In this document: positions 1-61,226 of the stretch, piece after piece | Layout of the letters: the number at the start of each line of letters is the position of its first letter | Position numbering within the stretch: the first letter of the stretch is position 1 | Assembly: GCA_009841105.1 (NCBI GenBank) | Contig: VXMM01000025.1 | Span: forward strand, 1 to 61,226 | DNA: 61,226 bases | Direction of reading: 5' to 3' | Source of the DNA: Acidimicrobiia bacterium | GTDB lineage: Bacteria > Actinomycetota > Acidimicrobiia > Spongiisociales > Spongiisociaceae | Made by a program: the position numbers and the translations under genes | The notes under the pieces: model-generated | Told to the model about the DNA's origin: nothing | Database searches by the model: none | What the model saw: only the letters and a program-made list of their open reading frames with translations

Positions 1-74
1 GGTGTGGGATCGGCCGTGTACGGGGTTGGCGTGTCTGGTGGGGTGGCGTCGGGGGTGCTTGTTCGAGACGGTGG

Positions 75-232
75 GTGGTGATGTTGTCGCGGTTCTATCA
101 GCTCACTGAAGCGGGCGTACTAGTGGTGCGGAGTGTCGGCAAGCAGCGGTACAGGATCTTCGAGGCACCCGACGCACCCGCCTCATCACCCGCCTGGACA
201 GAGAACTCTCCATCCAAGGCGCCGCCGCCTAA
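75..232 (+). pseudogene. Fic-family C-terminal remnant, frameshifted
   Basis: One frame reads LTEAGVLVVRSVGKQRYR and then IFEAPD. Around 171-181 the reading passes to another frame that gives LITRLDRELSIQGAAA and a TAA at 230-232. Joined, this looks like the C-terminal winged-helix end of actinobacterial Fic/DOC AMP-transferases, which usually close with a basic wing, an 'EAPD' turn and a helix ending in LxRxL. Nothing upstream to base 1 reads as the Fic catalytic core in any frame. I infer a degraded tail; the match is by eye and short. Confidence 0.35.
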
Positions 233-360
233 TCCACTGTTGGTGCTGAACCGTTAGCCCACCGGACTGCCGGCTAGCCGTCCACGCCCTGATAGGACCT
301 ATGGGTGTTGCTTGACGACTTGGCACGTGCCGTACGGAGCACAAACCACGGGCCACTCGA

Positions 361-780
361 CTACGGGCGTACGGCGAATGCTCGACGGCGCCCGGGGCCG
401 TAACGGTAAATCCGGAAGTCGGCGTCCAAGGCAAGGGCGTCGGTGATACCCAGGCGCTCCATCAGCGCCCAACTCGCGCGGTCCGTCAGGGAGAACGCCT
501 GATCGGGGAAGCCCGCCAACGCGCCGACCGCCGCCTCGAGGTCCTCGTCGGTAGTGCACTCGACTCGGGCGACACCGGCCGCTATCGAGGAGACGAGGCG
601 ATTGGCGGCGTGATGGTCTACTCGCGCGTTCACCAGGTTCCACAGTTCGGCGAGCACGAGGTCGGTGGTCACCAGCGTCCCCGCGTTGTCAGCGAGCAGG
701 GAACGGGCAACCTGGCTATGGGCGTCACCGTCGGCAGCGGCGGCGTACCAGATGCTGGTGTCCACGAACACCGGAACCAC
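361..780 (-). CDS. vapC: VapC-type PIN-domain ribonuclease toxin
   Basis: A 139-residue PIN-domain protein, the usual VapC length. The acidic metal-binding positions are visible: Asp7 in VDTSIW, Glu45 in LVLAELWNL, Asp100 in SLTDRASW, and Asp119/Asp121 in ALDADF. VapC toxins are Mg-dependent RNases that cut tRNA or rRNA and are held in check by the partner antitoxin. The GTG start lies 3 bases after the stop of the upstream antitoxin gene, so the two are one operon. No frameshift or lost acidic residue is seen, so the toxin looks intact. Confidence 0.9.
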   Translation of the reverse strand: MVPVFVDTSIWYAAAADGDAHSQVARSLLADNAGTLVTTDLVLAELWNLVNARVDHHAANRLVSSIAAGVARVECTTDEDLEAAVGALAGFPDQAFSLTDRASWALMERLGITDALALDADFRIYRYGPGRRRAFAVRP

Positions 781-783
781 CGG

Positions 784-1032
784 TCAGATACCTTTGGCCT
801 CGAACTGGCGGTCGATCGCCTCGCTGATCATCGCCTGCTTACCATCGGCGATCCTCGATCCGCCGCCGTCGAACAGGCCGAAGATGACGGACGGGTCGGT
901 GGCGGGAGCGTCCGTGCCCAGGTCGCGCGCCACGAGACGCCGGATGTACTCGGACAGGGAGACTCCCTGGCGAGCCGCCTTGCGCTTGGCTTCGGCGTGG
1001 TGGTGGTCTGGGAGCACAATCATGGTTCTCAT
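784..1032 (-). CDS. vapB: VapB-type ribbon-helix-helix antitoxin
   Basis: An 82-residue protein. Its N-terminus has a short beta strand (MRTMIVLPD) followed by helices with the phrase GVSLSEYIRRLVARDL, typical of ribbon-helix-helix antitoxins. The C-terminal half, ending in ISEAIDRQFEAKGI, would wrap the toxin. It precedes vapC by 3 bases. Antitoxins of this type bind their own promoter, and the inverted repeat just upstream (1059-1073) fits that. Overall 1:1 gene order antitoxin-toxin is the standard vapBC arrangement. Confidence 0.8.
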   Translation of the reverse strand: MRTMIVLPDHHHAEAKRKAARQGVSLSEYIRRLVARDLGTDAPATDPSVIFGLFDGGGSRIADGKQAMISEAIDRQFEAKGI

Positions 1033-1044
1033 ACCTCACATTCA

Positions 1045-1073
1045 AGCATAATCGGCATGGCATTAGTTATGCC
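1045..1073 (-). promoter_or_regulatory. vapBC promoter with inverted-repeat operator
   Basis: On the minus strand a TATGCT -10 box (1050-1045) lies 12 bases before the vapB ATG. Upstream of it, at 1059-1073, is a perfect 5-bp inverted repeat, GGCAT-N5-ATGCC, which covers the expected -35 position. This is a plausible autoregulatory operator for the RHH antitoxin; the assignment is inferred from position. Confidence 0.45.
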
Positions 1074-1417
1074 CTTAGGTTCCGGCAGCGGTCGCCTTGT
1101 TCCATTCGTCGACCGCGTAATGCTGGACGAAGAAGTGGGCTCTAGGGGCATTGTGGTTGCCGGACCTTCAGGCTTGACGAGCTTGCCGCGAAGGCCGGCA
1201 ACCCCCAACGGCGATCCGATCCACCAACAACTTCCGTTGGTGACAACAGGGTCTGGATACCGACGGCCTCCAGTACGTCGGCTGTCAGTGGCAGACCCTG
1301 CCTGTAGCCCTTCCGAAAGGCTGCGTCGGCTGTCCACACACCTGAGTGCGATGTAGCCGTGTACTTGGCGTTTGCGATTTAGTTTCCCCGGAATGAGGCC
1401 GGACTGCTTCCGCAGGC
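1074..1417. other. intergenic stretch without a convincing gene
   Basis: No reading frame here has both a plausible start and family resemblance. A minus-strand stretch near 1142-1339 reads somewhat protein-like at its start (AAFRKGYRQGLPLTADVLEA) but loses that character after about 40 codons. It may be a decayed gene; I cannot name it. Confidence 0.3.
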
Positions 1418-1423
1418 TATGGT
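1418..1423 (+). promoter_or_regulatory. -10 box for a leaderless start
   Basis: TATGGT, six bases before the ATG at 1430. This places transcription start at or beside the start codon and favours ATG 1430 over the in-frame GTG at 1424. Confidence 0.4.
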
Positions 1424-1429
1424 GTGGTC

Positions 1430-2035
1430 ATGCCTTATCCGGAGCGCCTTTTGAGTCTGGACGAGCGGGTTGAGACCGAGTTCCGTCCCCACTGGAAGCT
1501 GCTGGTCTGGCCGGTTCTCATCCTGGTGGTGGCGATCGTCGTCGCTGTTGTGTTGGTGATCAACATCGATGGGTTGTTCGGATGGGTTCTGCCCTTGGTG
1601 GTGGTCCTGGCCGGCCTCCTCATATCGGTCAAGCGCTGGTATCGGTGGCTGTTCACCAAGTTCATCATCACCAACGAGCGGCTTATCGTCCGCAGGGGAT
1701 TGATCGCCCGGAACAGTAAGGAGATCCCCCTAGAGCGCATCGACAACATCTCGTTCTCCCAGACTGTGGGTGAGCGGATCTTCCGGTCCGGTGACCTGTT
1801 GCTCGAATCGGCGGGAGAAGCCGGCCAGAGCCGCTATTCCGACATCCCGCGCCCGGAGGAGACGCAGGCGCTGGTCTACCGGATGAGGGAGGCGCGTATC
1901 AGGGATCTCGAAGGGACCCGCCATCGCTCGTCATCGCGAGCCGACGAACTTGCCAAGCTGGCAAGGCTCCGCGAGCAGGGAGTGCTGACAGACGCGGAGT
2001 TCGCAGCCGAGAAGGGGAAACTGCTCGGGGGGTGA
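1430..2035 (+). CDS. PH-domain membrane protein with C-terminal SHOCT motif
   Basis: About 201 residues. Two hydrophobic segments near residues 23-45 and 50-68 are followed by a bacterial PH-like domain (phrase FIITNERLIVRRGLIARNSK, then IPLERIDNISFSQ), as in YdbT/bPH2 proteins. The end, ELAKLARLREQGVLTDAEF, is a SHOCT motif, a short helical tail found in oligomerising membrane proteins. The role in the cell is not known; such proteins are envelope-associated. The ATG at 1430 was chosen because a -10 box sits six bases before it. It is a single-gene unit; the next gene starts about 200 bases on. Confidence 0.8.
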   Translation: MPYPERLLSLDERVETEFRPHWKLLVWPVLILVVAIVVAVVLVINIDGLFGWVLPLVVVLAGLLISVKRWYRWLFTKFIITNERLIVRRGLIARNSKEIPLERIDNISFSQTVGERIFRSGDLLLESAGEAGQSRYSDIPRPEETQALVYRMREARIRDLEGTRHRSSSRADELAKLARLREQGVLTDAEFAAEKGKLLGG

Positions 2036-2246
2036 TGCACCGGGGTTCGCCTCGCGGCCATTTTCGCCGGCGACATTCGCAGCCCTGCCTCTCGTATCGC
2101 AGCCACAGGTACCCAGGCACCAGACGGATCTTTCATCGCATAGCGCCCCTGGTCGTCCTGGGCGTAAACACTCAACTGCTCCGGTGCTATTTTTCGTGCC
2201 TGTATACGGACTGGAGGAATGCCGCCGGAGGGTGATAAGCGAGACC

Positions 2247-2729
2247 ATGGAACGCGACACGGAGATACTGCCCGCCCTGGGGTACTTGGCGGCCGGCATG
2301 ACGGCAATGTTGGCGAGGCTATCCGGGGAGGCGCTCGCTCCATTCAACATCAGTCCCGTGGAGACCGCCATCCTCATGTACTGCTCGCGGAACCAGGCGA
2401 ACACGACCCAGAAGTTGGTGGACGCAATACATCTGGACCCCTCCTCCGTGAGCCGCCACATAGCAAAGCTTGTGGCGAAGGGCCTGATCCGGCGAACCCG
2501 CCCATTTGACGACCGGCGCGTCGTGCGTTTGGAACTGACGGATGAGGGATGGGCCTTCATGCCCCGGCTCATCGAGTCCCACCAAGACCTCGACTCCCTC
2601 GTCAACGTCGGGATTGGCGAGGAGGAGAAGAGGGTCTTTCTGGATGTCACGAGGAAGATCCACGAGAACCTGCAGGCTGGAATACGAACACAGGAAAGCC
2701 ACCGCGGGAGAGGTCCAGCGGGGAGCTGA
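2247..2729 (+). CDS. MarR-family transcriptional regulator
   Basis: About 160 residues with the MarR winged-helix plan: an N-terminal dimerisation helix, then LVDAIHLDPSSVSRHIAKLV as the recognition helix-turn-helix, followed by the wing with RRTRPFDDRRVVRLELTDEG (the D-x-R wing motif). C-terminal helices complete the dimer. MarR proteins repress nearby or own genes and release DNA on binding small ligands. No partner gene lies next to it. The start is uncertain: GTG 2232 is in frame, and neither candidate has well-spaced ribosome binding; the ATG gives the usual length. Confidence 0.85.
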   Translation: MERDTEILPALGYLAAGMTAMLARLSGEALAPFNISPVETAILMYCSRNQANTTQKLVDAIHLDPSSVSRHIAKLVAKGLIRRTRPFDDRRVVRLELTDEGWAFMPRLIESHQDLDSLVNVGIGEEEKRVFLDVTRKIHENLQAGIRTQESHRGRGPAGS

Positions 2730-2841
2730 AGGGTAGAGGTCGAGGCGCTCCCTGCGGCGGTGACGACCGGCTGCCCAGGTGTCCGCTGCTCTCTTGAGCT
2801 GTTGGATTCATGACATCGTCCGGCGCTTCCCCCGGGCCGAT

Positions 2842-2967
2842 TAAGCGACGGCTGCGGAGTTCGGTTTGTCGGACTAGGCCTTCTACGACTGGCACCGCCA
2901 GGCCACTGTTGACCGCGGGCTGGAGCCGGGTCTCACTCCTGGCGAGAAGGACGAGATTCAGCGTTGA
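2842..2967 (+). pseudogene. IS3-type transposase OrfA remnant
   Basis: One frame reads ATAAEFGLSD, a stop, AFYDWHRQATVDRGLEPGLT, then PGEKDEIQR and a second stop at 2965-2967. The phrase W-x-RQ-x-x-VD-x-G-x-x-PGLT-x-x-E-x-x-EI is characteristic of OrfA of IS3-family elements, where a leucine-rich coiled coil normally follows. Two in-frame stops and the missing continuation mark it as a fossil. No terminal repeats or OrfB were found. Confidence 0.45.
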
Positions 2968-3078
2968 TTGGCAAGCCGAACCATGACACGCCTATACCAT
3001 CACCACAAGAGATGTTTTGCAAATGCGAAACTATTCAGCTTCCATGGTGTGAGTAGAGGCCGTAGGGGAGGGTTTGAG

Positions 3079-3633
3079 ATGACGGAGGAAACCAGCGGCG
3101 GTATCGGCCCTTGGTGGCTGGTGGCGTTCAGCGGACTGTCGAGTCTGGTGCTCGGTGTCATGCTGTTGGTCTGGCCGGGCCGCACGTTGCTGGTCATCAC
3201 CGTCGTGGTGGGTATCCAGCTGCTGTTCTTCGGGATCGGGAGGCTGGGCGGCGCGCTGTTCGGGTCCGAGCGGTCGCAACGGGGCATGCTGCTGCTCTCG
3301 GGCTTGGGCGGTATCGTGGTCGGGTTGCTGGCGTTGTTCCGTCCCAACCGCACCATCGATTTCCTGGTGATCCTCTTGGGTCTGTACTGGGTGCTCAGCG
3401 GATTGGGTGATGTCGTGTCGGGGTTCGTGGACCGGAACCATCCCGGCCGGGTCTCAGCGGTCCTCTTCGGGATACTGACGGCGGCTGCAGGCCTTGTCGT
3501 GCTTTTCTGGTCGGGTCCCACCGAGCTGGTCCTAGCGGTAGTGGCCGGTATCAACCTCGTCGCCGGTGGGCTAACCCAGGTCGCGATGGGCTTCCGCCTA
3601 CGCAAGGGCAGCGCCGAAGTGGCACCCTCGTAG
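3079..3633 (+). CDS. HdeD/DUF308-family membrane protein
   Basis: 184 residues, almost wholly hydrophobic, with six predicted membrane segments arranged as three pairs. Each pair ends in a short polar turn such as LVWPGRTLLV or LFRPNRTIDF, the internal repeat typical of HdeD-like (DUF308) proteins. E. coli HdeD is linked to acid resistance, but in actinobacteria the role is unproven. The ATG at 3079 has a strong GGGGAGGG sequence about seven bases upstream, which decides against longer in-frame starts. It stands alone between the IS3 remnant and the binding lipoprotein. Confidence 0.8.
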   Translation: MTEETSGGIGPWWLVAFSGLSSLVLGVMLLVWPGRTLLVITVVVGIQLLFFGIGRLGGALFGSERSQRGMLLLSGLGGIVVGLLALFRPNRTIDFLVILLGLYWVLSGLGDVVSGFVDRNHPGRVSAVLFGILTAAAGLVVLFWSGPTELVLAVVAGINLVAGGLTQVAMGFRLRKGSAEVAPS

Positions 3634-3749
3634 ACCGTACCCACCGGGGATCGACACCAGCAGCCGGCGAAAGGTGTTGGCGGTACCGTCCACAGTTGCC
3701 GCCTTACGGGATCCGGCTGGGATCTAACCCGCGTGAGGGAGGAGTGCCC

Positions 3750-5057
3750 ATGCGCGACATGTACTCGAGACGCGGGTCTTACCCGACCTCGGCCTGTACC
3801 GCAATCGCCGCAGTGTTGGCGGCAGCGGCTCTCCTCCTGGCCTGCGCCGAAGATCCGACCCCGGGAACCGCAATCGGCGACGGCTCACTGGGCACGGTGG
3901 AGATAGAGGCCGGAGCGGCGATCCAGATCCGCTCGGTGAACAACATCTCCGGTGATGTAGCCCGTCTCGGAGTGACCAAGCAGCGCGGCGTGGAACTTGC
4001 CCTCGCGGACTACGGTCCCGTGCACGGGTTCGCAGTGAGCATCGGTATCGGCATGAGCGACGGATGCTCGGCCGACGGAGGACGCCGAGCAGCGGAGTCT
4101 GTCGCCTCCGATCCGCAGGTGATCGGCGTGATCGGCACGTCTTGCTCCAGCGCAGCCACCACGGCCGCTCCCATCCTGGCCGGGGCGGGCATGGTGATGA
4201 TCTCCCCCTCGAATACATCACCGGCGCTCACATCGGATCTGGCGGGCACCGTTGGTGAGCACCACCACCCCGGCTACTACCGGACCTCCCACAACGACCT
4301 CTACCAGGGCCAGGCCGTGGCTCGCTTCCTGTACGAAGAACTCGAGGTGACCACCGCCGCCACGCTCCATGCCCGGGACCCCTACACGCAGGGTCTGGCA
4401 GAGGCGTTCGCCGCCGCTTTCGAGAATCTGGGCGGCACGGTTACCGGCGTAGTCGACTTCGATCGGGAGGAAACCGATCTCGTTCCCGTGCTGACCGAAG
4501 CCGCCTCGGGTGAGCCGCAAGCCCTGTTTCTCCCGCTCACCGGGACGCGGGGCCGGCGGGTGGTGGAGCAGGTAGCCGGAGTGGCCGGACTGGAGGACAC
4601 GGTGCTCCTGGCGGCCGACGCCCTCTTCGAGGACGATTTCATGCGCCTGGCCGGAACCGTTGGAATGTACTTCTCGGGTCCCGACCTGCGCTACGGAGCC
4701 AACGAGAACCAGAGCACCGGCCGCAGCGCGACCGAGGTGCTCGCAACCTACGAGGAGACCTACGGCGAGTCACCCGTGTCGCCGTTCTGGGCGCACGCCT
4801 ACGACGCTACGACCCTGTTGCTCGAAGCTATAGCCGCCTCGTCCTACGTAACCGAGGACGGTGTACTGGTGATCGACCGGGCGGGGATGAGGGCCGCCCT
4901 GAACGCCATCGACCGGTACCACGGGCTGATCGGGACCATTTCCTGCGATCAGTACGGCGACTGTGGCACCCAGAAGATCACCGTGATCCACCACATCGAC
5001 GCCAACGACATTGAGGCATCGAAACGCAACGTCGTGTTCGAGTTCAGCGGCTCCTGA
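3750..5057 (+). CDS. branched-chain amino acid-type ABC substrate-binding lipoprotein
   Basis: 435 residues. A signal peptide ends in the lipobox LLAC (Cys32), so the protein would be anchored outside the membrane. The mature part resembles type I periplasmic binding proteins of the LivK/ANF-receptor family: VIGVIGTSCSSAATTAAPI in the first lobe, MISPSNTSPALT binding-site loop, and a DATTLLLEAI helix late in the second lobe. Such proteins capture amino acids or small acids for an ABC importer. No permease or ATPase genes are adjacent, so it is an orphan. The start has a GAGGGAGGAG ribosome site five bases upstream. Confidence 0.85.
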   Translation: MRDMYSRRGSYPTSACTAIAAVLAAAALLLACAEDPTPGTAIGDGSLGTVEIEAGAAIQIRSVNNISGDVARLGVTKQRGVELALADYGPVHGFAVSIGIGMSDGCSADGGRRAAESVASDPQVIGVIGTSCSSAATTAAPILAGAGMVMISPSNTSPALTSDLAGTVGEHHHPGYYRTSHNDLYQGQAVARFLYEELEVTTAATLHARDPYTQGLAEAFAAAFENLGGTVTGVVDFDREETDLVPVLTEAASGEPQALFLPLTGTRGRRVVEQVAGVAGLEDTVLLAADALFEDDFMRLAGTVGMYFSGPDLRYGANENQSTGRSATEVLATYEETYGESPVSPFWAHAYDATTLLLEAIAASSYVTEDGVLVIDRAGMRAALNAIDRYHGLIGTISCDQYGDCGTQKITVIHHIDANDIEASKRNVVFEFSGS

Positions 5058-5140
5058 GCTAGCCGAGTTCCACCACCCGCCTCGCCCGCGGAACAAAGAC
5101 CGGGGTACTGCTCGCGCTTGAACGTAGCCTTGTCGAAGGC

Positions 5141-7516
5141 TTACCGCTCCTGCTGTTCTCGCGTCTCTCCTTTCGGCATGCGGTAGCCGACGCGGAGTTG
5201 GGTGAAGATGTAGGTGGGGTCGTCGGCGTCGTCGCCGAGCTTGCGGCGCAGGCTGCTGATCGCGGTGCGCATGGGACGAAGGTCGGTGTCGATGTCGGGA
5301 TCAAGCCGCCAGACCCGTCTGAGCAGGTGCTCGTAGGTGAGCACCCGCCCGGCGTGGGACGCGAGCTCGGCCAGGGTCCGGTACTCGATGGCGGTAAGCG
5401 GCACCGGCCGTCCGGCCAGGCTCGCCCTCCGCTCGGCGTAGTCGATGGTCAGGTCTCCCAGGACATAGGGCGCTGACGGCTCGGGTGTCTCCCGCCGGCG
5501 CAGGGCCGCCCTGATGCGGGCCGCCAGCTCGACCGGCGAGAAGGGCTTGATCAGGTAGTCGGCGGCTCCCTCGTCCAGGGCCCGGGCCACGAGCTGCTCC
5601 TGGCCGTAGGCCGACAAGAAGATCACCGGCACATCCCTCGTCATGGCGATGTCCTTCATCAGCTCCATCCCGTCGGCTCCCGGCAGCACCAGGTCCAACA
5701 GGACCAGGTGGGGCCTGTCCTTCTCGACCAGGCGAAGCGCCTCCTCGGGGTCGGTGGTCACGATCGGTGTGTAGTCCGACTTCACGAGGGCGTCCCGGAC
5801 GTGCCGGAGGGTTCGGGGGTCGTCGTCCACCGCCAGCACCCGTACCTGCTCCGCCGTCCGCCGCCGTGGGGAGCGCGCCGGGGATGCAACGGGCCGGGCT
5901 GGAGAGACGTATCCGGCCTGTTCAACAGTGGGTATCGTGAAGGTGAACCGCGCCCCCAGTCCCGGCCCGTCGCTTTCGACCCAGATGCGGCCCCCATGGG
6001 CCTCCACGATCCCCTCGCAGACGGCTAGGCCCAGGCCGGTGCCTCGTCCCGGCTCCTCACCGTCTATCCGGGAGAACATGCGGAACAGGTGGGGCAGGCT
6101 CTCCGCCGGGATGCCCCGGCCTCGGTCGGAGACCGACACCGCCACATGGACATCCTCGACGGCCGTGCTCACTCGGATGGGAGACGACTCCGGAGAGTTG
6201 CGGGCCGCGTTGGATAACAGGTTGTCCAGCACCTGGACCATGCGTGCCCGGTCCGCCATCACCCAGGGAAGGTCCTCCGCAAGCTCTATTTCGATGCGGT
6301 GCCTCCCGCCTCCGCTGCGGAAGGCGTTCCTGGCCTCACCTATCAGTACCGCAACGTCCGTCGGCCCGGGGGAGACCGCCAGGGCGCCGGTCTCGATGCG
6401 GGCCACGTCCAGCAGGTCGCTGATCAGCAGGTGCATCCGGTCGACCTGGGAGTCGATGATCCGGTGGAACTGCTGCATCTCGGCGGGGTTCAGCGGGGCG
6501 GGCGCTCCCAGAAGGGTGGCGACGGAGCCCTTGACCGAGGTGAGTGGCGCACGCAACTCGTGGCTCACCATGGCCAGGAACTCGGCCCGTAGCCGCTCCT
6601 GCTCCTCGAGGGGCGTCATGTCCTGGAGGACCACCACCCAGGACTCCACCCGGCCCTCCTCCGAGCGGATGGGGGTGGCGTTGAGCAACGCCCGCATGTT
6701 GCGGCCGTCGGGCACCCGCAGGACGATCTCCTCGGCCCGCACCGTCTCCCCCGCGCTCAGGGCCTGGGCCAGGGGCAGCTCCTCCAGGGAGATCTCGCTG
6801 CCGTCGGCGCGGCGGACGGTTATGACCTCCAAGAGGTGCTCGAGCGGCTGGTCGGGGTATCGCAGGCCGTCCACGATCCTCAGCATCTCCCGGTTGACGG
6901 AGACCAGCGTCCCTGTTCCGGCGTCTAAGACCACGACGCCCACGGGAGTGGTGTCGATGAGCGCCTCCAGGTCGGCCCTGGCCCGCAGCTCGTCCCGGTG
7001 TCGTCGGGCGTTGGCGATCACCAGCGCCGCCTGCGCGCCGAACATGACCAGGGTCTCCTCGTCTTCTCGGCTGAACTCCCCGCCCGCCTGTCTCTCCGCG
7101 ACGAAGATGTTGCCTACGCGGTTTCCCATGTAGACGACCGGCGCCGCCAGAAACGGCAACAAGGATCCCACTTCCACGGGCGATTGGAGGTTGGGAAGGC
7201 CCTGGGACCTGATGTGGCCCAGGAGGTCCGGCAGTCTCAGGGGTCCCTCGGTCCTGCTGAGCAGTTCGAAGAACCGCATCCCGTCCGCCAGGGACCACAT
7301 CCGCTGGGCCTCCTCGGCGGTCAGCCCCGACGACAGGAAGTCCTCTATCTCGCCGGAGTCGTCCACCAGGACGAAGGCCCCGTAGCTGGCGCCGGTCAGC
7401 GACCGGGCGCTGTCCAGGACCCCTTGCAGCACCGCGTCCAAGTCCAGGCCCTCGTTGATGCGCAAGCTGGCCTCGCTCAATCTACGGAGGGCCTGCATCT
7501 CGCCGTCTCGTTCCAT
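5141..7516 (-). CDS. single-chain sensor kinase, receiver and OmpR-type DNA-binding regulator
   Basis: About 791 residues with a complete signalling path in one chain. Order: GAF (about 15-172), PAS (about 182-305), HisKA with phospho-acceptor His320 in MVSHELRAPLTS, HATPase with N-box DNLLSNAARN and glycine boxes DRGRGI and GRGTGLGL, receiver with phospho-acceptor Asp609 and conserved Lys658 in LIKPF, then an OmpR/PhoB winged helix (about 685-785, LTAIEYRTLAELASHAGRVL). No membrane segment is seen, so sensing is cytosolic. Usually these modules are split between a kinase and a regulator. A GTG at 7519 is also possible as start. It is divergent from the small-protein cassette and probably controls it and itself. 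Confidence 0.9.
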   Translation of the reverse strand: MERDGEMQALRRLSEASLRINEGLDLDAVLQGVLDSARSLTGASYGAFVLVDDSGEIEDFLSSGLTAEEAQRMWSLADGMRFFELLSRTEGPLRLPDLLGHIRSQGLPNLQSPVEVGSLLPFLAAPVVYMGNRVGNIFVAERQAGGEFSREDEETLVMFGAQAALVIANARRHRDELRARADLEALIDTTPVGVVVLDAGTGTLVSVNREMLRIVDGLRYPDQPLEHLLEVITVRRADGSEISLEELPLAQALSAGETVRAEEIVLRVPDGRNMRALLNATPIRSEEGRVESWVVVLQDMTPLEEQERLRAEFLAMVSHELRAPLTSVKGSVATLLGAPAPLNPAEMQQFHRIIDSQVDRMHLLISDLLDVARIETGALAVSPGPTDVAVLIGEARNAFRSGGGRHRIEIELAEDLPWVMADRARMVQVLDNLLSNAARNSPESSPIRVSTAVEDVHVAVSVSDRGRGIPAESLPHLFRMFSRIDGEEPGRGTGLGLAVCEGIVEAHGGRIWVESDGPGLGARFTFTIPTVEQAGYVSPARPVASPARSPRRRTAEQVRVLAVDDDPRTLRHVRDALVKSDYTPIVTTDPEEALRLVEKDRPHLVLLDLVLPGADGMELMKDIAMTRDVPVIFLSAYGQEQLVARALDEGAADYLIKPFSPVELAARIRAALRRRETPEPSAPYVLGDLTIDYAERRASLAGRPVPLTAIEYRTLAELASHAGRVLTYEHLLRRVWRLDPDIDTDLRPMRTAISSLRRKLGDDADDPTYIFTQLRVGYRMPKGETREQQER

Positions 7517-7599
7517 CACCGCACCTCTGCTGGCACTCGACTGCGGAAGGGTTCCGCTCGGACGCTACTGGGCCATTGTAGCGGCCTCAAAAGCGAATC

Positions 7600-7649
7600 T
7601 CATATTGATTTCATATTGATTCCATATATTCTCACGATGATCTCATAGT
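7600..7649 (+). promoter_or_regulatory. tandem 11-bp direct-repeat operator and promoter
   Basis: Four units in exact 11-bp phase: TCATATTGATT (7600), TCATATTGATT (7611), CCATATATTCT (7622), CACGATGATCT (7633). They are followed at once by CATAGT (7644-7649), a possible -10 box for the rightward cassette. Direct repeats with an 11-bp period that replace the -35 box are the hallmark of PhoB/OmpR-type activators. The region lies between the kinase-regulator gene and the cassette and is strikingly AT-rich. Binding by that regulator is inferred. Confidence 0.6.
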
Positions 7650-7681
7650 AGCTCGGGTAAAGTAGTTGCTTATGTACCCCT

Positions 7682-7724
7682 GGGGAACCGAGGGCGGCGG
7701 CGAGCGACCGCCCCTTGGTTCCCC
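7682..7724 (+). promoter_or_regulatory. long GC-rich stem-loop in the cassette leader
   Basis: The arms GGGGAACCGAGGGCGG (7682-7697) and CCGCCCCTTGGTTCCCC (7708-7724) pair over 13 bp with one G-T, then after one bulged base 3 more, closing a 10-base loop. The hairpin lies between the presumed transcription start and the ribosome site of the first cassette gene. No T-run follows, so it is more likely a leader structure than a terminator. Confidence 0.5.
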
Positions 7725-7741
7725 CTAACGAGGGAGACAAC

Positions 7742-7897
7742 ATGAAGTGGATACTGCTCATCCTCATGCTGGCCGGCACCGGCTGGCTCATCCTCGAAGA
7801 ACAGTATTGGTGGGCCGGAGGCGCTGCCGTGATCACGATCCTGGTCGGCTGGCGACTCATCCGCCACTCCCTCAGCAGAGCCATCCGCCCCAAGTAA
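7742..7897 (+). CDS. 51-residue single-pass membrane miniprotein
   Basis: Starts MKWILLILMLAGTG and continues through a tryptophan-rich middle (EEQYWWAGG) into a second hydrophobic stretch and a basic end, RHSLSRAIRPK. It therefore has one or two membrane spans with a positively charged C-terminus expected inside. The ATG has the ribosome site CGAGGGAG about seven bases upstream. Its TAA overlaps the next ATG by one base (TAATG). I do not recognise the family. It is the first gene of a six-gene coupled cassette. Confidence 0.6.
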   Translation: MKWILLILMLAGTGWLILEEQYWWAGGAAVITILVGWRLIRHSLSRAIRPK

Positions 7898-8061
7898 TGA
7901 ACAAAGCGGCCAAGCTAATCGCCCTCTACCTAGCAGCCATCATCCTCGCCTACCTCGGGCTAGGAGTCGGCCTACAACGATCCATCGTCCTCGCCTACAC
8001 CATATGGGCCATAACCGCGCTGCTGGTTGTCTACGGCACGTATCGGATTATCAGACGATGA
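7897..8061 (+). CDS. 54-residue membrane miniprotein
   Basis: MNKAAKLIALYLAAIILAYL opens the first of two hydrophobic helices; the second, around ISIVLAYTIWAITALLVV-like sequence, ends in YGTYRIIRR with a basic tail. The start shares one base with the stop before it and its TGA overlaps the next ATG in the sequence ATGA. Such overlaps imply translational coupling. No family is recognised. Together with its neighbours it looks like a small membrane complex rather than random open frames, because the codon phase and spacing are strictly kept through the cassette. Confidence 0.55.
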   Translation: MNKAAKLIALYLAAIILAYLGLGVGLQRSIVLAYTIWAITALLVVYGTYRIIRR

Positions 8062-8240
8062 ACCTTGTCCAAGCTGCCGAGAAGCAGGCGCTCGAACGAG
8101 TCCGGTTCAACCTCACCGACTGCATCGACAACATCGGGATGCTGATCCAACGTTACGGTCCGGATGCCAGCCTGGTAAGAGCTCGTGGTCTCTTGATTGA
8201 TGTCCGGGATCGGGTCATCAGATTCATCGACGAACAATGA
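8058..8240 (+). CDS. 60-residue soluble helical protein
   Basis: MNLVQAAEKQALERVRFNLT begins a charged, mostly helical protein with one Cys in LTDCIDNIGMLIQRYG and the end LIDVRDRVIRFIDEQ. No membrane segment or known motif is present. It overlaps its upstream neighbour by ATGA and its downstream neighbour by ATGA (ATG at 8237). A helical hairpin or coiled-coil adaptor is possible from the sequence, but no function can be given. Confidence 0.55.
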   Translation: MNLVQAAEKQALERVRFNLTDCIDNIGMLIQRYGPDASLVRARGLLIDVRDRVIRFIDEQ

Positions 8241-8392
8241 CCACCAACCCGAGGTTTGTGGGACGCCTCCTTTCTGTGGCTTTCGAGAGCATGGAGTGCC
8301 GGCCCCGGACGCTCATCCGATGGATGATCGGCGTCGCCTGCGGTCCGGTCGCGGTGGGTTGCTGGGTGCTGCTCGCAGGGCTGGGGGACTGA
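8237..8392 (+). CDS. 51-residue protein with C-terminal membrane helix
   Basis: ATG 8237 overlaps the previous stop (ATGA) and TGA 8390-8392 overlaps the next ATG. The N-terminal half is basic (MTTNPRFVGRLLSVAFESME, then CRPRTLIRW) and the C-terminal half is a single hydrophobic helix, MIGVACGPVAVGCWVLLAGL, ending in GD. The arrangement suggests a tail-anchored miniprotein. It is shorter than most gene finders report and would be easily missed. No family is recognised. Confidence 0.5.
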   Translation: MTTNPRFVGRLLSVAFESMECRPRTLIRWMIGVACGPVAVGCWVLLAGLGD

Positions 8393-8931
8393 TGGCGAAC
8401 AAGTTCGCGTTAGAGATCCCCACGCTGGAGATCGAAGGGAAGCGGCTCATCGTCCCCTCGATGCTGCGTCGCACCCTGGCGCACCTGGCCGACTTCCTCG
8501 CCGCTGCGGCGGTGGCGGGGGTCTTCTTCTGGGTCCTGCCGATCGAGTCGCCGATCCAGGACGCGGGCGGCGATGGGTTCTGGGGGACCGTGGTCCCCTT
8601 CCTCCTGTACTACCTGATCATCGCCCTGTACCGGCCGGTCGCTCACGCGGCGGCGGGCACGACGATCGGCAAGGCCATGCTCCAGATGCGCCTGGTCGGG
8701 TACGGCGCTGTTTGTAGCAAGGACCGCTTGGGCCGGAAGCCTTCGTTCTCGCTGGCGCTGGCGCGGTGGGCCGTGTTCTACATCATGCCGCTCGGTCCGC
8801 TGATCAGCCTGTTCGTGGCTCTCGGGTCCCGCGACAACCGCGGCCTCCACGACATGCTGGCGGGCACTGCGGTGGTGTCCACGCTGGCCCTGCCGTCCGA
8901 AAAGCCGGCCGAGCCAGAGGAAGAGCGATGA
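8392..8931 (+). CDS. RDD-family membrane protein
   Basis: 179 residues. The family pattern is visible: an early RR-x-LAHLADFLAAAAVAG segment (Arg and Asp of the RDD name at the start of the first span), a second span around VVPFLLYYLIIALYRPV, the motif GTTIGKAMLQMRLV, and a last span ending near FVALGSRDNRGLHDMLAGT. RDD proteins are three-span membrane proteins of mostly unknown function, some acting as cation antiporters. It is the longest gene of the cassette, and both ends overlap neighbours in ATGA or TGATG. The cluster places an RDD protein with four miniproteins. Confidence 0.85.
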   Translation: MANKFALEIPTLEIEGKRLIVPSMLRRTLAHLADFLAAAAVAGVFFWVLPIESPIQDAGGDGFWGTVVPFLLYYLIIALYRPVAHAAAGTTIGKAMLQMRLVGYGAVCSKDRLGRKPSFSLALARWAVFYIMPLGPLISLFVALGSRDNRGLHDMLAGTAVVSTLALPSEKPAEPEEER

Positions 8932-9170
8932 CCGAACCACAACGCAACGCGCAGGGCTTCGTCGTCAACAGCTTCGAGGACCTCGGCACGGTTCTCGGAA
9001 TCATGATCCACGGCGTGGACAGCCGCTTCAGTCCGGTGGATGGCATCCGCGACTGGCTCGAGCACAGGGTCGACACCATGGACAGGCGGCTTGAACCGGG
9101 TGGAGCAGAAGATGGACGCACGGCGACGATTGGGCTTCCCCGCCTCGGACGGACCGAGCCGGCGGGGTGA
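8928..9170 (+). CDS. short helical protein with a probable frameshift
   Basis: 80 residues as read, beginning MTEPQRNAQGFVVNSFEDLG. It overlaps the RDD gene by ATGA. Up to MDRRL (9078-9092) it is helical with heptad-like spacing (LEHRVDTMDRRL). After that the frame becomes proline- and glycine-rich, whereas dropping one base near 9090-9093 continues the heptads as NRVEQKMDARRRLGF. I infer a one-base insertion or sequence error that has destroyed the coiled-coil end; that alternative frame runs on to 9318. Such short coiled coils often mediate oligomerisation. Confidence 0.5.
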   Translation: MTEPQRNAQGFVVNSFEDLGTVLGIMIHGVDSRFSPVDGIRDWLEHRVDTMDRRLEPGGAEDGRTATIGLPRLGRTEPAG

Positions 9171-9541
9171 AACTGGTGGCACGATCAGCATCCCATGCCG
9201 GAAACAGGTCGGAAGCAGCCGACCACCGAAAGAAGCGCCCCGTGGTCGCCCCCTTCGGTTGGAGGTCGGCCTCCTGCCCATCAACGGCTTCTCAGCCGAA
9301 CCGAGCGGGACCCACTAGAGCCGCCTTCCGGCTTCGACAAGGACGGAAGACGGCCCTGGCGTTGATACACAGCCCAAGCGCTACCACAGTCTTCAACCGT
9401 TCACGACATGAGACTCGACAGTGTGCGGTCGAAGGCGTGTGGAGGGTGGGGCGGCGATGCTGACAGCAAGCCTGAACGCCGTCTGGTTCGGCCGCCCCGC
9501 TTCTCGCACCAGCCTGCGATGAAGTAGACCACCGACCAAAC
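9171..9541. other. intergenic stretch, only a weak inverted repeat
   Basis: Apart from the out-of-frame extension of the previous gene up to 9318, I see no gene. GGGGCGGC (9448-9455) and GCCGCCCC (9491-9498) are perfect inverted repeats separated by 35 bases and could form a weak terminator-like stem; there is no T-run. Confidence 0.3.
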
Positions 9542-9727
9542 GTGACCCTCGATCCCAAACTCGTCAGATTCGTCAGACAGCGCAGGCAGCGCCCCTCATG
9601 GGCACAAGTGGCCAAAGCTGGGAACAGAGCAGGCTACCGAACCGTCCGAGGCAAACGATGGGAAGGTGCGAATCTGCGACAACAGATGCTCGCAACATTC
9701 CCTGATGAACCTTGGTGCCGCCCTTGA
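9542..9727 (+). CDS. 61-residue small basic protein
   Basis: From a GTG at 9542 the protein is strongly basic and contains PSWAQVAKAGNRAGYRTVRG followed by KRWEGANLRQQM. That pattern (helix, glycine-rich turn, R-G-x-x-W, short helix) resembles the small helix-turn-helix segments at the ends of serine recombinases and in phage regulators, where it helps contact DNA. It could thus be a free-standing fragment of such a protein or a small regulator. Its stop overlaps the next start in TTGA, suggesting that both are real genes. Confidence 0.4.
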   Translation: MTLDPKLVRFVRQRRQRPSWAQVAKAGNRAGYRTVRGKRWEGANLRQQMLATFPDEPWCRP

Positions 9728-9939
9728 ATTCCCGTCACTCTCCAGGCATCAGAGACATCGCAGAAGCCCGACTCCGCCTACTCGAAGCAACAGAAGAACT
9801 CGAACCCCTACTCAGCGACAGCAACATGAATCCCTACAACCTGAATCTGCTCCGGGTTAACAGGCTCATTCTCGAAGCTCGCCGCCACCTACAAAACTAC
9901 CTAGACCGGACAGGGCCAATCCCACCGCAGCCCGCCTGA
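9724..9939 (+). CDS. 71-residue helical protein
   Basis: TTG 9724 overlaps the previous TGA. The protein is leucine- and charge-rich (DIAEARLRLLEATEELEPLL, then NLLRVNRLILEARRHLQNYL) and probably forms two helices. No motif is recognised. An alternative start is GTG 9712. Its pairing with the preceding basic protein suggests a small two-gene unit, perhaps also of toxin-antitoxin or mobile-element origin, but the sequence does not prove that. Confidence 0.4.
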   Translation: MNSRHSPGIRDIAEARLRLLEATEELEPLLSDSNMNPYNLNLLRVNRLILEARRHLQNYLDRTGPIPPQPA

Positions 9940-9954
9940 TCCCCGGATCACACA

Positions 9955-10045
9955 CCGGCGCGGAGTTGGCCAGGTTCTCCAGGTCGGCCTAGGCCTTTCT
10001 GAGGGACTGCATCTCCGATTCGCGGGCATCGCCCCGGTCATCTCT
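9955..10045 (-). pseudogene. possible N-terminal remnant of a second sensor kinase
   Basis: Leftward, one frame reads DDRGDARESEMQSLRKA, a stop, then ADLENLANSAP. The opening resembles the start of the single-chain regulator at 7516 (MERDGEMQALRRLSEASL), and it occupies the same place and orientation relative to a copy of the 11-bp repeat tract. There is no in-frame start and the frame is broken. This may be the fossil of a paralogue; the amino acid match is short. Confidence 0.3.
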
Positions 10046-10097
10046 ACACCTCCATCAGGACACTACGGGGTCTTTTGTGACGGTTTCGAACAGAAAC

Positions 10098-10161
10098 TCA
10101 CATTGATTTAACCGCTCGAACCCCAATTCTCACGGCTATCTTACACACGGTTACCTATAGT
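10098..10161 (+). promoter_or_regulatory. second copy of the 11-bp repeat operator, with -10 box
   Basis: In 11-bp phase: TCACATTGATT (10098), TAACCGCTCGA, ACCCCAATTCT (10120), CACGGCTATCT (10131), TACACACGGTT (10142). Units 1, 3 and 4 match the corresponding units at 7600, 7622 and 7633; unit 2 has diverged. TATAGT at 10156-10161 is a good -10 box, followed by AGCGAGG, as CATAGTAGCTCGG follows the first tract. It would drive the P450 gene rightward. Recognition by the regulator at 5141-7516 is inferred. Confidence 0.5.
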
Positions 10162-10457
10162 AGCGAGGGAAGCAGGGTCCATCGACAGGGGCGGTTCTGG
10201 CTTGACAGCTTTCGATGACACGGGCCGGAAAACGGAAGTGTTCCGATCCAGTCAGCGAAATGATCTCAACGGGGAGGCGCTTACAAGACCCGCGGCGGAG
10301 TCTGGATCCAGTGGACCCTGACCCGGAGGGTCCGGCGTGATCGCATCGCCCCTACACCGAGCCTCCCAGGGTGTGCTGCAGGGAACCGCCGCCCCTTCCG
10401 GGGACGGAGGTTCTTGGCGCTCGCAGTCAAGGGCATGTTCGAGAGTAGGACAAGGCT
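10162..10457 (+). other. long untranslated leader of the P450 gene, with a hairpin
   Basis: Almost 300 bases separate the -10 box from the P450 start and hold no gene I can support. A perfect 7-bp stem, GGACCCT (10313-10319) and AGGGTCC (10327-10333), closes a 7-base loop; no T-run follows. It could be a leader structure or the remains of a deleted gene. Confidence 0.35.
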
Positions 10458-11885
10458 TTGCTACAACGCAAGAGGCAAACGGTAACGACCAGCTCTGACT
10501 CGTTTCTGGTCGATCCTCCCAGGCCCGCCGTACGGCGAACGGAGTTGCCTCCGGGGCCATCCGCGTTGCCCCTTGTCGGCCAAGCGTTCCGCCTCAAGAA
10601 CGACTTCGTCGGCCTGCTGCGAGAGGCCGCCACCTACGGCGACGTCAGCACCGTGTCCGTGAAGCCCATCATGTGCTGCCTCGTGAATAACCCCGAGCTC
10701 ACCCGGCAGGTCCTGGTGACCAATCGCCTGAAGACCGGGCGAGGAGTGACCGCCTTTGAGACCATACGCTGGATGATGGGCGACGGCCTCACGGCATCCA
10801 CCGGGACGTTTCACCTGAAGCAGCGGCGGCTGATACGGCCCCGGTTCCATCGCAGGTACATCGAACACTACGCGGGGGCCATGACCGAGATCTCTGCCCG
10901 AAAGTCTCGGCAGTGGCGAGACGGGGCCCAGGTGGACATGGAGCAGGAGATGCGGGACTTGACGCTCGAGATAGTGGCGAAGGCCCTGTTCGATATCGAG
11001 ACGCACGACGTCGTCCGGCGCGTGGGCCGGTCGTTCGCGGAGAGTGAGGGGTACATATACGCCCGTCTGACCCAGCCGTTGTTTCTCAGGCGGCTGCTCC
11101 ACAAGCTTCCCGTGCCCTCCACCCGGCGCTTCAAGGAGGCGCGCGCCTACCTGGACGAGTTGATATACGACCTGATCAGCGAACGCCGGCGATCGGGCGC
11201 CGAAGGCGACGACCTGCTCTGCATGCTGCTGCAGGTGAGGTACGAGGACGCCGAGGGCGACGAAGGCAGCGGGATGAGCGACGAGCTGGTACGGGACGAG
11301 GCGGTCTCCCTGTACATCGCCGGGCACGACACCACGGCGACCACCCTGACGTACGCGTTCTTTCTCCTGTCCCAGAACCCCGAGGTGGAGAAGCGGTTCC
11401 ATGCGGAGCTGGACGACGTGCTCGGGGACCGCGACGCCACCCTCGAAGACCTGCCCAACCTGCATCTCACCGACCAGATAGTCACGGAGACGCTGAGGCT
11501 CTATCCGCCGTTCTGGCTCCTTGGAAGGATGGTGTTCGAGCCCATCGAATTGGGGGGTCATCGCATCCCGGCCGGCGTCTCAGTGGTGACCTCGCCGCTA
11601 ATCACGCACCGCGATCCGCGCTGGTTCGACGACCCGCTGGAGTTTCGCCCTGAGCGCTGGACGGACGAGTTCCGCAGCCAACTGCCGCAGTTCGCATACT
11701 TCCCCTTCGGGGGAGGCGAGCATCAGTGCATCGGCGAGGGCTTCGCGTGGATGGAGGCGAAGATTGCGCTGGCCACCTTGCACCGGCGCTGGCGCGCTAC
11801 GACGAGCAGCAAGGCGGAGATCATGCCTCGCACAACCCTCAAGGTGAAAGGCGGCCTGCCGATGAGACTCGAACGTCGCCGCTAG
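10458..11885 (+). CDS. cytochrome P450 monooxygenase
   Basis: 475 residues, full length for a soluble bacterial P450. Landmarks: PPGPSALPLVG proline hinge (31-41), I-helix oxygen-binding motif AGHDTT (288-293), the ExxR pair in ETLRLYP (344-350), and the heme loop FGGGEHQCIG (417-426) with axial Cys424. The C-helix has HLKQRRLIRPRF. The overall look is of the CYP102/CYP4/CYP135-138-like group that hydroxylates fatty acids or terpenoids; the substrate is not known. Redox partners are not adjacent. TTG 10458 is the only reasonable start, preceded by AGGACAAGG. It probably forms a unit with the MpaB-type oxygenase downstream. Confidence 0.93.
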   Translation: MLQRKRQTVTTSSDSFLVDPPRPAVRRTELPPGPSALPLVGQAFRLKNDFVGLLREAATYGDVSTVSVKPIMCCLVNNPELTRQVLVTNRLKTGRGVTAFETIRWMMGDGLTASTGTFHLKQRRLIRPRFHRRYIEHYAGAMTEISARKSRQWRDGAQVDMEQEMRDLTLEIVAKALFDIETHDVVRRVGRSFAESEGYIYARLTQPLFLRRLLHKLPVPSTRRFKEARAYLDELIYDLISERRRSGAEGDDLLCMLLQVRYEDAEGDEGSGMSDELVRDEAVSLYIAGHDTTATTLTYAFFLLSQNPEVEKRFHAELDDVLGDRDATLEDLPNLHLTDQIVTETLRLYPPFWLLGRMVFEPIELGGHRIPAGVSVVTSPLITHRDPRWFDDPLEFRPERWTDEFRSQLPQFAYFPFGGGEHQCIGEGFAWMEAKIALATLHRRWRATTSSKAEIMPRTTLKVKGGLPMRLERRR

Positions 11886-11914
11886 AGCACCGCGACCGAC
11901 GGAGGGCTCGGCCT

Positions 11915-11974
11915 GACCGCACGGCGCCAGTCCCGACGGGCGGCCTGCCGATGACCCTGGAGCGCCGAGATTGA
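11915..11974 (+). pseudogene. duplicated P450 C-terminal tail
   Basis: Right after the P450 stop, one frame reads TGGLPMTLERRD and a stop at 11972-11974. It is nearly the same as the P450's own end KGGLPMRLERRR, and the DNA matches over GGCGGCCTGCCGATGA. This looks like the tail of a second P450 gene lost by deletion, or a tandem duplication of the end of the first. Confidence 0.5.
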
Positions 11975-13221
11975 GCGGACGCCATGTGCCAACCCACCAC
12001 GGAGAGGCGAGATCACCGCCCGGAGCGACTGAAGAGAAACTCCCGGCGATCATCCCCACCGACTACAGGGCGGGGTACGAGAAGGCGTGTGAACTGGCGC
12101 CGGAAACGGCCGCCAACTACGTCGCACACACGCTGATCGGAGATCCTCTGGCCGACGCCATGATGGAGGACCTGTCCGGCGTCTCGAGGCAGGAACAGGC
12201 CCTGCTGTTTCAGGGGGCGTTGCTCGAGCAGGACTGGGACAGCCTGACCGACGCTCCTTCTTCGGCGAAGGAATTCTTCGAGGACACGGAGAAAGTGCCG
12301 GACTGGGTCGATTTTGACTCATTTCTCCCGGGAATCCGCATGTTCCATCGGAACTCTCATCTCATCCTGGGCGCGTTTGTCGGGGGCACGCTGGTGGAAG
12401 GGTTCGCCACCAACATCAGCAAGGCTTTCTTCATCAGCGGGAGGGTGCGCGACCAGGGAGTACGGAGGCTGAGGCAGAACAACCGGCACATGATCGAGAT
12501 CTTCATGCCCGACGGCTTGACCAGGGACGGAGACGGTTGGAAGTTATCGGTACGGATCCGGCTTGTCCACGCGCAGCTGAGACGGTTGCTCGGGAACTCC
12601 GACGAATGGGACCACGAGGCGTGGGGTCTGCCCATAAGCTCGGCACATCTCGGTTACGCCATTACGTCGTTCTCGGCCAGGCTCTTGGACCACATGAAGC
12701 ACCTGGGGGCGAAGTACTCCGACGAGGAGCGCGACAGCTTCATGTCCATTTGGCGGTATACCGGACATGTCATGGGCATTCCTACCTCCATACTCTTCCG
12801 GGACGAGGAGGACGCCCATCACCTGCACCGAATCGGCTCTGTGTGCGAGCCTCCGCCCTCCCCGGAGTCAATCGTCATGGCGCATGCGCTGGTCAACTCT
12901 GCCCCGCTGGTGATCGGCGTTTCCGACCCGCCGGAACGCCGCAAGCTGGCGGGCTACGTGTTCAAAGTCTCCCGGGCCCTGATCGGCAACACGCTGGCCG
13001 ACCAGTTGAAGTATCCTCCCGGCCCGAGCTATGGGACCCTGTTCATCTTCCGGATGCAGGGGAGGTACAAGCGCCTTCTGGCCAGCCTGGGCCGAAAGAG
13101 TAAGAATGACCCGAACCTATTCAGGTTTGTGTCACTCTTGGAGGCGTCCGTTCTGGAAGAGACGGGGATCAGCTACAGGCTGCCCGATCACATGTACTCG
13201 GAGGAGTCTTCCCAGTGGTGA
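11971..13221 (+). CDS. MpaB/DUF2236-type heme oxygenase
   Basis: 416 residues in the oxygenase MpaB family (DUF2236), which includes latex-clearing protein Lcp and fungal MpaB. These use heme b to cleave or oxidise isoprenoid carbon chains. Visible family features are DWVDFDSF, the helix FHRNSHLILGAFVGGTLVEG, WRYTGHVMGIP with a candidate heme His, and a second His-rich stretch EEDAHHLHRIG. TTG 11971 overlaps the end of the duplicated P450 tail; GTG 11986 is an alternative. It follows the P450 closely, so the pair may act in one oxidation pathway, possibly of a terpenoid. The substrate is inferred only from the family. Confidence 0.75.
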   Translation: MSGRHVPTHHGEARSPPGATEEKLPAIIPTDYRAGYEKACELAPETAANYVAHTLIGDPLADAMMEDLSGVSRQEQALLFQGALLEQDWDSLTDAPSSAKEFFEDTEKVPDWVDFDSFLPGIRMFHRNSHLILGAFVGGTLVEGFATNISKAFFISGRVRDQGVRRLRQNNRHMIEIFMPDGLTRDGDGWKLSVRIRLVHAQLRRLLGNSDEWDHEAWGLPISSAHLGYAITSFSARLLDHMKHLGAKYSDEERDSFMSIWRYTGHVMGIPTSILFRDEEDAHHLHRIGSVCEPPPSPESIVMAHALVNSAPLVIGVSDPPERRKLAGYVFKVSRALIGNTLADQLKYPPGPSYGTLFIFRMQGRYKRLLASLGRKSKNDPNLFRFVSLLEASVLEETGISYRLPDHMYSEESSQW

Positions 13222-13387
13222 AGCGGGCTGGGCCTGATCGGGTTGGCAACCCGTTGCGGCACACTACACGTTGACGTAGCGACGATCGGAGCCAAGCCCC
13301 CTATAGCGAGTCCGATGCTCCCGCCCAGCGGGACTTACGCATTCAACTTGACAAGGGCACTCGCAAGCGACCGGAGACGAGTTTCCA

Positions 13388-15094
13388 TCAGGCGCGGAGG
13401 GTTGCCGTTCTTGCGGTGTCCACGCTGAAGGTGGCCGGGTCCACCGCGACGCCGTAGTCCCGCTCGGCTGCCTCGACGGATACGAAGCCGTTGCGGACAT
13501 CCTTTGCCACCAGGGCCGGATCGCGCTCGAACGGGTTGCCCCAGCCGCCGCCCCCTCCGGTGTTGTTGGCGAGAACCTGACCGGCTTCGAGGAAGTTGTA
13601 GCTGCCTCCCTTGCGCTCCTCGTTCTCCGTTCCCGGGTCGATCACGATGTGGTTGGGTTCGGCTTCCTTCCCGCCGTTGATGCCCCATGGAGGGCTCAGG
13701 GTCTTGTAGACGATCGAGATGGCCGTGCTGGGGGCGAGAAACCGGTAGACCCTGCTGATGCCCACGCCGCCGCGGTGCTTGCCGGGGCCTCCGGTGTCGG
13801 GCCGGTAGCCGTAGTGGTCGATCATCACGGGACCCTTGACCTCCAGCACCTCGACGGGATTGTTGCGGCAGCCCGGCTCGGACAGATGCATGATGCCGTC
13901 CTCACCATCTCCGCCGGCGTGGGCACCGAACCCGACCGCGTCGTTCATGCCCTCCAGCCACGGACCTCCGGTGCGGGGGTCGACTCCGAGAGCCATGACG
14001 GAGCACACGTCACCCCCCGAACAGGCAGGCACGCGGTCGGGCATCCCCTGTGCCAGGGCCTTCAGCATCACCTCGCCGCCCAGCAAGCCGGTCCATAGGG
14101 TGAAGGTGGGCATCGGTGGAACGGCGTGCATCACCGATCCTTCCTTGGTGATCACTCGCAGCGGCCGGAAGTTGCCGGCCGTCACCGGCCACTCGGGAGT
14201 GGTGAGGCCCTTGAAGATCAGGCAGTTGAAGGCCTCGGTCATGCCCCGCGGCAGGTTGATCGGACCGCGAACCCCTTCGTCGCTCCCGGTCCAGTCGACG
14301 ATCATCTCGTCGTCGGTGATGGTGATGGTCACGGCCATCTTGATGGGTCTGTCCAGGTCCACCCCGTCGTTGTCCAGGTAGTCCTCGGCGCTCCACGTGC
14401 CTTTGGGCATGCGCCGCAGGGCTGCCAGCGCTAGGCGCTCGCCGTGGACGTTGATGGCGTCCATGGCGGCGGTGAGGGTCTCGACCCCGAACTTCTCGGC
14501 GATTTCACGGGTTCGTCTAACCCCGGTAACCACAGCCGACACCTCCGCTTGTATGTCCCCGATCGTGTGGTTGGGCAGCCGGCTGTTGAAGCGCACGATG
14601 TTGAATATGTCCTCGTTGATCTCTCCTTCCCGGTACAGCTTGACGACCGGGAAGAAGATCCCCTCCTGGTACATGTCGGTGGAGTCGAGCACGTAGCCCG
14701 GGTCCTTCTGTTTGAGGTCGAGCACGTGGCACCGGCAGGACGCGAAGCCGACCAAGCGCCCGTCGACATGGATAGGAGCGAACACGAGCGTGTCGAGCGT
14801 GTGGGCCGACGACCAGTACGGATAGTTGTTTATGAACACGTCCCCGGGCTTCATCGCATCCGTTCCCAGAAACTCGATCGACCGCTTGATGCCGTAGTCG
14901 TTGCCGCGGGTGAACACGGCGATGCCCGGAGCGTCGGCAGCGATGTCTCCGTTCACATCGTGCAGTCCCACCCCGTAGTCGTGGGTTTCGTAGACGACCG
15001 TGTTGTAGGACGTCCGGCAGAGGTTCCGGGCCATTTCTTCGCAGGCCGAGAGGAGCCCGTGACGGATGATTTCGGTGGTGATGGCGTCAATCAT
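13388..15094 (-). CDS. hyuB: hydantoinase B / 5-oxoprolinase-type subunit
   Basis: 568 residues with the HyuB pattern: DAITTEIIRHGLLSACEEMA at the start, GDVFINNYPYWSSAHTLD, DWTGSD, and a C-terminal glycine-rich stretch NNTGGGGGWGNPFERDP. HyuA and HyuB form an ATP-dependent enzyme that opens hydantoin, oxoproline or related lactam rings, or carboxylates ketones. ATG 15094 lies inside the end of hyuA, so the genes overlap and are translated together; TTG 15100 is possible. Which ring is opened cannot be told from sequence. The nearby amidohydrolase suggests a catabolic unit for cyclic amides or ureides. Confidence 0.9.
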   Translation of the reverse strand: MIDAITTEIIRHGLLSACEEMARNLCRTSYNTVVYETHDYGVGLHDVNGDIAADAPGIAVFTRGNDYGIKRSIEFLGTDAMKPGDVFINNYPYWSSAHTLDTLVFAPIHVDGRLVGFASCRCHVLDLKQKDPGYVLDSTDMYQEGIFFPVVKLYREGEINEDIFNIVRFNSRLPNHTIGDIQAEVSAVVTGVRRTREIAEKFGVETLTAAMDAINVHGERLALAALRRMPKGTWSAEDYLDNDGVDLDRPIKMAVTITITDDEMIVDWTGSDEGVRGPINLPRGMTEAFNCLIFKGLTTPEWPVTAGNFRPLRVITKEGSVMHAVPPMPTFTLWTGLLGGEVMLKALAQGMPDRVPACSGGDVCSVMALGVDPRTGGPWLEGMNDAVGFGAHAGGDGEDGIMHLSEPGCRNNPVEVLEVKGPVMIDHYGYRPDTGGPGKHRGGVGISRVYRFLAPSTAISIVYKTLSPPWGINGGKEAEPNHIVIDPGTENEERKGGSYNFLEAGQVLANNTGGGGGWGNPFERDPALVAKDVRNGFVSVEAAERDYGVAVDPATFSVDTARTATLRA

Positions 15095-17126
15095 CGGCAA
15101 CCCCCAGTGTTATCACGAGTTCGCCATGCTCCCCCACGACCAGATGATCGCCCGGATGGATGACGGTGGTCGCGGTGTGCTCGACTATCACCGCCGGTCC
15201 GGCGATCTCGTCATCACAGCAAAGGTCTTCCCTCCTGTACACCCTGGCAGGGACCCGGTCGGCCCCCCCGGGGTCAAGAACGGGCCGGGTTGCGAACGGC
15301 TCGGGTAGCCCGGCCGTCCGGCGGCGAAGTGCCGGCAGCCTGGGTTGATCGACCGTCCCGGTGGCGCTCAGACGCAGCGTCGTGACCTCGACCGGATCGG
15401 TCATCGTATGGCCGTACTGTCGATGGTGGAGTTCGGCGAACCGCTGCCCCAGATCTGCGATCGGGTTGTCTGTCCCGGGTGGGAGAGTGATCGACACCGG
15501 ATGTTGCTGGCCGGTGTACCTGAGATCGATCGAGCGCGCCAGCACCTGCCTCTCGACAGGAAAGCCCTCCGAGCGCAGCACCTCTTCGGCGCGGGCCGAC
15601 ATCTCGGCGTAGGAGCCTTCCAGCCGACCGGCGTCGAGAGACTCCAGCGGCATCACGGCGGTCTTTGCGAAATCGTGCTGGACGTCCGCCATCAGCATCC
15701 CCAGCGCGGAGAAGGCGCCTTGGCCCGGCGGGATGATGACAGTACCCATACCCAGCTCGCGGGCCACGTCGACCGCCACTATCCCACCGGCGCCGCCGAA
15801 CGCAAGGAGCGCGAAGTCCTTCGGGTCGCGGCCCAACTCGATGGTGATCGAGCGCACCGCTCCCATTACCTTGACCGCCGAGATCCGTACCACGCCGAGG
15901 GCGAGTTCCTCCACTGTTATGCCCATGCGCTCGGCGAGCGGTTCCAATGCGCCGCGGGCCAGATCCTCGTCGAGGGTCAGGGTCCCTCCCAGTGGGGCCT
16001 CCTGGCCTAGGTAACCCACCACGAGAGCGGCGTCGGTGAAGGTGGCCTCGCTTCCACCGGATCCGTATGAGGCGGGCCCCGGGTCCGCGCCGGCGCTTTG
16101 CGGCCCGACCTGTAGTCCCCCCGCTTCGTCGGTCCAGGAGATCGAGCCGCCGCCGGCCCCTATCGTGTGGATGTAGAGCGACGTGATGTTGATGGGCAGG
16201 CTCTCGAACTCGGCGCCCTGGTGCATGACGGGTTGCCCTTCGATGATGAGCGAGGCGTCCAGGCTGGTACCCCCCATGTCGATCGTGACGAGGTTGGGTT
16301 CTCCGATCATCCGGGCGAAACCCGCCGCCCCGATGACGCCTCCCGCCGGTCCCGACAGGATCAGGTTCACAGGGCTCTCCCGGGCGGAGGAGGCGGTCAT
16401 TGCCCCGCCGCCGGACCGCATCATCAGGAACCGACCCTCGAAACCTCCTGCCTCCAGTTCTGCGCCCAGGTCGTACAGGTAGGTCCGCACGATGGGTTTG
16501 ATGTACGCGTCGAGGACGGCCGTGCTGGTCCGCTCGTACTCCCGGTACTCGCGTGAGAGATCCGACGAGATCGACACCTCCACCTCGGGGGCGACCTCTG
16601 CCAGAACCTCCCGCATCGCCGCTTCATGGGCAGTGTTGACGTACGAGTGCAGGAAGGCCACGGCCACCGCCTCGTAGCCTCCGTCCCTTATCAGTGCGGC
16701 GACCCGGCGAGCATCGGCTTCGTCGAATTCGGTGTGGACGGAGCCGTCGAACATGAGGCGCTCCGTCACCTCGAAGGTGTCGCATCGTTCCACCAGGCGG
16801 GGAGGGTTCCGGTAGAGGATGTCGTAGTTCCCGTCCCGGGAGGTCCGTCCCAGCAGGTAAACGTCCCGAAACCCCGCAGTGGCCACTACGGCCGTCCGGG
16901 CGCCGGAGCGGGTCAGGAGCGCGTTGAGGGCGAGGGTGGTGCCGTGGGTGAACAGGGATGTGCGGTCAAGGGCTGCGTCGACCCGTGCGATGGAGTCGAT
17001 GACCCCCTGGCTCGGGTCGTCCGGCGTGGTGGGTACCTTCTCGAACCGGATCTCTCCGCTGTCGTCGAGACTCACCACGTCAGTGAACGTACCTCCTACG
17101 TCGATAGCCAAGCGGTTGGTGCTCAC
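15087..17126 (-). CDS. hyuA: hydantoinase A / acetone carboxylase beta-type ATPase subunit
   Basis: 679 residues with an actin-like ATPase fold. The first phosphate loop is LAIDVGGTFTDVV at residues 6-18, the second DMGGTSLDASL in the middle, and FGGAGG near residue 470. This subunit binds ATP and phosphorylates the substrate for its HyuB partner. The GTG start shares bases with a 32-codon frame upstream (GTGA), and the stop overlaps hyuB, so the order amidohydrolase, small frame, hyuA, hyuB is one operon. Full-length and without visible defects. Confidence 0.92.
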   Translation of the reverse strand: MSTNRLAIDVGGTFTDVVSLDDSGEIRFEKVPTTPDDPSQGVIDSIARVDAALDRTSLFTHGTTLALNALLTRSGARTAVVATAGFRDVYLLGRTSRDGNYDILYRNPPRLVERCDTFEVTERLMFDGSVHTEFDEADARRVAALIRDGGYEAVAVAFLHSYVNTAHEAAMREVLAEVAPEVEVSISSDLSREYREYERTSTAVLDAYIKPIVRTYLYDLGAELEAGGFEGRFLMMRSGGGAMTASSARESPVNLILSGPAGGVIGAAGFARMIGEPNLVTIDMGGTSLDASLIIEGQPVMHQGAEFESLPINITSLYIHTIGAGGGSISWTDEAGGLQVGPQSAGADPGPASYGSGGSEATFTDAALVVGYLGQEAPLGGTLTLDEDLARGALEPLAERMGITVEELALGVVRISAVKVMGAVRSITIELGRDPKDFALLAFGGAGGIVAVDVARELGMGTVIIPPGQGAFSALGMLMADVQHDFAKTAVMPLESLDAGRLEGSYAEMSARAEEVLRSEGFPVERQVLARSIDLRYTGQQHPVSITLPPGTDNPIADLGQRFAELHHRQYGHTMTDPVEVTTLRLSATGTVDQPRLPALRRRTAGLPEPFATRPVLDPGGADRVPARVYRREDLCCDDEIAGPAVIVEHTATTVIHPGDHLVVGEHGELVITLGVADD

Positions 17127-17221
17127 CGGCCCTCCTCGCTGCGGTCGGCCCTGTCGCCAGGGGAGGTAGCCAGGCGAGGGGTCCGGAAGCGGGCTCCGCC
17201 GTCGATGAAGGTGCGGATCAT
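17123..17221 (-). CDS. 32-codon bridging reading frame
   Basis: ATG at 17221 overlaps the amidohydrolase stop as ATGA, and the TGA at 17123-17125 overlaps the hyuA GTG as GTGA. The peptide starts MIRTFIDGGARFRTP and ends DRADRSEEGR. No family is recognised and it may have no function as a protein, but the exact overlap at both ends could let ribosomes pass from one gene to the next without dissociating. Confidence 0.4.
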   Translation of the reverse strand: MIRTFIDGGARFRTPRLATSPGDRADRSEEGR

Positions 17222-18438
17222 CTGTCCACCACCTTTCCCGATCGGATGACTACCCGATCCGGTGACCAGAGCACGTCGGTCCGCTCGAAGGGGTTACCTC
17301 CCAGCACCACCAGGTCGGCGATGGCGCCCTCCCGGATCACCCCCAGGTCCGGTCGCCGCAGGATGGATGCGTTGACCGAGGTGGCCGAGCGGAGGACATC
17401 GCCAACCGTGTCCACCTCGCACCGGTTCCTGAACTCGAGCAGCTGTTCGTCCTCCAGGTCTCCGACCAGGTCGGTTCCGAGACCGATGCGTATTCCTGCC
17501 CGGCGGGCGATCTCGATCGAGGAGAGGCCCGCCTCGAGCACCTCGCGGTTCTTGCGCTCGGAGACCGGAGAGACGCCGAGGCCGGGCCCGCGCCGACCCA
17601 TGGCGTCGTATGCGATCAGGGTGGGGACCAGATAGGCGCCGCGTTCCACCATGAGCTCGGCTGTCTGCTGGTCGAGGAGGTTTCCGTGTTCGATGGTCCG
17701 TACGCCGTTGGTCACCGAGTGGGCGATCGCCTCGGGGGAGTAGGCGTGGGCGGCTACGTAGGAGTCCCGCCGGGATGCCTCGTCGCAGACGGCCCTCACC
17801 TCTTCCGCGGAGTACTGTCTGCTACGGAGTGGATCCGTGGGAGAGGCCACGCCCCCGGAGGTGAAGATCTTGATGGCGTGGGCGCCGGTCCGGAACCGTT
17901 CCCGGACTGCTCGCCGCAGGGCGTCGACACCATCGACGACCTCCCCGGCATGGTGCCCGAGGACCTCGATGGCGAGGTGACCGGGACGGGCATCACCATG
18001 CCCCCCGGTCTGGCTGAGTCCGGGACCGGTGAAGAAGTAGCGGGGGCCCTCGATGAGTCCATCCTCGACGGCCATGGGAAGGCCGATGTCACCCCCCGCC
18101 ACGTCCCGTACGGTGGTGAAGCCCCGGCGCAGGGCGGATTCGAGGCGGCGAGCGGCCTTGGTGGACACGTAGCTCGGGGGCAGGGTCTCTGTCTCCAGCA
18201 GGTCGACGCTCACCGTGTAGGCGTGGAAGTGGGCGTCGATCAGGCCGGGTGTCACGACACGACCGCGGGCGTCGAGCACCCGCGCCGCCTCCGGGGGCGG
18301 ACCCTCCAAGCCAACGATCCGCCCACCCTCGGTGTGGATCGGACACTCCACCGGCTCGGAGCCGACACCGTCGAACACGAGACTGTTGACGATCGACAGC
18401 AATTCGGTGTTCAGCTGTGCCTCACGCCCACTGGACAT
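17218..18438 (-). CDS. metal-dependent amidohydrolase (imidazolonepropionase/prolidase-like)
   Basis: About 406 residues of the amidohydrolase superfamily. Metal ligands are seen: His70 and His72 in GLIDAHFHAYTV, a carbamylated-Lys candidate in AIKIFTSGGV, His in VAAHAYSPEAI and TIEHGN, and Asp in GLGTDLVG. The C-terminus carries GVIREGAIADLVVLGGNPFE, the standard closing strand of this family. These enzymes hydrolyse cyclic or linear amides, or dipeptides such as Xaa-Pro. ATG 18438 is preceded by GGGAG at a good distance, which is why I prefer it to GTG 18453. It leads the hyuAB operon, so its product or substrate is probably shared with the hydantoinase. Confidence 0.88.
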   Translation of the reverse strand: MSSGREAQLNTELLSIVNSLVFDGVGSEPVECPIHTEGGRIVGLEGPPPEAARVLDARGRVVTPGLIDAHFHAYTVSVDLLETETLPPSYVSTKAARRLESALRRGFTTVRDVAGGDIGLPMAVEDGLIEGPRYFFTGPGLSQTGGHGDARPGHLAIEVLGHHAGEVVDGVDALRRAVRERFRTGAHAIKIFTSGGVASPTDPLRSRQYSAEEVRAVCDEASRRDSYVAAHAYSPEAIAHSVTNGVRTIEHGNLLDQQTAELMVERGAYLVPTLIAYDAMGRRGPGLGVSPVSERKNREVLEAGLSSIEIARRAGIRIGLGTDLVGDLEDEQLLEFRNRCEVDTVGDVLRSATSVNASILRRPDLGVIREGAIADLVVLGGNPFERTDVLWSPDRVVIRSGKVVDR

Positions 18439-18639
18439 CCGATCTGCTCCCACGAACGGGGAACCGCGGAGATCTCGCCAAGATCCCGGTTAGAGCCATG
18501 GCCAACTCGATTCCTTCCTGAGCCGGAGTCTGCATACGGTATCAGTGTGATGCTGAGAACCGGCCCATCGTGTCCAGCGAGCGGAGGCGGCGTCCCCTTC
18601 TGTAATGCGCCCGTTCGGTGTCTGGAGCGGTCGCCAGCG

Positions 18640-18830
18640 TCTCTTGCGAGGCGGTCGAGCAGTTGGTTGTAGCTCTGGGGTGGTCGGCTGAGGGCAGCGG
18701 CTTGTCGGGTGATGGTGTGTACGACTTTTTCGTCGTATGAGGTGTCAACGAGGTCATGAACGAAGTGGTCGGGGCTCTGGGCCTTGATGCCGAATATGCT
18801 CAGGACGCTGTCGGGGAAGTCCCGAAGGTT
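18640..18830 (-). pseudogene. PIN-domain toxin C-terminal remnant
   Basis: Leftward from 18830 a frame reads NLRDFPDSVLSIFGIKAQSP, then DHFVHDLVDTSYDEKVVHTI and later LSRPPQSYNQLLDRLARDAG. This matches the C-terminal half of PIN_3-type toxins, which have N-x-R-D-F-P, a helix ending in P-D-x-F, then a tail with S-x-x-x-L-L-x-x-L. A TAA (18833-18831) cuts the frame immediately upstream and the N-terminal catalytic half is missing. No antitoxin gene is seen. Confidence 0.6.
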
Positions 18831-18888
18831 TTAGGCTCGGCGCTCCTCAGTCTGCATGCATGCGGGACCGGGCAGGAGGAAGGCAACT

Positions 18889-20130
18889 TTGGAACCGAGC
18901 GCCCTAGGCCCTTCGTACGCCAGGTTGTGGACCGCCTACGTGATCTCGAGCCTCGGCAATGGGTTATTGCTCGCGGCGCTGCCATTGCTTGCCACCTCCA
19001 TCACCCGGAATCCGCTCGCGATCGCCGGCCTCACGGCGGCGGCCGGGCTTCCCTGGCTCCTGGTCGGCCCGCTGTCGGGAGCGATCGCGGACCGGGTCGA
19101 CAGGCGCCGGGCAATGGCCGTGGCCGAGTTCTGTCGGGCCGCGGTTGTTGGCCTGGCGGCTCTCTTCGTGCTAGGGGGCGGCGAGTCGTTGCTGTTCCTG
19201 TACCTGGTGCTGATCATGATCGGAATCGGGGAGACCATCTACGATCCCATCGGGCTTGTCATGGTGCCCTCCCTGGTCGGGCCTTCCCAGCTGGACAGGG
19301 CCAACAGCCTGCTCTACGGAAGCCAGACCCTGGTTCAGCGCTTTGTGGGGCCACCGCTGGGGGGATGGCTGTTCGCGCTGGCCGTCTGGGCGCCTTTGGG
19401 AATAGACGCTTTGAGCTTTCTGGTATCGGCTCTGGTGGTGCTGACGCTCCCGAAAACGCCCTCCCGTCCCGACCCGGAGTGGACGATCGGCGGGTTTTCG
19501 GACGACGTCATGGAAGGCCTGCGGTGGGTGTGGCGCGACCGGGCGCTGCGCGCTCTGATGCTGGGCGACGGGGCCCTGCACTTCACGGGTGCTGCCGCTA
19601 CGTCGGTCCTGGTACTGGTCGCCCAGGATCGTTTTGAACTGGGCGCGCTCGGCTTCGGGCTCACCCTCGGCGCATTGGCCGGTGGGCACATTCTCGGTTC
19701 CGCCCTCGCTCCTGCCATCGTCAAGCGGTTTCAGCGGGCGAAGGTCTGCGTGGCATCCGTAGCCGCGGCCGGCGGCGGATTCCTGCTGGTGGCGGTGTCG
19801 GATGTCGCTCTGCTAGGTGGGTTGGGCTTGGCCGTGGTGGGGTTCGCGGGTTGCCAGCTCGACATCGTGTCGGTCACCTACCGGCAGGCCGCGGTACCGG
19901 ACCGTATCCGCGGCCGGGTGATGGCGGGAGTCCTTTTTGTGTGCCACGGATCGGTCCCGCTTGGCGCGATATTCGGAGGACTGGTGGCGACAGTGGTAGA
20001 CGTCCGCTACACCTACGTGGCCGCGGCTCTGGTGGCAGCAGCGGTCGCGCCCTATCTACGGCGCGCGTTGAAGGACACCGAACTCGATCCGGGAAGTGCC
20101 GGCCTGGCTTCGGGAGGATCGCACGGCTGA
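18889..20130 (+). CDS. MFS permease, enterobactin-exporter-like
   Basis: About 413 residues with twelve hydrophobic segments. The loop between spans 2 and 3 reads GAIADRVDRRRAMAVAE, the MFS signature of the EntS/DHA3 group, and the second half repeats it near PDRIRGRVMAGVLF. Proteins of this group export siderophores, macrolides or other amphiphiles, driven by protons. The start is TTG 18889, because AGGAGGAAGG (18874-18883) lies six bases before it; a longer ATG at 18856 has no such site. The gene stands between a toxin remnant and an ABC-exporter remnant, with no partner, so the substrate is open. Confidence 0.85.
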   Translation: MEPSALGPSYARLWTAYVISSLGNGLLLAALPLLATSITRNPLAIAGLTAAAGLPWLLVGPLSGAIADRVDRRRAMAVAEFCRAAVVGLAALFVLGGGESLLFLYLVLIMIGIGETIYDPIGLVMVPSLVGPSQLDRANSLLYGSQTLVQRFVGPPLGGWLFALAVWAPLGIDALSFLVSALVVLTLPKTPSRPDPEWTIGGFSDDVMEGLRWVWRDRALRALMLGDGALHFTGAAATSVLVLVAQDRFELGALGFGLTLGALAGGHILGSALAPAIVKRFQRAKVCVASVAAAGGGFLLVAVSDVALLGGLGLAVVGFAGCQLDIVSVTYRQAAVPDRIRGRVMAGVLFVCHGSVPLGAIFGGLVATVVDVRYTYVAAALVAAAVAPYLRRALKDTELDPGSAGLASGGSHG

Positions 20131-20316
20131 CGGCCACCACGGATCCAGTCGGCGGATCAGATACTCGGCGTGGAATCCGGCCACATCGTCCAGAGCGGCG
20201 CTCACCGCGAGCTGATCCAGCAACCGGGAGGCTCGTACTACCACCTCTGGCAGGACCGCAAGCGCGCTCTCGGGTGGCGCATAGGCGAGACTGCCAGGAC
20301 CGGGCAGGCTGTCTGA
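20131..20316 (+). pseudogene. ABC exporter C-terminal remnant
   Basis: Immediately after the MFS stop a frame reads IQSADQILGVESGHIVQSGA, HRELIQQPGGSYYHLWQ and then DRKRALGWRIG, ending at TGA 20314-20316. This is the end of a type I ABC exporter: the D-loop-to-H-loop strand 'ADxILVLExGxIVExGxHxEL' and the last helix. Walker motifs, H-loop and membrane part are gone, so only the tail of a deleted gene remains. Confidence 0.65.
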
Positions 20317-20371
20317 TCATAGGGAGAGGAGCGATCCGATCCCGCGACGTGGGACTCGGTGGGCGGCGGAC

Positions 20372-21166
20372 TTATGGCACAGGCCCGGGTTCGGGGAACT
20401 CGTTGACCGCGAACACGCTGTTGACGATCTGGAGGTCGGCGTTCGGGCAGTGGGGGAGCCACGTCCGGCGCCAATCGGCTTCCGGGATGTGGTAGAGAAC
20501 CTCGCCACCGGCAACGATTTCCGCCTCTAGCTCGTACCGGCTGTGGCGGCTGATCTGCACGCCTTCGTACGGCAGTGAAAACTCGATCGGGAACCTGTCG
20601 ATGTCGCCGCGAGCCGTCTCCGTGACCACCAGCCGTGCTTCGGGATCGGTGACGTCGATCAGCCGGACGTGGAGCACGGCCTCGCGGGGCAGGTCTTCCG
20701 CGGCCATCTCAACGTGAATCTGTCCGGGCAGGGGCTCGACGCAGGTGTCGAAGGGGTTGGTGGACACGACCATGACATCGGAGTTGGGGGCAGCGCCACG
20801 GGTGAGCACCGGGTGGACCGTGTCGTTGACGTACAGCAGGTCATCGCCGTGCCTGACATCGGCGCTCAGTGAGTACTCGTTTCCGCTGACGACCCGGTCG
20901 CGGTCGTACTCGATGCGGAAGCTGACCGGGAGGCGGCCGGCGTTCTCGATCACGTCGAGCCCCAGTTCCACGGAGGGGGCATCGGCCAGCGTGGTGTCCA
21001 GCAGCCGGACCGAGACGACCGCGCCCTCGGGCAAATCGACCTCTCGAGCGAAGCGCACCTCGCCGGAGACAGATCCGGCGGACCCTGGCGGCGCGCAGGC
21101 GGCAGTCGCTGCAAGAGCCGTGGCCATTACCGCGATCGTGAACGGACGCGCCCAACGATGCGTCAC
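20372..21166 (-). CDS. exported protein with two YbaY-like domains
   Basis: 264 residues from GTG 21166, which has AAGGAG eight bases upstream. A signal sequence ends near ALAATAACAPPGSAG; the Cys could be lipidated, although Thr at -3 is a poor lipobox. Two copies of a beta-sandwich follow (about 30-130 and 140-250); each has V-x-V-R-L-x-D-x-T (VVSVRLLDTTLAD and VLHVRLIDVTDPE) and a P-x-x-F-x-I/L-x-Y strand (LPVSFRIEYD, FPIEFSLPYE). This is the YbaY/YscW lipoprotein fold, usually present once. The function is not known; such proteins act in the envelope. It lies alone, convergent with the ABC remnant. Confidence 0.7.
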   Translation of the reverse strand: MTHRWARPFTIAVMATALAATAACAPPGSAGSVSGEVRFAREVDLPEGAVVSVRLLDTTLADAPSVELGLDVIENAGRLPVSFRIEYDRDRVVSGNEYSLSADVRHGDDLLYVNDTVHPVLTRGAAPNSDVMVVSTNPFDTCVEPLPGQIHVEMAAEDLPREAVLHVRLIDVTDPEARLVVTETARGDIDRFPIEFSLPYEGVQISRHSRYELEAEIVAGGEVLYHIPEADWRRTWLPHCPNADLQIVNSVFAVNEFPEPGPVP

Positions 21167-21314
21167 CGGATCACTCCTTCCCACTCCATTGCCTCTCCTG
21201 GGCCATGATCGTCGTTCCCATGCCCTGCGTCCAAGCACGATCGGCGTGGCGCCGGTCACGCCCGTGCGCGAGGAACCTTGCGAATCCGGTGTGGCAACTC
21301 TCCGCACGCGTGGG

Positions 21315-22217
21315 TCAACCGATGAGGTACCGGCTCGCCAGCGAGTCGGTTACCACCGCGCCGAAGAGCAGGGCCAGGTACAGGATCGAGAACAGGTACA
21401 AGGCCCTGGCGCCCTCGGTGCCCTCATTGCTCACCAGCCGGACCGCCCGGACGATAAACCCCGCCCCCAGTGCGACGGCGCCGACCAGGTAGATCCAACC
21501 GACGGCGCCTGTCGCGACGAACGTGGTCGAGAACACCACGAGCACCACCGCGTAGACCAGGATCTGGCGCTTGGTCGCAGCGAGCGTGGCGACCACCGGC
21601 AGCATCGGGATCCCGGCCCGGGCGTAGTCGTCCTTGATCAGGAGTGCCAGGGCCCAGAAGTGCGGAGGTGTCCACAGGAAGATGATGGCGAACAGGTAGA
21701 CGGCCGGAAGCTCGACCGTCCCGGTTACAGCCGCCCAACCGACCAGGGGTGGGACCGCGCCGGCGGCGCCTCCGATGACGATATTCTGGGGCGTGGTCCG
21801 CTTGAGGCCCTTGGTGTACACGAACAGGTAGATGAGGGTCCCGGCCACGGCGAGCAGGCCGCTCAGGACGTTCACGAAGGCGGCCAGGATTACGAAGGCG
21901 GCCAGGTTGAGGAGGACTCCGAAACCGTATGCCTGGCGTTTGGAGATCCTCCCGCCGGCTACGGGCCGGGTACGGGTGCGGGCCATCCGCTGGTCTATGT
22001 CGCGTTCGGCGCCGTGATTGAGCGCGTTAGCGCCACCGGCGGCCAGGTAGCCGGAGACGACGACCAAGGCGATCACCAGCGGATCCGGCCGGCCCTCGGC
22101 AGCCAGGAACATGCTCCCCACCGCCGTGATCAGCAGAAGGAAGATGATCCGAGGCTTGGTGAGCGCGACGTAGTCGCTCAGCACCCTCGATGTGCGAGCG
22201 CCTGCAGGGAGCGTCAA
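21315..22217 (-). CDS. ctaB: protoheme IX farnesyltransferase (heme O synthase)
   Basis: 300 residues of the UbiA prenyltransferase family with about eight membrane helices. The active-site motif NALNHGAERDIDQRMARTRT has the N-x6-D-x3-D arrangement that binds the Mg-farnesyl diphosphate, and the second aspartate-rich loop lies near LLIKDDYARAGIPMLPV. It adds a farnesyl group to heme B to give heme O for cytochrome oxidases. TTG 22217 overlaps the ctaA stop as TTGA, giving translational coupling. ctaA and ctaB together supply heme A, so the cell likely has an aa3-type oxidase, although no oxidase subunits are in the window. Confidence 0.93.
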   Translation of the reverse strand: MTLPAGARTSRVLSDYVALTKPRIIFLLLITAVGSMFLAAEGRPDPLVIALVVVSGYLAAGGANALNHGAERDIDQRMARTRTRPVAGGRISKRQAYGFGVLLNLAAFVILAAFVNVLSGLLAVAGTLIYLFVYTKGLKRTTPQNIVIGGAAGAVPPLVGWAAVTGTVELPAVYLFAIIFLWTPPHFWALALLIKDDYARAGIPMLPVVATLAATKRQILVYAVVLVVFSTTFVATGAVGWIYLVGAVALGAGFIVRAVRLVSNEGTEGARALYLFSILYLALLFGAVVTDSLASRYLIG

Positions 22218-23170
22218 CGGCGCCCCGGATATCGGGGCCTCACGCGGAAGGTACCGGGATCGAACTGGACCGCGATCATCAACACCATCGACACCCAGGA
22301 CATCGTGGCGAAGACCAGGTGCAGGGACGCGATGAAAGGGGTCGATCCCATCCATGCCGTCAGTGCCCCCACCCCGATCTCGATCACGAGGAACCCGGCC
22401 GTGAGCGCCGCCAGCCAACGTAGCTGTCCCCGTGCCGCGCCCTGTCTCCAAGCCACGAAGCAGGTACGTAGCACGAGCACGGCCACGATCGCCACCATGT
22501 ATCGATGGGTCATGTTGATGACGAACGGCGTGCCTCCGGGGAGTTGGTTGCCGATGCAGAGCGGCCAGCTCGGACAGGCGGCCCCGTAGTTCATCCCCAC
22601 CATGTAGGAGCCGAAGAGGATGGTTACCAGCAGACCGCTCAAGCCGGCCCACGCCATGCTCCGGTCCCGCGTGGAGATGCTGGTATCGCGGCTCTGTGGA
22701 CCATCGGACCGATCATCGGGCGGACCGGCCAGCCAGGCGACGGCGAGGCCGGCCACGGTCAGCTCGGCCAGTCCCAGGTGGATCAGGCGCGTCCACCAGG
22801 AGAGCTCGCTCAGGACGGTGAGGCCACCGAGGATCGCCGCCGCCACCACCAGCACCGTGCTCGCGGCCGTGGCGAGGATGGCGGGTTTCGATGCCCGCAG
22901 GTGCCGCCAGGCCAGCACGAGCGAAGCCACCACCAATAGCCCCACGGCCGTCGCCGCCAGGCGGTGGGTGAACTCGAGCCAGATGTGGTAGTCGAGGGGT
23001 GGGATGATCTGCCCGTGGCAGAGCGGCCAATCCGGGCATGCATCTCCGGAACCGGTCACGCGGACGACCCCTCCCAGAGCGACCTGAGCGATGGCCGCCG
23101 CCAGGCTTGCCAGCGTCACCGCTCTGTATCTGGCACGGCCCGATCGTGTGCCCGCGGCGACTTGTGACAT
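22214..23170 (-). CDS. ctaA: heme A synthase
   Basis: 318 residues with eight membrane helices in two four-helix halves. The four histidines expected for the heme sites are visible in FTHRLAA, IHLGLAE, NMTHRYM and SLHLVFA. Both extracellular loops have a Cys pair, ACPDWPLCHG and ACPSWPLCIG, as in Bacillus CtaA. It oxidises the heme O methyl group to a formyl group. ATG 23170 has GGAG about ten bases upstream; a longer in-frame ATG at 23215 lacks one. It is co-transcribed with ctaB and diverges from the TlpA-like gene. Confidence 0.93.
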   Translation of the reverse strand: MSQVAAGTRSGRARYRAVTLASLAAAIAQVALGGVVRVTGSGDACPDWPLCHGQIIPPLDYHIWLEFTHRLAATAVGLLVVASLVLAWRHLRASKPAILATAASTVLVVAAAILGGLTVLSELSWWTRLIHLGLAELTVAGLAVAWLAGPPDDRSDGPQSRDTSISTRDRSMAWAGLSGLLVTILFGSYMVGMNYGAACPSWPLCIGNQLPGGTPFVINMTHRYMVAIVAVLVLRTCFVAWRQGAARGQLRWLAALTAGFLVIEIGVGALTAWMGSTPFIASLHLVFATMSWVSMVLMIAVQFDPGTFRVRPRYPGRR

Positions 23171-23421
23171 AGCTGACCCGCTCCGTGATTCGAGTGAGGG
23201 ATTCCCTCTGCGCATCCTGAACCGCGGTTACAGAAAGCTCCCGGAAGCACCGGATCGGATCCCCTCCAATTCTAATCCGTCCCCGGTCATTGAGAGGTAG
23301 GCGAGGACATGGGGCCGAAGACGGCTTGGCGGTTCGGTCCGTTTCCGACACGGCACAGGCCACGCCCATCGTCCTCGCGCGTGAGCGGTTCAGGGGTCCC
23401 GGCCAATACACAGGGCTTCTA

Positions 23422-23427
23422 TATAGT
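23422..23427 (+). promoter_or_regulatory. -10 box in the ctaA-TlpA divergent region
   Basis: TATAGT preceded by TA gives an extended TATATAGT in the roughly 300-base divergent region 23171-23471. It would start transcripts near 23434, about 38 bases before the TlpA-like gene. The rest of this region shows no gene or clear -35 box. Confidence 0.35.
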
Positions 23428-23471
23428 GGCCGGATGGAAGCTCGCGCCATCACCCGACCTGATCGGCACCT

Positions 23472-23960
23472 GTGGTGAGCGCGCGATCGGCGTTTCCCGC
23501 CGCTCCCGAGTTGGCGGTTACCCGCTGGTTCAACACCGGGGCCAATCCGACCCTGGCCGACCTGCGGGGCGAGGTCGTGGTGATCGAGGCGTTCCAGATG
23601 CTCTGTCCCGGTTGTGTCTCCCACGGACTGCCCCAGGCCAAGCGCATCCAGCACGCCTTCGGCGACGACGTCACACTGCTCGGGCTCCACTGCGTGTTCG
23701 AGCATCACGAGGCCATGACGCCGGTCTCGCTCGAGGCTTTCCTCTACGAGTACCGCCTCACCTTCCCGGTCGGTGTCGATGCCCACGACCCCGGGTCGGC
23801 TCTACCCGTCACGATGGGCCGGTTCCAGTTGCGGGGGACCCCGAGCCTGGTCGCCATCGACCGGGCCGGACGAATCCGTCTCAACGCGTTCGGCCAGGTC
23901 GACGATCTCGTCGTCGGCGCCACTCTCGCCCGTCTCATCGACGAGCCCCGGGGCGGCTGA
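23472..23960 (+). CDS. TlpA/thioredoxin-like protein
   Basis: 162 residues with a thioredoxin fold. The redox motif is CPGC in FQMLCPGCVSHG (near residues 41-52), and the cis-Pro loop is in LRGTPSLVAIDRAG. Peroxiredoxin/TlpA-like proteins of this type pass electrons to or from cytochrome assembly factors or sense redox state. No signal sequence is clear, so it may be cytosolic. GTG 23472 and GTG 23475 are adjacent and either may start. Being divergent from ctaA suggests a joint link to cytochrome biogenesis, but this is an inference from position only. Confidence 0.75.
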   Translation: MVSARSAFPAAPELAVTRWFNTGANPTLADLRGEVVVIEAFQMLCPGCVSHGLPQAKRIQHAFGDDVTLLGLHCVFEHHEAMTPVSLEAFLYEYRLTFPVGVDAHDPGSALPVTMGRFQLRGTPSLVAIDRAGRIRLNAFGQVDDLVVGATLARLIDEPRGG

Positions 23961-24114
23961 AGGCGAGCCCGACATAGGGTGTCCCGCTCCGACGCCGCGG
24001 CCCGATCGGTAGCCGAAACAGACGACCGTCTCGGATCCGCCACCTTGCGGGTAGCGGCCACGTTTATCCGACGTGATGTTGGATGGTTCTTGCCGTAGCT
24101 TCTGTCAGGGCTAG

Positions 24115-24858
24115 TTGATAAGAGGTCGGCCGTTGGAACCTACCCACCAGCACCGGGGCTTGTCCGGGGGGACGGCACGGGACCGGGCCGCCCGAGTTGC
24201 GGGTTGGCTGCTGGTCTCGACTGCGGCGGCGACGGCGGTCATGATCGTCAGCCGGGTGGCCGCCGATGCAGACCAACCGACCCTCGAGGGCTCGCTCACG
24301 GCTATAGCTTCCGGCGGGGGCGAGTACGCGTTGAGCGGTGCGGCTCGTCTCGTTTCCGGGCTCACGTTGCTGGGCGCAGCCTGGTACCTGTCGAGGACCT
24401 GGATCATCAGGAGACGGCTGGCTACACCGCTGGTTCCGGGCCTCTTCGCTCTCTCGGCCGCGTTCACCGCGGTGTCGGGAACCCTGGCGGTCGCGCTGGC
24501 GAGCATGGCATCCCAGGCCGTGACGCTCGGGGCGCAGTCGTCGGCCTTCGCGCGGGCGGAAACGATCTCCGATCTGAGGTTGCTCACCGGCAAGATCGGG
24601 TTCGCGCTAGCAGGCCTGGCGCTGGTCGTGGCGGCCCGTTACCAGTGGAGAGTGGGTGGAGTCCTCCGGTATGTCGCGCCGGTGTCGGCGATCCTGGGGA
24701 TCGCGATGCAGTTCATCTGGATCAACTCGGCCACCGTCGCCCACCCGATCATCGGCACCGCCTTCCTGGTCTGGCTGGTGGGAGTGGGCGTGATGCTGCT
24801 CACAGGTCGCACCGAAAGGCTGTTCACCCGGTACGTGGACAACCGGGCGGCAACCTGA
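24115..24858 (+). CDS. polytopic membrane protein of unknown function
   Basis: About 247 residues with roughly six hydrophobic segments, among them AGWLLVSTAAATAVMIV and LSGAARLVSGLTLLGAAWY. The last part ends VGVGVMLLTGRTERLFTRY. It resembles DUF4386-like small membrane proteins in composition, without a decisive motif. TTG 24115 is the first start; TTG 24133 also fits, and no ribosome site decides. It ends about 100 bases before the pheA promoter, so it is probably a separate unit. Confidence 0.55.
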   Translation: MIRGRPLEPTHQHRGLSGGTARDRAARVAGWLLVSTAAATAVMIVSRVAADADQPTLEGSLTAIASGGGEYALSGAARLVSGLTLLGAAWYLSRTWIIRRRLATPLVPGLFALSAAFTAVSGTLAVALASMASQAVTLGAQSSAFARAETISDLRLLTGKIGFALAGLALVVAARYQWRVGGVLRYVAPVSAILGIAMQFIWINSATVAHPIIGTAFLVWLVGVGVMLLTGRTERLFTRYVDNRAAT

Positions 24859-24950
24859 CTGTCCCCGCTGGCGGGCAGCCGGCAGGTGGGTCGGAAGACC
24901 TGTACGGCAACGAAGGTCGGACAAGAACGGAGGGCAACCTGAGAGCGGCG

Positions 24951-24956
24951 TATAGT
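24951..24956 (+). promoter_or_regulatory. -10 box for a leaderless pheA
   Basis: TATAGT lies eight bases before GTG 24965, so transcription would begin at the start codon. This decides for GTG 24965 against TTG 24956, which overlaps the -10 box itself. Confidence 0.5.
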
Positions 24957-24964
24957 TGCAAGCC

Positions 24965-25981
24965 GTGACCATCGCTCCTGCCACGACTGACCGCTCTCTG
25001 GGCTTCCTGGGACCTGCCGGCACTTTCACCGAGCAGGCCCTGGTCACTCGGAAGGACCTGGCGGCGATGCGTCGCCAACCCTTCAACTCGATGCTGCAAG
25101 TACTGAAGTCCGTTGAGGCCGGCGTGGTGGACGTCGGGTTCGTACCGATCGAGAACATGATCGAGGGGGCTGTCACCTCCAGCATCGACACCCTGGCCTT
25201 CGGAACCGGCCTGTTGATCCAGGACGAGGTGATAATGGATGTCAGCCTGGCGCTGATGGCGCTTCCGGGCACGGAACTCCAGGATGTCAAGTACATCCTC
25301 TCCTACCCCCTCGCCTCGGCACAGTGCAGCCGGTTCGTCACCCGGCGACTAGCAGGCGCGGTGATGGTGGCGGCCAACTCGACGGCCGGCGCGGCCCGCG
25401 ACCTGGTCGCCCGGGGGGACCTGGACACGGTGGTGATCGCTCCGCAGAGAGCCGCCGAGGTCTACGGCTTGGAGGTTCTCGAGGCGGGTATAGAGGATCG
25501 GTCCGGCAACAAGACGCGCTTCCTGCTGGTGGGCCGCGACACCGTTCCCCCACCGACGGGACGGGACAAGACCAGCCTGGTCGTGTATCAGCGCGCCGAC
25601 GCACCGGGGTCGCTGGTCGGGATCCTGGGCGAATTCGTGGCCCGGTCCATCAACATCACCAGCCTGCAGAGCCGCCCGACCAAGGCAAGCCTCGGGAGCT
25701 ACTGCTTCCTCATCGACTGCGAAGGTCACGTAATGGACGAGAAGCTGGGCGACGCGCTACGCAACCTCCAGATGAGGGCGGCCAGCGTCAAGTTCCTCGG
25801 CTCCTACCCTGCGGACTCGGTCAGCCAGGTGGACGGTCCGGCCAGCCGAGCATTGCGCGAAGACGTGGATGCCTCTTACGTGGACGACGAGGGATACCTG
25901 GTCCTGGCGGGCGTACCCGACCAGACGAGCCGCGAAGAGGCCGATGCGTGGCTGGCCGACGTACGCGCCCGAGTCGCCTGA
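24965..25981 (+). CDS. pheA: prephenate dehydratase with ACT domain (copy 1)
   Basis: 338 residues. The catalytic part begins LGFLGPAGTFTEQALVT, continues with FVPIENMIEGAV, and has the signature NKTRFLLVGRD around residue 180; the Thr-Arg-Phe triplet binds prephenate. An ACT domain follows with GSLVGILGEFVARSINITSL, then SRP, the feedback site for phenylalanine. A C-terminal tail of about 50 residues adds to the usual length. It converts prephenate to phenylpyruvate in phenylalanine synthesis. A second paralogue sits at 43615-44430. It ends 22 bases from the ThDP enzyme on the other strand; no terminator is evident. Confidence 0.92.
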   Translation: MTIAPATTDRSLGFLGPAGTFTEQALVTRKDLAAMRRQPFNSMLQVLKSVEAGVVDVGFVPIENMIEGAVTSSIDTLAFGTGLLIQDEVIMDVSLALMALPGTELQDVKYILSYPLASAQCSRFVTRRLAGAVMVAANSTAGAARDLVARGDLDTVVIAPQRAAEVYGLEVLEAGIEDRSGNKTRFLLVGRDTVPPPTGRDKTSLVVYQRADAPGSLVGILGEFVARSINITSLQSRPTKASLGSYCFLIDCEGHVMDEKLGDALRNLQMRAASVKFLGSYPADSVSQVDGPASRALREDVDASYVDDEGYLVLAGVPDQTSREEADAWLADVRARVA

Positions 25982-26003
25982 CGACGAATCGGGCCCTTCG
26001 GGC

Positions 26004-27692
26004 TCAGGATTCGATCAGACCTTCCTGAGGCCGCGTCCAGGGCAGCGTGCTGACATACGCGGCCAGCGGGGCCGCTGGTATCCGCATCGTGCCGAAGGGC
26101 ACGTCGATTACCACCGGCGCTTCGCGTTCCAGGGCAAGCGGGATCAACGTCTCGAGATCGAGGGGGTCGCTCGCTCTCATCCCTACCGCACCGAAAGACT
26201 CCGCGAACTTGACGAAGTCCGGGTTGTGCAGGTCGGTCCCGTAGGTTCCGCCGAACGACTCCTCCAGGTCGCGGGCGACGTTGCCGTAGGAGTCGTTTCT
26301 GAAGACGACGACCACCACACCGACACCGTACTGGACCGCAGTGGCGAGTTCCGAGGCGTTGTACATGAATCCTCCGTCGCCGGCCACACATACGACGGGG
26401 CGGCCCGGCTTCGCGACCTTGACGCCCAGAGCCGTAGGGAACGCGTAACCGAGGTTGAACGAGTACCCGGAGTCGATATACGTCTTGGGCCGATACACCT
26501 GGTAGTGCGTACGGGCGTAGAAGCCGAACTGCGTGACGTCCCACACTACGAACGCCTCCTCCGGTATGCCGCGCTGCATCGCCTCCAGGACGGCGTACTG
26601 GGGTTCCTTGAGCCGGATGTCGTAGTAGGCGATGAGCTTGCGGGCAGCCGCTACGGCCGCGGCAGGTGACGGGCGCTCTCCCGCTCCGGCCTCGACCAGG
26701 AGAGGAAGCAGCGCATGGATGGTGGCTCCGGCATCGCCATGCAGGGGGATGGTGTTCGACTGGATCCGGGCGAGTTCACCGTCTTCGATGTTGATGTTCA
26801 CCAGAGTGGACGACTCGCCGGCCGGATTGCCGAGCGAGAATCGTGATCCGATTCCTATGACGACGTCAGCGGCCTGCATCACCTCGTAGAGCTGGTTCAT
26901 CTCCTGTCTCTCGCCCCTGGGGCTGAAGCACGAGCCGTAGGACAGTTCATGGCTGTCCGGAATGGTCCCCTTGCCTCCACTCGAGGTCACCACCGGTATG
27001 TTGGTGGCTTCCGCCAACTCGACCAGGGCGCCCTCCGCGTTCGAGCGCGCCACGCCCCCGCCGGCGAAAATCAGCGGCGTGCGAGAGGCGGCGATGGCAC
27101 GGGCAGCCTCCCGGAGGTCGTCGCGGCTCGGCACGATCCGGGGAATACGGGCGGGGTTCCGCAACCGGACCTCTTCCCGTTCCACTCCGGTGTCGGGTGG
27201 GATCTCGATCAGGACGGGACGCGGTCGGCCCGTACGCATCTGCCTGAAAGCCTCGAACACCGCATCCGGCACTTCCCGGGGTCGCAGCACGCGCCGCTGC
27301 CACTTGGTAATCGAGCGCACCGTGCCCGGCTGGTCCATCACCTCATGGACGGCCCCGGCATTCTTGCCGATCGCGCCGCGCGGGACCTGGCCGGCGATGA
27401 CAAGCACCGGCGAGGAACGCGCGTATGCGTTGGTCAACCCGGACGCCGCGTTGTACAGACCCGCCCCCGGAACCACGAGGGCCACCCCCGGCCTTCCCGA
27501 GGAGCGGGCATAACCGTCGGCCATGAAGGTGGTGGCCTGCTCGTGCCGGGTGGTGATCATCCGGATGCCTGGCTCGTCCCGCAGCGCTGCGACGATCCCG
27601 TATATCTGTATGCCCGGTACGCCGAACACGACCTCGACACCCTCGCTCGCGAGGGACTTAACGAGTGCTTCGCCGCCGCTCAGACTCACCAT
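26004..27692 (-). CDS. ThDP-dependent enzyme of the acetolactate synthase/decarboxylase family
   Basis: 562 residues in three domains: the N-terminal PYR domain with catalytic Glu in TTRHEQATTFMADGYARS, a middle FAD/NAD-like domain (LIFAGGGVARSNAEGALVEL), and the C-terminal PP domain with the ThDP-Mg motif GDGGFMYNASELATAVQYG ending in RNDSYGN. The family includes acetolactate synthase, benzoylformate decarboxylase and sulfopyruvate or oxalyl-CoA decarboxylases. No small regulatory subunit is adjacent, so amino acid synthesis is less likely; the exact reaction cannot be told. It is convergent with pheA and has about 200 bases of non-coding DNA upstream. Confidence 0.85.
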   Translation of the reverse strand: MVSLSGGEALVKSLASEGVEVVFGVPGIQIYGIVAALRDEPGIRMITTRHEQATTFMADGYARSSGRPGVALVVPGAGLYNAASGLTNAYARSSPVLVIAGQVPRGAIGKNAGAVHEVMDQPGTVRSITKWQRRVLRPREVPDAVFEAFRQMRTGRPRPVLIEIPPDTGVEREEVRLRNPARIPRIVPSRDDLREAARAIAASRTPLIFAGGGVARSNAEGALVELAEATNIPVVTSSGGKGTIPDSHELSYGSCFSPRGERQEMNQLYEVMQAADVVIGIGSRFSLGNPAGESSTLVNINIEDGELARIQSNTIPLHGDAGATIHALLPLLVEAGAGERPSPAAAVAAARKLIAYYDIRLKEPQYAVLEAMQRGIPEEAFVVWDVTQFGFYARTHYQVYRPKTYIDSGYSFNLGYAFPTALGVKVAKPGRPVVCVAGDGGFMYNASELATAVQYGVGVVVVVFRNDSYGNVARDLEESFGGTYGTDLHNPDFVKFAESFGAVGMRASDPLDLETLIPLALEREAPVVIDVPFGTMRIPAAPLAAYVSTLPWTRPQEGLIES

Positions 27693-27891
27693 CGGGACAC
27701 AACCAGGCTTCCACCCAGATCAAGCATGCTCGCTCCGCAGGATCGACCGCGAACTGCGGAGTCCGACACGGCATCGCACTCGAGACGCTCTCCAACCATC
27801 GGCAAGACACAGGGCACACTACAACACGGTTCAGCGCGCAAGGGCAGCAATCCGGATCGAGCCAGCTGACTGCCGGGGCCGCTGGCCTGGT

Positions 27892-30369
27892 TTAGGACGT
27901 TCCCTCGGCGGCCTCGTTGCGGCGGTATATGGCATCGATCGCTTCGTCGAGCTCGTCTGCCCAACGCTGCGTCCTCGAACGGAGTCGCATGTTCTGGTAG
28001 GCGCCCCACAGCGTCATGGCGGGTGGCACCAGCACGATGGAGACGATCAGCGAGTAGGCGATCGTTATGGCCGCCGTGATGGCGAACTGCTGGGACGCGG
28101 CCAGCGGCGAGAACACCAGCACTCCGAGTCCTAGCGCGGTCGTCATGGCGGATCCCAGCAGCGCCGATCCCGTGACCGAGAGCGTCTGGATCGCTGCCCT
28201 CTCAGGGTTGCGGTGGTAACCGTACTCCTCGCGGTAGCGATGGATCATGTGGATGGTGTAGTCCACCCCGATCCCGATCGAGAGCGCGGTGATGATGGAC
28301 GTGATGAGCGTGTAGGGGATGTGCAGCAGCGCCATCGTGCCCAGTACCGAGATGAGCACGAGCACTATCGGGAACACCGCCACGAATCCCAGGGCCGGCT
28401 GGCGGACCGTTATCCAGAAGAAGAGGGCGAGCACGGTCAGGGCCACCGCGATGGTGGTGCTGATGGCCTCCGTCTGCTGCTCGGTGATGGCGTCGGTGAC
28501 GGTGAACGAGATGATGCTGGACGAGGTCGCCGTAAGAGCGTCGTCGTCGCCGAACCAGAGTTCCTCTATCTCCCGCTGAGTGTTCCGGGCCTGCGCGGTG
28601 TCGCCGGCGAAGGCCGGGAACTGGAGCAGCATGGCATCGATTCCGTCCGGGTTGTTGACCAGGAGACGCCCCATGATCGGATCGATCGCCACCACCCGGT
28701 CGAGTAGCTCCTGCATCAGCGGAGCATCGAGTTCGATTCCGGCGGAGGCCTCCTGGAACAGGGCGGCGAGTTCCGCGTCGTACTTGTCGCCGGGCTGCCC
28801 TCTGTCGTTGATCCAGTCGTGCACTATCAGGTCGAAGGATGCCTGGATCGGTCCTGCGGCTGCACCGGGGCGGTGCGCGTCGTCCGCAAAGGCGGTGGTG
28901 AGGTCATGGAGGTCGATAAACGTGCGGGCCTCGGTGGCCTCGGCCTTCAGCAGCAGGGTGACCATCTCGGTCGAGCCGCCGATGGCCACATCGAGCGCCT
29001 CCATATCCTCCAATAACCCCCCACCTCTGGGGAGGATGTCGCGGATACTGAACTCCGACTCGAGGTCCCTGGCCGCGAAACCGAGCCCGATCGTGATCGC
29101 GATCACCGCGACGATATAGGGCGTGGGCTTGCGGGTCACCCCTTTCCCCAGGAATTCCGCCATCCGGCTGACACCGGGCAGGGCGGTCGATATCGGGCGG
29201 GGCTCCTTCAACTTGCCGCGAGCCGCCCGCCTCCGATCGATGATCGTCCGACCGGCGGGAATGAGCGTCAGCATCACCAGGAGGGCCATCCCCACGCCCA
29301 TACCCGCGATGACGCCGAAGTCGTTGACTATCCCGATCGGGGAGAAGAGGCTCACCAAGAGGCTCACGATCGTGGTGACCCCGGCCAGCGTGAGGGGCAG
29401 GGTGACGTGCCGCAGTCCCGTCTGGACGGCCCCGGCGACATCCTCGCCGGCGAGGCGCTGCTCGCGGTAGTGCGAGACGATCTGGATCGCGTAGTCCACC
29501 GTGAGGCCGATCAGGATGATCGGCACCATCGTGGTGAGGGAATTGGGCGGGCCGACCAGGCCTAGGGCGTTGGGCCCCAGCCATCCTTCCGCGCCGACGA
29601 CCCAGATTATCGACAGTAGGAGCCCTCCCAGCGTCAGGAGAAGATCCGAGACCGTACGCATGAAGAGCAGGATCAGGACCGCAATCAGGAGGAAGGCCGC
29701 ACCCACGAGCGGGGCCATCCCCTCCTCGGTGGCCTTCTTGTACTCGTCTTCGATGACGACGGGCGAGATGCTGCTCACCCGCAGCGGTCCCTCGTCTGCG
29801 TCTGCCAACTCGTCGACCACCCGCGAGGCGGCATAGATTCGCTCGTCGTTGGTGTCCGCCAGGTTGATGGTGGCGATGGCGATGGGAGTCCCGTCCGCGT
29901 CAATTCCGGTCATGGCGTCGAGTGCCTCTCCGATGCCCGGAACGTTGCGGACGGAGTCGATTTCCGCCTGCGTGACCGACCCGAGGGTGTCCACCTGGAG
30001 AACGGCCTTGACCAGGAACGAGGGTGCAAAGACGGGATCGGGAGGCGACAGCATGTCCCTTACGGCGGGATCGGTCAGGATCTCTCCGATCAGGCTGTCC
30101 ATCTGGGCGAGCCCCTCGGGCGTGAGCGCCTCCCCGCGGAAGATGAGCGTGGCTACGTGGGCCTCGGCGGCGCCCCCGAAGAGTTCATCGATCTCGTCCA
30201 GGGCCTGGGCCACGGCGCTGCCGTCGGGAAGGGTCTCAGCGGTCTCCGGCGGCTCCGCGCGCTGTGCCGAGCCGGCGCCCAGGGCAACGGTGACTATCAG
30301 GAGAGCGGCGATGGTGACCCATGGGTAGCCGGTCACCAACCGGCGCAGCCGATCGAGTGCCTTGCTCAT
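27892..30369 (-). CDS. RND/MMPL-family exporter
   Basis: 825 residues. The plan is TM1 near residue 18, a periplasmic domain, a five-helix block with GLTVDYAIQIVSHYREQR, a second periplasmic domain, and a second block with SIGIGVDYTIHMIHRYREEY. The two DY motifs hold the proton-relay Asp of RND pumps; the length is typical for the HAE3/Patched-like hopanoid or lipid exporters (HpnN) and MmpL proteins. It would work in the inner membrane. It is the last gene of a leftward block with the FAD oxidase, MFS exporter and LprG-like lipoprotein (150-base gap), and I infer lipid export. Confidence 0.88.
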   Translation of the reverse strand: MSKALDRLRRLVTGYPWVTIAALLIVTVALGAGSAQRAEPPETAETLPDGSAVAQALDEIDELFGGAAEAHVATLIFRGEALTPEGLAQMDSLIGEILTDPAVRDMLSPPDPVFAPSFLVKAVLQVDTLGSVTQAEIDSVRNVPGIGEALDAMTGIDADGTPIAIATINLADTNDERIYAASRVVDELADADEGPLRVSSISPVVIEDEYKKATEEGMAPLVGAAFLLIAVLILLFMRTVSDLLLTLGGLLLSIIWVVGAEGWLGPNALGLVGPPNSLTTMVPIILIGLTVDYAIQIVSHYREQRLAGEDVAGAVQTGLRHVTLPLTLAGVTTIVSLLVSLFSPIGIVNDFGVIAGMGVGMALLVMLTLIPAGRTIIDRRRAARGKLKEPRPISTALPGVSRMAEFLGKGVTRKPTPYIVAVIAITIGLGFAARDLESEFSIRDILPRGGGLLEDMEALDVAIGGSTEMVTLLLKAEATEARTFIDLHDLTTAFADDAHRPGAAAGPIQASFDLIVHDWINDRGQPGDKYDAELAALFQEASAGIELDAPLMQELLDRVVAIDPIMGRLLVNNPDGIDAMLLQFPAFAGDTAQARNTQREIEELWFGDDDALTATSSSIISFTVTDAITEQQTEAISTTIAVALTVLALFFWITVRQPALGFVAVFPIVLVLISVLGTMALLHIPYTLITSIITALSIGIGVDYTIHMIHRYREEYGYHRNPERAAIQTLSVTGSALLGSAMTTALGLGVLVFSPLAASQQFAITAAITIAYSLIVSIVLVPPAMTLWGAYQNMRLRSRTQRWADELDEAIDAIYRRNEAAEGTS

Positions 30370-30519
30370 GGCTCAAGCAGGATCACGTCGCTACTAATCA
30401 TCCCAACTTCCCCTAAGAGCGGACCCTTTCATGGGCTGAAAGCCAGACCCGGATTCACCTCGAAGTCATGTTTCAGCGTCACGAATCCTAACAGTGACCT
30501 GACTCGGCCATCGATCGTG

Positions 30520-31884
30520 TCATGCCTTGGCCTTCTTGAATCGCCAGCCGTGCATAAGGCTTCCGTAGTGGTTGAACGAGCGCTTTGCCTCCGGGTCGTC
30601 GAAGGGGTAGTCCGCGCCCATCTGGGTCGCCGCTGCGAGTCCGCTAACGAAGCAGGTCTCTTGGCTGTTAATAAGCGTGTGGGCGCCACAGTGCCAAGTT
30701 TTTCTTTTTCCTTGTATGAAGCGGAACAGGTAGATGAGCAGTGTGGCTTGGCGTACGTCGTGCACAATATGTTGGAACCACCACCTCCCGATGATTTTCT
30801 TTTCATCGATCCGGCTGGTCGGGTTGTAGGTAACAAGGCAGGGTTTGTCGGACTGGTTGACCCACGGCTGCTGGTTATGCATGATGTACGTTATTTCATA
30901 GTTGTCGGGCCTGGCACCGTATTGTTCGATGTGGTTACTCCGCATTTCCAGCGGCCTCACTTCGTTGTCCGGGAGGACCGAGGAATCCGAGTGCACCACC
31001 GTATGGTTGTGGAGTTCGCTCTCATAGCGTATCGACGACAAGATGTAGCGCTCCAGCATCGTGGGTTTGTCGAGGATCATCAGCGTCTGGTTAGCGTTGC
31101 ACGCCAGAATCACGTCATCGAAAGTCTCTTTCACACCGTGCTCATCCTCGATCACGACGCCGGACGCCTGGCGATATACCTTCCGGACCGGCCGGTTGAG
31201 ATAGATCTTGTCCTTGAAGTCGGCCGACAGGTGCTCGTAGATCCGTCGCGTGCCTTGGTCCCATGTCTGCATGGGAGTAGCCACTTCGATGTCGAAGAAC
31301 TCGAGATACCTCGAGAACAGCGCCGCAGGCATATCGAACACATTGGTCGCCATCAGGAAATTGACGAACATGGGCTTCAGTATCTTGTACCGGAAGTCCC
31401 CGGAGAACCCGCCCAGGTTCAGGACCGTTCCCATGCTGACGTAGTTGAACGGGTTGAGAGCGTTCACCAACTTCGACCGGGAACGGCTCAGTCGGCCGAA
31501 CCGATGCAGGCGCCTCAGGATCCGCTGGAACTTCTCGATCTCGGGGTGGAGCTGCCGTCTGATATCGGAGTCGAAGTCGTGGGCGTAGACATCGCCGCGG
31601 TATCTCACGCTGTAGCTGAACCTGGTATCGACCAACTCGATCCCGAATCGCTCCATCAGCAGCACGATGTGGTGGTAAACCGACGGGATGCAGGCGGTCA
31701 CCGAGATGTCGAACGGGACGGAGCTGCCGTTGTCCTGGAGCATCTCTACCGTGACCGCATTCCCCCCCAGCCGGTCCCGGGCTTCGAACAGCCTGAAATC
31801 GAACCGGTCCGGATGTTGATGCAGCGCCCAGGCTGCACCCAGCCCGGAGATCCCTCCGCCAACAACAGCAACGCGCCTCGACAT
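30520..31884 (-). CDS. FAD-dependent amine oxidase-like protein (COG2907 type)
   Basis: 454 residues. A Rossmann FAD site opens the protein: RRVAVVGGGISGLGAAWALH, then FEARDRLGGNAVTVE. In the second half are RPVRKVYRQASGVVIEDEHG and the closing FAD loop FVSGLAAATQMGADYPFDD. COG2907 relatives often lie by cyclopropane-fatty-acid synthase or other lipid genes, so a role in modifying unsaturated fatty acids is likely, though the reaction is unproven. It begins 8 bases after the MFS gene ends, in the same direction, and would be co-expressed. The spacing to the RND gene below is 150 bases. Confidence 0.82.
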   Translation of the reverse strand: MSRRVAVVGGGISGLGAAWALHQHPDRFDFRLFEARDRLGGNAVTVEMLQDNGSSVPFDISVTACIPSVYHHIVLLMERFGIELVDTRFSYSVRYRGDVYAHDFDSDIRRQLHPEIEKFQRILRRLHRFGRLSRSRSKLVNALNPFNYVSMGTVLNLGGFSGDFRYKILKPMFVNFLMATNVFDMPAALFSRYLEFFDIEVATPMQTWDQGTRRIYEHLSADFKDKIYLNRPVRKVYRQASGVVIEDEHGVKETFDDVILACNANQTLMILDKPTMLERYILSSIRYESELHNHTVVHSDSSVLPDNEVRPLEMRSNHIEQYGARPDNYEITYIMHNQQPWVNQSDKPCLVTYNPTSRIDEKKIIGRWWFQHIVHDVRQATLLIYLFRFIQGKRKTWHCGAHTLINSQETCFVSGLAAATQMGADYPFDDPEAKRSFNHYGSLMHGWRFKKAKA

Positions 31885-31892
31885 CGGTTAGC

Positions 31893-33362
31893 TCAGCCTT
31901 CGGAACGGCTCTCCGTCATCCCGGTGTCCTCCAGCTTCATCGACAGTGCCGGCAGGATGGCCAGGAGAGAGAATATCCCGGCCACCCTGAACAGGCTCTG
32001 GAACACCGTCACGCCGGCCTCGATCAGGGGGGCCGCCGTTTCTTCGTAGGACCCGCCGATCGTGACGTCGGCGGTCATGCTGTAGAACTGTTCTATCCCC
32101 CAGGTGGACAGGGCCGCCAGGCCAAGGGCCATACCCACCATCCGGGCCGCGGTGATCAGCGAGGCGGCCGTGCCCCAGTAGTGGCTGGGGGCCGCGCTGA
32201 GAGCGGTGACGCTGATGGGCGGGATGACCAACCCGAATCCCAAGCCCGCCGTCACCAGCGGCGCCGTCAGCTCGAATTGCTGCACCTCGGTTTCCCAGCC
32301 ACCCATGAAGATCAAGCCCACCCCGATGAGCGCCAGCCCGGCGATGGTGGCGGCCCTGACGCCTGTCCAGCGCATGATGTAGCCGCCTATCAAGGCTCCC
32401 GGCGGGATGGCGGCCGTGAGGCGGACCAGATGGAGGGCGGCTTCCCAGGTCGGCTTCTCCATGACGGTGTTGGCCATCAGGGGAACGGCGACCAGGCCGA
32501 TGATCAGGGCGATACCCACCACGAACTGGACGGCGTTGGCGGTTACGAACGCCTTGGAGCGGTGCAGGAACGCGGCCACCAGCGGCTGCTCGGCGCGCTT
32601 CTCCACCCTGACCAGAAGGGCTACGAGGCATACGCCCACGGCCAGCATCAGGTACGGGACGATGGACTCGAGAGAGAATATGGCCCGCTGGGACAGTGCG
32701 GCGGTGATAATCAGGAGCGCCGCTCCCAGAGTGAGGGCGCCGAGATAGTCCATCTTGGCCTCGCGATTGGGGCGGTTCGGCAGGACCGCCAGAAGCACCA
32801 TCAGCAGCAGGCTCTGCGGTACGTCGAACCAGAATATCCACCGCCATCCGATCCACTCGATAATGGCGCCTCCGTAGAGCGGACCCAGGACCGACCCGGC
32901 CTCGGCCGCAGCGGCCACGAGCCCCAGCGTCACCCCTCGCTGGCGCGGCGGAACGGCCGCCACCGCCATCGCCATCGCGATGGGCACGGTGGCTCCGCCT
33001 CCAGCGGCCTGGAGCACCCTGGCGGAGACGATCCACGGAAAGTTGGGCGCCACGGCGACCAACGCCGATCCGATGGCGAACACCAGCAGCGCCGCCTGGA
33101 ATACCCGCACCCGGCCATGAACGTCGGACAGGCGCCCGGCCAACGGCATGGCGACGGTGTAGCTGACCAGATACCCGGTGATGATCCAGGAGGCTGAGTC
33201 CAGGTCCGTCAGGGGGATCTTCAACTCCAGCATGACGGTGGGTAGTGCGGTATTGACCACCGTCTGATCCAGCGCGGTCGAGAAGACCCCTAGGCAGATG
33301 ATCGTGAGGATCGCCGTTTGGGAAGATCCCCAAGCGACGAGGCGGGATTTGACCGCGTTCAC
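31893..33362 (-). CDS. DHA2-family MFS exporter (P55-like)
   Basis: 489 residues with about 14 membrane spans. Motif A is GRLSDVHGRVRVFQAAL, the motif C region is LGLVAAAAEAGSVLGPLYGG (GP signature of antiporters), and TALDQTVVNTALPTVMLEL marks the DHA2 first helix. The GTG start overlaps the stop of the lipoprotein gene as GTGA. In mycobacteria the LprG lipoprotein and Rv1410c (P55), a DHA2-type MFS, are an operon and together move triacylglycerols and lipoglycans to the outer membrane. The same gene pair with the same overlap logic here suggests the same task. Confidence 0.88.
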   Translation of the reverse strand: MNAVKSRLVAWGSSQTAILTIICLGVFSTALDQTVVNTALPTVMLELKIPLTDLDSASWIITGYLVSYTVAMPLAGRLSDVHGRVRVFQAALLVFAIGSALVAVAPNFPWIVSARVLQAAGGGATVPIAMAMAVAAVPPRQRGVTLGLVAAAAEAGSVLGPLYGGAIIEWIGWRWIFWFDVPQSLLLMVLLAVLPNRPNREAKMDYLGALTLGAALLIITAALSQRAIFSLESIVPYLMLAVGVCLVALLVRVEKRAEQPLVAAFLHRSKAFVTANAVQFVVGIALIIGLVAVPLMANTVMEKPTWEAALHLVRLTAAIPPGALIGGYIMRWTGVRAATIAGLALIGVGLIFMGGWETEVQQFELTAPLVTAGLGFGLVIPPISVTALSAAPSHYWGTAASLITAARMVGMALGLAALSTWGIEQFYSMTADVTIGGSYEETAAPLIEAGVTVFQSLFRVAGIFSLLAILPALSMKLEDTGMTESRSEG

Positions 33363-34102
33363 GTTCCCGAGGAGGTATCCGGAAGTTGAATGTCTACAGG
33401 CGTGTTGTAGTCCGAGAGGATGATGAGACGGCTGGTGCCCTCTCCATCGTCATCGAAGATCCGGCCGGCTAGGCGGATCTGCCGCAAGACCTGGTCCGAC
33501 TCACCGATCCACAGGCTCAGGTCGATGGGATGACCGGTATCCGCGGACGTGATAAGGGTGGACAGGTCTTCGGACATGAGCGTTCCATCGACCCTGAGCG
33601 CCGGGCCACCTCCGATCGACTCCGTGCCTGTGATCGCGGCGTCCTGCACGACGGGCAACAGATTGCTGAGAGTGATGCCCAGCCCGACGAAGTTGAAGGG
33701 AACCTGGTCCAGCGGCAGGGGGTTCCAGGGCGCGCCTGCCGAGAACTTCATAAAGGCATCGTCGCCGACGGCCACGATCTCTATCTCAGCGAACCCCATC
33801 GCCGACTCGACTTCCACGACTATCCGGGCGCTATCGGGAGACTCGACCTCGCCGTCCACGTTCTTCAACGTCGAGCCGAAGAACTTCGCTCCCGTTTCGT
33901 TCTCGTCGATCATCTGGAATGTTGCCGTCGAGAAGCTGGCCAGGTGCTCTCCCGTACGCGCCAGCACCTCCTCCAGCGACAACTCGGGTTCCGGCTCGGG
34001 TTCCGGCTCAGGTTCCGACCCGCATGCGGCAGCGAGAAGCAGCAAGACCACCGCCAGCGCGACGAGGTTCGAGATCCGGACAGCTGTTCTGACTACGTTC
34101 AT
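33359..34102 (-). CDS. lprG: LppX/LprG-like lipid-carrier lipoprotein
   Basis: 247 residues. The signal peptide ends in LLLAAACGSEPEP, with the Cys about residue 25 as lipid anchor, and is followed by a Glu-Pro repeat linker (PEPEPEPEPE). The rest matches LppX_LprAFG: FSTATFQMIDENE, DAFMKFSAGAPWN, and VRVDGTL-like strands; these proteins form a half-barrel that carries a lipid. ATG 34102 has GGAGGTGGGCGG before it. The next gene, a DHA2 MFS, starts inside its stop codon. It probably ferries a lipid from the membrane exporter across the periplasm. Confidence 0.8.
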   Translation of the reverse strand: MNVVRTAVRISNLVALAVVLLLLAAACGSEPEPEPEPEPELSLEEVLARTGEHLASFSTATFQMIDENETGAKFFGSTLKNVDGEVESPDSARIVVEVESAMGFAEIEIVAVGDDAFMKFSAGAPWNPLPLDQVPFNFVGLGITLSNLLPVVQDAAITGTESIGGGPALRVDGTLMSEDLSTLITSADTGHPIDLSLWIGESDQVLRQIRLAGRIFDDDGEGTSRLIILSDYNTPVDIQLPDTSSGT

Positions 34103-34273
34103 CCGCCCACCTCCGTGGCCACAGTCAAGCCCTAGCGCGACACGATAGCTGCCGAGACCGCGCGGAGGGCTGCTCCGACACTCGCAACGCGTGCACGCTT
34201 CAGTGGCCGCCGGGCCACTGGTCAGCAATAGCTCGGGTCGTTCTAAACCTGTCCCCAGAGGCCGGCGGCCGGG

Positions 34274-35665
34274 CTATTCGTCGTCATCGAAGTTCTCCGG
34301 CATGAGAACGAACTCGGGATAGGACTCCATACCGAGTTCGGCCACGTCCTGGCCCATCTGCTCGGCCTGTACGGATACGCGCAGCCCGATAGTCCGGTCG
34401 AGGAAAGTCCAGACCACCCACGACACGGCGAACACGAACACTCCGACCGCAATGATCCCGACCAGTTGTACGCCGAAGTTGGTATCGGGACTGGCGATAG
34501 TGGCGGCCAGAGTCCCCCAGATACCGCAGACCAGGTGGGCGGGAATCGCTCCCACGACATCATCAACCCTGACCTTCTCGAGGCCTCTGATCCCCAGAGT
34601 GCAGAGGACGCCGCCGACAGCGCCGATGATGATCGCCCAGTAGAGATCGTTGTGGGTTGGGGCCGCGGTGATGGAGACCAGACCGGCGATGGCGCCGTTC
34701 AATCCCGCAAACAGATCGATACGCCCCAGAAGCGGCCTGGAGACCGCCAGGGCGGCCAGCACGCCGGCACAGGCGGCCAGGTTGGTGTTGACCAGGACGG
34801 TGCCCATTGCCACCGCGTCGAGCGCCGACCCGAGGGCCAGCTGGGAACCACCATTGAACCCGAACCATCCCAGCCACAGGATGAACACGCCCAGCGTCAC
34901 CGCCAGAACGTTCGAGGGTGGAGTGGGTTTGACCGATCCGTCCTTGCGGTACTTGCCCAGCCTGGGGCCTATGACCAGCACGCCGGCCAGGGCCGCCCAG
35001 CCTCCGACACTGTGAACGATGGTCGAGCCTGCAAAGTCCGAGAACCCCATCTCGGCCAGCCATCCTCCGCCCCACGTCCATGCGCCGACGATCGGGTAGA
35101 TGAAAGCGGCTAGGACGAGCGTGAATCCGAAGAAGGGCCACAGCTTGGCCCGCTCCGCGATCGCTCCCGACACTATGGAGGCGGTCGTGGCGACGAACAC
35201 CATCTGGAAGAACCAGTCGGACAGGACGCTGTAGCCGTTCGAGACGACGTCACCGACCGCGTCCGCACCGGAAAGCAGGTCGATCTCGGCCGGCGATGAC
35301 GAGTAGAAGAGCTGGAACGACCCGATCAGATTTCCCACGTCCACGTACATCAAGTTGTAGCCGATCACGTAGAAGGCAATACATGCGATCGAGTAGATCC
35401 CGATGTTCTTCAGGCAGATCATCGACGAGTTCTTCGTCCGCACGGCGCCCGACTCCAGCATGGTGAAGCCGGCGCACATCCACATCACGAGCGCAGCCCA
35501 GACCAGGAAGGAGAAAGTGTTGAGGATGAAGGCCACCTCGCCCTCGGCCATCTCCGCAGCCGATGCCACGGTGGGGCGCAGGAAGAGCAACCCGAGGGTC
35601 AGTATCCCTGCCACGATGATCCTGGTTCTTGACTTGGAGCGCCCCCGCTGCGCTACTAGGTCCAT
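34274..35665 (-). CDS. amt: ammonium transporter
   Basis: 463 residues with a signal-like first segment and eleven membrane helices. The twin pore histidines are in [11 protein letters not shown] and [10 protein letters not shown]; the ammonium-binding Asp is in [11 protein letters not shown]; and the Phe gate is in [19 protein letters not shown] 35665 has GAGGGAGG upstream. Amt proteins conduct ammonium and are normally shut by a PII protein; no glnK is next to it here. The C-terminal tail, [19 protein letters not shown], is longer and more acidic than in E. coli AmtB. Transcribed leftward from a region shared with rpmB. Confidence 0.95.
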
Positions 35666-35747
35666 GCCAAACCTCCCTCGACGTACGGATGCATGGAGCT
35701 TAGAGGATCGAGACCGTGGGGCCGGGTGGCTAGCCCCCGGTTTCGTG

Positions 35748-35775
35748 TTGCGAATCCGGTATCCCCATCTACACT
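35748..35775 (+). promoter_or_regulatory. sigma70-type promoter of rpmB
   Basis: TTGCGA (35748-35753), a 16-bp spacer and TACACT (35770-35775). A start near 35782 leaves about 30 bases of leader with GGGGAG before the rpmB ATG. Confidence 0.5.
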
Positions 35776-35812
35776 TGTCCCCCGCACCCGCACTCCGATC
35801 CGGGGAGTCGAC

Positions 35813-36049
35813 ATGTCCAGAATCTGTGTGGTCACCGGCAAGAAGCCGACCTTCGGCAAGAAAGTGTCGTTCTCGCACAAGCGTTCCAGCCGGCGCTGGA
35901 CCCCGAACGTCCAGAAGAAGCGCTACTGGGTTCCCTCCCAGCGCCGCTACGTGACCCTCACGGTCAGTACCAAGGGGATCAAGACCATCGACAAGAAGGG
36001 GATCGAGGCGGTGATGGCCGACCTGAAGCGGCGAGGTATCAAGGTCTGA
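35813..36049 (+). CDS. rpmB: 50S ribosomal protein L28
   Basis: 78 residues, the normal length. It starts [19 protein letters not shown] and has [14 protein letters not shown], the L28 core that binds 23S rRNA near the exit site, then [14 protein letters not shown]. Only one of the zinc-type cysteines is present, so it is the zinc-independent (C-minus) form, often paired with low-zinc stress or normal use depending on lineage. GGGGAG lies five bases before ATG. It is a single gene, as in many actinobacteria, where L28 is not in a ribosomal operon. Confidence 0.95.
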
Positions 36050-36264
36050 TCCCGCCGGGCGCCGGTTCCGGCCGGCTCGCCTGTGTCCTGATCCGTTAGC
36101 TCGTCATCAACACCCGAGCCGACGAGAACGCGAAAAACGCGAAAACGCGGCCTCTCCGGTGGGCCCATCCCCCAGCCACCACCTCCTTCGGTCCGGGCGC
36201 GTTCCGCCATCCCCCGACGGGTCCGCTCCCGAATTGATCCCTGTTCCGGTTCCCTCGACGTCGA

Positions 36265-36335
36265 TTAGCTCGTGGTCTGTCTGCGTTGCGGTCGGCGTGC
36301 TCTGGACCGCCACCCCACAGACCGACCACGGGACC
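36265..36335. repeat. R2 palindromic repeat, copy 1, inserted in R1
   Basis: Outer arms CGTGGTCTGTCTG (36271) and ACAGACCGACCACG (36317) frame an inner inverted repeat GCGGTC-N11-GACCGC. The same layout appears at 60722-60794. The R1 sequence on either side continues in the other copy with a 15-base stretch instead, so this is a nested insertion. Confidence 0.65.
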
Positions 36336-36358
36336 GGCGGTGCTTGTGACTGCCGGAC

Positions 36359-36387
36359 AGTATGGGACGGGTATGTGACATGTTCAA
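36359..36387 (-). promoter_or_regulatory. promoter inside R1 copy A
   Basis: On the minus strand: TTGAAC (36387-36382), 17-bp spacer, CATACT (36364-36359). The same boxes and spacing occur in copy B. A transcript would run leftward through the rest of the repeat, ending before or opposite the end of rpmB. Confidence 0.45.
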
Positions 36388-36467
36388 CCCCCTTGTTCGT
36401 GCGCCGAACCTACCGCCGCCCACCACGGATCGCAGGACGCGGCGAACGAAAGGCACGGGACGTCTTT

Positions 36468-37259
36468 TCAGCACGCTCCCATCGCCTGGTAGCGATCGTT
36501 CGACGTCTCGACCACCAACGGCATGCCGTAGATGGCGGTCAGGGTCTCTCCGGTCAGTACCTCCCGGATCGGACCCGACGCCCGCACCCTTCCCCCGGCC
36601 AGGATCAGAATGTCCTCGAATCCGGGCGGTATCTCCTCCGCATGGTGGGTCACCAGGATCACCGTGAGCCCTGCCGCGCCCTTGCCCATGGCGGCCAGGG
36701 AGGCGATCAGGCGCTCCCTGGCGCCTAGGTCCAGACCGGTTCCGGGCTCATCGAGTAGCAACAGCTCGGGTTGCGCCATCAGAGCCCGGGCGATCAACAC
36801 CCGCTTCCTCTCGCCGTCCGAGAGGGTGGCGAACTCTCGATCCGCCATGCCGGCCACCCCCATCAGTTCCATCTGCTGATCGGCGTAGCGCCGGTCCGCC
36901 GGTGTGTAGCAGTGCCATCTGGTATCCACGAAGGCGGCGTGGAGCCCGGTCATGACCACGTCCCGGCACGGCAGGTACCGCCGCACCAGAGATGTCGGAG
37001 CGGGTCCCACGTATCCGATCCGGGGCCGCAGCCGGCGGACGTCGGTGCGTCCCATACGCTCTCCCAGGATCGTGGCTGTGCCACTGGTCGGGAACTGGTA
37101 GGTCGATATGACCTGCAGGAGGGTGGTCTTGCCGGCGCCGTTCGGTCCGAACAGGACCCAACGCTCACCGATCCCGACTCTCCAGTCGATGCCGGAGACG
37201 AGCCGAATGCCGGCTTTTTTGACCGTCACGCCTCGGAGGTCGATGGCCGGGACGCCCAA
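36468..37259 (-). CDS. stand-alone ABC ATPase
   Basis: 263 residues with a full nucleotide-binding domain: Walker A GPNGAGKTTL, Q-loop region in RPRIGYVGPAP, signature LSDGERKRVLIARALM, Walker B LLLLDEPGTGLDLG and H-loop VTHHAEEIPPG. The signature has Asp in place of Gly/Gln. The H-loop phrase and lack of a permease recall YlmA/ModF-type ATPases rather than importers with known substrates. TTG 37259 has GAGGCCGGG just upstream and lies directly after the dehydrogenase gene, which makes them an operon of two. Role unknown. Confidence 0.75.
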   Translation of the reverse strand: MGVPAIDLRGVTVKKAGIRLVSGIDWRVGIGERWVLFGPNGAGKTTLLQVISTYQFPTSGTATILGERMGRTDVRRLRPRIGYVGPAPTSLVRRYLPCRDVVMTGLHAAFVDTRWHCYTPADRRYADQQMELMGVAGMADREFATLSDGERKRVLIARALMAQPELLLLDEPGTGLDLGARERLIASLAAMGKGAAGLTVILVTHHAEEIPPGFEDILILAGGRVRASGPIREVLTGETLTAIYGMPLVVETSNDRYQAMGAC

Positions 37260-37267
37260 TCCCGGCC

Positions 37268-38218
37268 TCAGTAGCCTTGCCGTGGGTCGTAGACGGGGAA
37301 GGGTGCTTCCCCGCGCTGGATGCGCCGGATATTGGCCGCGATCAGGGGTGCCGCAGTCGGTGCTCTCGTGAATCCGCTGGTGTGGGGGGTGATTCGGACT
37401 CTGGGGTGGCCCCAGAGGGGCGAGCCCGGGGGAAGGGGCTCTGTCTCGGTGACGTCCAGCACCGCGGCAGACAGGACACCCTCTTCGAGGGCTGACACCA
37501 GGTCGGGCTCGATCGTGGTCGCGCCTCGACCGAGGGAGATGTAGATCGAACCGGGCGCAAAGCTCGCCAGGACCCCCGCATCGATCAGCCCCCGGGTCTC
37601 GGGCGTATCCGGTAGGACATTGACAGTGGCTCTGGAGGCGGAAACCATGCTCTCGAGACCCGCGCGGCCCTGGTAGTGCGTCACGCCCGCCTCCTCTCCG
37701 CCGGTCCGGGTCCAGGCGTTGATCGGGTAGCCGAGTCCCGCCAGGCATTTCCCGATCTGACGACCGATAGCGCCGAAGCCAAGGATGCCTACCGGGAAGT
37801 CAACCGTGGCAGTGGCGCGGATCGGCCTCCACACCCTCGCGGCCTGCTGGTCAAGGTAAGTGTCCAGCTTGCGGTGGAAGTGCACCACCCAGTGGACGGC
37901 GTAGGCGGCCATCTCGCCAGCCATCGTCGCGTCGGACATCCGCACGATCGGAACGTCCGGGTAGTCACCGCCGGCGAACTGCTCCACCCCGGCCGTCGTC
38001 GCCAGGATGGCCCGCAGGTTCGGGTAGCGGCGCATGTCCTCCGGGTCGTGGAGCCAGAAGATGGCGTACTCCACGGAATCAGGATCGTGGATGTCCGGCC
38101 AGAGCTGGATGTCCATGTCCGGCAGTTCCCGACTCAGCGTCTCCAACCACTCGGCCCGCTCCGAATAGGGGTTCAGCATGATCGACACGGGACAAGTCAA
38201 CCAGATTGTCGGGACCAT
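37268..38218 (-). CDS. D-2-hydroxyacid dehydrogenase, glyoxylate/hydroxypyruvate reductase A-like
   Basis: 316 residues. The NAD(P) site is VGILGFGAIGRQIGKCLAGL. The three catalytic residues of the family are visible: Arg in YISLGRGATTI, Glu in DVTETEPLPPG and His in ITPHTSGFTR. The N-terminal lobe has LRAILATTAGVEQFAGGDYP, as in GhrA. Such enzymes reduce glyoxylate or hydroxypyruvate, or other 2-keto acids. It overlaps nothing, but the ABC ATPase begins about nine bases after its stop. ATG 38218 starts it; upstream it diverges from the DNA repair gene with 100 bases between. Confidence 0.88.
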   Translation of the reverse strand: MVPTIWLTCPVSIMLNPYSERAEWLETLSRELPDMDIQLWPDIHDPDSVEYAIFWLHDPEDMRRYPNLRAILATTAGVEQFAGGDYPDVPIVRMSDATMAGEMAAYAVHWVVHFHRKLDTYLDQQAARVWRPIRATATVDFPVGILGFGAIGRQIGKCLAGLGYPINAWTRTGGEEAGVTHYQGRAGLESMVSASRATVNVLPDTPETRGLIDAGVLASFAPGSIYISLGRGATTIEPDLVSALEEGVLSAAVLDVTETEPLPPGSPLWGHPRVRITPHTSGFTRAPTAAPLIAANIRRIQRGEAPFPVYDPRQGY

Positions 38219-38317
38219 TACCCTATTGGTTGGAACGAGGCATACTGCTTCTGGACCCGCCCGGACAACCTAACTCGATTCGGCGAACCGGGTGTTTGCT
38301 CTACAGAGGGAGGATTC

Positions 38318-38887
38318 ATGCCCGAGACGCTTCCGTGGACCTCTTCGGAGGAGGCCAACCGGCTTCTCGCCACCAGCCCGCTGGCTCTCATGATCGGGAT
38401 GCTGCTGGACCAGCAGGTGAGGATGGAGGTGGCATTCCACTCGCCGCATGTCCTGGCGGAACGGTTGGGACAGCCACTGGACGCCGGCCGCATCGCGGCG
38501 ATCGACGGCGACGAGTTGGAGGAGGTTTTCCGGGGCCCACCGGCCCTTCACCGCTTCCCCAACGCCATGGCTCGCCGCACGCAGGCGCTGTGCCAGGCCC
38601 TCTCGGACCATTACGACGGTGACCCGGCCGCCATCTGGAAGACCGCCGCCGATGGTCCCGAACTACTCAAGCGGCTCAAGAAGCTCCCCGGATTCGGCGA
38701 CGCCAAGGCGCGCATCTTCGCGGGCATCGTCGGTAAGCGGCTCGGTGAGGGCCCTCCGGGATGGGAGGAGGTGGCCGCCGATTGGCCCTCGATAGCCGAC
38801 ATCGCCGAGTTCGACCAGATCGACGCTCTGCGCCAGGCCAAGGCGCGCATGAAGGCGGAGCAGAAGGCGGCCAAGGGCAAACGGTGA
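38318..38887 (+). CDS. HhH-GPD-type base excision repair protein
   Basis: 189 residues, the length of the small actinobacterial HhH-GPD family. It begins PWTSSEEANRLLATSPLALM and has IGMLLDQQVRMEVAF, the helix that precedes the active site in this family, then the helix-hairpin-helix LKKLPGFGDAKARIFAGIVG. It would bind DNA and act on a damaged base. The catalytic Lys or Asp of the larger glycosylases is not obvious. ATG 38318 has AGAGGGAGG six bases upstream. Its stop overlaps the udk start as GTGA, so the two are co-translated. Confidence 0.85.
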   Translation: MPETLPWTSSEEANRLLATSPLALMIGMLLDQQVRMEVAFHSPHVLAERLGQPLDAGRIAAIDGDELEEVFRGPPALHRFPNAMARRTQALCQALSDHYDGDPAAIWKTAADGPELLKRLKKLPGFGDAKARIFAGIVGKRLGEGPPGWEEVAADWPSIADIAEFDQIDALRQAKARMKAEQKAAKGKR

Positions 38888-39555
38888 GATCGTCCGGCGC
38901 GGTCCGGGCGTCAGGGGGAAACCGGGACGGGTCGGATGGGCGCCCCTTCGTGGTCGGTGTGGCGGGCGGGTCGGGCTCGGGCAAGAGCACGATCTGCGAG
39001 GCGATCGTCGATCGGATCGGCCCCGAGCACGTGGCGCTGATCGCCCACGATGCCTACTACCGGCACCGGCCCGAGATCTCGTACGAGGAGCGGACCAAAG
39101 TCAACTACGACCATCCCGACTCGCTCGAGACCGAACTCCTCCTGATCCACTTGGAGAGCCTGGCGGCCGGGGAGACGATCCAGCACCCCCTGTACGACTT
39201 CTCCCGGCACCTGCGCCGGTCCAGGACGGTTCCCATCTCGCCGCGGCCGGTGATCCTGATCGAGGGGATACTGACGCTGGTGGAGCCCGACCTGCGGGGG
39301 GTGCTGGACCTGCGGGTGTTCGTGGACACCGACGCCGACTTGAGGGTGCTCCGCCGGGTGGAGCGGGACATGCGGGAGCGAGGACGATCGTTCGAATCGA
39401 TAGTCGCCCAGTATCAGGCCACCGTCAAGCCCATGCACGAGAAGTTCGTCGAGCCCTCGAAGCGGCACGCCGACCTGATCATTCCCGAGGGATACAACCG
39501 TCAGGCGGTCGGCGCGCTGGTGGCCAGGATCCGGGAGGTCCTCGACCGTCCGTAG
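38884..39555 (+). CDS. udk: uridine kinase-like P-loop kinase
   Basis: 223 residues. The P-loop GVAGGSGSGKSTICEAI lies near residue 23, and the catalytic Asp and substrate loop are in IAHDAYYRHRPEIS. Later come NYDHPDSLETELLLIHLESL, YDFSRHLR and ILIEGILTLVEPDL. The lid has the Arg-rich RRVERDMRERGRSF. It phosphorylates uridine and cytidine in pyrimidine salvage. GTG 38884 overlaps the repair gene's stop. Full length with no unusual features except a slightly long N-terminus. Confidence 0.9.
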   Translation: MRSSGAVRASGGNRDGSDGRPFVVGVAGGSGSGKSTICEAIVDRIGPEHVALIAHDAYYRHRPEISYEERTKVNYDHPDSLETELLLIHLESLAAGETIQHPLYDFSRHLRRSRTVPISPRPVILIEGILTLVEPDLRGVLDLRVFVDTDADLRVLRRVERDMRERGRSFESIVAQYQATVKPMHEKFVEPSKRHADLIIPEGYNRQAVGALVARIREVLDRP

Positions 39556-39605
39556 TCCCAGGGGGACGGCCGCCCGCCGATGATGAATCGTCCTTGGGTG
39601 CGCCA

Positions 39606-39611
39606 TATACT
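39606..39611 (+). promoter_or_regulatory. -10 box for a leaderless proC
   Basis: TATACT ends six bases before ATG 39618, so the mRNA would start at or beside the start codon. No -35 box is clear. Confidence 0.45.
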
Positions 39612-39617
39612 CGCAAC

Positions 39618-40433
39618 ATGGATCGGTCCTCCATCGCAATCGTCGGGGTCGGCGCCATGGGTGGCGCCCTGCTCTCCGGCCTTCTCGAGGCCGGCTGGGT
39701 CCCCTCGGACCTGACACTGATCGAGGCCTACGAACCTCGGGCATCGGAGTTGCGGGAAACCACCGGTTGCCGGACCGTGATCGCGCCCTCCGATGGCATC
39801 GACGGCCAGGACATCGTGGTCCTGGCGGTCAAGCCCCAGGACATCCACGGTGCTCTGGCCCAACTGGCCGAGGTACTGACGGTAGATCAGGTGCTCGTGG
39901 CTCTGGTGGCGGGGGTTCCAATCAGCGTGTACGAGAGGGCCCTCGGCGAAGTACCGGTGATCCGGACCATGCCCAACACGCCCGCTCTTGTGGGTGAGGG
40001 GATCACCGCCTGCGCTCCGGGCGCCCACGCCACCGCCGATCACATGGACATGGCCCTAACCGTGCTGTCAGCCGTCGGACTGGTGGAGGAAGTGGAGGAG
40101 GCCCTGATGGATGCGGTGACCGCTGTGTCGGGGAGCGGCCCGGCTTATGCCTACCTGCTGGCCGAGGCGATGGTCGCCGAGGGAGTCCACCAGGGACTGG
40201 ACCCCGAGACAGCGCTGCGGCTGGCGGCGCGGACCATCAAGGGCGCCGGGACGATGATGGAAACCTCCGATCATGACCCCTCCGTTCTCCGTAAACGGGT
40301 GGCGTCTCCGGGTGGCACCACAGCCGAGGCTCTGGCGGTGATGGACGAGCGCGGCTTCGTGGAGGTGGTCCGTGAGGCGGTCGCCGCCGCTACCGAACGC
40401 TCCGTAGAGCTAGGAGAGATCGCCGCCGGCTAG
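39618..40433 (+). CDS. proC: pyrroline-5-carboxylate reductase
   Basis: 271 residues, the normal length. NADPH site: IAIVGVGAMGGALLSGLLEAG. Then VVLAVKPQDI, the active-site loop with IRTMPNTPALVGEGIT, and the signature helix DAVTAVSGSGPAYAYLLAEA followed by LAARTIKGAGTMM and VASPGGTTAEAL, which binds the substrate at the dimer interface. It catalyses the last step of proline synthesis. Leaderless start as described. The R2 repeat starts six bases after its stop and may terminate transcription. Confidence 0.96.
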   Translation: MDRSSIAIVGVGAMGGALLSGLLEAGWVPSDLTLIEAYEPRASELRETTGCRTVIAPSDGIDGQDIVVLAVKPQDIHGALAQLAEVLTVDQVLVALVAGVPISVYERALGEVPVIRTMPNTPALVGEGITACAPGAHATADHMDMALTVLSAVGLVEEVEEALMDAVTAVSGSGPAYAYLLAEAMVAEGVHQGLDPETALRLAARTIKGAGTMMETSDHDPSVLRKRVASPGGTTAEALAVMDERGFVEVVREAVAAATERSVELGEIAAG

Positions 40434-40438
40434 TTGAT

Positions 40439-40515
40439 CGTGGTCGGTCTGTCCCCGGTGGGCTGATCACGGGACCCGCGATGACTAACGAACGCGCATA
40501 GCGCGGACACGCCCT
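40439..40515. repeat. R2 repeat, copy 2, directly after proC
   Basis: Left arm CGTGGTCGGTCTGT (40439) pairs with the shorter GATCACG (40464-40470) over 7 bp, the middle being reduced. The tail CGCGATGACTAACGAACGCG and CATAGCG, then ACACGCCCT, matches 60799-60838. This intergenic copy may act as a terminator hairpin for proC. Confidence 0.6.
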
Positions 40516-40563
40516 AGCACCTGCTCTACACTTCGGGCGACCGTCAGAACACGGAGGAGCCGG

Positions 40564-42708
40564 GTGCGCCGTAAGTTCACCGCCGCCGAGATACTGGTGT
40601 TCCTGGGGGTGCTGGTGGCGTTAGGAACGCTGGCGAGCTGGTTCGCCGGGCAGTTTCCCGGCCACGCCGAGAGCCCCGTGTCTCGCAAGGTATTCGTCAA
40701 CATCCCGACCGCCTTGGAAGCCATGTTCTACGTGGCGGTGGCCGGCTTTCTGTTCCTGACCTTCTACCTGTTCTCGCTCCGGGCCAAGAACTGGCAGCGA
40801 GGCGCGCCCGACCGACGCACCGGTCTATGGAGGGAGCGGCTGGAGGCGATGGGCGCCGGACTCCGGATGCAGACCCTTATGCGCGACCGGGGCGCCGGCC
40901 TGATGCATTCCATGGTCTATTACGGGTTCCTGGTGCTGTTCCTGGGTACCGTGACGCTGGAGATCGATCACCTGCTGCCGGCCGGTTACAAGTTCCTCCA
41001 GGACGACATATACCGTGGCTATTCGTTCATCCTGGACGCGGCAGCGCTGGTGTTCCTCGGCGGGTTGGCCTGGGCGTTCGTGCGAAGGTACGGGCAGGCC
41101 CCTTGGCGCCTCCGATCCAAGACCCGACCCGAGGATTTCTGGATCCTGGTCACCCTGGCCCTGATCGGCGTCAGCGGACTGGCAACCGAAGCGGCCCGGA
41201 TCGCGGTCGAGAACCGGCCGGCATACGAGGTGTGGTCCTTCGTGGGTTACCCGCTGTCATTCCTGGTACCGCAGGGGCCGGCAGCGGGGATCCATCAGGT
41301 CATCTGGGTCATCCACGTCGCCTCCTTCCTGGCGTTCCTAGTGGTGCTCCCCACCACCAAGCTCCGGCACATGGTCACCTCGCCGGTCAACATGTTCCTC
41401 GGTCCTAAAGAACGGCCGGCCGGCGCGATGCGGGAGATGCCCAACCTGATGGAGGTCGAGGACATCGAGACCGTGGGCGCGTCGCTCGTGGGGGAGTTCA
41501 CCTGGAAACAGCTGCTCGACACCGACGCATGCACTGTATGCGGACGGTGCACATCGGTGTGCCCTGCCACCGCCACGGGCAAACCGCTCGATCCCCGCGA
41601 GATCGTGCTCAAGCTCGGTGAGGTGGCGGCCCGCACGGCCGATCCGGGAGTGACGCCTCCGGTGGGGGTGGATGGGGCCATCACCGTGTCCGCGGACAAC
41701 GTGTTCGAGCGGATCACCCCAGAGGAGCTCTGGGCCTGCACATCGTGCAAGGCATGCGACGAGATCTGTCCGGTCGACATCGAGATCCTCGACAAGATCC
41801 TGGACATGCGGCGCTACCTGGCGCTGATGGAAGCGGACTTCCCAGCCGAGCTCGGGAAGGCCTACCTGTCGATGGAGAACTCCTCCAACCCGTACGGTAT
41901 GGCCCAGGCGGACCGGGCAGCGTGGACCGCCGAGTTGGACTTCGAGGTGCCGATCCTCGGCCAGGATGTGCAGACGGCCGAGTATCTCTACTGGGTGGGT
42001 TGCGCCGGTTCGTTCGATGACCGTAACCGCAAGGTGACGGTGGCGACCGCCCGCCTTCTCCATGAGGCCGGGGTCAGCTTCGCCATACTGGGCCCGGCCG
42101 AGTTGTGCACCGGTGATCCGGCCCGGCGGTCGGGCAACGAGTTCGTCTTCCAGATGCTGGCCATCCAGAACATCGAGACGCTCTCGGACCGGGGGGTGCG
42201 GAAGGTGATCACCCAGTGCCCGCATTGCTTCAACACCCTGAAGAACGAGTACCCGCAGTTCGGTGGCGAGTACGAGGTCATCCATCACAGCCAAGTCCTG
42301 TCAGACCTGGTGGCACAGGGCCTGCTCAAGGCAAGGAACGGGCAATCCAAGACGGTCACCTACCACGATTCCTGCTACCTGGGGCGCCACAACGGCGTGT
42401 ACATGGCGCCCCGGGGAGTCGTGGCCTCCATCGGCGGGATCAACGTGGTGGAAATGGGCCGCTCCGGAACCCGTTCGTTCTGTTGCGGGGCCGGCGGTTC
42501 GCAGATGTGGATGGAGGAGCGGGTCGGCAAGAAGGTCAATATCGACCGGGCCGAGGAAGCGGTGGCCACCGGCGCGGACGAGGTCGCGGTGGCATGTCCC
42601 TTCTGCTTTGTGATGCTCGATGACGGAGTGCGCGAGCTCGGCCAGGAGGAGTCGGTGGCCGTCCGGGACATCTCGATGATCCTGGCCGACTCTGTCTTTG
42701 ATGAGTAG
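40564..42708 (+). CDS. membrane-anchored iron-sulfur oxidoreductase (EtfD/HdrD-like)
   Basis: 714 residues in three parts. About six membrane helices (residues 8-270) resemble the nitrate reductase gamma/HdrE heme-b subunit, with candidate heme histidines in GLMHSMVYYG and VIHVASFLAFL. Two [4Fe-4S] motifs follow: Cys323, 326, 329, 333 and Cys392, 395, 398, 402. Two CCG domains end the protein, with WVGCAGSFDDR/TQCPHCFN and FCCGAGGSQMW/ACPFCF. The plan is that of Rv0338c-type EtfD, which passes electrons from electron-transfer flavoprotein to menaquinone during fatty acid oxidation. GTG 40564 has GGAGGAG upstream. No etfAB genes are near, so partners are elsewhere. Confidence 0.85.
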   Translation: MRRKFTAAEILVFLGVLVALGTLASWFAGQFPGHAESPVSRKVFVNIPTALEAMFYVAVAGFLFLTFYLFSLRAKNWQRGAPDRRTGLWRERLEAMGAGLRMQTLMRDRGAGLMHSMVYYGFLVLFLGTVTLEIDHLLPAGYKFLQDDIYRGYSFILDAAALVFLGGLAWAFVRRYGQAPWRLRSKTRPEDFWILVTLALIGVSGLATEAARIAVENRPAYEVWSFVGYPLSFLVPQGPAAGIHQVIWVIHVASFLAFLVVLPTTKLRHMVTSPVNMFLGPKERPAGAMREMPNLMEVEDIETVGASLVGEFTWKQLLDTDACTVCGRCTSVCPATATGKPLDPREIVLKLGEVAARTADPGVTPPVGVDGAITVSADNVFERITPEELWACTSCKACDEICPVDIEILDKILDMRRYLALMEADFPAELGKAYLSMENSSNPYGMAQADRAAWTAELDFEVPILGQDVQTAEYLYWVGCAGSFDDRNRKVTVATARLLHEAGVSFAILGPAELCTGDPARRSGNEFVFQMLAIQNIETLSDRGVRKVITQCPHCFNTLKNEYPQFGGEYEVIHHSQVLSDLVAQGLLKARNGQSKTVTYHDSCYLGRHNGVYMAPRGVVASIGGINVVEMGRSGTRSFCCGAGGSQMWMEERVGKKVNIDRAEEAVATGADEVAVACPFCFVMLDDGVRELGQEESVAVRDISMILADSVFDE

Positions 42709-42711
42709 TTT

Positions 42712-43347
42712 CTAGACGTGTGGTGGGAGTGACTGCCAGAGGTCGTCGAACTGCTCGGCCAAGAGGGCGGCCTCGGGCGCCACGTATCCGGAGTCCCCGC
42801 CGCGCTTGACGATGATTCCGATCTGCCTCAGCCAACCCAGGACGACATGTCCCTGGTAAGCGGGGGGTGTCGAGCCGTCTGGGCACAGGGCCGTGAAAAT
42901 GTGACGGGTCGGGACAGGGTTGTCGGGCCCTCCGTTGGCGGCCAGGTAGCCCACGATGGCTTCCACCTGCTGCCTGGACGCCCGCACGGTGTAGCGGTTC
43001 CCGCTCTTCTTCGAAGTCACGGTTTTCACGAGCACGTCGCGGTCCCTGGAATACCAGGCTGGGTGCCCGGTGGTTCTTGCCAGATACGCCAATTGCCGAG
43101 GGTCCTCGAGTTGAGCCTGCGAGAGGGCGTGATGGTGGGCGGATGCCTTGGACAAGCGCACGCTCTCCGCGCGCGTGGCGGCCTCGTTGACCGCTCTGGC
43201 GAAGGAGGCCAGGTGGACCGCGTCGTCGTACCGCCCGTCGGACAGGGCGGTCTTGGCCTTCGCCCGCAGCATTTCTTCACAATCGCGGAGCGTGGCCTCG
43301 GCCCAGGTCATGCTGTCGGTTGGTGTCGGAGCGTTTCGGCTTGCCAT
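42712..43347 (-). CDS. hypothetical protein with probable winged-helix end
   Basis: 211 residues from ATG 43347. Its first 90 residues are helical and charged (LRDCEEMLRAKAKTALSDGR, then YDDAVHLASFARAVNEAATR), like tetratricopeptide or HEPN-type helices. The last 90 residues read VRASRQQVEAIVGYLAANGG, then HVVLGWLRQIGIIVKRGGD and GYVAPEAALL, which resembles a winged helix with a wing GGDSGY. I do not recognise the family; RNA or DNA binding is a guess. It is convergent with the FeS oxidoreductase, ending four bases after it. The upstream 267 bases hold only the pheA2 -10 box. Confidence 0.55.
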   Translation of the reverse strand: MASRNAPTPTDSMTWAEATLRDCEEMLRAKAKTALSDGRYDDAVHLASFARAVNEAATRAESVRLSKASAHHHALSQAQLEDPRQLAYLARTTGHPAWYSRDRDVLVKTVTSKKSGNRYTVRASRQQVEAIVGYLAANGGPDNPVPTRHIFTALCPDGSTPPAYQGHVVLGWLRQIGIIVKRGGDSGYVAPEAALLAEQFDDLWQSLPPHV

Positions 43348-43601
43348 ACTCGTCCGAGACTCTTGAACGTGTCCCAGGAAAGTCCCATTTAACTGCGTGA
43401 TAGGGCGGTTCACGAGGAAGTGCGGCTCGGCCAGCCTGTATCTGTGAAGGATCGTCCTCCGACCTGCTGCCCGGCGCAACGGGGCCGTTGCCTTGTCCCG
43501 CTGTAACTACCACGGCCAGAACGCGAAGCTAGCACCAAGCGGGCAATATTCACGGGATTTACACACCACTCTTCGGGGTTCGGATGGAAACTCCTACCGA
43601 G

Positions 43602-43607
43602 TACGCT
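43602..43607 (+). promoter_or_regulatory. -10 box for a leaderless second pheA
   Basis: TACGCT is seven bases before ATG 43615, fitting a transcript that starts at the ATG. The preceding 43348-43601 shows no gene. Confidence 0.4.
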
Positions 43608-43614
43608 CCGGTCC

Positions 43615-44430
43615 ATGAAGGTCGGTTATCAAGGCGAAGGCCTCTCGTACTCGGACCAGGTGGCGATCCGGCTCTATCCGGAGTCGGAACGAGTCGGCTT
43701 CGGTAGCTTCGCTCGGGCGTTCCAGGCGCTCGGGCATGGTGATGTGGATCGGCTGGTGCTACCGATCGAGAACTCCACCGTCGGCGCAATATTGCCGGTT
43801 CTCGACCGTCTGGCCCGTCACCAGGTGGCGATCATCGGTGAGCACCTGATCGAGGTACGCCATGCGCTGATCGGCGTTCCGGGATCGACCGTCGACGGTA
43901 TCGAGGAGGTCTGGTCCCACCCCCAGGCCCTCGCGCAGGCGGATGACCGGATCGAGCAGGCAGGTTGGAACCCGACTCCTTTCCACGACACGGCGGGCGC
44001 GGTGCGGGCTGTCGTCGGGAGAGGGGATCCTTCCGTAGCTGCTCTGGCCCCGAGACACGCTGCCCGGCGTCATGGCGGGAAAGTGCTACTGGAGGACTTC
44101 CTGGATCGAGATCACAACACCACCCGGTTCGTGATCCTGGCCTCAGACGGATGGGAGGTGACCAAGGATGCCAACAAGACCTCGATGGTGTTCGAGACGG
44201 CTCACTCACCCGGTGCGCTGGCCCTTGCCTTGACCGAACTCGGCCTGCGAGGCGCCAACCTGACGCATCTGCAGTCGCGGCCCGCGGACGAGGCCTGGAG
44301 GTACCGGTTCTACGCCGACATGATCCACAACCCGGGTCCTGAAGGAGTCAAAGAGGTACTCGAACCCCGTCCGGCCACTCTGGCCGCCTTGCGTGTACTG
44401 GGTACATACCCGGCGGCCGAGCTTCCCTGA
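43615..44430 (+). CDS. prephenate dehydratase with ACT domain (copy 2)
   Basis: 271 residues, the compact length of actinobacterial PheA. It begins MKVGYQGEGLSYSDQVAI, where the usual GxxGSYS is changed to GEGLSYS. Catalytic motifs are VLPIENSTVGAI, NTTRFVILASD (Thr-Arg-Phe for prephenate) and the ACT part SPGALALALTELGLRGANLT, then HLQSRP. It lacks the C-terminal tail of copy 1. Both copies keep the signature, so two enzymes with differing feedback control are likely; it starts the unit with ribokinase 11 bases downstream. Confidence 0.87.
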   Translation: MKVGYQGEGLSYSDQVAIRLYPESERVGFGSFARAFQALGHGDVDRLVLPIENSTVGAILPVLDRLARHQVAIIGEHLIEVRHALIGVPGSTVDGIEEVWSHPQALAQADDRIEQAGWNPTPFHDTAGAVRAVVGRGDPSVAALAPRHAARRHGGKVLLEDFLDRDHNTTRFVILASDGWEVTKDANKTSMVFETAHSPGALALALTELGLRGANLTHLQSRPADEAWRYRFYADMIHNPGPEGVKEVLEPRPATLAALRVLGTYPAAELP

Positions 44431-44441
44431 TCGCCAATTCG

Positions 44442-45389
44442 ATGGCAGCGGATCCCGCCCAGCCCACCGTGGTGGTCGTCGGGTCCACCATGATCGACCT
44501 AGTTGCCTATACCTCGCGGATTCCCCGGTCGGGCGAGACTCTGGTGGGCGACTCCTTCCTGATGGGGTTCGGGGGAAAGGGAGCCAACCAGGCGGTGATG
44601 GCGCGACTGTTCGGCGCCAATGTCGTGATGGTCAACTGCCTCGGCGAAGATGCATACGGGGACATGACCATCGAGAATTTCGCATCCTACGGGATCGATA
44701 CCACCACCCTCTGCCGGGTTCCGGGGGCCAGCGGAGTGGCGACGATATGGGTCGAGCCCGACGGAAGTAACCGGATCATCATCATGCCGGGCGCCAACCA
44801 TCGGCTGACCGGCGAGTACGCGGCCCGCTCGGTTCGCCACTCCGGGAATCCCTCCGTGGTGGTCGGCCAGCTCGAGATACCTCAGGAGACGACGGCGGCA
44901 GCCTTCGCCGCCGGCAGGGAGATCGAGGCCGTAACCGTCCTCAACCCTGCCCCGGCCGCCGAGTTGTCCGGCGAGTTGCTGGAGCTGAGCGACTGGTTGA
45001 TACCCAACGAGGTCGAATTCGAGATGCTGACCGGGACTTCCGCCTACTCCGATGAGGCCCTCATGGCCTTTGCCCGAGAGACAGGAACGCGGCTGGCGGT
45101 GACGATGGGCGAACAGGGGGTGGCCCTCGTGTCACCGCAAGCCGATGCCATCACGAGGGTTCCGGCGCCGCAGGTTGACGCGGTCGATACGACGGGGGCC
45201 GGCGACGCGTTCGTAGGCGCCTTCGTGGTGGGGATGGCGCTCGGTCTGGGGGAGCGGCAGGCCGCACAGCTCGGGAACGTCTGCGCGTCCGACAGCGTTA
45301 CCCGGCCCGGTACCCAGTCATCCTTCCCCAGCCCGTCGGAGTGCCAGGCCTTCCTGGCGGATGTCCGGCGCCGGAGCCGGCAGGGCTAG
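44442..45389 (+). CDS. rbsK: ribokinase (PfkB family)
   Basis: 315 residues. The first PfkB signature is FGGKGANQAVMARLFGANV near residue 44, and the second, DTTGAGDAFVGAFVVGM near residue 249, holds the catalytic Asp. Substrate loops GSTMIDLVAY and PGANHRLT are typical of ribokinase rather than fructokinase. It phosphorylates ribose to ribose-5-phosphate. It begins eleven bases after pheA2. The last codons, with CTAG shared, overlap the stop of the minus-strand small gene, so transcription converges. Confidence 0.9.
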   Translation: MAADPAQPTVVVVGSTMIDLVAYTSRIPRSGETLVGDSFLMGFGGKGANQAVMARLFGANVVMVNCLGEDAYGDMTIENFASYGIDTTTLCRVPGASGVATIWVEPDGSNRIIIMPGANHRLTGEYAARSVRHSGNPSVVVGQLEIPQETTAAAFAAGREIEAVTVLNPAPAAELSGELLELSDWLIPNEVEFEMLTGTSAYSDEALMAFARETGTRLAVTMGEQGVALVSPQADAITRVPAPQVDAVDTTGAGDAFVGAFVVGMALGLGERQAAQLGNVCASDSVTRPGTQSSFPSPSECQAFLADVRRRSRQG

Positions 45390-45634
45390 CCGGCCTTCTC
45401 GTCGAGGCCGACGCTCTCGATGTAGAAGAGCGCAACATCGATCGGCCCATCGCGAGTCTGTATCTCGGCGAAGTCGACCCCTACTTCGGTCAGTATCCCG
45501 CTGAAGGACCTGCCGCCCGTGGTGCGGAGGCGGACCGGATAGCGGAGTTGCTCGGCCTCGATCAGGGAGTCCCTGAGGGTTCGCCGCAGTGCTGGGGTAC
45601 GGGTCGGGGGGTTGTGGTGATTTGTAGCAGCCAT
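45386..45634 (-). CDS. 82-residue protein with Sm-like fold features
   Basis: The core RYPVRLRTTGGRSFSGILTE, VGVDFAEIQTRDGP and IDVALFYIESVG has the strand pattern (V-x-L-x-T-x-x-G-x-x-x-x-G, then hydrophobic strand, then basic turn and V-x-L) seen in small Sm/Hfq-like or DUF6984-type beta barrels. The N-terminus is basic and disordered. RNA or DNA binding is possible; function unknown. Its stop shares the CTAG tetranucleotide with the ribokinase stop on the other strand, giving a complete tail-to-tail overlap. Confidence 0.5.
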   Translation of the reverse strand: MAATNHHNPPTRTPALRRTLRDSLIEAEQLRYPVRLRTTGGRSFSGILTEVGVDFAEIQTRDGPIDVALFYIESVGLDEKAG

Positions 45635-45720
45635 GACGCAAGCGTGACCGGAATCCGGCTGGGTTTCAATACCCGTGTTTCGCCGGCAGGATCCGGCGAG
45701 CCCATGATCGGGGACCCCGA

Positions 45721-45726
45721 TATCCT
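45721..45726 (+). promoter_or_regulatory. -10 box for a leaderless clpS
   Basis: TATCCT ends six bases before ATG 45733. The spacing is the same as at proC and the AAA gene at 51806. Confidence 0.5.
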
Positions 45727-45732
45727 GAGATC

Positions 45733-46059
45733 ATGGATCCGATCAGGACGAGGCCCACTGCGGCACCGGCCGCCACCATCGCGCCCGAGCGGACCGATCT
45801 CCCGGAGGTGCGCGACCGGGCTGACCATGATCGGGGTTGGAATGTCGTGGTATGGAACGATCCCGTGAACCTCATGTCCTACGTTGTGCTGGTGTTCCGC
45901 CGGATCTTCGGGTACTCGGAGGAGAAGGCGACGCGGCTGATGCTCGAGGTGCATAACGAGGGCCGCTCGATAGTCAGCACGTCGCCGCGCGAGAAAGCGG
46001 AGATCGATTGCTACACCTTGCATCGCTACGCCTTGTGGGCGACCATCGAACGGGCGTGA
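45733..46059 (+). CDS. clpS: ATP-dependent Clp protease adaptor ClpS
   Basis: 108 residues. The conserved core WNVVVWNDPVNLMSYVVLVF contains the N-D-P-V-N loop that binds the free N-terminal residue of N-degron substrates, and the end VHNEGRSIVSTSPREKAEID has the H-x-x-G-x-x-x-V element for ClpC/ClpA docking. The first about 30 residues are variable. It hands substrates to the Clp protease. Its stop overlaps the DUF2017 start (TGATG). This two-gene order is standard in actinobacteria. Leaderless start. Confidence 0.95.
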   Translation: MDPIRTRPTAAPAATIAPERTDLPEVRDRADHDRGWNVVVWNDPVNLMSYVVLVFRRIFGYSEEKATRLMLEVHNEGRSIVSTSPREKAEIDCYTLHRYALWATIERA

Positions 46060-46535
46060 TGGCGCGGTTCAAGACATGGCCTGATCGCATCGAGATGCGT
46101 CCTGTGGGACACGACCTGGTGGCCCTCTCCCTCATGCAGGAGGTGCTCGCGTCGGTAGGTGAGGATCCCGATGATCCGGCTGTCGGGCGGCTGTCGGTGG
46201 CGGCATACCCGGATGATGGCGACGCCCAGTCCGAGTACGAACGGCTGATGAGTCCTGAGTTGGATCGACAGCGCCAGGGGGATCGCGACGCGGTGGCTTC
46301 CGTCCTCAAGGCGGCCGAGAGCGGGACGGTGGACCTCACTCCTCCTGAGGCGGAAGCGTTGTTGATGGTGGTCAACGAGGCTCGCCTGGCTCTCGGCGCC
46401 CGGTTGGGGATCGTGGAGGATGGCTGGGAGTCCGATGGGAGGACGGCGTCCGATCCGGTTGCGCTGCTCCTCCGGTACCTGACCGGCTACCAGGACGATC
46501 TCATCCGAGCGTTGGCGGAGCAGTCCGAACCCTAG
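46059..46535 (+). CDS. DUF2017-family protein, clpS partner
   Basis: 158 residues, helical, with DAQSEYERLMSPELDRQRQG and EALLMVVNEARLALGARLGI, both recognised in DUF2017 proteins (Rv1332-like). The start overlaps the clpS stop by one base in TGATG, so both are made in fixed ratio. Function unknown; the strict neighbour link suggests a role with ClpS/Clp proteolysis. The gene ends just before an unusual AT-rich stretch (46540-46632). Confidence 0.8.
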   Translation: MARFKTWPDRIEMRPVGHDLVALSLMQEVLASVGEDPDDPAVGRLSVAAYPDDGDAQSEYERLMSPELDRQRQGDRDAVASVLKAAESGTVDLTPPEAEALLMVVNEARLALGARLGIVEDGWESDGRTASDPVALLLRYLTGYQDDLIRALAEQSEP

Positions 46536-46544
46536 CTGTTATTT

Positions 46545-46598
46545 GCTAGTCTGTGGGTGGTTGTTGATGTCAACACTAATTGATAAACACAAACTAGC
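46545..46598. promoter_or_regulatory. nested inverted repeats in an AT-rich CTAG-rich stretch
   Basis: Outer arms GCTAGTCTGTG (46545-46555) and CACAAACTAGC (46588-46598) pair with one mismatch; inside is TGTTGATGTCAACA (46562-46575), a perfect 6-bp inverted repeat around TG. CTAG occurs repeatedly up to 46632. It lies before the LLM oxidoreductase gene and looks like an operator or recombination site; function inferred only. Confidence 0.45.
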
Positions 46599-46668
46599 TA
46601 CTCGCAACTACCAACTAGAACTAGTCATCTAGGATCGTTCGTTATCCACGATCGCCTCGGAGGTACCG

Positions 46669-47535
46669 GTGACCACGGCCATTCGTTACGGAATCTGCAC
46701 CGATCAGTCGCAGCCCTATCGCACCCTCGTGGACCGGTGGCGGTACTACGAGGAACTCGGGTTCGACAGCATCTGGGACTGTGACCACTTCAACCGACCG
46801 AGCAATCCCTCCGATCCCTACTTCGAGGGATGGACTCTCCTGGCCGCCCTCGCCGCGGAGACCGACCGGATCAGGGTCGGGGTCCTCGTGGCCAGCAACA
46901 CCTTCCGGCACCCGGCGCTCGTGGCGCAGCAGGCGATCACCATCGACCACATCTCGGGCGGGCGTCTGGAACTTGGCCTCGGTGCGGGGTGGTTCGAGCC
47001 GGAACACGAGCAGTTCGGCATACCGTTGTACGACCCGCCGCTCCGGGTGGCCAGGTTCAAAGAGGCGGTCGAGGTCATCGACTCCCTCGCCCGCGGCCGC
47101 GCCACCACCTACGAAGGTCGCTACTACCAGCTCCGGGACGCGCAGTTGCGTCCGGCCCCTGTCCAGTCCCCCCGGCCCCCTTTGACCCTGGGCGCCCACC
47201 GTCCCCGCATGCTCAGGATTTGCGCAGCGTACGCGGACCGGTGGAACTCGACCGGGACCGTAGAGGAGATGGCGGAGCGGAACCGGATCCTGGATGAGGC
47301 ATGCCTGGAGATCGGCCGGGATCCCGGGGAGATCATTCGTTCTCTCTACGGCTGGGCTTCGGCGATGGAGGCCGGCGGGTTACCGAATCCTTGGTCGAGC
47401 CTCGATGCGTTTGCCGAAGTGGTCGGAATGTTCTCGGAGGTGGGTGTCAACGAGTTCATCCTCGACCAACCCCGTCCCGAGCAATACGGGGTCGCGGAAA
47501 GCGTCGCGTCGGAGATCATCCAAGCCGGCAACTGA
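46669..47535 (+). CDS. LLM-class, probably F420-dependent, oxidoreductase
   Basis: 288 residues in the luciferase-like monooxygenase fold: YGICTDQSQPYRTLVDRWRY at the start, GFDSIWDCDHFNRPSNPSD, RIRVGVLVASNTFRHPALVA, then ISGGRLELGLGAGWFEPEHE, and TLGAHRPRMLRICAAYADRW. The G-x-G-x-G-W-x-x-x-E pattern marks F420-dependent members. Such enzymes act in reduction of quinones, nitro compounds or tetrahydromethanopterin-like substrates. GTG 46669 follows CGGAGG. It stands alone after the AT-rich element; the 309 bases after it up to coxS hold no gene I can support. Confidence 0.85.
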   Translation: MTTAIRYGICTDQSQPYRTLVDRWRYYEELGFDSIWDCDHFNRPSNPSDPYFEGWTLLAALAAETDRIRVGVLVASNTFRHPALVAQQAITIDHISGGRLELGLGAGWFEPEHEQFGIPLYDPPLRVARFKEAVEVIDSLARGRATTYEGRYYQLRDAQLRPAPVQSPRPPLTLGAHRPRMLRICAAYADRWNSTGTVEEMAERNRILDEACLEIGRDPGEIIRSLYGWASAMEAGGLPNPWSSLDAFAEVVGMFSEVGVNEFILDQPRPEQYGVAESVASEIIQAGN

Positions 47536-47844
47536 GGCTGAGAGCGGACTGTCAGCCCCGGTGAGCGTTGCGGGCCGGAACACCGTGAGGCCGGCTTGTT
47601 CCTGCCTGAGTTTCACCCGGCCACCGCAGGTAAGCGGCGGCGAGTTCGGCTATCGTCCGAGTAACGGTCGGGCAATTCGATGCCACGGTTGCCCGACTCA
47701 AGACTGACGGTTCTCTACACCGGAAGCAGGAGGTCCGAGCACCTAGCCCGGGCCGGTGGAAAGGAAACCGGCGCTTGTTCCCGAAAAGGGCGTCCGGCTT
47801 TGGATAGTTTCGGGGCTGCGACCCGCGTCGAAAGGAGACCCTGT
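47536..47844. other. intergenic region before coxS
   Basis: No gene is supported. Promoter candidates for the cox operon (around TTGCCC 47689) lack a well-spaced -10 box, so the start site is not assigned. Confidence 0.4.
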
Positions 47845-48342
47845 ATGCAGGTATCCATGTCGGTCAACGGGCGGCAGGTCTCGGGGGATGTCGAGCCCCG
47901 TACCCTGCTCGTCCACTTCTTACGAGAGGATCGGGGGTTGACGGGCACCCATGTGGGCTGCGAGTCGTCCTACTGCGGCGCCTGTACCGTCAAGATGGAC
48001 GGTAAGGCGGTCCTCTCCTGCACCATGCTGGCTGTACAGGCCGAGGGCGCAGACATCACCACAGTCGAGGGCCTTGCCGAGAACGGCGAGCTGCATCCGG
48101 TCCAGGAGGGCTTCTGGGAGCGTCACGGTCTCCAGTGTGGCTTCTGCACCCCGGGCATGATCATTTCGGCGGTGACCCTCCTCGAGGAGAATGACAACCC
48201 TTCGGAAGAGGAGATCCGGCGCGGTATCGAGGGCAACCTCTGCCGCTGTACCGGGTACCACAACATCGTGCGGGCGATCGAATACGCTGGCGCCAAGATG
48301 CGCGGCGAGGAGCCCGCCCCGGCGGAATGGGAGAACGCATGA
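47845..48342 (+). CDS. coxS: CO dehydrogenase-type iron-sulfur subunit
   Basis: 165 residues. An N-terminal plant-type [2Fe-2S] domain has Cys39, Cys44, Cys47 and Cys59 ([12 protein letters not shown] and VLSCTM). The C-terminal helical [2Fe-2S] domain has Cys98, Cys101, Cys133 and Cys135 ([10 protein letters not shown] and [10 protein letters not shown]). It carries electrons from the molybdenum site to FAD in the CoxSLM enzyme. ATG 47845 follows AAAGGAG. Its stop overlaps coxL (ATGA). The gene starts the order S-L-M, one of the standard orders for form II enzymes. Confidence 0.95.
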
Positions 48343-50711
48343 GCTCGACAAGTGTGCTGGGCGGCGTGGTAAGGCGCCGGGAGGATCCGGCCCTGATCCA
48401 GGGACGGGGCCGCTATACGGACGATGTCAAGCTGGCCGGTACCGCCCATGTGGCGTTCGTGCGCAGCCCCTACGCGCATGCTCAGGTCAGCTCGGTCGAC
48501 ACCTCGGCCGCCGCGGCGATGGAAGGCGTGCTGGCGGTGTACACGGCGGCGGATACCGACCACCTCGGCCCTCTCATCGCCCAGGTCCCGGTGGGCGCGC
48601 TGCGGCCGCTCCTGAACAGCGGAACGGTCAAGCACGTCGGCGAGGCCGTGGCGATGGTGGTGGCGGAGGATCCCTACGTTGCCAAGGACGCCGCGGACGC
48701 TGTCGACGTGGATTACGAGCCCTTGCCGGCGGTGGTGGACCTCAAGCAGTCCCTGAGCGACGAGGTTCCGGTCCATGAAGGAGCATCCAACACCCTGATC
48801 TCGTGGGTGGGGCCCTTCGGAGCGGACGAGGCTGCGCTGGCCGAGCTGCAGGAGGGTATAGAGGCCGCCAAGCAGAGGGACGACGCGGTGGTCGTCTCGC
48901 AGGAGATGATCAACCAACGGCTCATCCCGGTGCCCATCGAGCCCCGTTCGGTGATGGCCGACTACCAGGCGGGATACGACAGGTTCGACATCTACTCGTC
49001 CACGCAGATCCCCTCAGCGCTGGCGGGCGCGATCGGCAAGTACTTCGGTATGAGCATGAATCAGGTGACCGTCAAGGCCATGGAGGTCGGCGGCGGGTTC
49101 GGCTGCAAGCTCAACGTGTACAACGACGAGGTGCTGGTGGCGTTCGCCTCCAGACAGCTGGGTTGTCCGGTCAAGTGGACGGAGACCCGCCGCGAGGCGG
49201 CCAACTCCACCATCCAGGGTCGCGGTTGGGTGGCTACCGCCACCGTGACCGGCACCGAGGACGGCGAGATCCTCGGGTTCGAGCTGGAGGGCATCGCCGA
49301 TATGGGCGCCTACAGCCAGAACTTCACCGTCGCCATCCCCTTCCTTGGGCTTTTCGTCGGATCGGGCCAGTACAGCTTCCCGACCTACTGGAAGATGGAC
49401 TGCGTCACCACCCACACGATGACCACCGACGCGTACCGCGGGGCGGGCCGGCCGGAGGCCGCTTACTACCTGGAGCGGATCGTCGACATGTACGCCCGCC
49501 GCATCGGTATGGATCCAGCGGAGGTGCGGCGCAAGAACTACATCTCGGCGGACGACTTTCCCGGGGCCGTGTCGCCCATGGGGTTCCCGATGGACACCGG
49601 CGACTACGCCACCAACCTGGACGCGGCTTTGGAGACGGCCGGGTGGTCGGACCTGCTGGCCGAGCGGGACGCCGCCCGGGCCGAAGGCCGCTACGTCGGG
49701 GTCGGCCTTGCCACGTACGTGGAGGTGTGCGGCTTCGGCCCGTCGGGGTTGGTGGATCTCGGCTTCTCGTGGGCCGAGTACCAGATGCCGTCGGCTTTCA
49801 ACGGCTCCAGCCTGGTGAGGGTGCATCCGGACGGGTCGGCCACGGTGTCGATCGGGACCGGGCCATCCGGCCAGGGCCACCAGACCACGTGGGCGCAGAT
49901 CGTCGGCGACGGTCTCGGCTTGGACGTAGAACGGATCCGGGTCATCCATGGTGACACGGAGGAGGCCCCGCCGAGCATCGGGACGTTCGGGTCCAGGTCG
50001 GCGGCGGTCGACGGTGCCGCCTGCTACGAGGCCACCGGGAAGGTGCGGGCGAAGGCCGCCCGGATCGCAGCCCACCTGCTGGAGGCATCCGAGGAGGACA
50101 TCGAGTTCGCCGACGGCGCCGCGCAGGTGGTCGGAACCGACAGCTCGGTGAGCTGGGGCGAGATCGCGGCGTGCGCCTACCAGCCCCATCGCCTGCCGGA
50201 GGGCTTGGAGGGAGGCTTGGAAGCACATGCCATCTTCAGCCCGGGCAACGCCACCTGGCCATTCGGGACCCACATCGCGGTGGTGGAGGTGGATCCCGAC
50301 ACAGGTGACGTGGATCTGCTCCGCTACATCGGGATGGACGACTGTGGCAACGTGATCAGCCCGATGATCGTGGACGGCCAGATTCACGGCGGTATAGCGC
50401 AGGGGATCGGGCAGGCCATGTTCGAGGATGCGGTCTATGGCGCCGACGGCAACCTGCTGTCGGGGTCGCTGGTGGACTACATCCTTCCCACCGCGGCCGA
50501 CCTGCCGTCGTTCGAACTGGACCGCACGGTCACGCCCTCCGACATCAACCCGTTGGGGGTCAAGGGCATCGGCGAGGCGGGCACCATCGGCTCCGCACAC
50601 ACCGTTGTGAATGCGGTGGTCGATGCGCTCGAACCACTCGGGGTGACCCATATCGACATGCCGCTCCGACCCAGACGGGTCTGGCAGGCCATCCAGGACG
50701 CCAGGGCTTAG
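48339..50711 (+). CDS. coxL: form II CO-dehydrogenase-like molybdenum large subunit
   Basis: 790 residues. The active-site loop is AYRGAGR at residues 365-371, the form II signature; true CO oxidisers (form I) have AYXCSFR with a Cys bound to copper. Other cofactor contacts include VGGGFGCK (250-257) and GIGEAG near the end with the catalytic Glu (about 746). It binds molybdopterin and would oxidise an aldehyde, aromatic N-heterocycle or similar substrate rather than CO. The start lies in the coxS stop (ATGA), and ATG follows GGAATGGGAG. Length is normal for the family. Confidence 0.92.
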
Positions 50712-50724
50712 AGAGGAGGATCCT

Positions 50725-51591
50725 ATGTATCCACGACAGTTCGATTACGTAGCGCCCTCCAGCCTGGAAGAGGCGCTGGCCGCTCTCGATGCCAATCCGG
50801 GCGCCAAGGTGCTAGCCGGCGGTATGAGCCTGCTGCCGATGATGAAGATGCGGCTGCTGTCGCCCGAGATGGTGGTGGATATCGGCCGGATCGGTGGGTT
50901 GGGTGACATCACCGACAACGGTGATTCCATCTCGATCGGTGCGCTGGTGACCCATACCGAGGTTTCGGCCAGCGGTCTGGTCCAGGAGCATGGCGCGGCG
51001 CTGGCCACGGCTGCTTCCTGGACGGGTGACCGCCAGGTCCGTAACCGGGGTACTTGTTGCGGGTCGATGGTCCATGCCGATGTGGCGGCCGATCAGCCGG
51101 TTGCGGCGCTTGCTCTGGGCGCCACGATGGTGGCGGCTTCGTCGGGAGGCACGCGTGAGATCGCAGCGGCGGACTTCTTCGTCGACACGATGATGTCGGC
51201 GCTGGAGCCCAACGAGATCCTCACCGAGGTACGGATCCCGAAGGCGGGACCGGGCACGGCGTCGGCCTATGACAAGTTGGGCCGCCGGGGAGGCCACACC
51301 GACTACGCGGTTGCCGGAGTGGCGGCATCCGTTACCCGTTCCAACGGCTCGATCAGCGCGGCCACCGTGGCGGTGACCGGTGTGGGCAACCGCCCGGTCC
51401 TGGCTGCCGGAGTGGCCGACGCTTTGGTCGGTTCCGACGGTTCCGACGCTGCTGTCGAGGCGGCTGCGGCCCACGCGACGGACGGGATCGACGTTCTGGA
51501 GGACCTGTACGGGTCGGTCGGCTACAAGACCCATCTCGCCCAGGTGTTCGCAGCCCGCGCAGTCAAAGCAGCCCTGAGCGCCGCCGGGTAA
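50725..51591 (+). CDS. coxM: CO dehydrogenase-type FAD subunit with altered FAD motif
   Basis: 288 residues. The first FAD motif is AGGMS (31-35), as expected. The second, normally TIGGS, reads TCCGS at residues 110-114 inside VRNRGTCCGSMVHADVAADQ; the flanking sequence is canonical. The C-terminal domain has YDKLGRRGGHTDYAVAGVAA. This subunit takes electrons from the iron-sulfur centres and passes them to the respiratory chain. The two cysteines are encoded by TGT TGC in clean sequence. RBS GAGAGGAGG precedes ATG by 7. A strong hairpin follows. Confidence 0.9.
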   Translation: MYPRQFDYVAPSSLEEALAALDANPGAKVLAGGMSLLPMMKMRLLSPEMVVDIGRIGGLGDITDNGDSISIGALVTHTEVSASGLVQEHGAALATAASWTGDRQVRNRGTCCGSMVHADVAADQPVAALALGATMVAASSGGTREIAAADFFVDTMMSALEPNEILTEVRIPKAGPGTASAYDKLGRRGGHTDYAVAGVAASVTRSNGSISAATVAVTGVGNRPVLAAGVADALVGSDGSDAAVEAAAAHATDGIDVLEDLYGSVGYKTHLAQVFAARAVKAALSAAG

Positions 51592-51626
51592 TCTCTCCAC
51601 AGCCAACGACAACACAACCAACAGAA

Positions 51627-51658
51627 CCGGCCGCCCCACCAGACCCCGGGGCGGCCGG
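51627..51658 (+). terminator. GC-rich hairpin after coxM
   Basis: CCGGCCGCCCC (51627-51637) and GGGGCGGCCGG (51648-51658) form a perfect 11-bp stem with a 10-base loop, 36 bases after the coxM stop. A T-run is missing, as is common in actinobacteria. It separates the SLM genes from the maturation genes. Confidence 0.6.
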
Positions 51659-51792
51659 CCTGCGTCTGGAGAGAGTTGCACTCCGGACGGCGAAAGAGCT
51701 GTACTCGAGTTGTGTTCGTCGAACGTGCGGCGAGATGGATCTGATTCAGTACCCACCTAGATGGAGCGGTCGTTGCCGCAGGTAGGGACGTG

Positions 51793-51798
51793 TATCCT
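51793..51798 (+). promoter_or_regulatory. -10 box for a leaderless coxD-like gene
   Basis: TATCCT ends seven bases before ATG 51806. This choice of start removes the earlier in-frame TTG/ATG codons. Confidence 0.45.
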
Positions 51799-51805
51799 CC
51801 TCGCG

Positions 51806-52690
<885 letters not shown>

Positions 52691-52697
52691 CCCCCTG

Positions 52698-53867
52698 ATG
52701 GCCGTCGGTGTGTTCGCCCAGAACGTGATCCACTTCGCGCGCTACCTGCGCGCCAAGGGCCTCGAGGTCGATCCGCGTACCGGCATGGAGTTGCTTACCT
52801 CGGCCCACGTGTTGGGCCTCGTTGACGTTCGGGACATCAGATGCGGGTTCCGGTCGCTGGTGGTAACCCGCCCCGATCAGCTACCGGTGTTCGAGGAGGC
52901 GTTCGACCTGTTCTTCGGGTCGGGGGGACGGAAGCGGTACGCCGTGGAGGCGGAGTCGGACCGGACGGCACAGTCCTACCTACCCGTGCTGGCCTCGGCC
53001 GGCCGGCTCGACGAGAAGGATCTGGAGGACAGCAGCGAACAGTTGGGGGCTTCTCACGCGGAGCGTCTCGGCACCCGTGACTTCGGCGAGCTGACACCCG
53101 ACGAGATGGCCGAGGTGCGGAGGCTGATCTCTCGCATGGTATGGAGACCCGCCGAAGCGTTGAGTCGCCGCTGGATGCCCGACTCGCTGGGACGCCGTCC
53201 CGACATGCGGCGGACGCTGCGGAACGCAGTGGGTCCCCGCGGCGAGCTACTGGAGATGGAGTTCCGGTCCCGCAAGCCTCGCCGGCGCCCGCTGGTCATC
53301 ATCGCGGACGTGAGCGGATCGATGGAGAAATACGTGGAGTTGCTGCTGTACTTCGCCCACTCCGCTCCGGCCCGGATGGGCCGGGTCGAGACCTTCGTGT
53401 TCTCCACCCGGCTGACCCGCATAACTCACGAGCTCCGCAGGCGGGATCCGGCCATGGCGCTCCGGCTGGTGGCAGGCCGCGTGCACGACTGGTCGGGCGG
53501 CACGCGGATCGGTGAGGCTCTGGGAACCTACAATCGGCTCTGGAGTCGACGGGTGGCTAGAGGTGGTCCGATCGGAATGATCATCAGCGACGGATGGGAT
53601 CGTGGAGACCCGGATCTGCTGAGCGAGGAGATGGCGCGATTCTCGCGCTCCGTCCACCGAACAATCTGGTTGAATCCCCTGGCGGGCCGCAAGGGTTACG
53701 CGCCTGAGACCCGTGGGCTCAAGGCGGCGTTGCCGTACGTGGACGACTTCCTACCCGCCGCCCGGCTGGTGGATCTAGGCGGAGTCATCCGGCTCCTGGA
53801 GTCGATGCCGCCCCACCCGAGCCAGGCCGCAAGACGATCATCTACACGAGGAGCCCGGGCATCATGA
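52698..53867 (+). CDS. coxE: VWA-domain protein, CoxE-like
   Basis: 389 residues. The MIDAS motif of the VWA domain is in [19 protein letters not shown], and the second metal ligand is in [13 protein letters not shown], the third in [13 protein letters not shown]. The N-terminal region, with [14 protein letters not shown], is characteristic of CoxE. With CoxD it assists metal-cluster assembly of the cox enzyme. The stop overlaps the next gene as ATGA. There is no sign of truncation; the last 20 residues are basic and probably disordered. Confidence 0.87.
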
Positions 53868-54172
53868 AGGATGCGCTGAGTGTCTACAACCAATGGAGCG
53901 AAGAGGGGAAGCAGGTCGCGGTTGCGACCGTGGTGCGGGTCAAGGGCTCGGCTCCCCGGCCCGAGGGCGCCAAGTTCCTGGTGTCATCCGACGGCGACAT
54001 GGAGGGCTCGGTCAGCGGTGGATGCGTCGAGAACGACGTCTTCCTTCACGCCCAGGAGGTGCTCGTCACGGGAGAGCCCCGCGTGGTGACCTATGGCATC
54101 GCCGACGAGGACGCATTCGAGGTAGGCCTGGCCTGCGGAGGGACCATCCAGGTGCTGGTCGAGAAGTGGTGA
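53864..54172 (+). CDS. XdhC N-terminal-type small protein
   Basis: 102 residues with the first XdhC/CoxI domain only: [32 protein letters not shown] and [13 protein letters not shown]. In XdhC this part binds the molybdenum cofactor. Usually it is fused to a Rossmann domain; here the second part is a separate gene immediately after (GTGA). ATG overlaps the coxE stop as ATGA. It probably helps protect and load the sulfurated cofactor into CoxL. Confidence 0.85.
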
Positions 54173-54957
54173 TCAACCGCCATTTGGAGGCGGTCGGTAG
54201 CCTCGTCGACGAGGAGCGGCTGGGGGCGGTCATCACCGTGGTCGACGGTCCCGCTACAGGCGCCAAGGCGGTGCTCGATCGGGCGGACGGGCTCGTAACC
54301 GGCACCATCCCCGGCGAGATACTCGATGCCGTGATCGCCGACGCGACCAGCCTGATGGACCGGGAGCAGAACCGCACCCTCGGATACGGGGAGCACGAGG
54401 TCTATATCGAGACCGTGGCGCCCCAGCCACGGCTCCTGATCATCGGCGCTGTTCATATCGCGCAGGAACTGTGCCGGATGGCTCATAGCCTGGGCTTCAG
54501 GGTCGTCGTCACCGACTCCCGTCCGTTCTTCACCACGCCCGAGCGTTTTCCGGAGGCGCATCAGGTGATCGTCGGGTGGCCGGATGAGGTGGAGGACCGG
54601 CTGGACATCGACCGCCGGACCTATGTGGTGATGCTCAGCCATGACGCCCGGTTCGAAGATCCGATGCTGCCCCTCGTACTACCCAGCGAGGTCAAGTACA
54701 TCGGCGTGATGGGAAGTCGCCGCACTCACCGGAAGCGGGTGGGACGGCTACGCAAGGCCGGGTTCCCTGAGGACCAGATAGCACGGATCCGCGGTCCGGT
54801 CGGGCTCGACATCGGCGCCGAGCAACCCGGCGAGGTGGCCATATCCATCCTGGCGGAGATGATCCAGGTCCGGTACGGATCGGGTACGGGGGAGTCCCTA
54901 GTCGGGCGGAAGGGCCGGGTCCACCTTCAACGCACTGAGGACGCCGGAGACCTATGA
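54169..54957 (+). CDS. XdhC/CoxI-type protein with Rossmann domain
   Basis: 262 residues from GTG 54169, which overlaps the upstream stop as GTGA. The first 90 residues are a shorter XdhC domain ([20 protein letters not shown]); the rest is the XdhC Rossmann domain, with [38 protein letters not shown] and [14 protein letters not shown]. XdhC members load and protect the molybdopterin cofactor. The usual G-x-G-H of the nucleotide loop reads GAVH here. It is followed by a short coupled frame of 18 codons leading to the mocA-like gene. Confidence 0.85.
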
Positions 54958-55010
54958 CCGACTCTGGTCGGGTTCCGTCCAAGTATCAACGCGTGCTCGC
55001 TCGGCCGTGA
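54954..55010 (+). CDS. 18-codon bridging reading frame
   Basis: ATG 54954 overlaps the XdhC stop as ATGA; TGA 55008-55010 overlaps the next start as GTGA. The peptide is [18 protein letters not shown]. Like the 32-codon frame at 17123, it spans an intergenic gap exactly from stop to start. It may only couple translation. Confidence 0.4.
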   Translation: MTDSGRVPSKYQRVLARP

Positions 55011-55600
55011 CTACTGCGGCGCTCGTCCTGGCCGGAGGTGAGTCGAGACGCTTCGGCAGTGCCAAACAGCTGGCCCATTGGAGCGGGAAGCCGCTCCTGG
55101 AGCATGTGGTGGAGCAGGTGCACGGTTGGCCGCAGGTGGACGCGGTGTATGTGGTGCTGGGCGCCGCTGCCGAACAGATCATGGAAACGGTCGATCTTGG
55201 CGGTGCCCCGGTAATAGAGAACCTCGAGTGGCAGAAAGGGATGAGTTCCTCGCTGCGGGCTGGTTTGGACTTCCTGATCGGCGAGCGCTCGGTCGGCCAG
55301 GCCTTGCTGGTGCTGGGGGACCAACCGAACGTGCCCGGCGATGTCGTGCCACGGCTCCTCGAGGCCCGGAGACGGTCCCGGCGACCGGTGGTCATCCCCC
55401 GATACCGCTTTACCCGCGGGCACCCGGTGCTGGTCCACCGTTCCCGGTGGCCTGCCCTGGTCACCGGGCTGAGCGGTGATCAGGGGGCACGAAACCTCTT
55501 CCTGGCCCATCCTGAGTGGGTGGAAGAGGTGTACGTGGAATCCGTGCCGCCCGGCGATGTCGACACACCCGAGGACCTCCGCCGCCTGGACAGATCCTGA
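55007..55600 (+). CDS. mocA: MocA-like molybdenum cofactor nucleotidyltransferase
   Basis: 197 residues of the NTP-transferase fold. It begins AALVLAGGESRRFGSAKQL, the L-A-G-G-x-S-x-R-x-G-x-x-K signature that binds the nucleotide, and has QALLVLGDQPNVPGDVV, the Asp that binds Mg, and YRFTRGHPVLVH, seen in MocA-type cytidylyltransferases. It would attach CMP to molybdopterin to give the MCD form used by CO-dehydrogenase-type enzymes. GTG 55007 is coupled to the frame above. It closes the maturation set. Confidence 0.85.
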   Translation: MTTAALVLAGGESRRFGSAKQLAHWSGKPLLEHVVEQVHGWPQVDAVYVVLGAAAEQIMETVDLGGAPVIENLEWQKGMSSSLRAGLDFLIGERSVGQALLVLGDQPNVPGDVVPRLLEARRRSRRPVVIPRYRFTRGHPVLVHRSRWPALVTGLSGDQGARNLFLAHPEWVEEVYVESVPPGDVDTPEDLRRLDRS

Positions 55601-55678
55601 CCGCCAAGGTCGCGAGTCACGGTTAGAGACGGGCCGCTATAGGCTCTATGCTCTCTGCACAGAGCTGGAGGATGTTTG

Positions 55679-56692
55679 ATGATCATCGTCATGAAGTCGA
55701 TGGCTACACAAGAACACATCGACAAGGTGGTGAAACGCCTGGTCGAGATCGGATGCGAAGCCCACATCTCGGTGGGGCAGGTCCGCACTGTCATCGGGGC
55801 CATCGGGGATCGGGAGGTAATCCAGCAACAGCCGTGGCTTGCCATGGCCGGAGTGGAACGGGCGGTGCCGGTGCTGAAGCCGTATAAGTTCGTGTCCCGT
55901 GAGTTCCAGCCTGAAGATACGGTCATAAAAGTGAGAAGCGCCCAGATCGGCGGCGGCGTCTTCGCGCCGATCGCCGGTCCTTGCGCGGTGGAGACCCGCG
56001 ACCAGCTGTTCGAAACGGCCGAAGCGGTGCTCAGTGCGGGCGCCACCATCATGCGTGGGGACGCCTTCAAGCCCCGGACCAGCCCCTTTTCCTTCCAAGG
56101 CCTGGCGGAGAAGGGTCTTCAGCTCCAGGCCGAGGCCCGGGAGGAGTTCGGTCTCCCGTTCGTCGCCGAGGTTCTTGACCCGCGGCATGTGGACTTGGTG
56201 GCCAGTTACGCCGACATGTTGCGAATCGGCACGAGGAACATGGCCAACTACGCGCTGCTCTCAGAGGTCGGTCGGGTTCACAAGCCGGTGATGCTCAAGC
56301 GAGGTTTCACGGCCACCATCGATGAGTGGCTCAATGCCGCCGAGTACATCTACAAGGAGGGGAATCACGAGGTCGTCCTGGTCGAGAGAGGGATCCGAAC
56401 CTTCGAGACCGCCACTCGGAACACGCTCGACATATCGGCGCCGCCGGTCATCAAGCACATGTCCCACCTGCCGGTGATCATCGATCCCTCCCACTCGTCA
56501 GGCCACCGCCATCTGGTTGACCCGCTGGCTCGCGCCGCCATAGCGGTCGGCGCCGACGGGTTCATCGTGGACGTGCATCCCAGACCTGAGACTGCCCTGG
56601 TCGACGGCGATCAGGCTTTGCTACCGGCCGAATTCGCCGAGTTGATGGACCAGATGCGACGTCTCGCCGAGGCTCTCGGCGTCACCATCTAG
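55679..56692 (+). CDS. aroF: DAHP synthase (class I beta, AroG/AroF of Bacillus type)
   Basis: 337 residues. The first 70 or so are a ferredoxin-like regulatory domain (MIIVMKSMATQEHIDKVVKR), followed by the TIM barrel with GPCAVETRDQLFETA, IMRGDAFKPRTSPFSFQGLA, GTRNMANYALL, and IIDPSHSSGHRH with the metal His. It condenses phosphoenolpyruvate and erythrose-4-phosphate, the first step of aromatic synthesis. The usual RGGAFKPR reads RGDAFKPR. ATG 55679 has GGAGG nearby; TTG 55676 is in frame. The tyrA gene follows in 17 bases. Confidence 0.95.
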   Translation: MIIVMKSMATQEHIDKVVKRLVEIGCEAHISVGQVRTVIGAIGDREVIQQQPWLAMAGVERAVPVLKPYKFVSREFQPEDTVIKVRSAQIGGGVFAPIAGPCAVETRDQLFETAEAVLSAGATIMRGDAFKPRTSPFSFQGLAEKGLQLQAEAREEFGLPFVAEVLDPRHVDLVASYADMLRIGTRNMANYALLSEVGRVHKPVMLKRGFTATIDEWLNAAEYIYKEGNHEVVLVERGIRTFETATRNTLDISAPPVIKHMSHLPVIIDPSHSSGHRHLVDPLARAAIAVGADGFIVDVHPRPETALVDGDQALLPAEFAELMDQMRRLAEALGVTI

Positions 56693-56709
56693 GTTCAAAA
56701 ACAGCCCGG

Positions 56710-57732
56710 ATGCGTCGCGCCGCGATCTTCGGCACGGGGTTGATCGGGGCCTCACTCGGCATGGCCCTCCGGCGCGTCGGCTGGACCGTCGCCGGGTGGG
56801 ACCCTGACCAGACTGCGCTGGAAGTGGCGACGGAGCGGAGCGCGGTGGATGACCCGTGCGAAAGCCAGGAGGACGCTCTCGAGGCCTCGGAACTGGTAGT
56901 GCTGGCCGGTCCCCTCACCGCCACCCTCGAGACACTGCCCGGTTTGCGCACCGACGCCCTGGTGACGGATGTGGCCGGGGTAAAGGGGCCGGTAGTAGAG
57001 GCGCGGCCGGAGGGATTGCGGCTGGTGGCCGGGCATCCGATGGCCGGTCGTGAGCAGGCCGGTCCGGCCGCCGCCTCCCCCTCCCTCTTCAAGGGAGCCG
57101 CTTGGGTCATCTGTCCCGATAATGCCGTTGCGGACGACATCGAGACACTCGAGTCGATAGTCGAATCGGTGGGGGCCATACCGTACCGGCTTCCGGCTGC
57201 CGAGCATGACCGGGTGGTGGCCGACATCTCGCATCTCCCCCAGATACTCGCGGTGTCGCTGATCAACCTGATCACGCGCAGGGACCCGACCGCCGAGCGC
57301 CTGGTAGCCGGCTCGTTCCGCGACCTGACCCGGGTAGCCGCCTCCGAGCCGGGCTGGTGGCCGGAGGTACTGGCCGCCAACGAGGCCAACATCAGCGACT
57401 CCATCGAACTGCTGATGAGCCTGCTTGACGAGGTTCGGGAGGAGGTGGCGCACGGTGCCTCCGGTCCGTTGACCACCCGGATCGAGGAGGCCAGGAGCAG
57501 GCGGCAGGCCATGGCACCCCCGGTGGTGAGGGTGGGCGTAGTGCTCCAGGACCGACCGGGCGAGATCGCCAAGGTGGGGCGGGCACTGGAGCGGAGCGGT
57601 GTGGATGTCCGTGACCTCCAACTCCGCCATGCCCTCCACGGGGGAGGAGGCATCCTGACCCTGTCCGTCCGACCGGCGGAGGCCGACCCGCTGCGCGCCG
57701 CGTTGCGGGAGGCAGATTTCTCGCTGGAGTAA
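56710..57732 (+). CDS. tyrA: prephenate dehydrogenase
   Basis: 340 residues. The NAD site is AIFGTGLIGASLGMALRRVG; then VTDVAGVKGPVVEA, the catalytic His in VAGHPMAGREQAGP and DISHLPQILAVSLINLI (second conserved His, substrate loop). An ACT domain ends the protein from about residue 275 with VGVVLQDRPGEIAKVGRALE, probably for tyrosine feedback. It makes 4-hydroxyphenylpyruvate from prephenate. Operon with aroF. The following 159 bases hold only a small stem-loop TCCCAG/CTGGGA near 57845. Confidence 0.95.
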   Translation: MRRAAIFGTGLIGASLGMALRRVGWTVAGWDPDQTALEVATERSAVDDPCESQEDALEASELVVLAGPLTATLETLPGLRTDALVTDVAGVKGPVVEARPEGLRLVAGHPMAGREQAGPAAASPSLFKGAAWVICPDNAVADDIETLESIVESVGAIPYRLPAAEHDRVVADISHLPQILAVSLINLITRRDPTAERLVAGSFRDLTRVAASEPGWWPEVLAANEANISDSIELLMSLLDEVREEVAHGASGPLTTRIEEARSRRQAMAPPVVRVGVVLQDRPGEIAKVGRALERSGVDVRDLQLRHALHGGGGILTLSVRPAEADPLRAALREADFSLE

Positions 57733-57891
57733 CCGTCCCGAGGTAAACGAAGGTGGCTGTGGTCCGTTCACAGCGGCACTTCTTGGCTTGCCTGCTAGGG
57801 GTCTTGCGCGGGCGGGGGCTTCGGGCATGGCTTTCCTCGGTCCGTCCCAGAAGTCCTGGGATGGTTGGGGTGAATGAGGTCGGCTAGCCCC

Positions 57892-58101
57892 TCAGGCGGA
57901 AACGAGATGGGCCGTGGCCTGGGGTTCCGGGACTAGGTCTCCATTCGCGCGGAGCATCTCGATGTGATAGCCGACGGCTTCACAGATCAGGGATTCCGTC
58001 TCCTCCAAGGTGTCGCCCGCGGCGATGCATCCCGGCAGGTCCGGAACGTATGCGCCGTAGCCGTTGCCGGTCTTCTCGATGACCGCGATGTAGCTCGTCA
58101 T
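57892..58101 (-). CDS. hicB: HicB-family antitoxin-like protein
   Basis: 69 residues: MTSYIAVIEKTGNGYGAYVP, DLPGCIAAGDTLEETESLI, EAVGYHIEML. This is the partial RNase-H-fold HicB (type II antitoxin) core with D-x-P-G-C-x-x-x-G-x-T. The DNA-binding C-terminal domain of longer HicB proteins is missing. It is preceded by a broken hicA, with the stop and start overlapping as ATGA. In the absence of a working toxin it is an orphan antitoxin. Confidence 0.85.
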   Translation of the reverse strand: MTSYIAVIEKTGNGYGAYVPDLPGCIAAGDTLEETESLICEAVGYHIEMLRANGDLVPEPQATAHLVSA

Positions 58102-58207
58102 AGAGACCCTTTCTCGAGGCCGGCTTGCTTGATGATGCTGGCTCTCATGTCCGGCGAGAGGTCTTGCCCATGTGCCCGGCAATCGTAACGGTGCCACGGA
58201 TGGGCAC
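58098..58207 (-). pseudogene. hicA: broken HicA toxin gene
   Basis: Leftward, one frame reads VPIRGTVTIAGHMGK and then shifts near 58162 to DLSPDMRASIIKQAGLEKGS, ending in a TGA that overlaps the hicB ATG as ATGA. The second part is the C-terminal helix of HicA; the first is its beta strand. A stop lies upstream (TGA two codons before VPIRG), so the N-terminal half with the catalytic His is absent. Confidence 0.65.
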
Positions 58208-58303
58208 ATCTCAGAGGAACCGCGAAGGCGACTCAGGAAACCGACCGGCCAACCAGGCACGGGGCGCTCCGGATCCTTAGCACCTCCCTAGACTCCGCGG
58301 ACT

Positions 58304-60016
58304 ATGGAGACCATCCGGGTTGCCGGGGCGCAGATCAACCTCCGGGTCGGTGACCTTGCTCACAACGAAGCCCGGATCCGAGACGCCATGAGTTGGGCGG
58401 AAGCTGAGGGCGCTGACGTACTGCTCCTGCCCGAACTGGCTATTCCCGGCTATCCACCCGAGGATCTGGTGATCCGAAAGGGCTTCGTGGACGCCAATCT
58501 GGGCGTGCTGGAGCGGCTCGCGGGGCATGCCGGGGCGACTGTCACCGTGGTGGGATTCGTGGATCGGGTACCGCCCGCCGGTCCGGTGACCACCGGCCGT
58601 GACTCCTCGCCGGTAGCGAACGCAGCAGCCTTACTCCACCGAGGCCAGATCAAGGGTATCTACAACAAGGTTCTGCTACCCAACTACGGCGTGTTCGACG
58701 AAGAACGCTATTTCGTGGCCGGCTCCGCGCCGGGGGCGGTGTGGAACGTGGGCGGCGTGGTGGTGGGAGTCTCCATATGCGAGGACATTTGGGTGCCCGA
58801 TGGACCACCCTCTACCCAGGTCGCCGCGGGCGCCCGACTGCTCCTCAACATCAACGGATCGCCTTTCCAGGTCTCGAAGGACGCGGAGCGGGTTCGCCAC
58901 ATCGAACGGGAGGCGGTCGGCGCCCGGGTGCCCGTGGTCTATCTCAACCTCGTGGGCGGTCAGGATGAACTCGTCTTCGATGGTGGCTCGATCGTGATGG
59001 ACCGGGGGGGATCCATCCAGTACCGGGCACCGCGCTTCGAGGAGGACCTGTTCGTGGTCGATGTCGAGGTGGGTGAGCCGGTCGACAACCGGGCTGGCGC
59101 CACCGTCGGGAGGTCTGATCCGTCGCCCCGCTCCTCCGAGACTCGTTTTCCCGACCCCGGTTCCGCTACGGAACCCATCGAGCTCATCTACCGCGCCCTG
59201 GTGCTCGGTCTGGGTGACTACGTGAGGAAGAACGGTTTCTCCAAGGTGGTGGTAGGCCTCTCGGGGGGTATCGATTCGGCGCTGACCGCGGTGATCGCCG
59301 TCGATGCGCTCGGGCGGGATGCGGTCCGGGGTGTCACCATGCCCTCCGAGTTCAGCTCCCACGGGTCGATACATGACTCGGAGGAACTGGCGCGCCGCCT
59401 GGGTATCCGCCTCGATGTCATTGCTATCGGCGACTTGTTCACTGCGTACCGGAGCGCGCTCGCTCCCGTGTTCGCCGGCAACGAGTTCGGGGTCGCGGAG
59501 GAGAACCTTCAGCCGCGGATCCGCGGAACGCTCCTGATGGGCATTTCCAACAAACATAGCGAGATGGTCGTCGCCACCGGGAACAAGTCCGAGATGGCGG
59601 TGGGCTATGCCACCCTGTACGGGGACATGGCCGGCGGCTACGCGGTGCTCAAGGATGTCTTCAAGACCACCGTGTATGACCTGGCCAGATGGCGCAACCG
59701 CGGGGACGAGGTGATCCCCGACGAGATAATCCGGAAGCCGCCGTCCGCCGAACTGAGGCCGGGACAGCTCGACACCGACAGCCTTCCGCCCTATGAGGTG
59801 CTCGATCAGGTGCTCGCCGCCTACATCGAAGAGGATCGCTCCATCGACGCCATAGTTGATGCCGGGTTCGACCGGGCGACCGTGACCCGGGTGGCGGCCA
59901 TGGTGGATCGCAACGAGTACAAGCGCCGCCAAGCCCCACCTGGCGTGAAGATCACCCCCAAGGCATTCGGGCGTGATCGCCGCCTGCCGATCACCAACGG
60001 ATGGCGCGGTGGTTGA
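58304..60016 (+). CDS. nadE: glutamine-dependent NAD+ synthetase
   Basis: 570 residues in two parts. The N-terminal nitrilase-type glutaminase has the Glu44-Lys122-Cys159 triad in LLPELAIPGY, YNKVLLPNYGV and SICEDIW. The C-terminal NAD synthetase has the ATP pyrophosphatase loop SGGIDS (320-325), then ISNKHSEMVVATGNKSEMAV, which binds deamido-NAD. It amidates nicotinic acid adenine dinucleotide to NAD using glutamine. A TAGACT (58289-58294) lies 15 bases before ATG, so this mRNA may be almost leaderless. Normal length for the bacterial short two-domain class. Confidence 0.95.
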   Translation: METIRVAGAQINLRVGDLAHNEARIRDAMSWAEAEGADVLLLPELAIPGYPPEDLVIRKGFVDANLGVLERLAGHAGATVTVVGFVDRVPPAGPVTTGRDSSPVANAAALLHRGQIKGIYNKVLLPNYGVFDEERYFVAGSAPGAVWNVGGVVVGVSICEDIWVPDGPPSTQVAAGARLLLNINGSPFQVSKDAERVRHIEREAVGARVPVVYLNLVGGQDELVFDGGSIVMDRGGSIQYRAPRFEEDLFVVDVEVGEPVDNRAGATVGRSDPSPRSSETRFPDPGSATEPIELIYRALVLGLGDYVRKNGFSKVVVGLSGGIDSALTAVIAVDALGRDAVRGVTMPSEFSSHGSIHDSEELARRLGIRLDVIAIGDLFTAYRSALAPVFAGNEFGVAEENLQPRIRGTLLMGISNKHSEMVVATGNKSEMAVGYATLYGDMAGGYAVLKDVFKTTVYDLARWRNRGDEVIPDEIIRKPPSAELRPGQLDTDSLPPYEVLDQVLAAYIEEDRSIDAIVDAGFDRATVTRVAAMVDRNEYKRRQAPPGVKITPKAFGRDRRLPITNGWRGG

Positions 60017-60137
60017 CAAGCCGCCATTCGTGTCGCGGAACGGACGGACCGTCACTGCCACCAGCGGAGTGTGTCGATACAGCGGCGGACGGCATTACCC
60101 TTGTTGCGGAAGCAGAAGGTGATCAAGGACTGATGCG

Positions 60138-60716
60138 ATGATGGCTGCCCGGATGGCCGTGCCCGCAATCGCGGTTGTCCTACTGCTCGGCGCATGCGGA
60201 GGGGATGACTCCACGTCGGAGACCACATCGGCTCCCACCGAGGCGTCTCCGACCACCAGCACCTCGGTGACCGAAATGGTGGAGACCGGCGCCGACCCCT
60301 CGGGTCCCGAGGTCCCTGTCGCAGAGGACACCGCGGAGAGCGCCGCTCAACCGGAAGGTGAGGAAGGTGCCCAGGCGGGATCGGACGCCACCTTGCCACC
60401 GGCGATTCCACCGTACGAGGTGATACACCGTCTAATCGTCGATGATCGCACCACCCTCGTGATCCTGGTCGAGCCCGGCGGCTATACCACCGTCCAGTTG
60501 GAGAACCTGGTCTACGACGTGGTGGACACCTACTCCCCCAATACGGCCATCGTCGTTGACGACCGTGCGGCTGCCGATCTGGCCATCAAGGACGATCTCA
60601 GCCCGGAGGAGCAGTCGACGCTCGATGATCGGACGTTTCTCCGGATCGAAAACGGAGTTGATGTCACGTTCCACGGGCCGTATGCCGATGCCGGGGGCAT
60701 GACAGTCGGTAGCTAG
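60138..60716 (+). CDS. small secreted lipoprotein of unknown function
   Basis: 192 residues. The signal sequence ends in the lipobox LLGAC (Cys20), followed by a long Ser/Thr/Pro/Glu-rich linker (residues 24-90, low complexity) and a globular C-terminal domain from about residue 92 (YEVIHRLIVDDRTTLVILVE, then YDVVDTYSPNTAIVVDD). The linker is typical of proteins that reach across the envelope. No family is recognised. An R2 repeat begins 6 bases after its stop. Confidence 0.65.
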   Translation: MMAARMAVPAIAVVLLLGACGGDDSTSETTSAPTEASPTTSTSVTEMVETGADPSGPEVPVAEDTAESAAQPEGEEGAQAGSDATLPPAIPPYEVIHRLIVDDRTTLVILVEPGGYTTVQLENLVYDVVDTYSPNTAIVVDDRAAADLAIKDDLSPEEQSTLDDRTFLRIENGVDVTFHGPYADAGGMTVGS

Positions 60717-60721
60717 CCAAT

Positions 60722-60839
60722 CGTGGTCGGTCTGTGCGGCGGTCGGCGTGCTCTGGACCGCCATATCCCACCGCCACCCCACAGACTGACCACGGGACCC
60801 GCGATTACTTACGAACGCGCATAGCGTGAACACGCCCTG
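60722..60839. repeat. R2 palindromic repeat, copy 3 with full tail
   Basis: Outer arms CGTGGTCGGTCTGTG (60722) and ACAGACTGACCACG (60781), inner arms GCGGTC and GACCGC, the middle as in copy 1. The tail CGCGATTACTTACGAACGCG, then CATAGCG and ACACGCCCT, is shared with copy 2. It follows the lipoprotein gene as copy 2 follows proC. Confidence 0.65.
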
Positions 60840-60902
60840 TGTTCCGAGTCTTCGGTCACCGCGTTCCATGACCGCCGCCGCCGGACGCAGGCCCGCCGCG
60901 GG

Positions 60903-61154
60903 ACAAAGGGGTTGAAAGCTTCACAAGCCCGTCGCATACTGTCCGGCAGTCAGAAGCACCACCGGTTTCTGCCTTTCGACGTCGAGGGGACCGGATCTGG
61001 GTTCAATTCGGGAGCGACCCCGTTGGGGATGGCGGGACGCGCTCGGACCGAAGGAGGTGGTGGCTGGGGGATGGGCCCGCCGGGGAGGGCGTGTTCGCGC
61101 GTTTTTCGCGTTCTCGATGCCTGGGGTGTGGGTAACGAGCTATCGAATCAGGAC
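60903..61154. repeat. R1 dispersed repeat, copy B
   Basis: Inverted relative to copy A at 36085-36396 and without the R2 insertion. It starts with ACAAAGGGGTTGAAAGC and ends with ATCGAATCAGGAC. Two blocks with the highest match are GGTGGTGGCTGGGGGATGGG and CGTTTTTCGCGTTCTCG. No real gene is supported in the 454 bases between the lipoprotein and the SDR end. Confidence 0.7.
60912..60940 (+). promoter_or_regulatory. promoter inside R1 copy B
   Basis: TTGAAA (60912-60917), 17-bp spacer, CATACT (60935-60940): near-consensus and conserved in copy A (TTGAAC-N17-CATACT). A rightward RNA would start near 60947 and cross the rest of the repeat. Confidence 0.5.
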
Positions 61155-61171
61155 GGTAGTTTCAAGGACAC

Positions 61172-61226
61172 CTAGTACATCGTCAGCGCGCCGCTCACGT
61201 TGATGGTGGCGCCACTGACGAAACTG
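61172..61226 (-). CDS. C-terminal end of a short-chain dehydrogenase, cut by the window edge
   Basis: Leftward from the edge the frame reads SFVSGATINVSGALTMY and a TAG. The pattern S-F-V-x-G-x-x-x-x-V-x-G-x-L-x-M-Y is the last strand of SDR-family oxidoreductases such as FabG. Only the last 17 codons are present. Confidence 0.6.
   Translation of the reverse strand, partial: SFVSGATINVSGALTMY

Follow-up and report, generated by a model that had tools for sequence, protein, structure and literature searches.

Two adjacent units of a fused two-component regulator family and a probable orphan operator upstream of a P450 gene in an Acidimicrobiia bacterium

We analyzed a contig of 61,226 nucleotides from an Acidimicrobiia bacterium (VXMM01000025.1, assembly GCA_009841105.1; this whole stretch is hereafter called the window), in which two adjacent divergent units of one regulator family appear to lie within a species-specific island. 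The unit around the regulator gene HK1 (unit 1) is intact; in the other (unit 2), the regulator gene (HK2) has decayed, the operator has been kept, and HK1 likely drives the cytochrome P450 and MpaB-type genes, a reading that we consider fairly probable. Unit 2 would thus contain an orphan operator whose own fused two-component gene has decayed and which the neighboring regulator has likely taken over. Evidence comes from the homology and architecture of the two operators (hereafter tract 1 and tract 2), a pseudogene with a decayed promoter element, intact equivalents in other genomes, and the island context. The features involved are listed in Table 1.

Table 1. Features of the two units and the surrounding island (window coordinates)
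Feature	Position	Strand	Basis or remarks
Species-specific island holding both units	223-13372		Bounded by breaks in same-genus DNA homology
PIN-domain gene	361-780		In the island, next to a small ORF (784-1032)
HK1, fused regulator (792 aa)	5141-7519	-	GAF-PAS-HisKA-HATPase-REC-winged helix; Pfam
HK1 leftward -10 box	7575-7580	-	TACAAT; 19 bp from half-site 1
Tract 1 operator	7600-7647	+	Half-sites TCATA 7600, TCATA 7611, TCACG 7632, TCATA 7643
Tract 1 rightward -10 box	7658-7663	+	TAAAGT; family register
Two small membrane-protein ORFs	7742-8061	+	Behind tract 1; without Pfam match
RDD-family membrane protein	8392-8931	+	PF06271
HK2 pseudogene	9953-10045	-	N-terminal ~30 codons of a GAF-less PAS-kinase; blastn, alignments
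Tract 2 operator	10098-10145	+	Half-sites TCACA 10098, TAACC 10109 (degenerate), TCACG 10130, TTACA 10141
Tract 2 rightward -10 box	10156-10161	+	TATAGT; family register
Cytochrome P450	10458-11885	+	PF00067, 3e-80
MpaB/rubber-oxygenase-type protein	11971-13221	+	PF09995

HK1 and its regulator family

HK1 carries HisKA, HATPase, receiver, and Trans_reg_C domains within one open frame, which makes it a fused (hybrid) regulator with OmpR/PhoB-type output, and the motifs of both the phospho-acceptor His (VSHELR) and the receiver Asp (LLDLVLP/VLLDLVLP) are intact. Its winged helix matches WalR/VicR, KdpE, and OmpR-family structures, and its recognition helix, at 748, reads RPMRTAISSLRRKL. HK1 is not PhoB (148.5 bits vs a cut-off of 296.2 for the NCBIfam PhoB model), and its Trans_reg_C output is not AraC-type, as the output domain of the Bacteroides hybrid two-component systems (HTCS) is. 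Rightward of tract 1, the first gene is a small membrane-protein ORF (7742), followed by the RDD-family gene. The presumed 5' leader behind tract 1 contains a very stable hairpin at 7682-7724 (GGGGAACCGAGGGCGG...CCGCCCCTTGGTTCCCC; z -3.8), and a weaker one is present in the P450 leader near 10380-10412 (GAACCGCC...GGAGGTTC; z -2.1).

A scan of species genomes yielded 80 loci related to HK1 (46-73% identity), mostly in Chloroflexota and also in Gemmatimonadota, Latescibacterota, and Actinomycetota bins; judging from isolate names, many of these bins look sponge-derived. Family kinases are also present in same-genus genomes of the window organism, and its own genome contains just one other member (51% identity, on contig C59). 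In a tree of 90 kinases, HK1 forms one clade with full support together with the kinases of three loci, L010 (an Actinomycetes bin), L053, and L061 (a Chloroflexi bin). A limited literature search found nothing on this fused regulator family, including no described binding site.

Elsewhere in the family, genes divergent from the kinases often encode fn3, LRR, ankyrin, PKD/cadherin, or Ig repeat proteins (L019, L022, L027, L041, L047, L048, L058, L063, L067, L074, L079, L083, and L089). With downstream genes as a control, fn3 genes were divergent from the kinase in 8 of 74 cases vs 2 of 72 downstream, P450 genes in 4/74 vs 0/72, and LRR genes in 2 vs 2, so that family-wide enrichment of targets among divergent genes is suggestive only. 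P450 genes are found on the minus strand upstream of, and divergent from, kinases of different family clades (L028, L033, L034, and L044, plus L010). In a SAR202 bin (MPND01000038.1), no more than about 8-10 kb separates two family kinase loci (L031 and L074), perhaps another instance of adjacent units.

The two operators and the decayed sensor gene

Tract 1 with its -10 box (7600-7663) and tract 2 with its own (10098-10161) are homologous and align without a gap, each position lying 2498 bp from its counterpart. The 66-mers at 7598 and 10096 are identical at 36 of 66 positions, which is the top match among all window 66-mers on both strands (self excluded) and was reached by none of 5000 dinucleotide shuffles of tract 1 (mean 17.9, sd 3.4). 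Local alignment of 7500-7700 with 9950-10200 scored above all 2000 shuffles under loose scoring and was matched or beaten by 11 of 2000 under strict scoring. The resemblance pointed out in an earlier note on this DNA, made from the letters alone, therefore exceeds what shuffled sequence gives. The 11-bp units named there (7600, 7622, and 7633; 10098, 10120, and 10131) are present and in the same phase, but the true half-sites are those of Table 1; the flanking leftward frames with related residues (EMQALR and EMQSLR) are also real. CATAGT (7644), named in that note as a box of the rightward gene, is half-site 4, and its reading as the -10 of tract 1 was rejected because it has the wrong register within the operator family; the counterpart of TATAGT (10156) is TAAAGT (7658).

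Divergent regions of many family loci contain TnACA-like half-sites in two pairs (box A, 0 and 11; box B, 32-33 and 43-44), followed by a -10 hexamer at about 58. Tract 2 has this layout as found in the clade (half-sites at 0, 11, 32-33, and 43-44, -10 at 58) apart from a degenerate half-site 2, which is degenerate in the L053 operator as well, although the kinase there is intact. With a 66-bp family weight matrix trained on 49 operators, all from other genomes, the window positions 7598, 10096, and 7566 outranked all else; 7566, the only match scoring higher than the other two, corresponds to tract 1 in a register shifted by 32 bp, and the best site unrelated to the tracts scored -0.7 bits. 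Under a clade matrix of tract 1, L010, L053, and L061, from which tract 2 was left out, tract 2 scored 35.4 bits (next unrelated window site -1.8; mean -49.7, sd 10.3), and tract 1, left out in turn, scored 35.7 bits, with just four or five sites behind these clade matrices.

The four intact clade loci have a leftward -10 box (5-6 of 6 matches) at 18-19 bp from half-site 1, namely TACAAT at tract 1, TATAGT in L010, TATAAT in L053, and TATCAT in L061. In 44 other loci, 17 leftward matches of at least 5/6 were detected at 15-18 bp, vs one in shuffled sequence. No leftward -10 candidate was found at the family position beside tract 2, where the alignment reads CACAAA, whereas its rightward TATAGT is the best such box among the five clade loci. 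By blastn, the adjoining HK2 stub is 72% identical over 96 bp to the beginning of the L053 kinase gene (E 2.9e-4), and it contains a frameshift (a 1-nt deletion after the ATG at 10041-10039), an in-frame stop (TAG at 9991-9989), and a truncation near codon 32, homology stopping at about 9945. Its reading ESEMQSLRKA*ADLENLANSAPV aligns with RELESLRKVKADLETLIDTSPV of L053 and EIRELRKAQADLETLIDTSPV of L061, both of which are kinases without a GAF domain. Hence, where intact units have a divergent kinase gene and a -10 box for it, unit 2 has a pseudogene and CACAAA; these lesions, with TATAGT kept, point to decay of the unit on its leftward side but not on its rightward side. As the divergence of the stub does not exceed that of intact relatives, the sensor may have been lost recently; that the operator survives need not reflect selection and is weak evidence for it.

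Intact equivalents exist in other genomes. The L010 kinase, of the GAF type like HK1 and 71% identical to it, is divergent from a P450 gene with the operator in between, and this P450 is 71% identical to that of the window over 156 residues, where the L010 contig ends. In L061, a GAF-less kinase (73%) is divergent from a gene set including an MpaB homologue (54%). Thus, both genes behind tract 2 are of kinds that adjoin intact clade kinases; the translation of the window P450, matched by Pfam p450, carries the FGGGEHQCIG heme loop. The loss of a second sensor at tract 2, as supposed in the earlier note, is borne out by the stub, the decayed leftward box, and these kinases, and the intact second kinase to be looked for in relatives was found, though the relatives lie outside the genus. 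In same-genus genomes, no intact second sensor was found, and those genomes lack this P450 (best matches weak) and this RDD gene.

Origin of the units and the regulator of tract 2

The earlier note took tract 2 for a duplicated control region. A local copy of the HK1-tract 1 unit that later lost its kinase would account for the adjacency of the tracts, their equal order and phase, and a block common to both (GGACnCTAC..GATTT). However, tract 2 with the stub aligns better with L053 (score 38.4) and L061 (32.5) than with tract 1 (23.5), tract 1 has its best match in L010 (36.8), and the lost sensor lacked the GAF domain that the resident one has. Tract 2 is thus nearer to these foreign loci than to tract 1, and local duplication appears unlikely as its origin, to the point that we give it little credence; two independently derived units, or recombination between them, explain the locus better. 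It is also conceivable, if doubtful, that an insertion split an ancestral HK1-operator-P450 unit and brought the second operator and the stub with it, with the same present-day anatomy. L010, in which kinase and P450 are directly divergent and the kinase shares the GAF type and recognition helix of HK1, agrees with such an event, but the stub lies on the P450 side with a full operator of its own, implying that at least two units recombined. An assembly or binning artefact, with the stub created in a chimeric contig, might be suspected because the genome is in 69 contigs, the locus was seen in a single genome, and related paralogues are 70-78% identical. We regard it as very improbable, since frameshift, stop, and lost -10 all fall within the surviving stub, an assembler would rarely merge copies at 75% identity, and hyuBA on the same contig (13388-17126) is 90-93% identical within the genus.

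Same-genus DNA homology ends at 13373-13393 in the five genomes with contigs extending past this point (the contigs of two more end before it), and in one genome (G003) the left flank of the window is directly joined to hyuB. The site beside hyuB is occupied by different DNA in related genomes, and the 13-kb island also carries MarR, DUF308, and solute-binding genes. In the favored reading, the island was horizontally acquired. The nearest relative of the P450 (79-90% identical) was observed in another context in a Chloroflexi bin, G061, at the end of contig C77 and the start of C5 (L175 and L176). There it has no adjoining family kinase, suggesting that the P450 gene moves on its own; its recent transfer between phyla is likely.

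With regard to the regulator of tract 2, HK1 has the helix RPMRTAISSLRRKL in common with just one other kinase among the sequences listed, the P450-linked one of L010. The C59 family member was rejected as a candidate (operator -25 bits, different recognition helix). Exact box-B matches were detected genome-wide only in tracts 1 and 2, of which the absence of others is the informative part because the pattern was built from both tracts; with two mismatches allowed, four further genome sites appeared, equal to the level of a reversed control. The shared helix, the misfit of the C59 member, and the lack of other exact box-B sites make HK1 the best candidate for both promoters. The case for HK1 at both tracts is circumstantial, as it combines these points with equal leave-one-out scores and no other fitting regulator found, and suggests that control of the P450 was probably taken over by HK1 via the near-identical operator. 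Specific contacts may differ between GAF and GAF-less clade members. The alternative that tract 2 is a dead relic, unread by HK1, with P450 and MpaB expressed constitutively or otherwise controlled, is a less probable one that nevertheless deserves consideration: the stub has decayed, half-site 2 is degenerate, and the P450 leader of 280 bp is far longer than that of L010 (about 80 bp). On the other hand, tract 2 fits the clade operator as tract 1 does, and the best rightward -10 of five was kept while the adjoining leftward one decayed.

In the favored reading, with HK1 acting at both tracts, each ancestral unit would have had a two-box operator between a target operon read rightward and a leftward gene coding for kinase and response regulator in one chain, with DNA binding of the OmpR/PhoB type. 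Unit 1 (HK1, tract 1, the small membrane proteins, and RDD) would be intact throughout; in unit 2, all but a frameshifted remnant of a GAF-less kinase gene would have been deleted and the promoter of that gene would have decayed, leaving the operator and promoter of P450/MpaB intact. Phosphorylated HK1 is predicted to bind the direct 11-bp half-sites as a dimer arranged head to tail. With its end about 10 bp short of the -10, box B would stand in for the -35 and activate the rightward gene, and box A, overlapping the -35 position of the leftward promoter, may control the regulator's own gene. HK1 would likely occupy tract 2 too and so drive P450/MpaB.

Significance and comparison with known systems

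The locus may represent regulatory rewiring in progress, in which a target operon keeps its operator while the dedicated regulator decays alongside, with a related regulator and site 2.5 kb off. It would be a real but modest example, apparently in sponge-associated bacteria, and it offers an operator code that can be tested for a family of fused two-component proteins present in many uncultured bacteria; the wider family and its targets may outweigh the locus itself in interest. More speculatively, a mobile regulator-plus-operator module may have spread across Chloroflexota, Gemmatimonadota, Latescibacterota, and Actinomycetota, in largely sponge-associated-looking bins, repeatedly coupled to secreted eukaryote-like repeat proteins and oxygenases and active as an orphan operator after regulator loss, so that related regulators of one genome share a regulon; we hold this only tentatively.

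The closest parallels are L010, L053, and L061 from uncultured Actinomycetota and Chloroflexota genomes, which have the same operator and clade and whose targets include P450 and MpaB types; their kinases are intact, and none has two adjacent operators, unlike the window locus. PhoB at the pho box and OmpR-family regulators use operators of 11-bp direct half-sites, with about 10 bp between the end of the box and the -10. The locus resembles them in half-sites, box-to--10 spacing (about 10 bp), and a winged helix nearest WalR/VicR and KdpE; it differs in having four half-sites in two boxes and a divergent region serving two promoters and, with respect to PhoB, in a regulator that is fused to its kinase and does not reach the NCBIfam PhoB cut-off.

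In Bacteroides HTCS, one protein carries the kinase, the receiver, and the DNA-binding domain; the sensor lies in the membrane, and there are many paralogues, each adjoining its own targets (PMC11253607). The family here likewise consists of single-chain proteins with many paralogues next to targets; it differs from HTCS in its GAF/PAS sensor and OmpR-type winged helix. For copper, cross-regulation has been described between accessory and resident two-component systems, both intact (PMC11195947). The likeness would lie in related regulators reading control units that were gained horizontally; unlike in the copper case, one regulator has been lost here, and the island carries both sites.

Follow-up and report, generated by a model that had tools for sequence, protein, structure and literature searches.

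A run of six start-stop-overlapping small ORFs around an RDD-family gene, facing a fused kinase-regulator, as a possible accessory membrane module in Acidimicrobiia

In the 61,226-nt stretch analysed here (the window, which is a whole contig of a 3.05-Mb draft genome that is 97.5% complete), we have found six small ORFs in which each stop codon overlaps the start codon of the next one. The fifth encodes an RDD-family membrane protein, and the whole run lies divergently from a gene for a one-chain sensor kinase and response regulator. Taking together this layout, control by the divergent regulator, the coupled chain and a complex formed by the products, we propose that the locus is an accessory RDD-centred membrane module, a reading to which we give about even odds (a probability of roughly 0.5). 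Any specific physiological role that might be assigned to it is, at best, rather unlikely to be the right one.

Six overlapping frames and their coding character

All six ORFs lie on the plus strand and begin with ATG. ORF1 (7742–7897; 51 aa) is hydrophobic, ORF2 (7897–8061; 54 aa) has two hydrophobic spans, ORF3 (8058–8240; 60 aa) is non-hydrophobic and ORF4 (8237–8392; 51 aa) has a single hydrophobic span; they are followed by ORF5, the RDD gene (8392–8931; 179 aa), and by ORF6 (8928–9170; 80 aa). The five junctions in the row read, in order, TAATG, ATGA, ATGA, TGATG, and ATGA. When the sequence was read by eye, Shine–Dalgarno-like sequences were visible 5' of ORF1 (GAGGGAG) and of ORF6 (AGAGGAAG) and none was seen for ORF2, ORF3, or ORF4. 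The first-pass annotation had placed ORFs of 51, 54, 60, 51, 179, and 80 codons at 7742–9170, and both the sizes and the coordinates were exact; it also described the coupling as kept six times, and every ORF-to-ORF boundary does overlap, although the junctions number five. When ORFs with an ATG start and a minimum of 45 codons are counted, this chain of six is the longest in the contig (the maximum on the minus strand being three), and none of 300 contigs simulated with a first-order Markov model gave a chain of six (the longest chain was five in 2 of them, four in 27, three in 204, and two in 67), in agreement with the initial view that random frames would be unlikely to keep such coupling. 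Such overlaps couple the translation of adjacent ORFs, and genes for the subunits of complexes are enriched in them (PMC10666635).

Codon usage separates the ORFs. With 28 larger genes of the contig as the training set and 133 wrong-frame ORFs as the null, ORF1, ORF2, and the RDD gene scored above all 133 null ORFs. The scores of ORF3 and ORF4 were borderline (fractions of 0.045 and 0.060 of the null, respectively, at or above them). The value for the whole of ORF6 was 0.060 and for its first 55 codons 0.008, so about 55 N-terminal codons are coding-like. Because the V-M-L-V-M heptad-like spacing found at the end of ORF6 (...HRVDTMDRR) carries on in a different frame (LNRVEQKMDAR), its C-terminal part, as judged by eye, has probably been put out of frame by a one-base shift. 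What backs ORF3, ORF4, and ORF6 is thus their coupling together with these borderline codon scores, and as genes they are unproven.

The Kyte–Doolittle analysis (window 19) gave hydrophobic spans in ORF1, ORF2, ORF4, and ORF5, barely so in ORF1 (1.64 against a cut of 1.6), which accounts for the four ORFs initially described as having such spans. The RDD protein had been named as the sole recognizable member and Pfam agrees, as RDD (PF06271) is the only family found and the five other small proteins have no match above the cut-off. ORF1–ORF4 and ORF6 also lacked any match that would name them in Pfam, PHROGs, NCBIfam, and PADLOC (above the cut-off, or at E < 0.05 where none is set).

Relatives, remnants, and marks of mobility

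The full six-gene set was found in this genome only, and no relative carries all six ORFs in order. The recurrence of gene order that the first-pass annotation proposed to look for was therefore seen in parts: the ORF1-ORF2 pair recurs in decayed form in one genome (G003) and the RDD-regulator pair in another (G013), while the six-gene order recurs in none.

For ORF2, a convincing match was obtained in one other genome of the 137 of the order, G003, which belongs to another species of the same genus (E 2e-12), and the match in a third genome was weak (0.03); a two-row ORF2 profile added only two weak matches among the 395 genomes of the class, our own included. G003 retains the C-terminal portion of ORF1 and the greater part of ORF2, in the same order and with the start codons lost, approximately 100 bp from a tRNA-Ser(gga) gene and with an IS110-type transposase frame nearby; this copy adjoins neither the regulator nor the RDD gene. 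Comparison of the 66 codons shared by the two pairs gives 38 differences that are synonymous and 35 that are not (pS 0.61, pN 0.26; dN/dS ∼0.25), a bias towards synonymous change from which we conclude that ORF1 and ORF2 were under selection at the protein level while most of this divergence accumulated. Weak ORF1 matches occurred in 18 of the 137 other genomes (E ≤ 0.05) and all but the one in G003 were rejected as membrane-composition noise, 15 of those 17 falling inside open frames of more than 300 aa; the G003 match was kept because ORF2 adjoins there too. In G003, a 91-aa frame with no visible likeness to ORF3 follows the decayed pair (L084, 780–1055, minus strand), which suggests a further sign of turnover among tiny genes.

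No relative of ORF3 was found. The four weak matches of ORF4 (G044, G068, G086, and G108) were set aside, the two neighbourhoods examined (those of G086 and G108) showing no RDD gene and no array of tiny ORFs. The single weak match of ORF6 (L061, E 0.008) was also rejected, as it is a longer coiled-coil frame and no RDD gene was recognized by eye in its 3.1-kb locus. ORF3, ORF4, and ORF6 thus lack convincing relatives, so no constraint can be demonstrated for them. Neutral drift, which had been named at the outset as a result that would speak against a real gene set, is not the pattern in ORF1, ORF2, and the RDD gene, in which pS exceeds pN; for the other three ORFs there are no usable relatives.

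Matches to the RDD protein at 1e-6 or better were limited to four of the 395 class genomes: our own, two distant ones and G013 (1e-76), which represents a different genus of the same family. Its 4.4-kb contig (L097) carries, in order, a tyrosine integrase (confirmed by PF00589, PF13356, and PF22022), a regulator fragment, the divergent RDD gene, and two tiny membrane ORFs (73 and 33 aa) that overlap by ATGA. The two RDD proteins are identical at 120 of 172 residues (pS 0.48, pN 0.21; dN/dS ∼0.32). The regulator fragment covers residues 180–464, is cut at both ends and is identical in 211 of 290 columns, that is, 73% over those columns versus 65% between the window regulator and its best same-genus orthologue. 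Furthermore, in a tree built from 19 copies of the regulator, the window regulator pairs with this fragment (100/99), which occupies 37% of the columns, and is closer to it than to three same-genus orthologues. Because the regulator and the RDD gene are linked in two genera and integration machinery adjoins them in one, these data argue for a transfer of both as a unit; the linked pair appears to be mobile, and the tiny ORFs beside it differ between the window and G013.

A remnant of the 5' end and promoter region of a second regulator is located at 9949–10175 (minus strand, from local alignment), upstream of a cytochrome P450 gene. The segment 9953–10175 aligns with 7430–7665 with a score of 40, against a maximum of 29.5 in shuffles (0/1000). 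Its minus-strand reading, RESEMQSLRKA followed by an in-frame stop and ADLENLANSAPV, joins the N-terminus of the regulator to the start of its PAS domain, with the GAF domain absent. Since this stump matches the regulator 5' end, a second regulator was probably once present at the locus, so that one would have faced the operon of tiny genes and the other the P450 gene. The first-pass annotation had remarked neither on this second copy nor on the marks of mobility. The P450 gene itself (10458–11885) lies downstream of the stump promoter, after a long and apparently untranslated leader (10175–10457). In 15 relatives neither a P450 match at E ≤ 1e-60 nor a DNA match to 7500–12000 was obtained. 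Between the operon and the stump there are also two overlapping small ORFs of 61 and 71 aa (9542–9939), whose third-position GC of 0.55–0.60 is unlike that of host genes and which are unsupported by the codon model.

These remains bear on a different reading, in which ORF1, ORF2, and the RDD gene alone are or were functional, and ORF3, ORF4, and ORF6 are frames that arose by chance or are decaying within foreign DNA, a cargo that is being lost. The codon scores of ORF3 and ORF4 fall within the upper 5–6% of the wrong-frame null and not past it, these three ORFs are the ones lacking convincing relatives, ORF6 switches frame inside its heptad-like stretch, the copies in G003 and G013 are broken, and the second regulator copy is a stump. 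However, five exact and consecutive start-stop overlaps would be hard to retain by chance, and the RDD gene, ORF1, ORF2, and the regulator are intact in this genome, so we regard this decay as an appreciable possibility with the odds against it. The accessory module that we favour has, for its part, the absence of any intact relative against it, as the start codons are lost in G003 and the regulator is cut at both ends in G013.

It is also conceivable that the operon serves a mobile element, in its establishment, in the exclusion of related elements or in a change of the cell surface, with the regulator as the control of the element. The integrase beside the G013 copy, the tRNA-Ser and the IS110-type transposase beside the G003 copy, a patchy distribution, and the lack of P450 and DNA matches in the 15 relatives would all fit this. 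On the other hand, no integrase or conjugation gene was present among the ORFs scanned around the operon in the window, and the small proteins tested and the RDD protein have no relatives in viral contigs or in plasmid or phage records (six proteins in the case of plasmids, RDD, P0006, and ORF1–ORF4; three in that of phages, P0007, ORF2, and RDD), which leaves this explanation improbable. A phage origin was rejected, all PHROGs matches having E > 0.05 in addition to the lack of viral relatives. A defence system was rejected as well, with no PADLOC match for eight small proteins of the window or for the 73-aa ORF of G013; the PADLOC matches of the regulator were limited to its receiver region. 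Elsewhere in the contig, a PIN-domain protein (361–1032, minus strand) is preceded by an 82-aa ORF, an arrangement that we take to be the usual VapBC toxin-antitoxin layout, with the antitoxin not confirmed by Pfam.

The divergent regulator and the operon leader

The regulator (5141–7519, minus strand; 792 aa) has the architecture GAF-PAS-HisKA-HATPase-REC-Trans_reg_C, with all domains above the Pfam cut-offs, including PF00072 and PF00486, so that a kinase and an OmpR-type regulator form one chain; GAF and PAS are the only input domains found by Pfam. In having a kinase and a response regulator in a single polypeptide it resembles the hybrid two-component systems of Bacteroides, for which a membrane sensor is described (PMC11253607); the inputs recognized here are GAF and PAS, with an OmpR-type output. 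No carbohydrate-use genes like those of the Bacteroides hybrid systems were recognized adjoining our regulator.

Between the regulator and the operon, in the operon promoter, there is an operator-like array with an 11-bp period of about one helical turn (7600–7649, plus strand), TCATATT-N4-TCATATT-N4-CCATATA-N3-TCACGAT-N4-TCATAGT, whose lag-11 self-match is the maximum of the contig and was reached in 0 of 2000 shuffles. Repeats of this sort are bound by OmpR/PhoB regulators; the PhoP protein of M. tuberculosis, of this type, recognizes 7-bp motifs with 4-bp spacers, and with higher affinity when three or four are consecutive (PMC4832192). The likeness to such regulators comprises the REC and Trans_reg_C domains and 7-bp direct repeats that start with TCA and have 4-bp spacers; unlike PhoP, REC and the DNA-binding domain are here fused behind a whole GAF/PAS histidine kinase, the motif is not TCACAGC and the site is a candidate one. 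The pattern YTCAY-N6-YTCAY was present in 9 of 18 upstream regions of the regulator family versus 0.14 expected from shuffles, a count that is non-independent as the 14 other copies are close paralogues; the eight cases besides ours sit at positions 134–148. Because those 14 copies are related and the three nearest same-genus orthologues (L031–L033) lack the repeat, we consider this family-wide count as only supportive of the putative operator; these three orthologues also lack the operon. Upstream of the paralogues (L034–L046), the nearest predicted gene lies 559–837 bp away from the regulator in 12 of the 13 loci with a neighbour (1390 bp in L039), and these gaps hold conserved blocks such as TTTCACCATACCTTCAYACYCAT. 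They could hide a small RNA or a tiny gene; 11 of these loci were searched and had no Rfam match.

Downstream of the array lies a strong leader hairpin (7682–7724, plus strand; a 13-bp stem, 92% complementary). The predicted fold of 7665–7760 has a minimum free energy of −43.6 kcal/mol (z −4.0; 0/200 shuffles fold as well), and this minimum-energy structure also pairs the Shine–Dalgarno stretch and the start codon of ORF1. A riboswitch or other known leader RNA was rejected, the window having no Rfam match at gathering thresholds, and none was obtained in the upstream regions of the regulators at 13 loci; in L084, tRNA and SRP RNA were the only matches.

From these features we propose the following control of the operon, which would be an accessory, horizontally acquired one. 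The one-chain kinase-regulator would sense through its GAF and PAS domains and, once phosphorylated, would bind the 7-bp half-sites with 4-bp spacers at 7600–7649, thus controlling both itself and the operon. Ribosomes would enter mainly at ORF1, where the leader hairpin could mask the Shine–Dalgarno sequence and the start codon, and would move down ORF1–ORF4 by termination-reinitiation; since ORF2–ORF4 show no Shine–Dalgarno sequence, a gate at ORF1 would gate the whole run. The RDD gene may possess a weak entry site of its own. In this way the tiny proteins would be made in a fixed proportion with the RDD protein.

The RDD protein and the putative complex

The RDD protein matches PF06271 with an E of 9.9e-14 (52.2 bits versus a curated cut-off of 24.1) and has three Kyte–Doolittle spans (33–51, 62–80, and 127–145). 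The R, D, D signature of the family (PMC5996927) is present as R27, which starts the first transmembrane span, D34 within it, and H153-D154 near the C-terminus, all of them kept in the G013 relative. An AlphaFold model was too poor for use (mean pLDDT 46.6, with shallow alignment depth). RDD matches in genome contigs include four from Bacilli/Erysipelotrichaceae, with 25–53% over parts of the protein, and eight other RDD loci (L022–L026 and L089–L091) do not have the six-ORF layout in the flanking stretches examined.

The RDD protein of Halobacillus andaensis is reported to be a Na+(Li+,K+)/H+ antiporter in which R124, R129, D154, and D158 are needed for transport, D158 being indispensable (PMC5996927). 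Our protein is like it in its PF06271 match, its three hydrophobic spans and its conserved R27, D34, and H153-D154, and an equivalent of D154 is present. By analogy, the locus could be an ordinary RDD-type cation/proton antiporter locus for salt or pH stress. However, the D158 position, as counted from the shared HD motif, appears to be a glycine here, the gene stands among coupled tiny ORFs next to a fused regulator, and these tiny genes would play no part in an antiporter model; we therefore judge this explanation very unlikely.

In the accessory module that we favour, the RDD protein would most likely be joined by the tiny membrane proteins as accessory subunits, giving a small complex of the inner membrane, and the complex would act in ion or solute homeostasis, or in that of the envelope, under the condition sensed by the regulator. 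The membrane complex and the stress role that the first-pass annotation had suggested are guesses. A broader and quite speculative extension, which we think unlikely, is that of a mobile modular system with a conserved regulator-RDD core to which each host adds fast-changing coupled tiny membrane proteins, the whole working as an undescribed sensing or envelope-protection complex. In the titles and opening lines of abstracts that make up the literature surveyed, we have found no report of an RDD protein with coupled tiny genes under a fused kinase-regulator.

RDD is a large Pfam family in which one member has a tested function in the literature surveyed. The locus described in this work offers a defined regulator, a candidate operator and candidate subunits around an RDD protein that would be made in lockstep with tiny proteins. 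Moreover, it suggests that tiny coupled ORFs adjoining conserved membrane proteins can turn over quickly between relatives.
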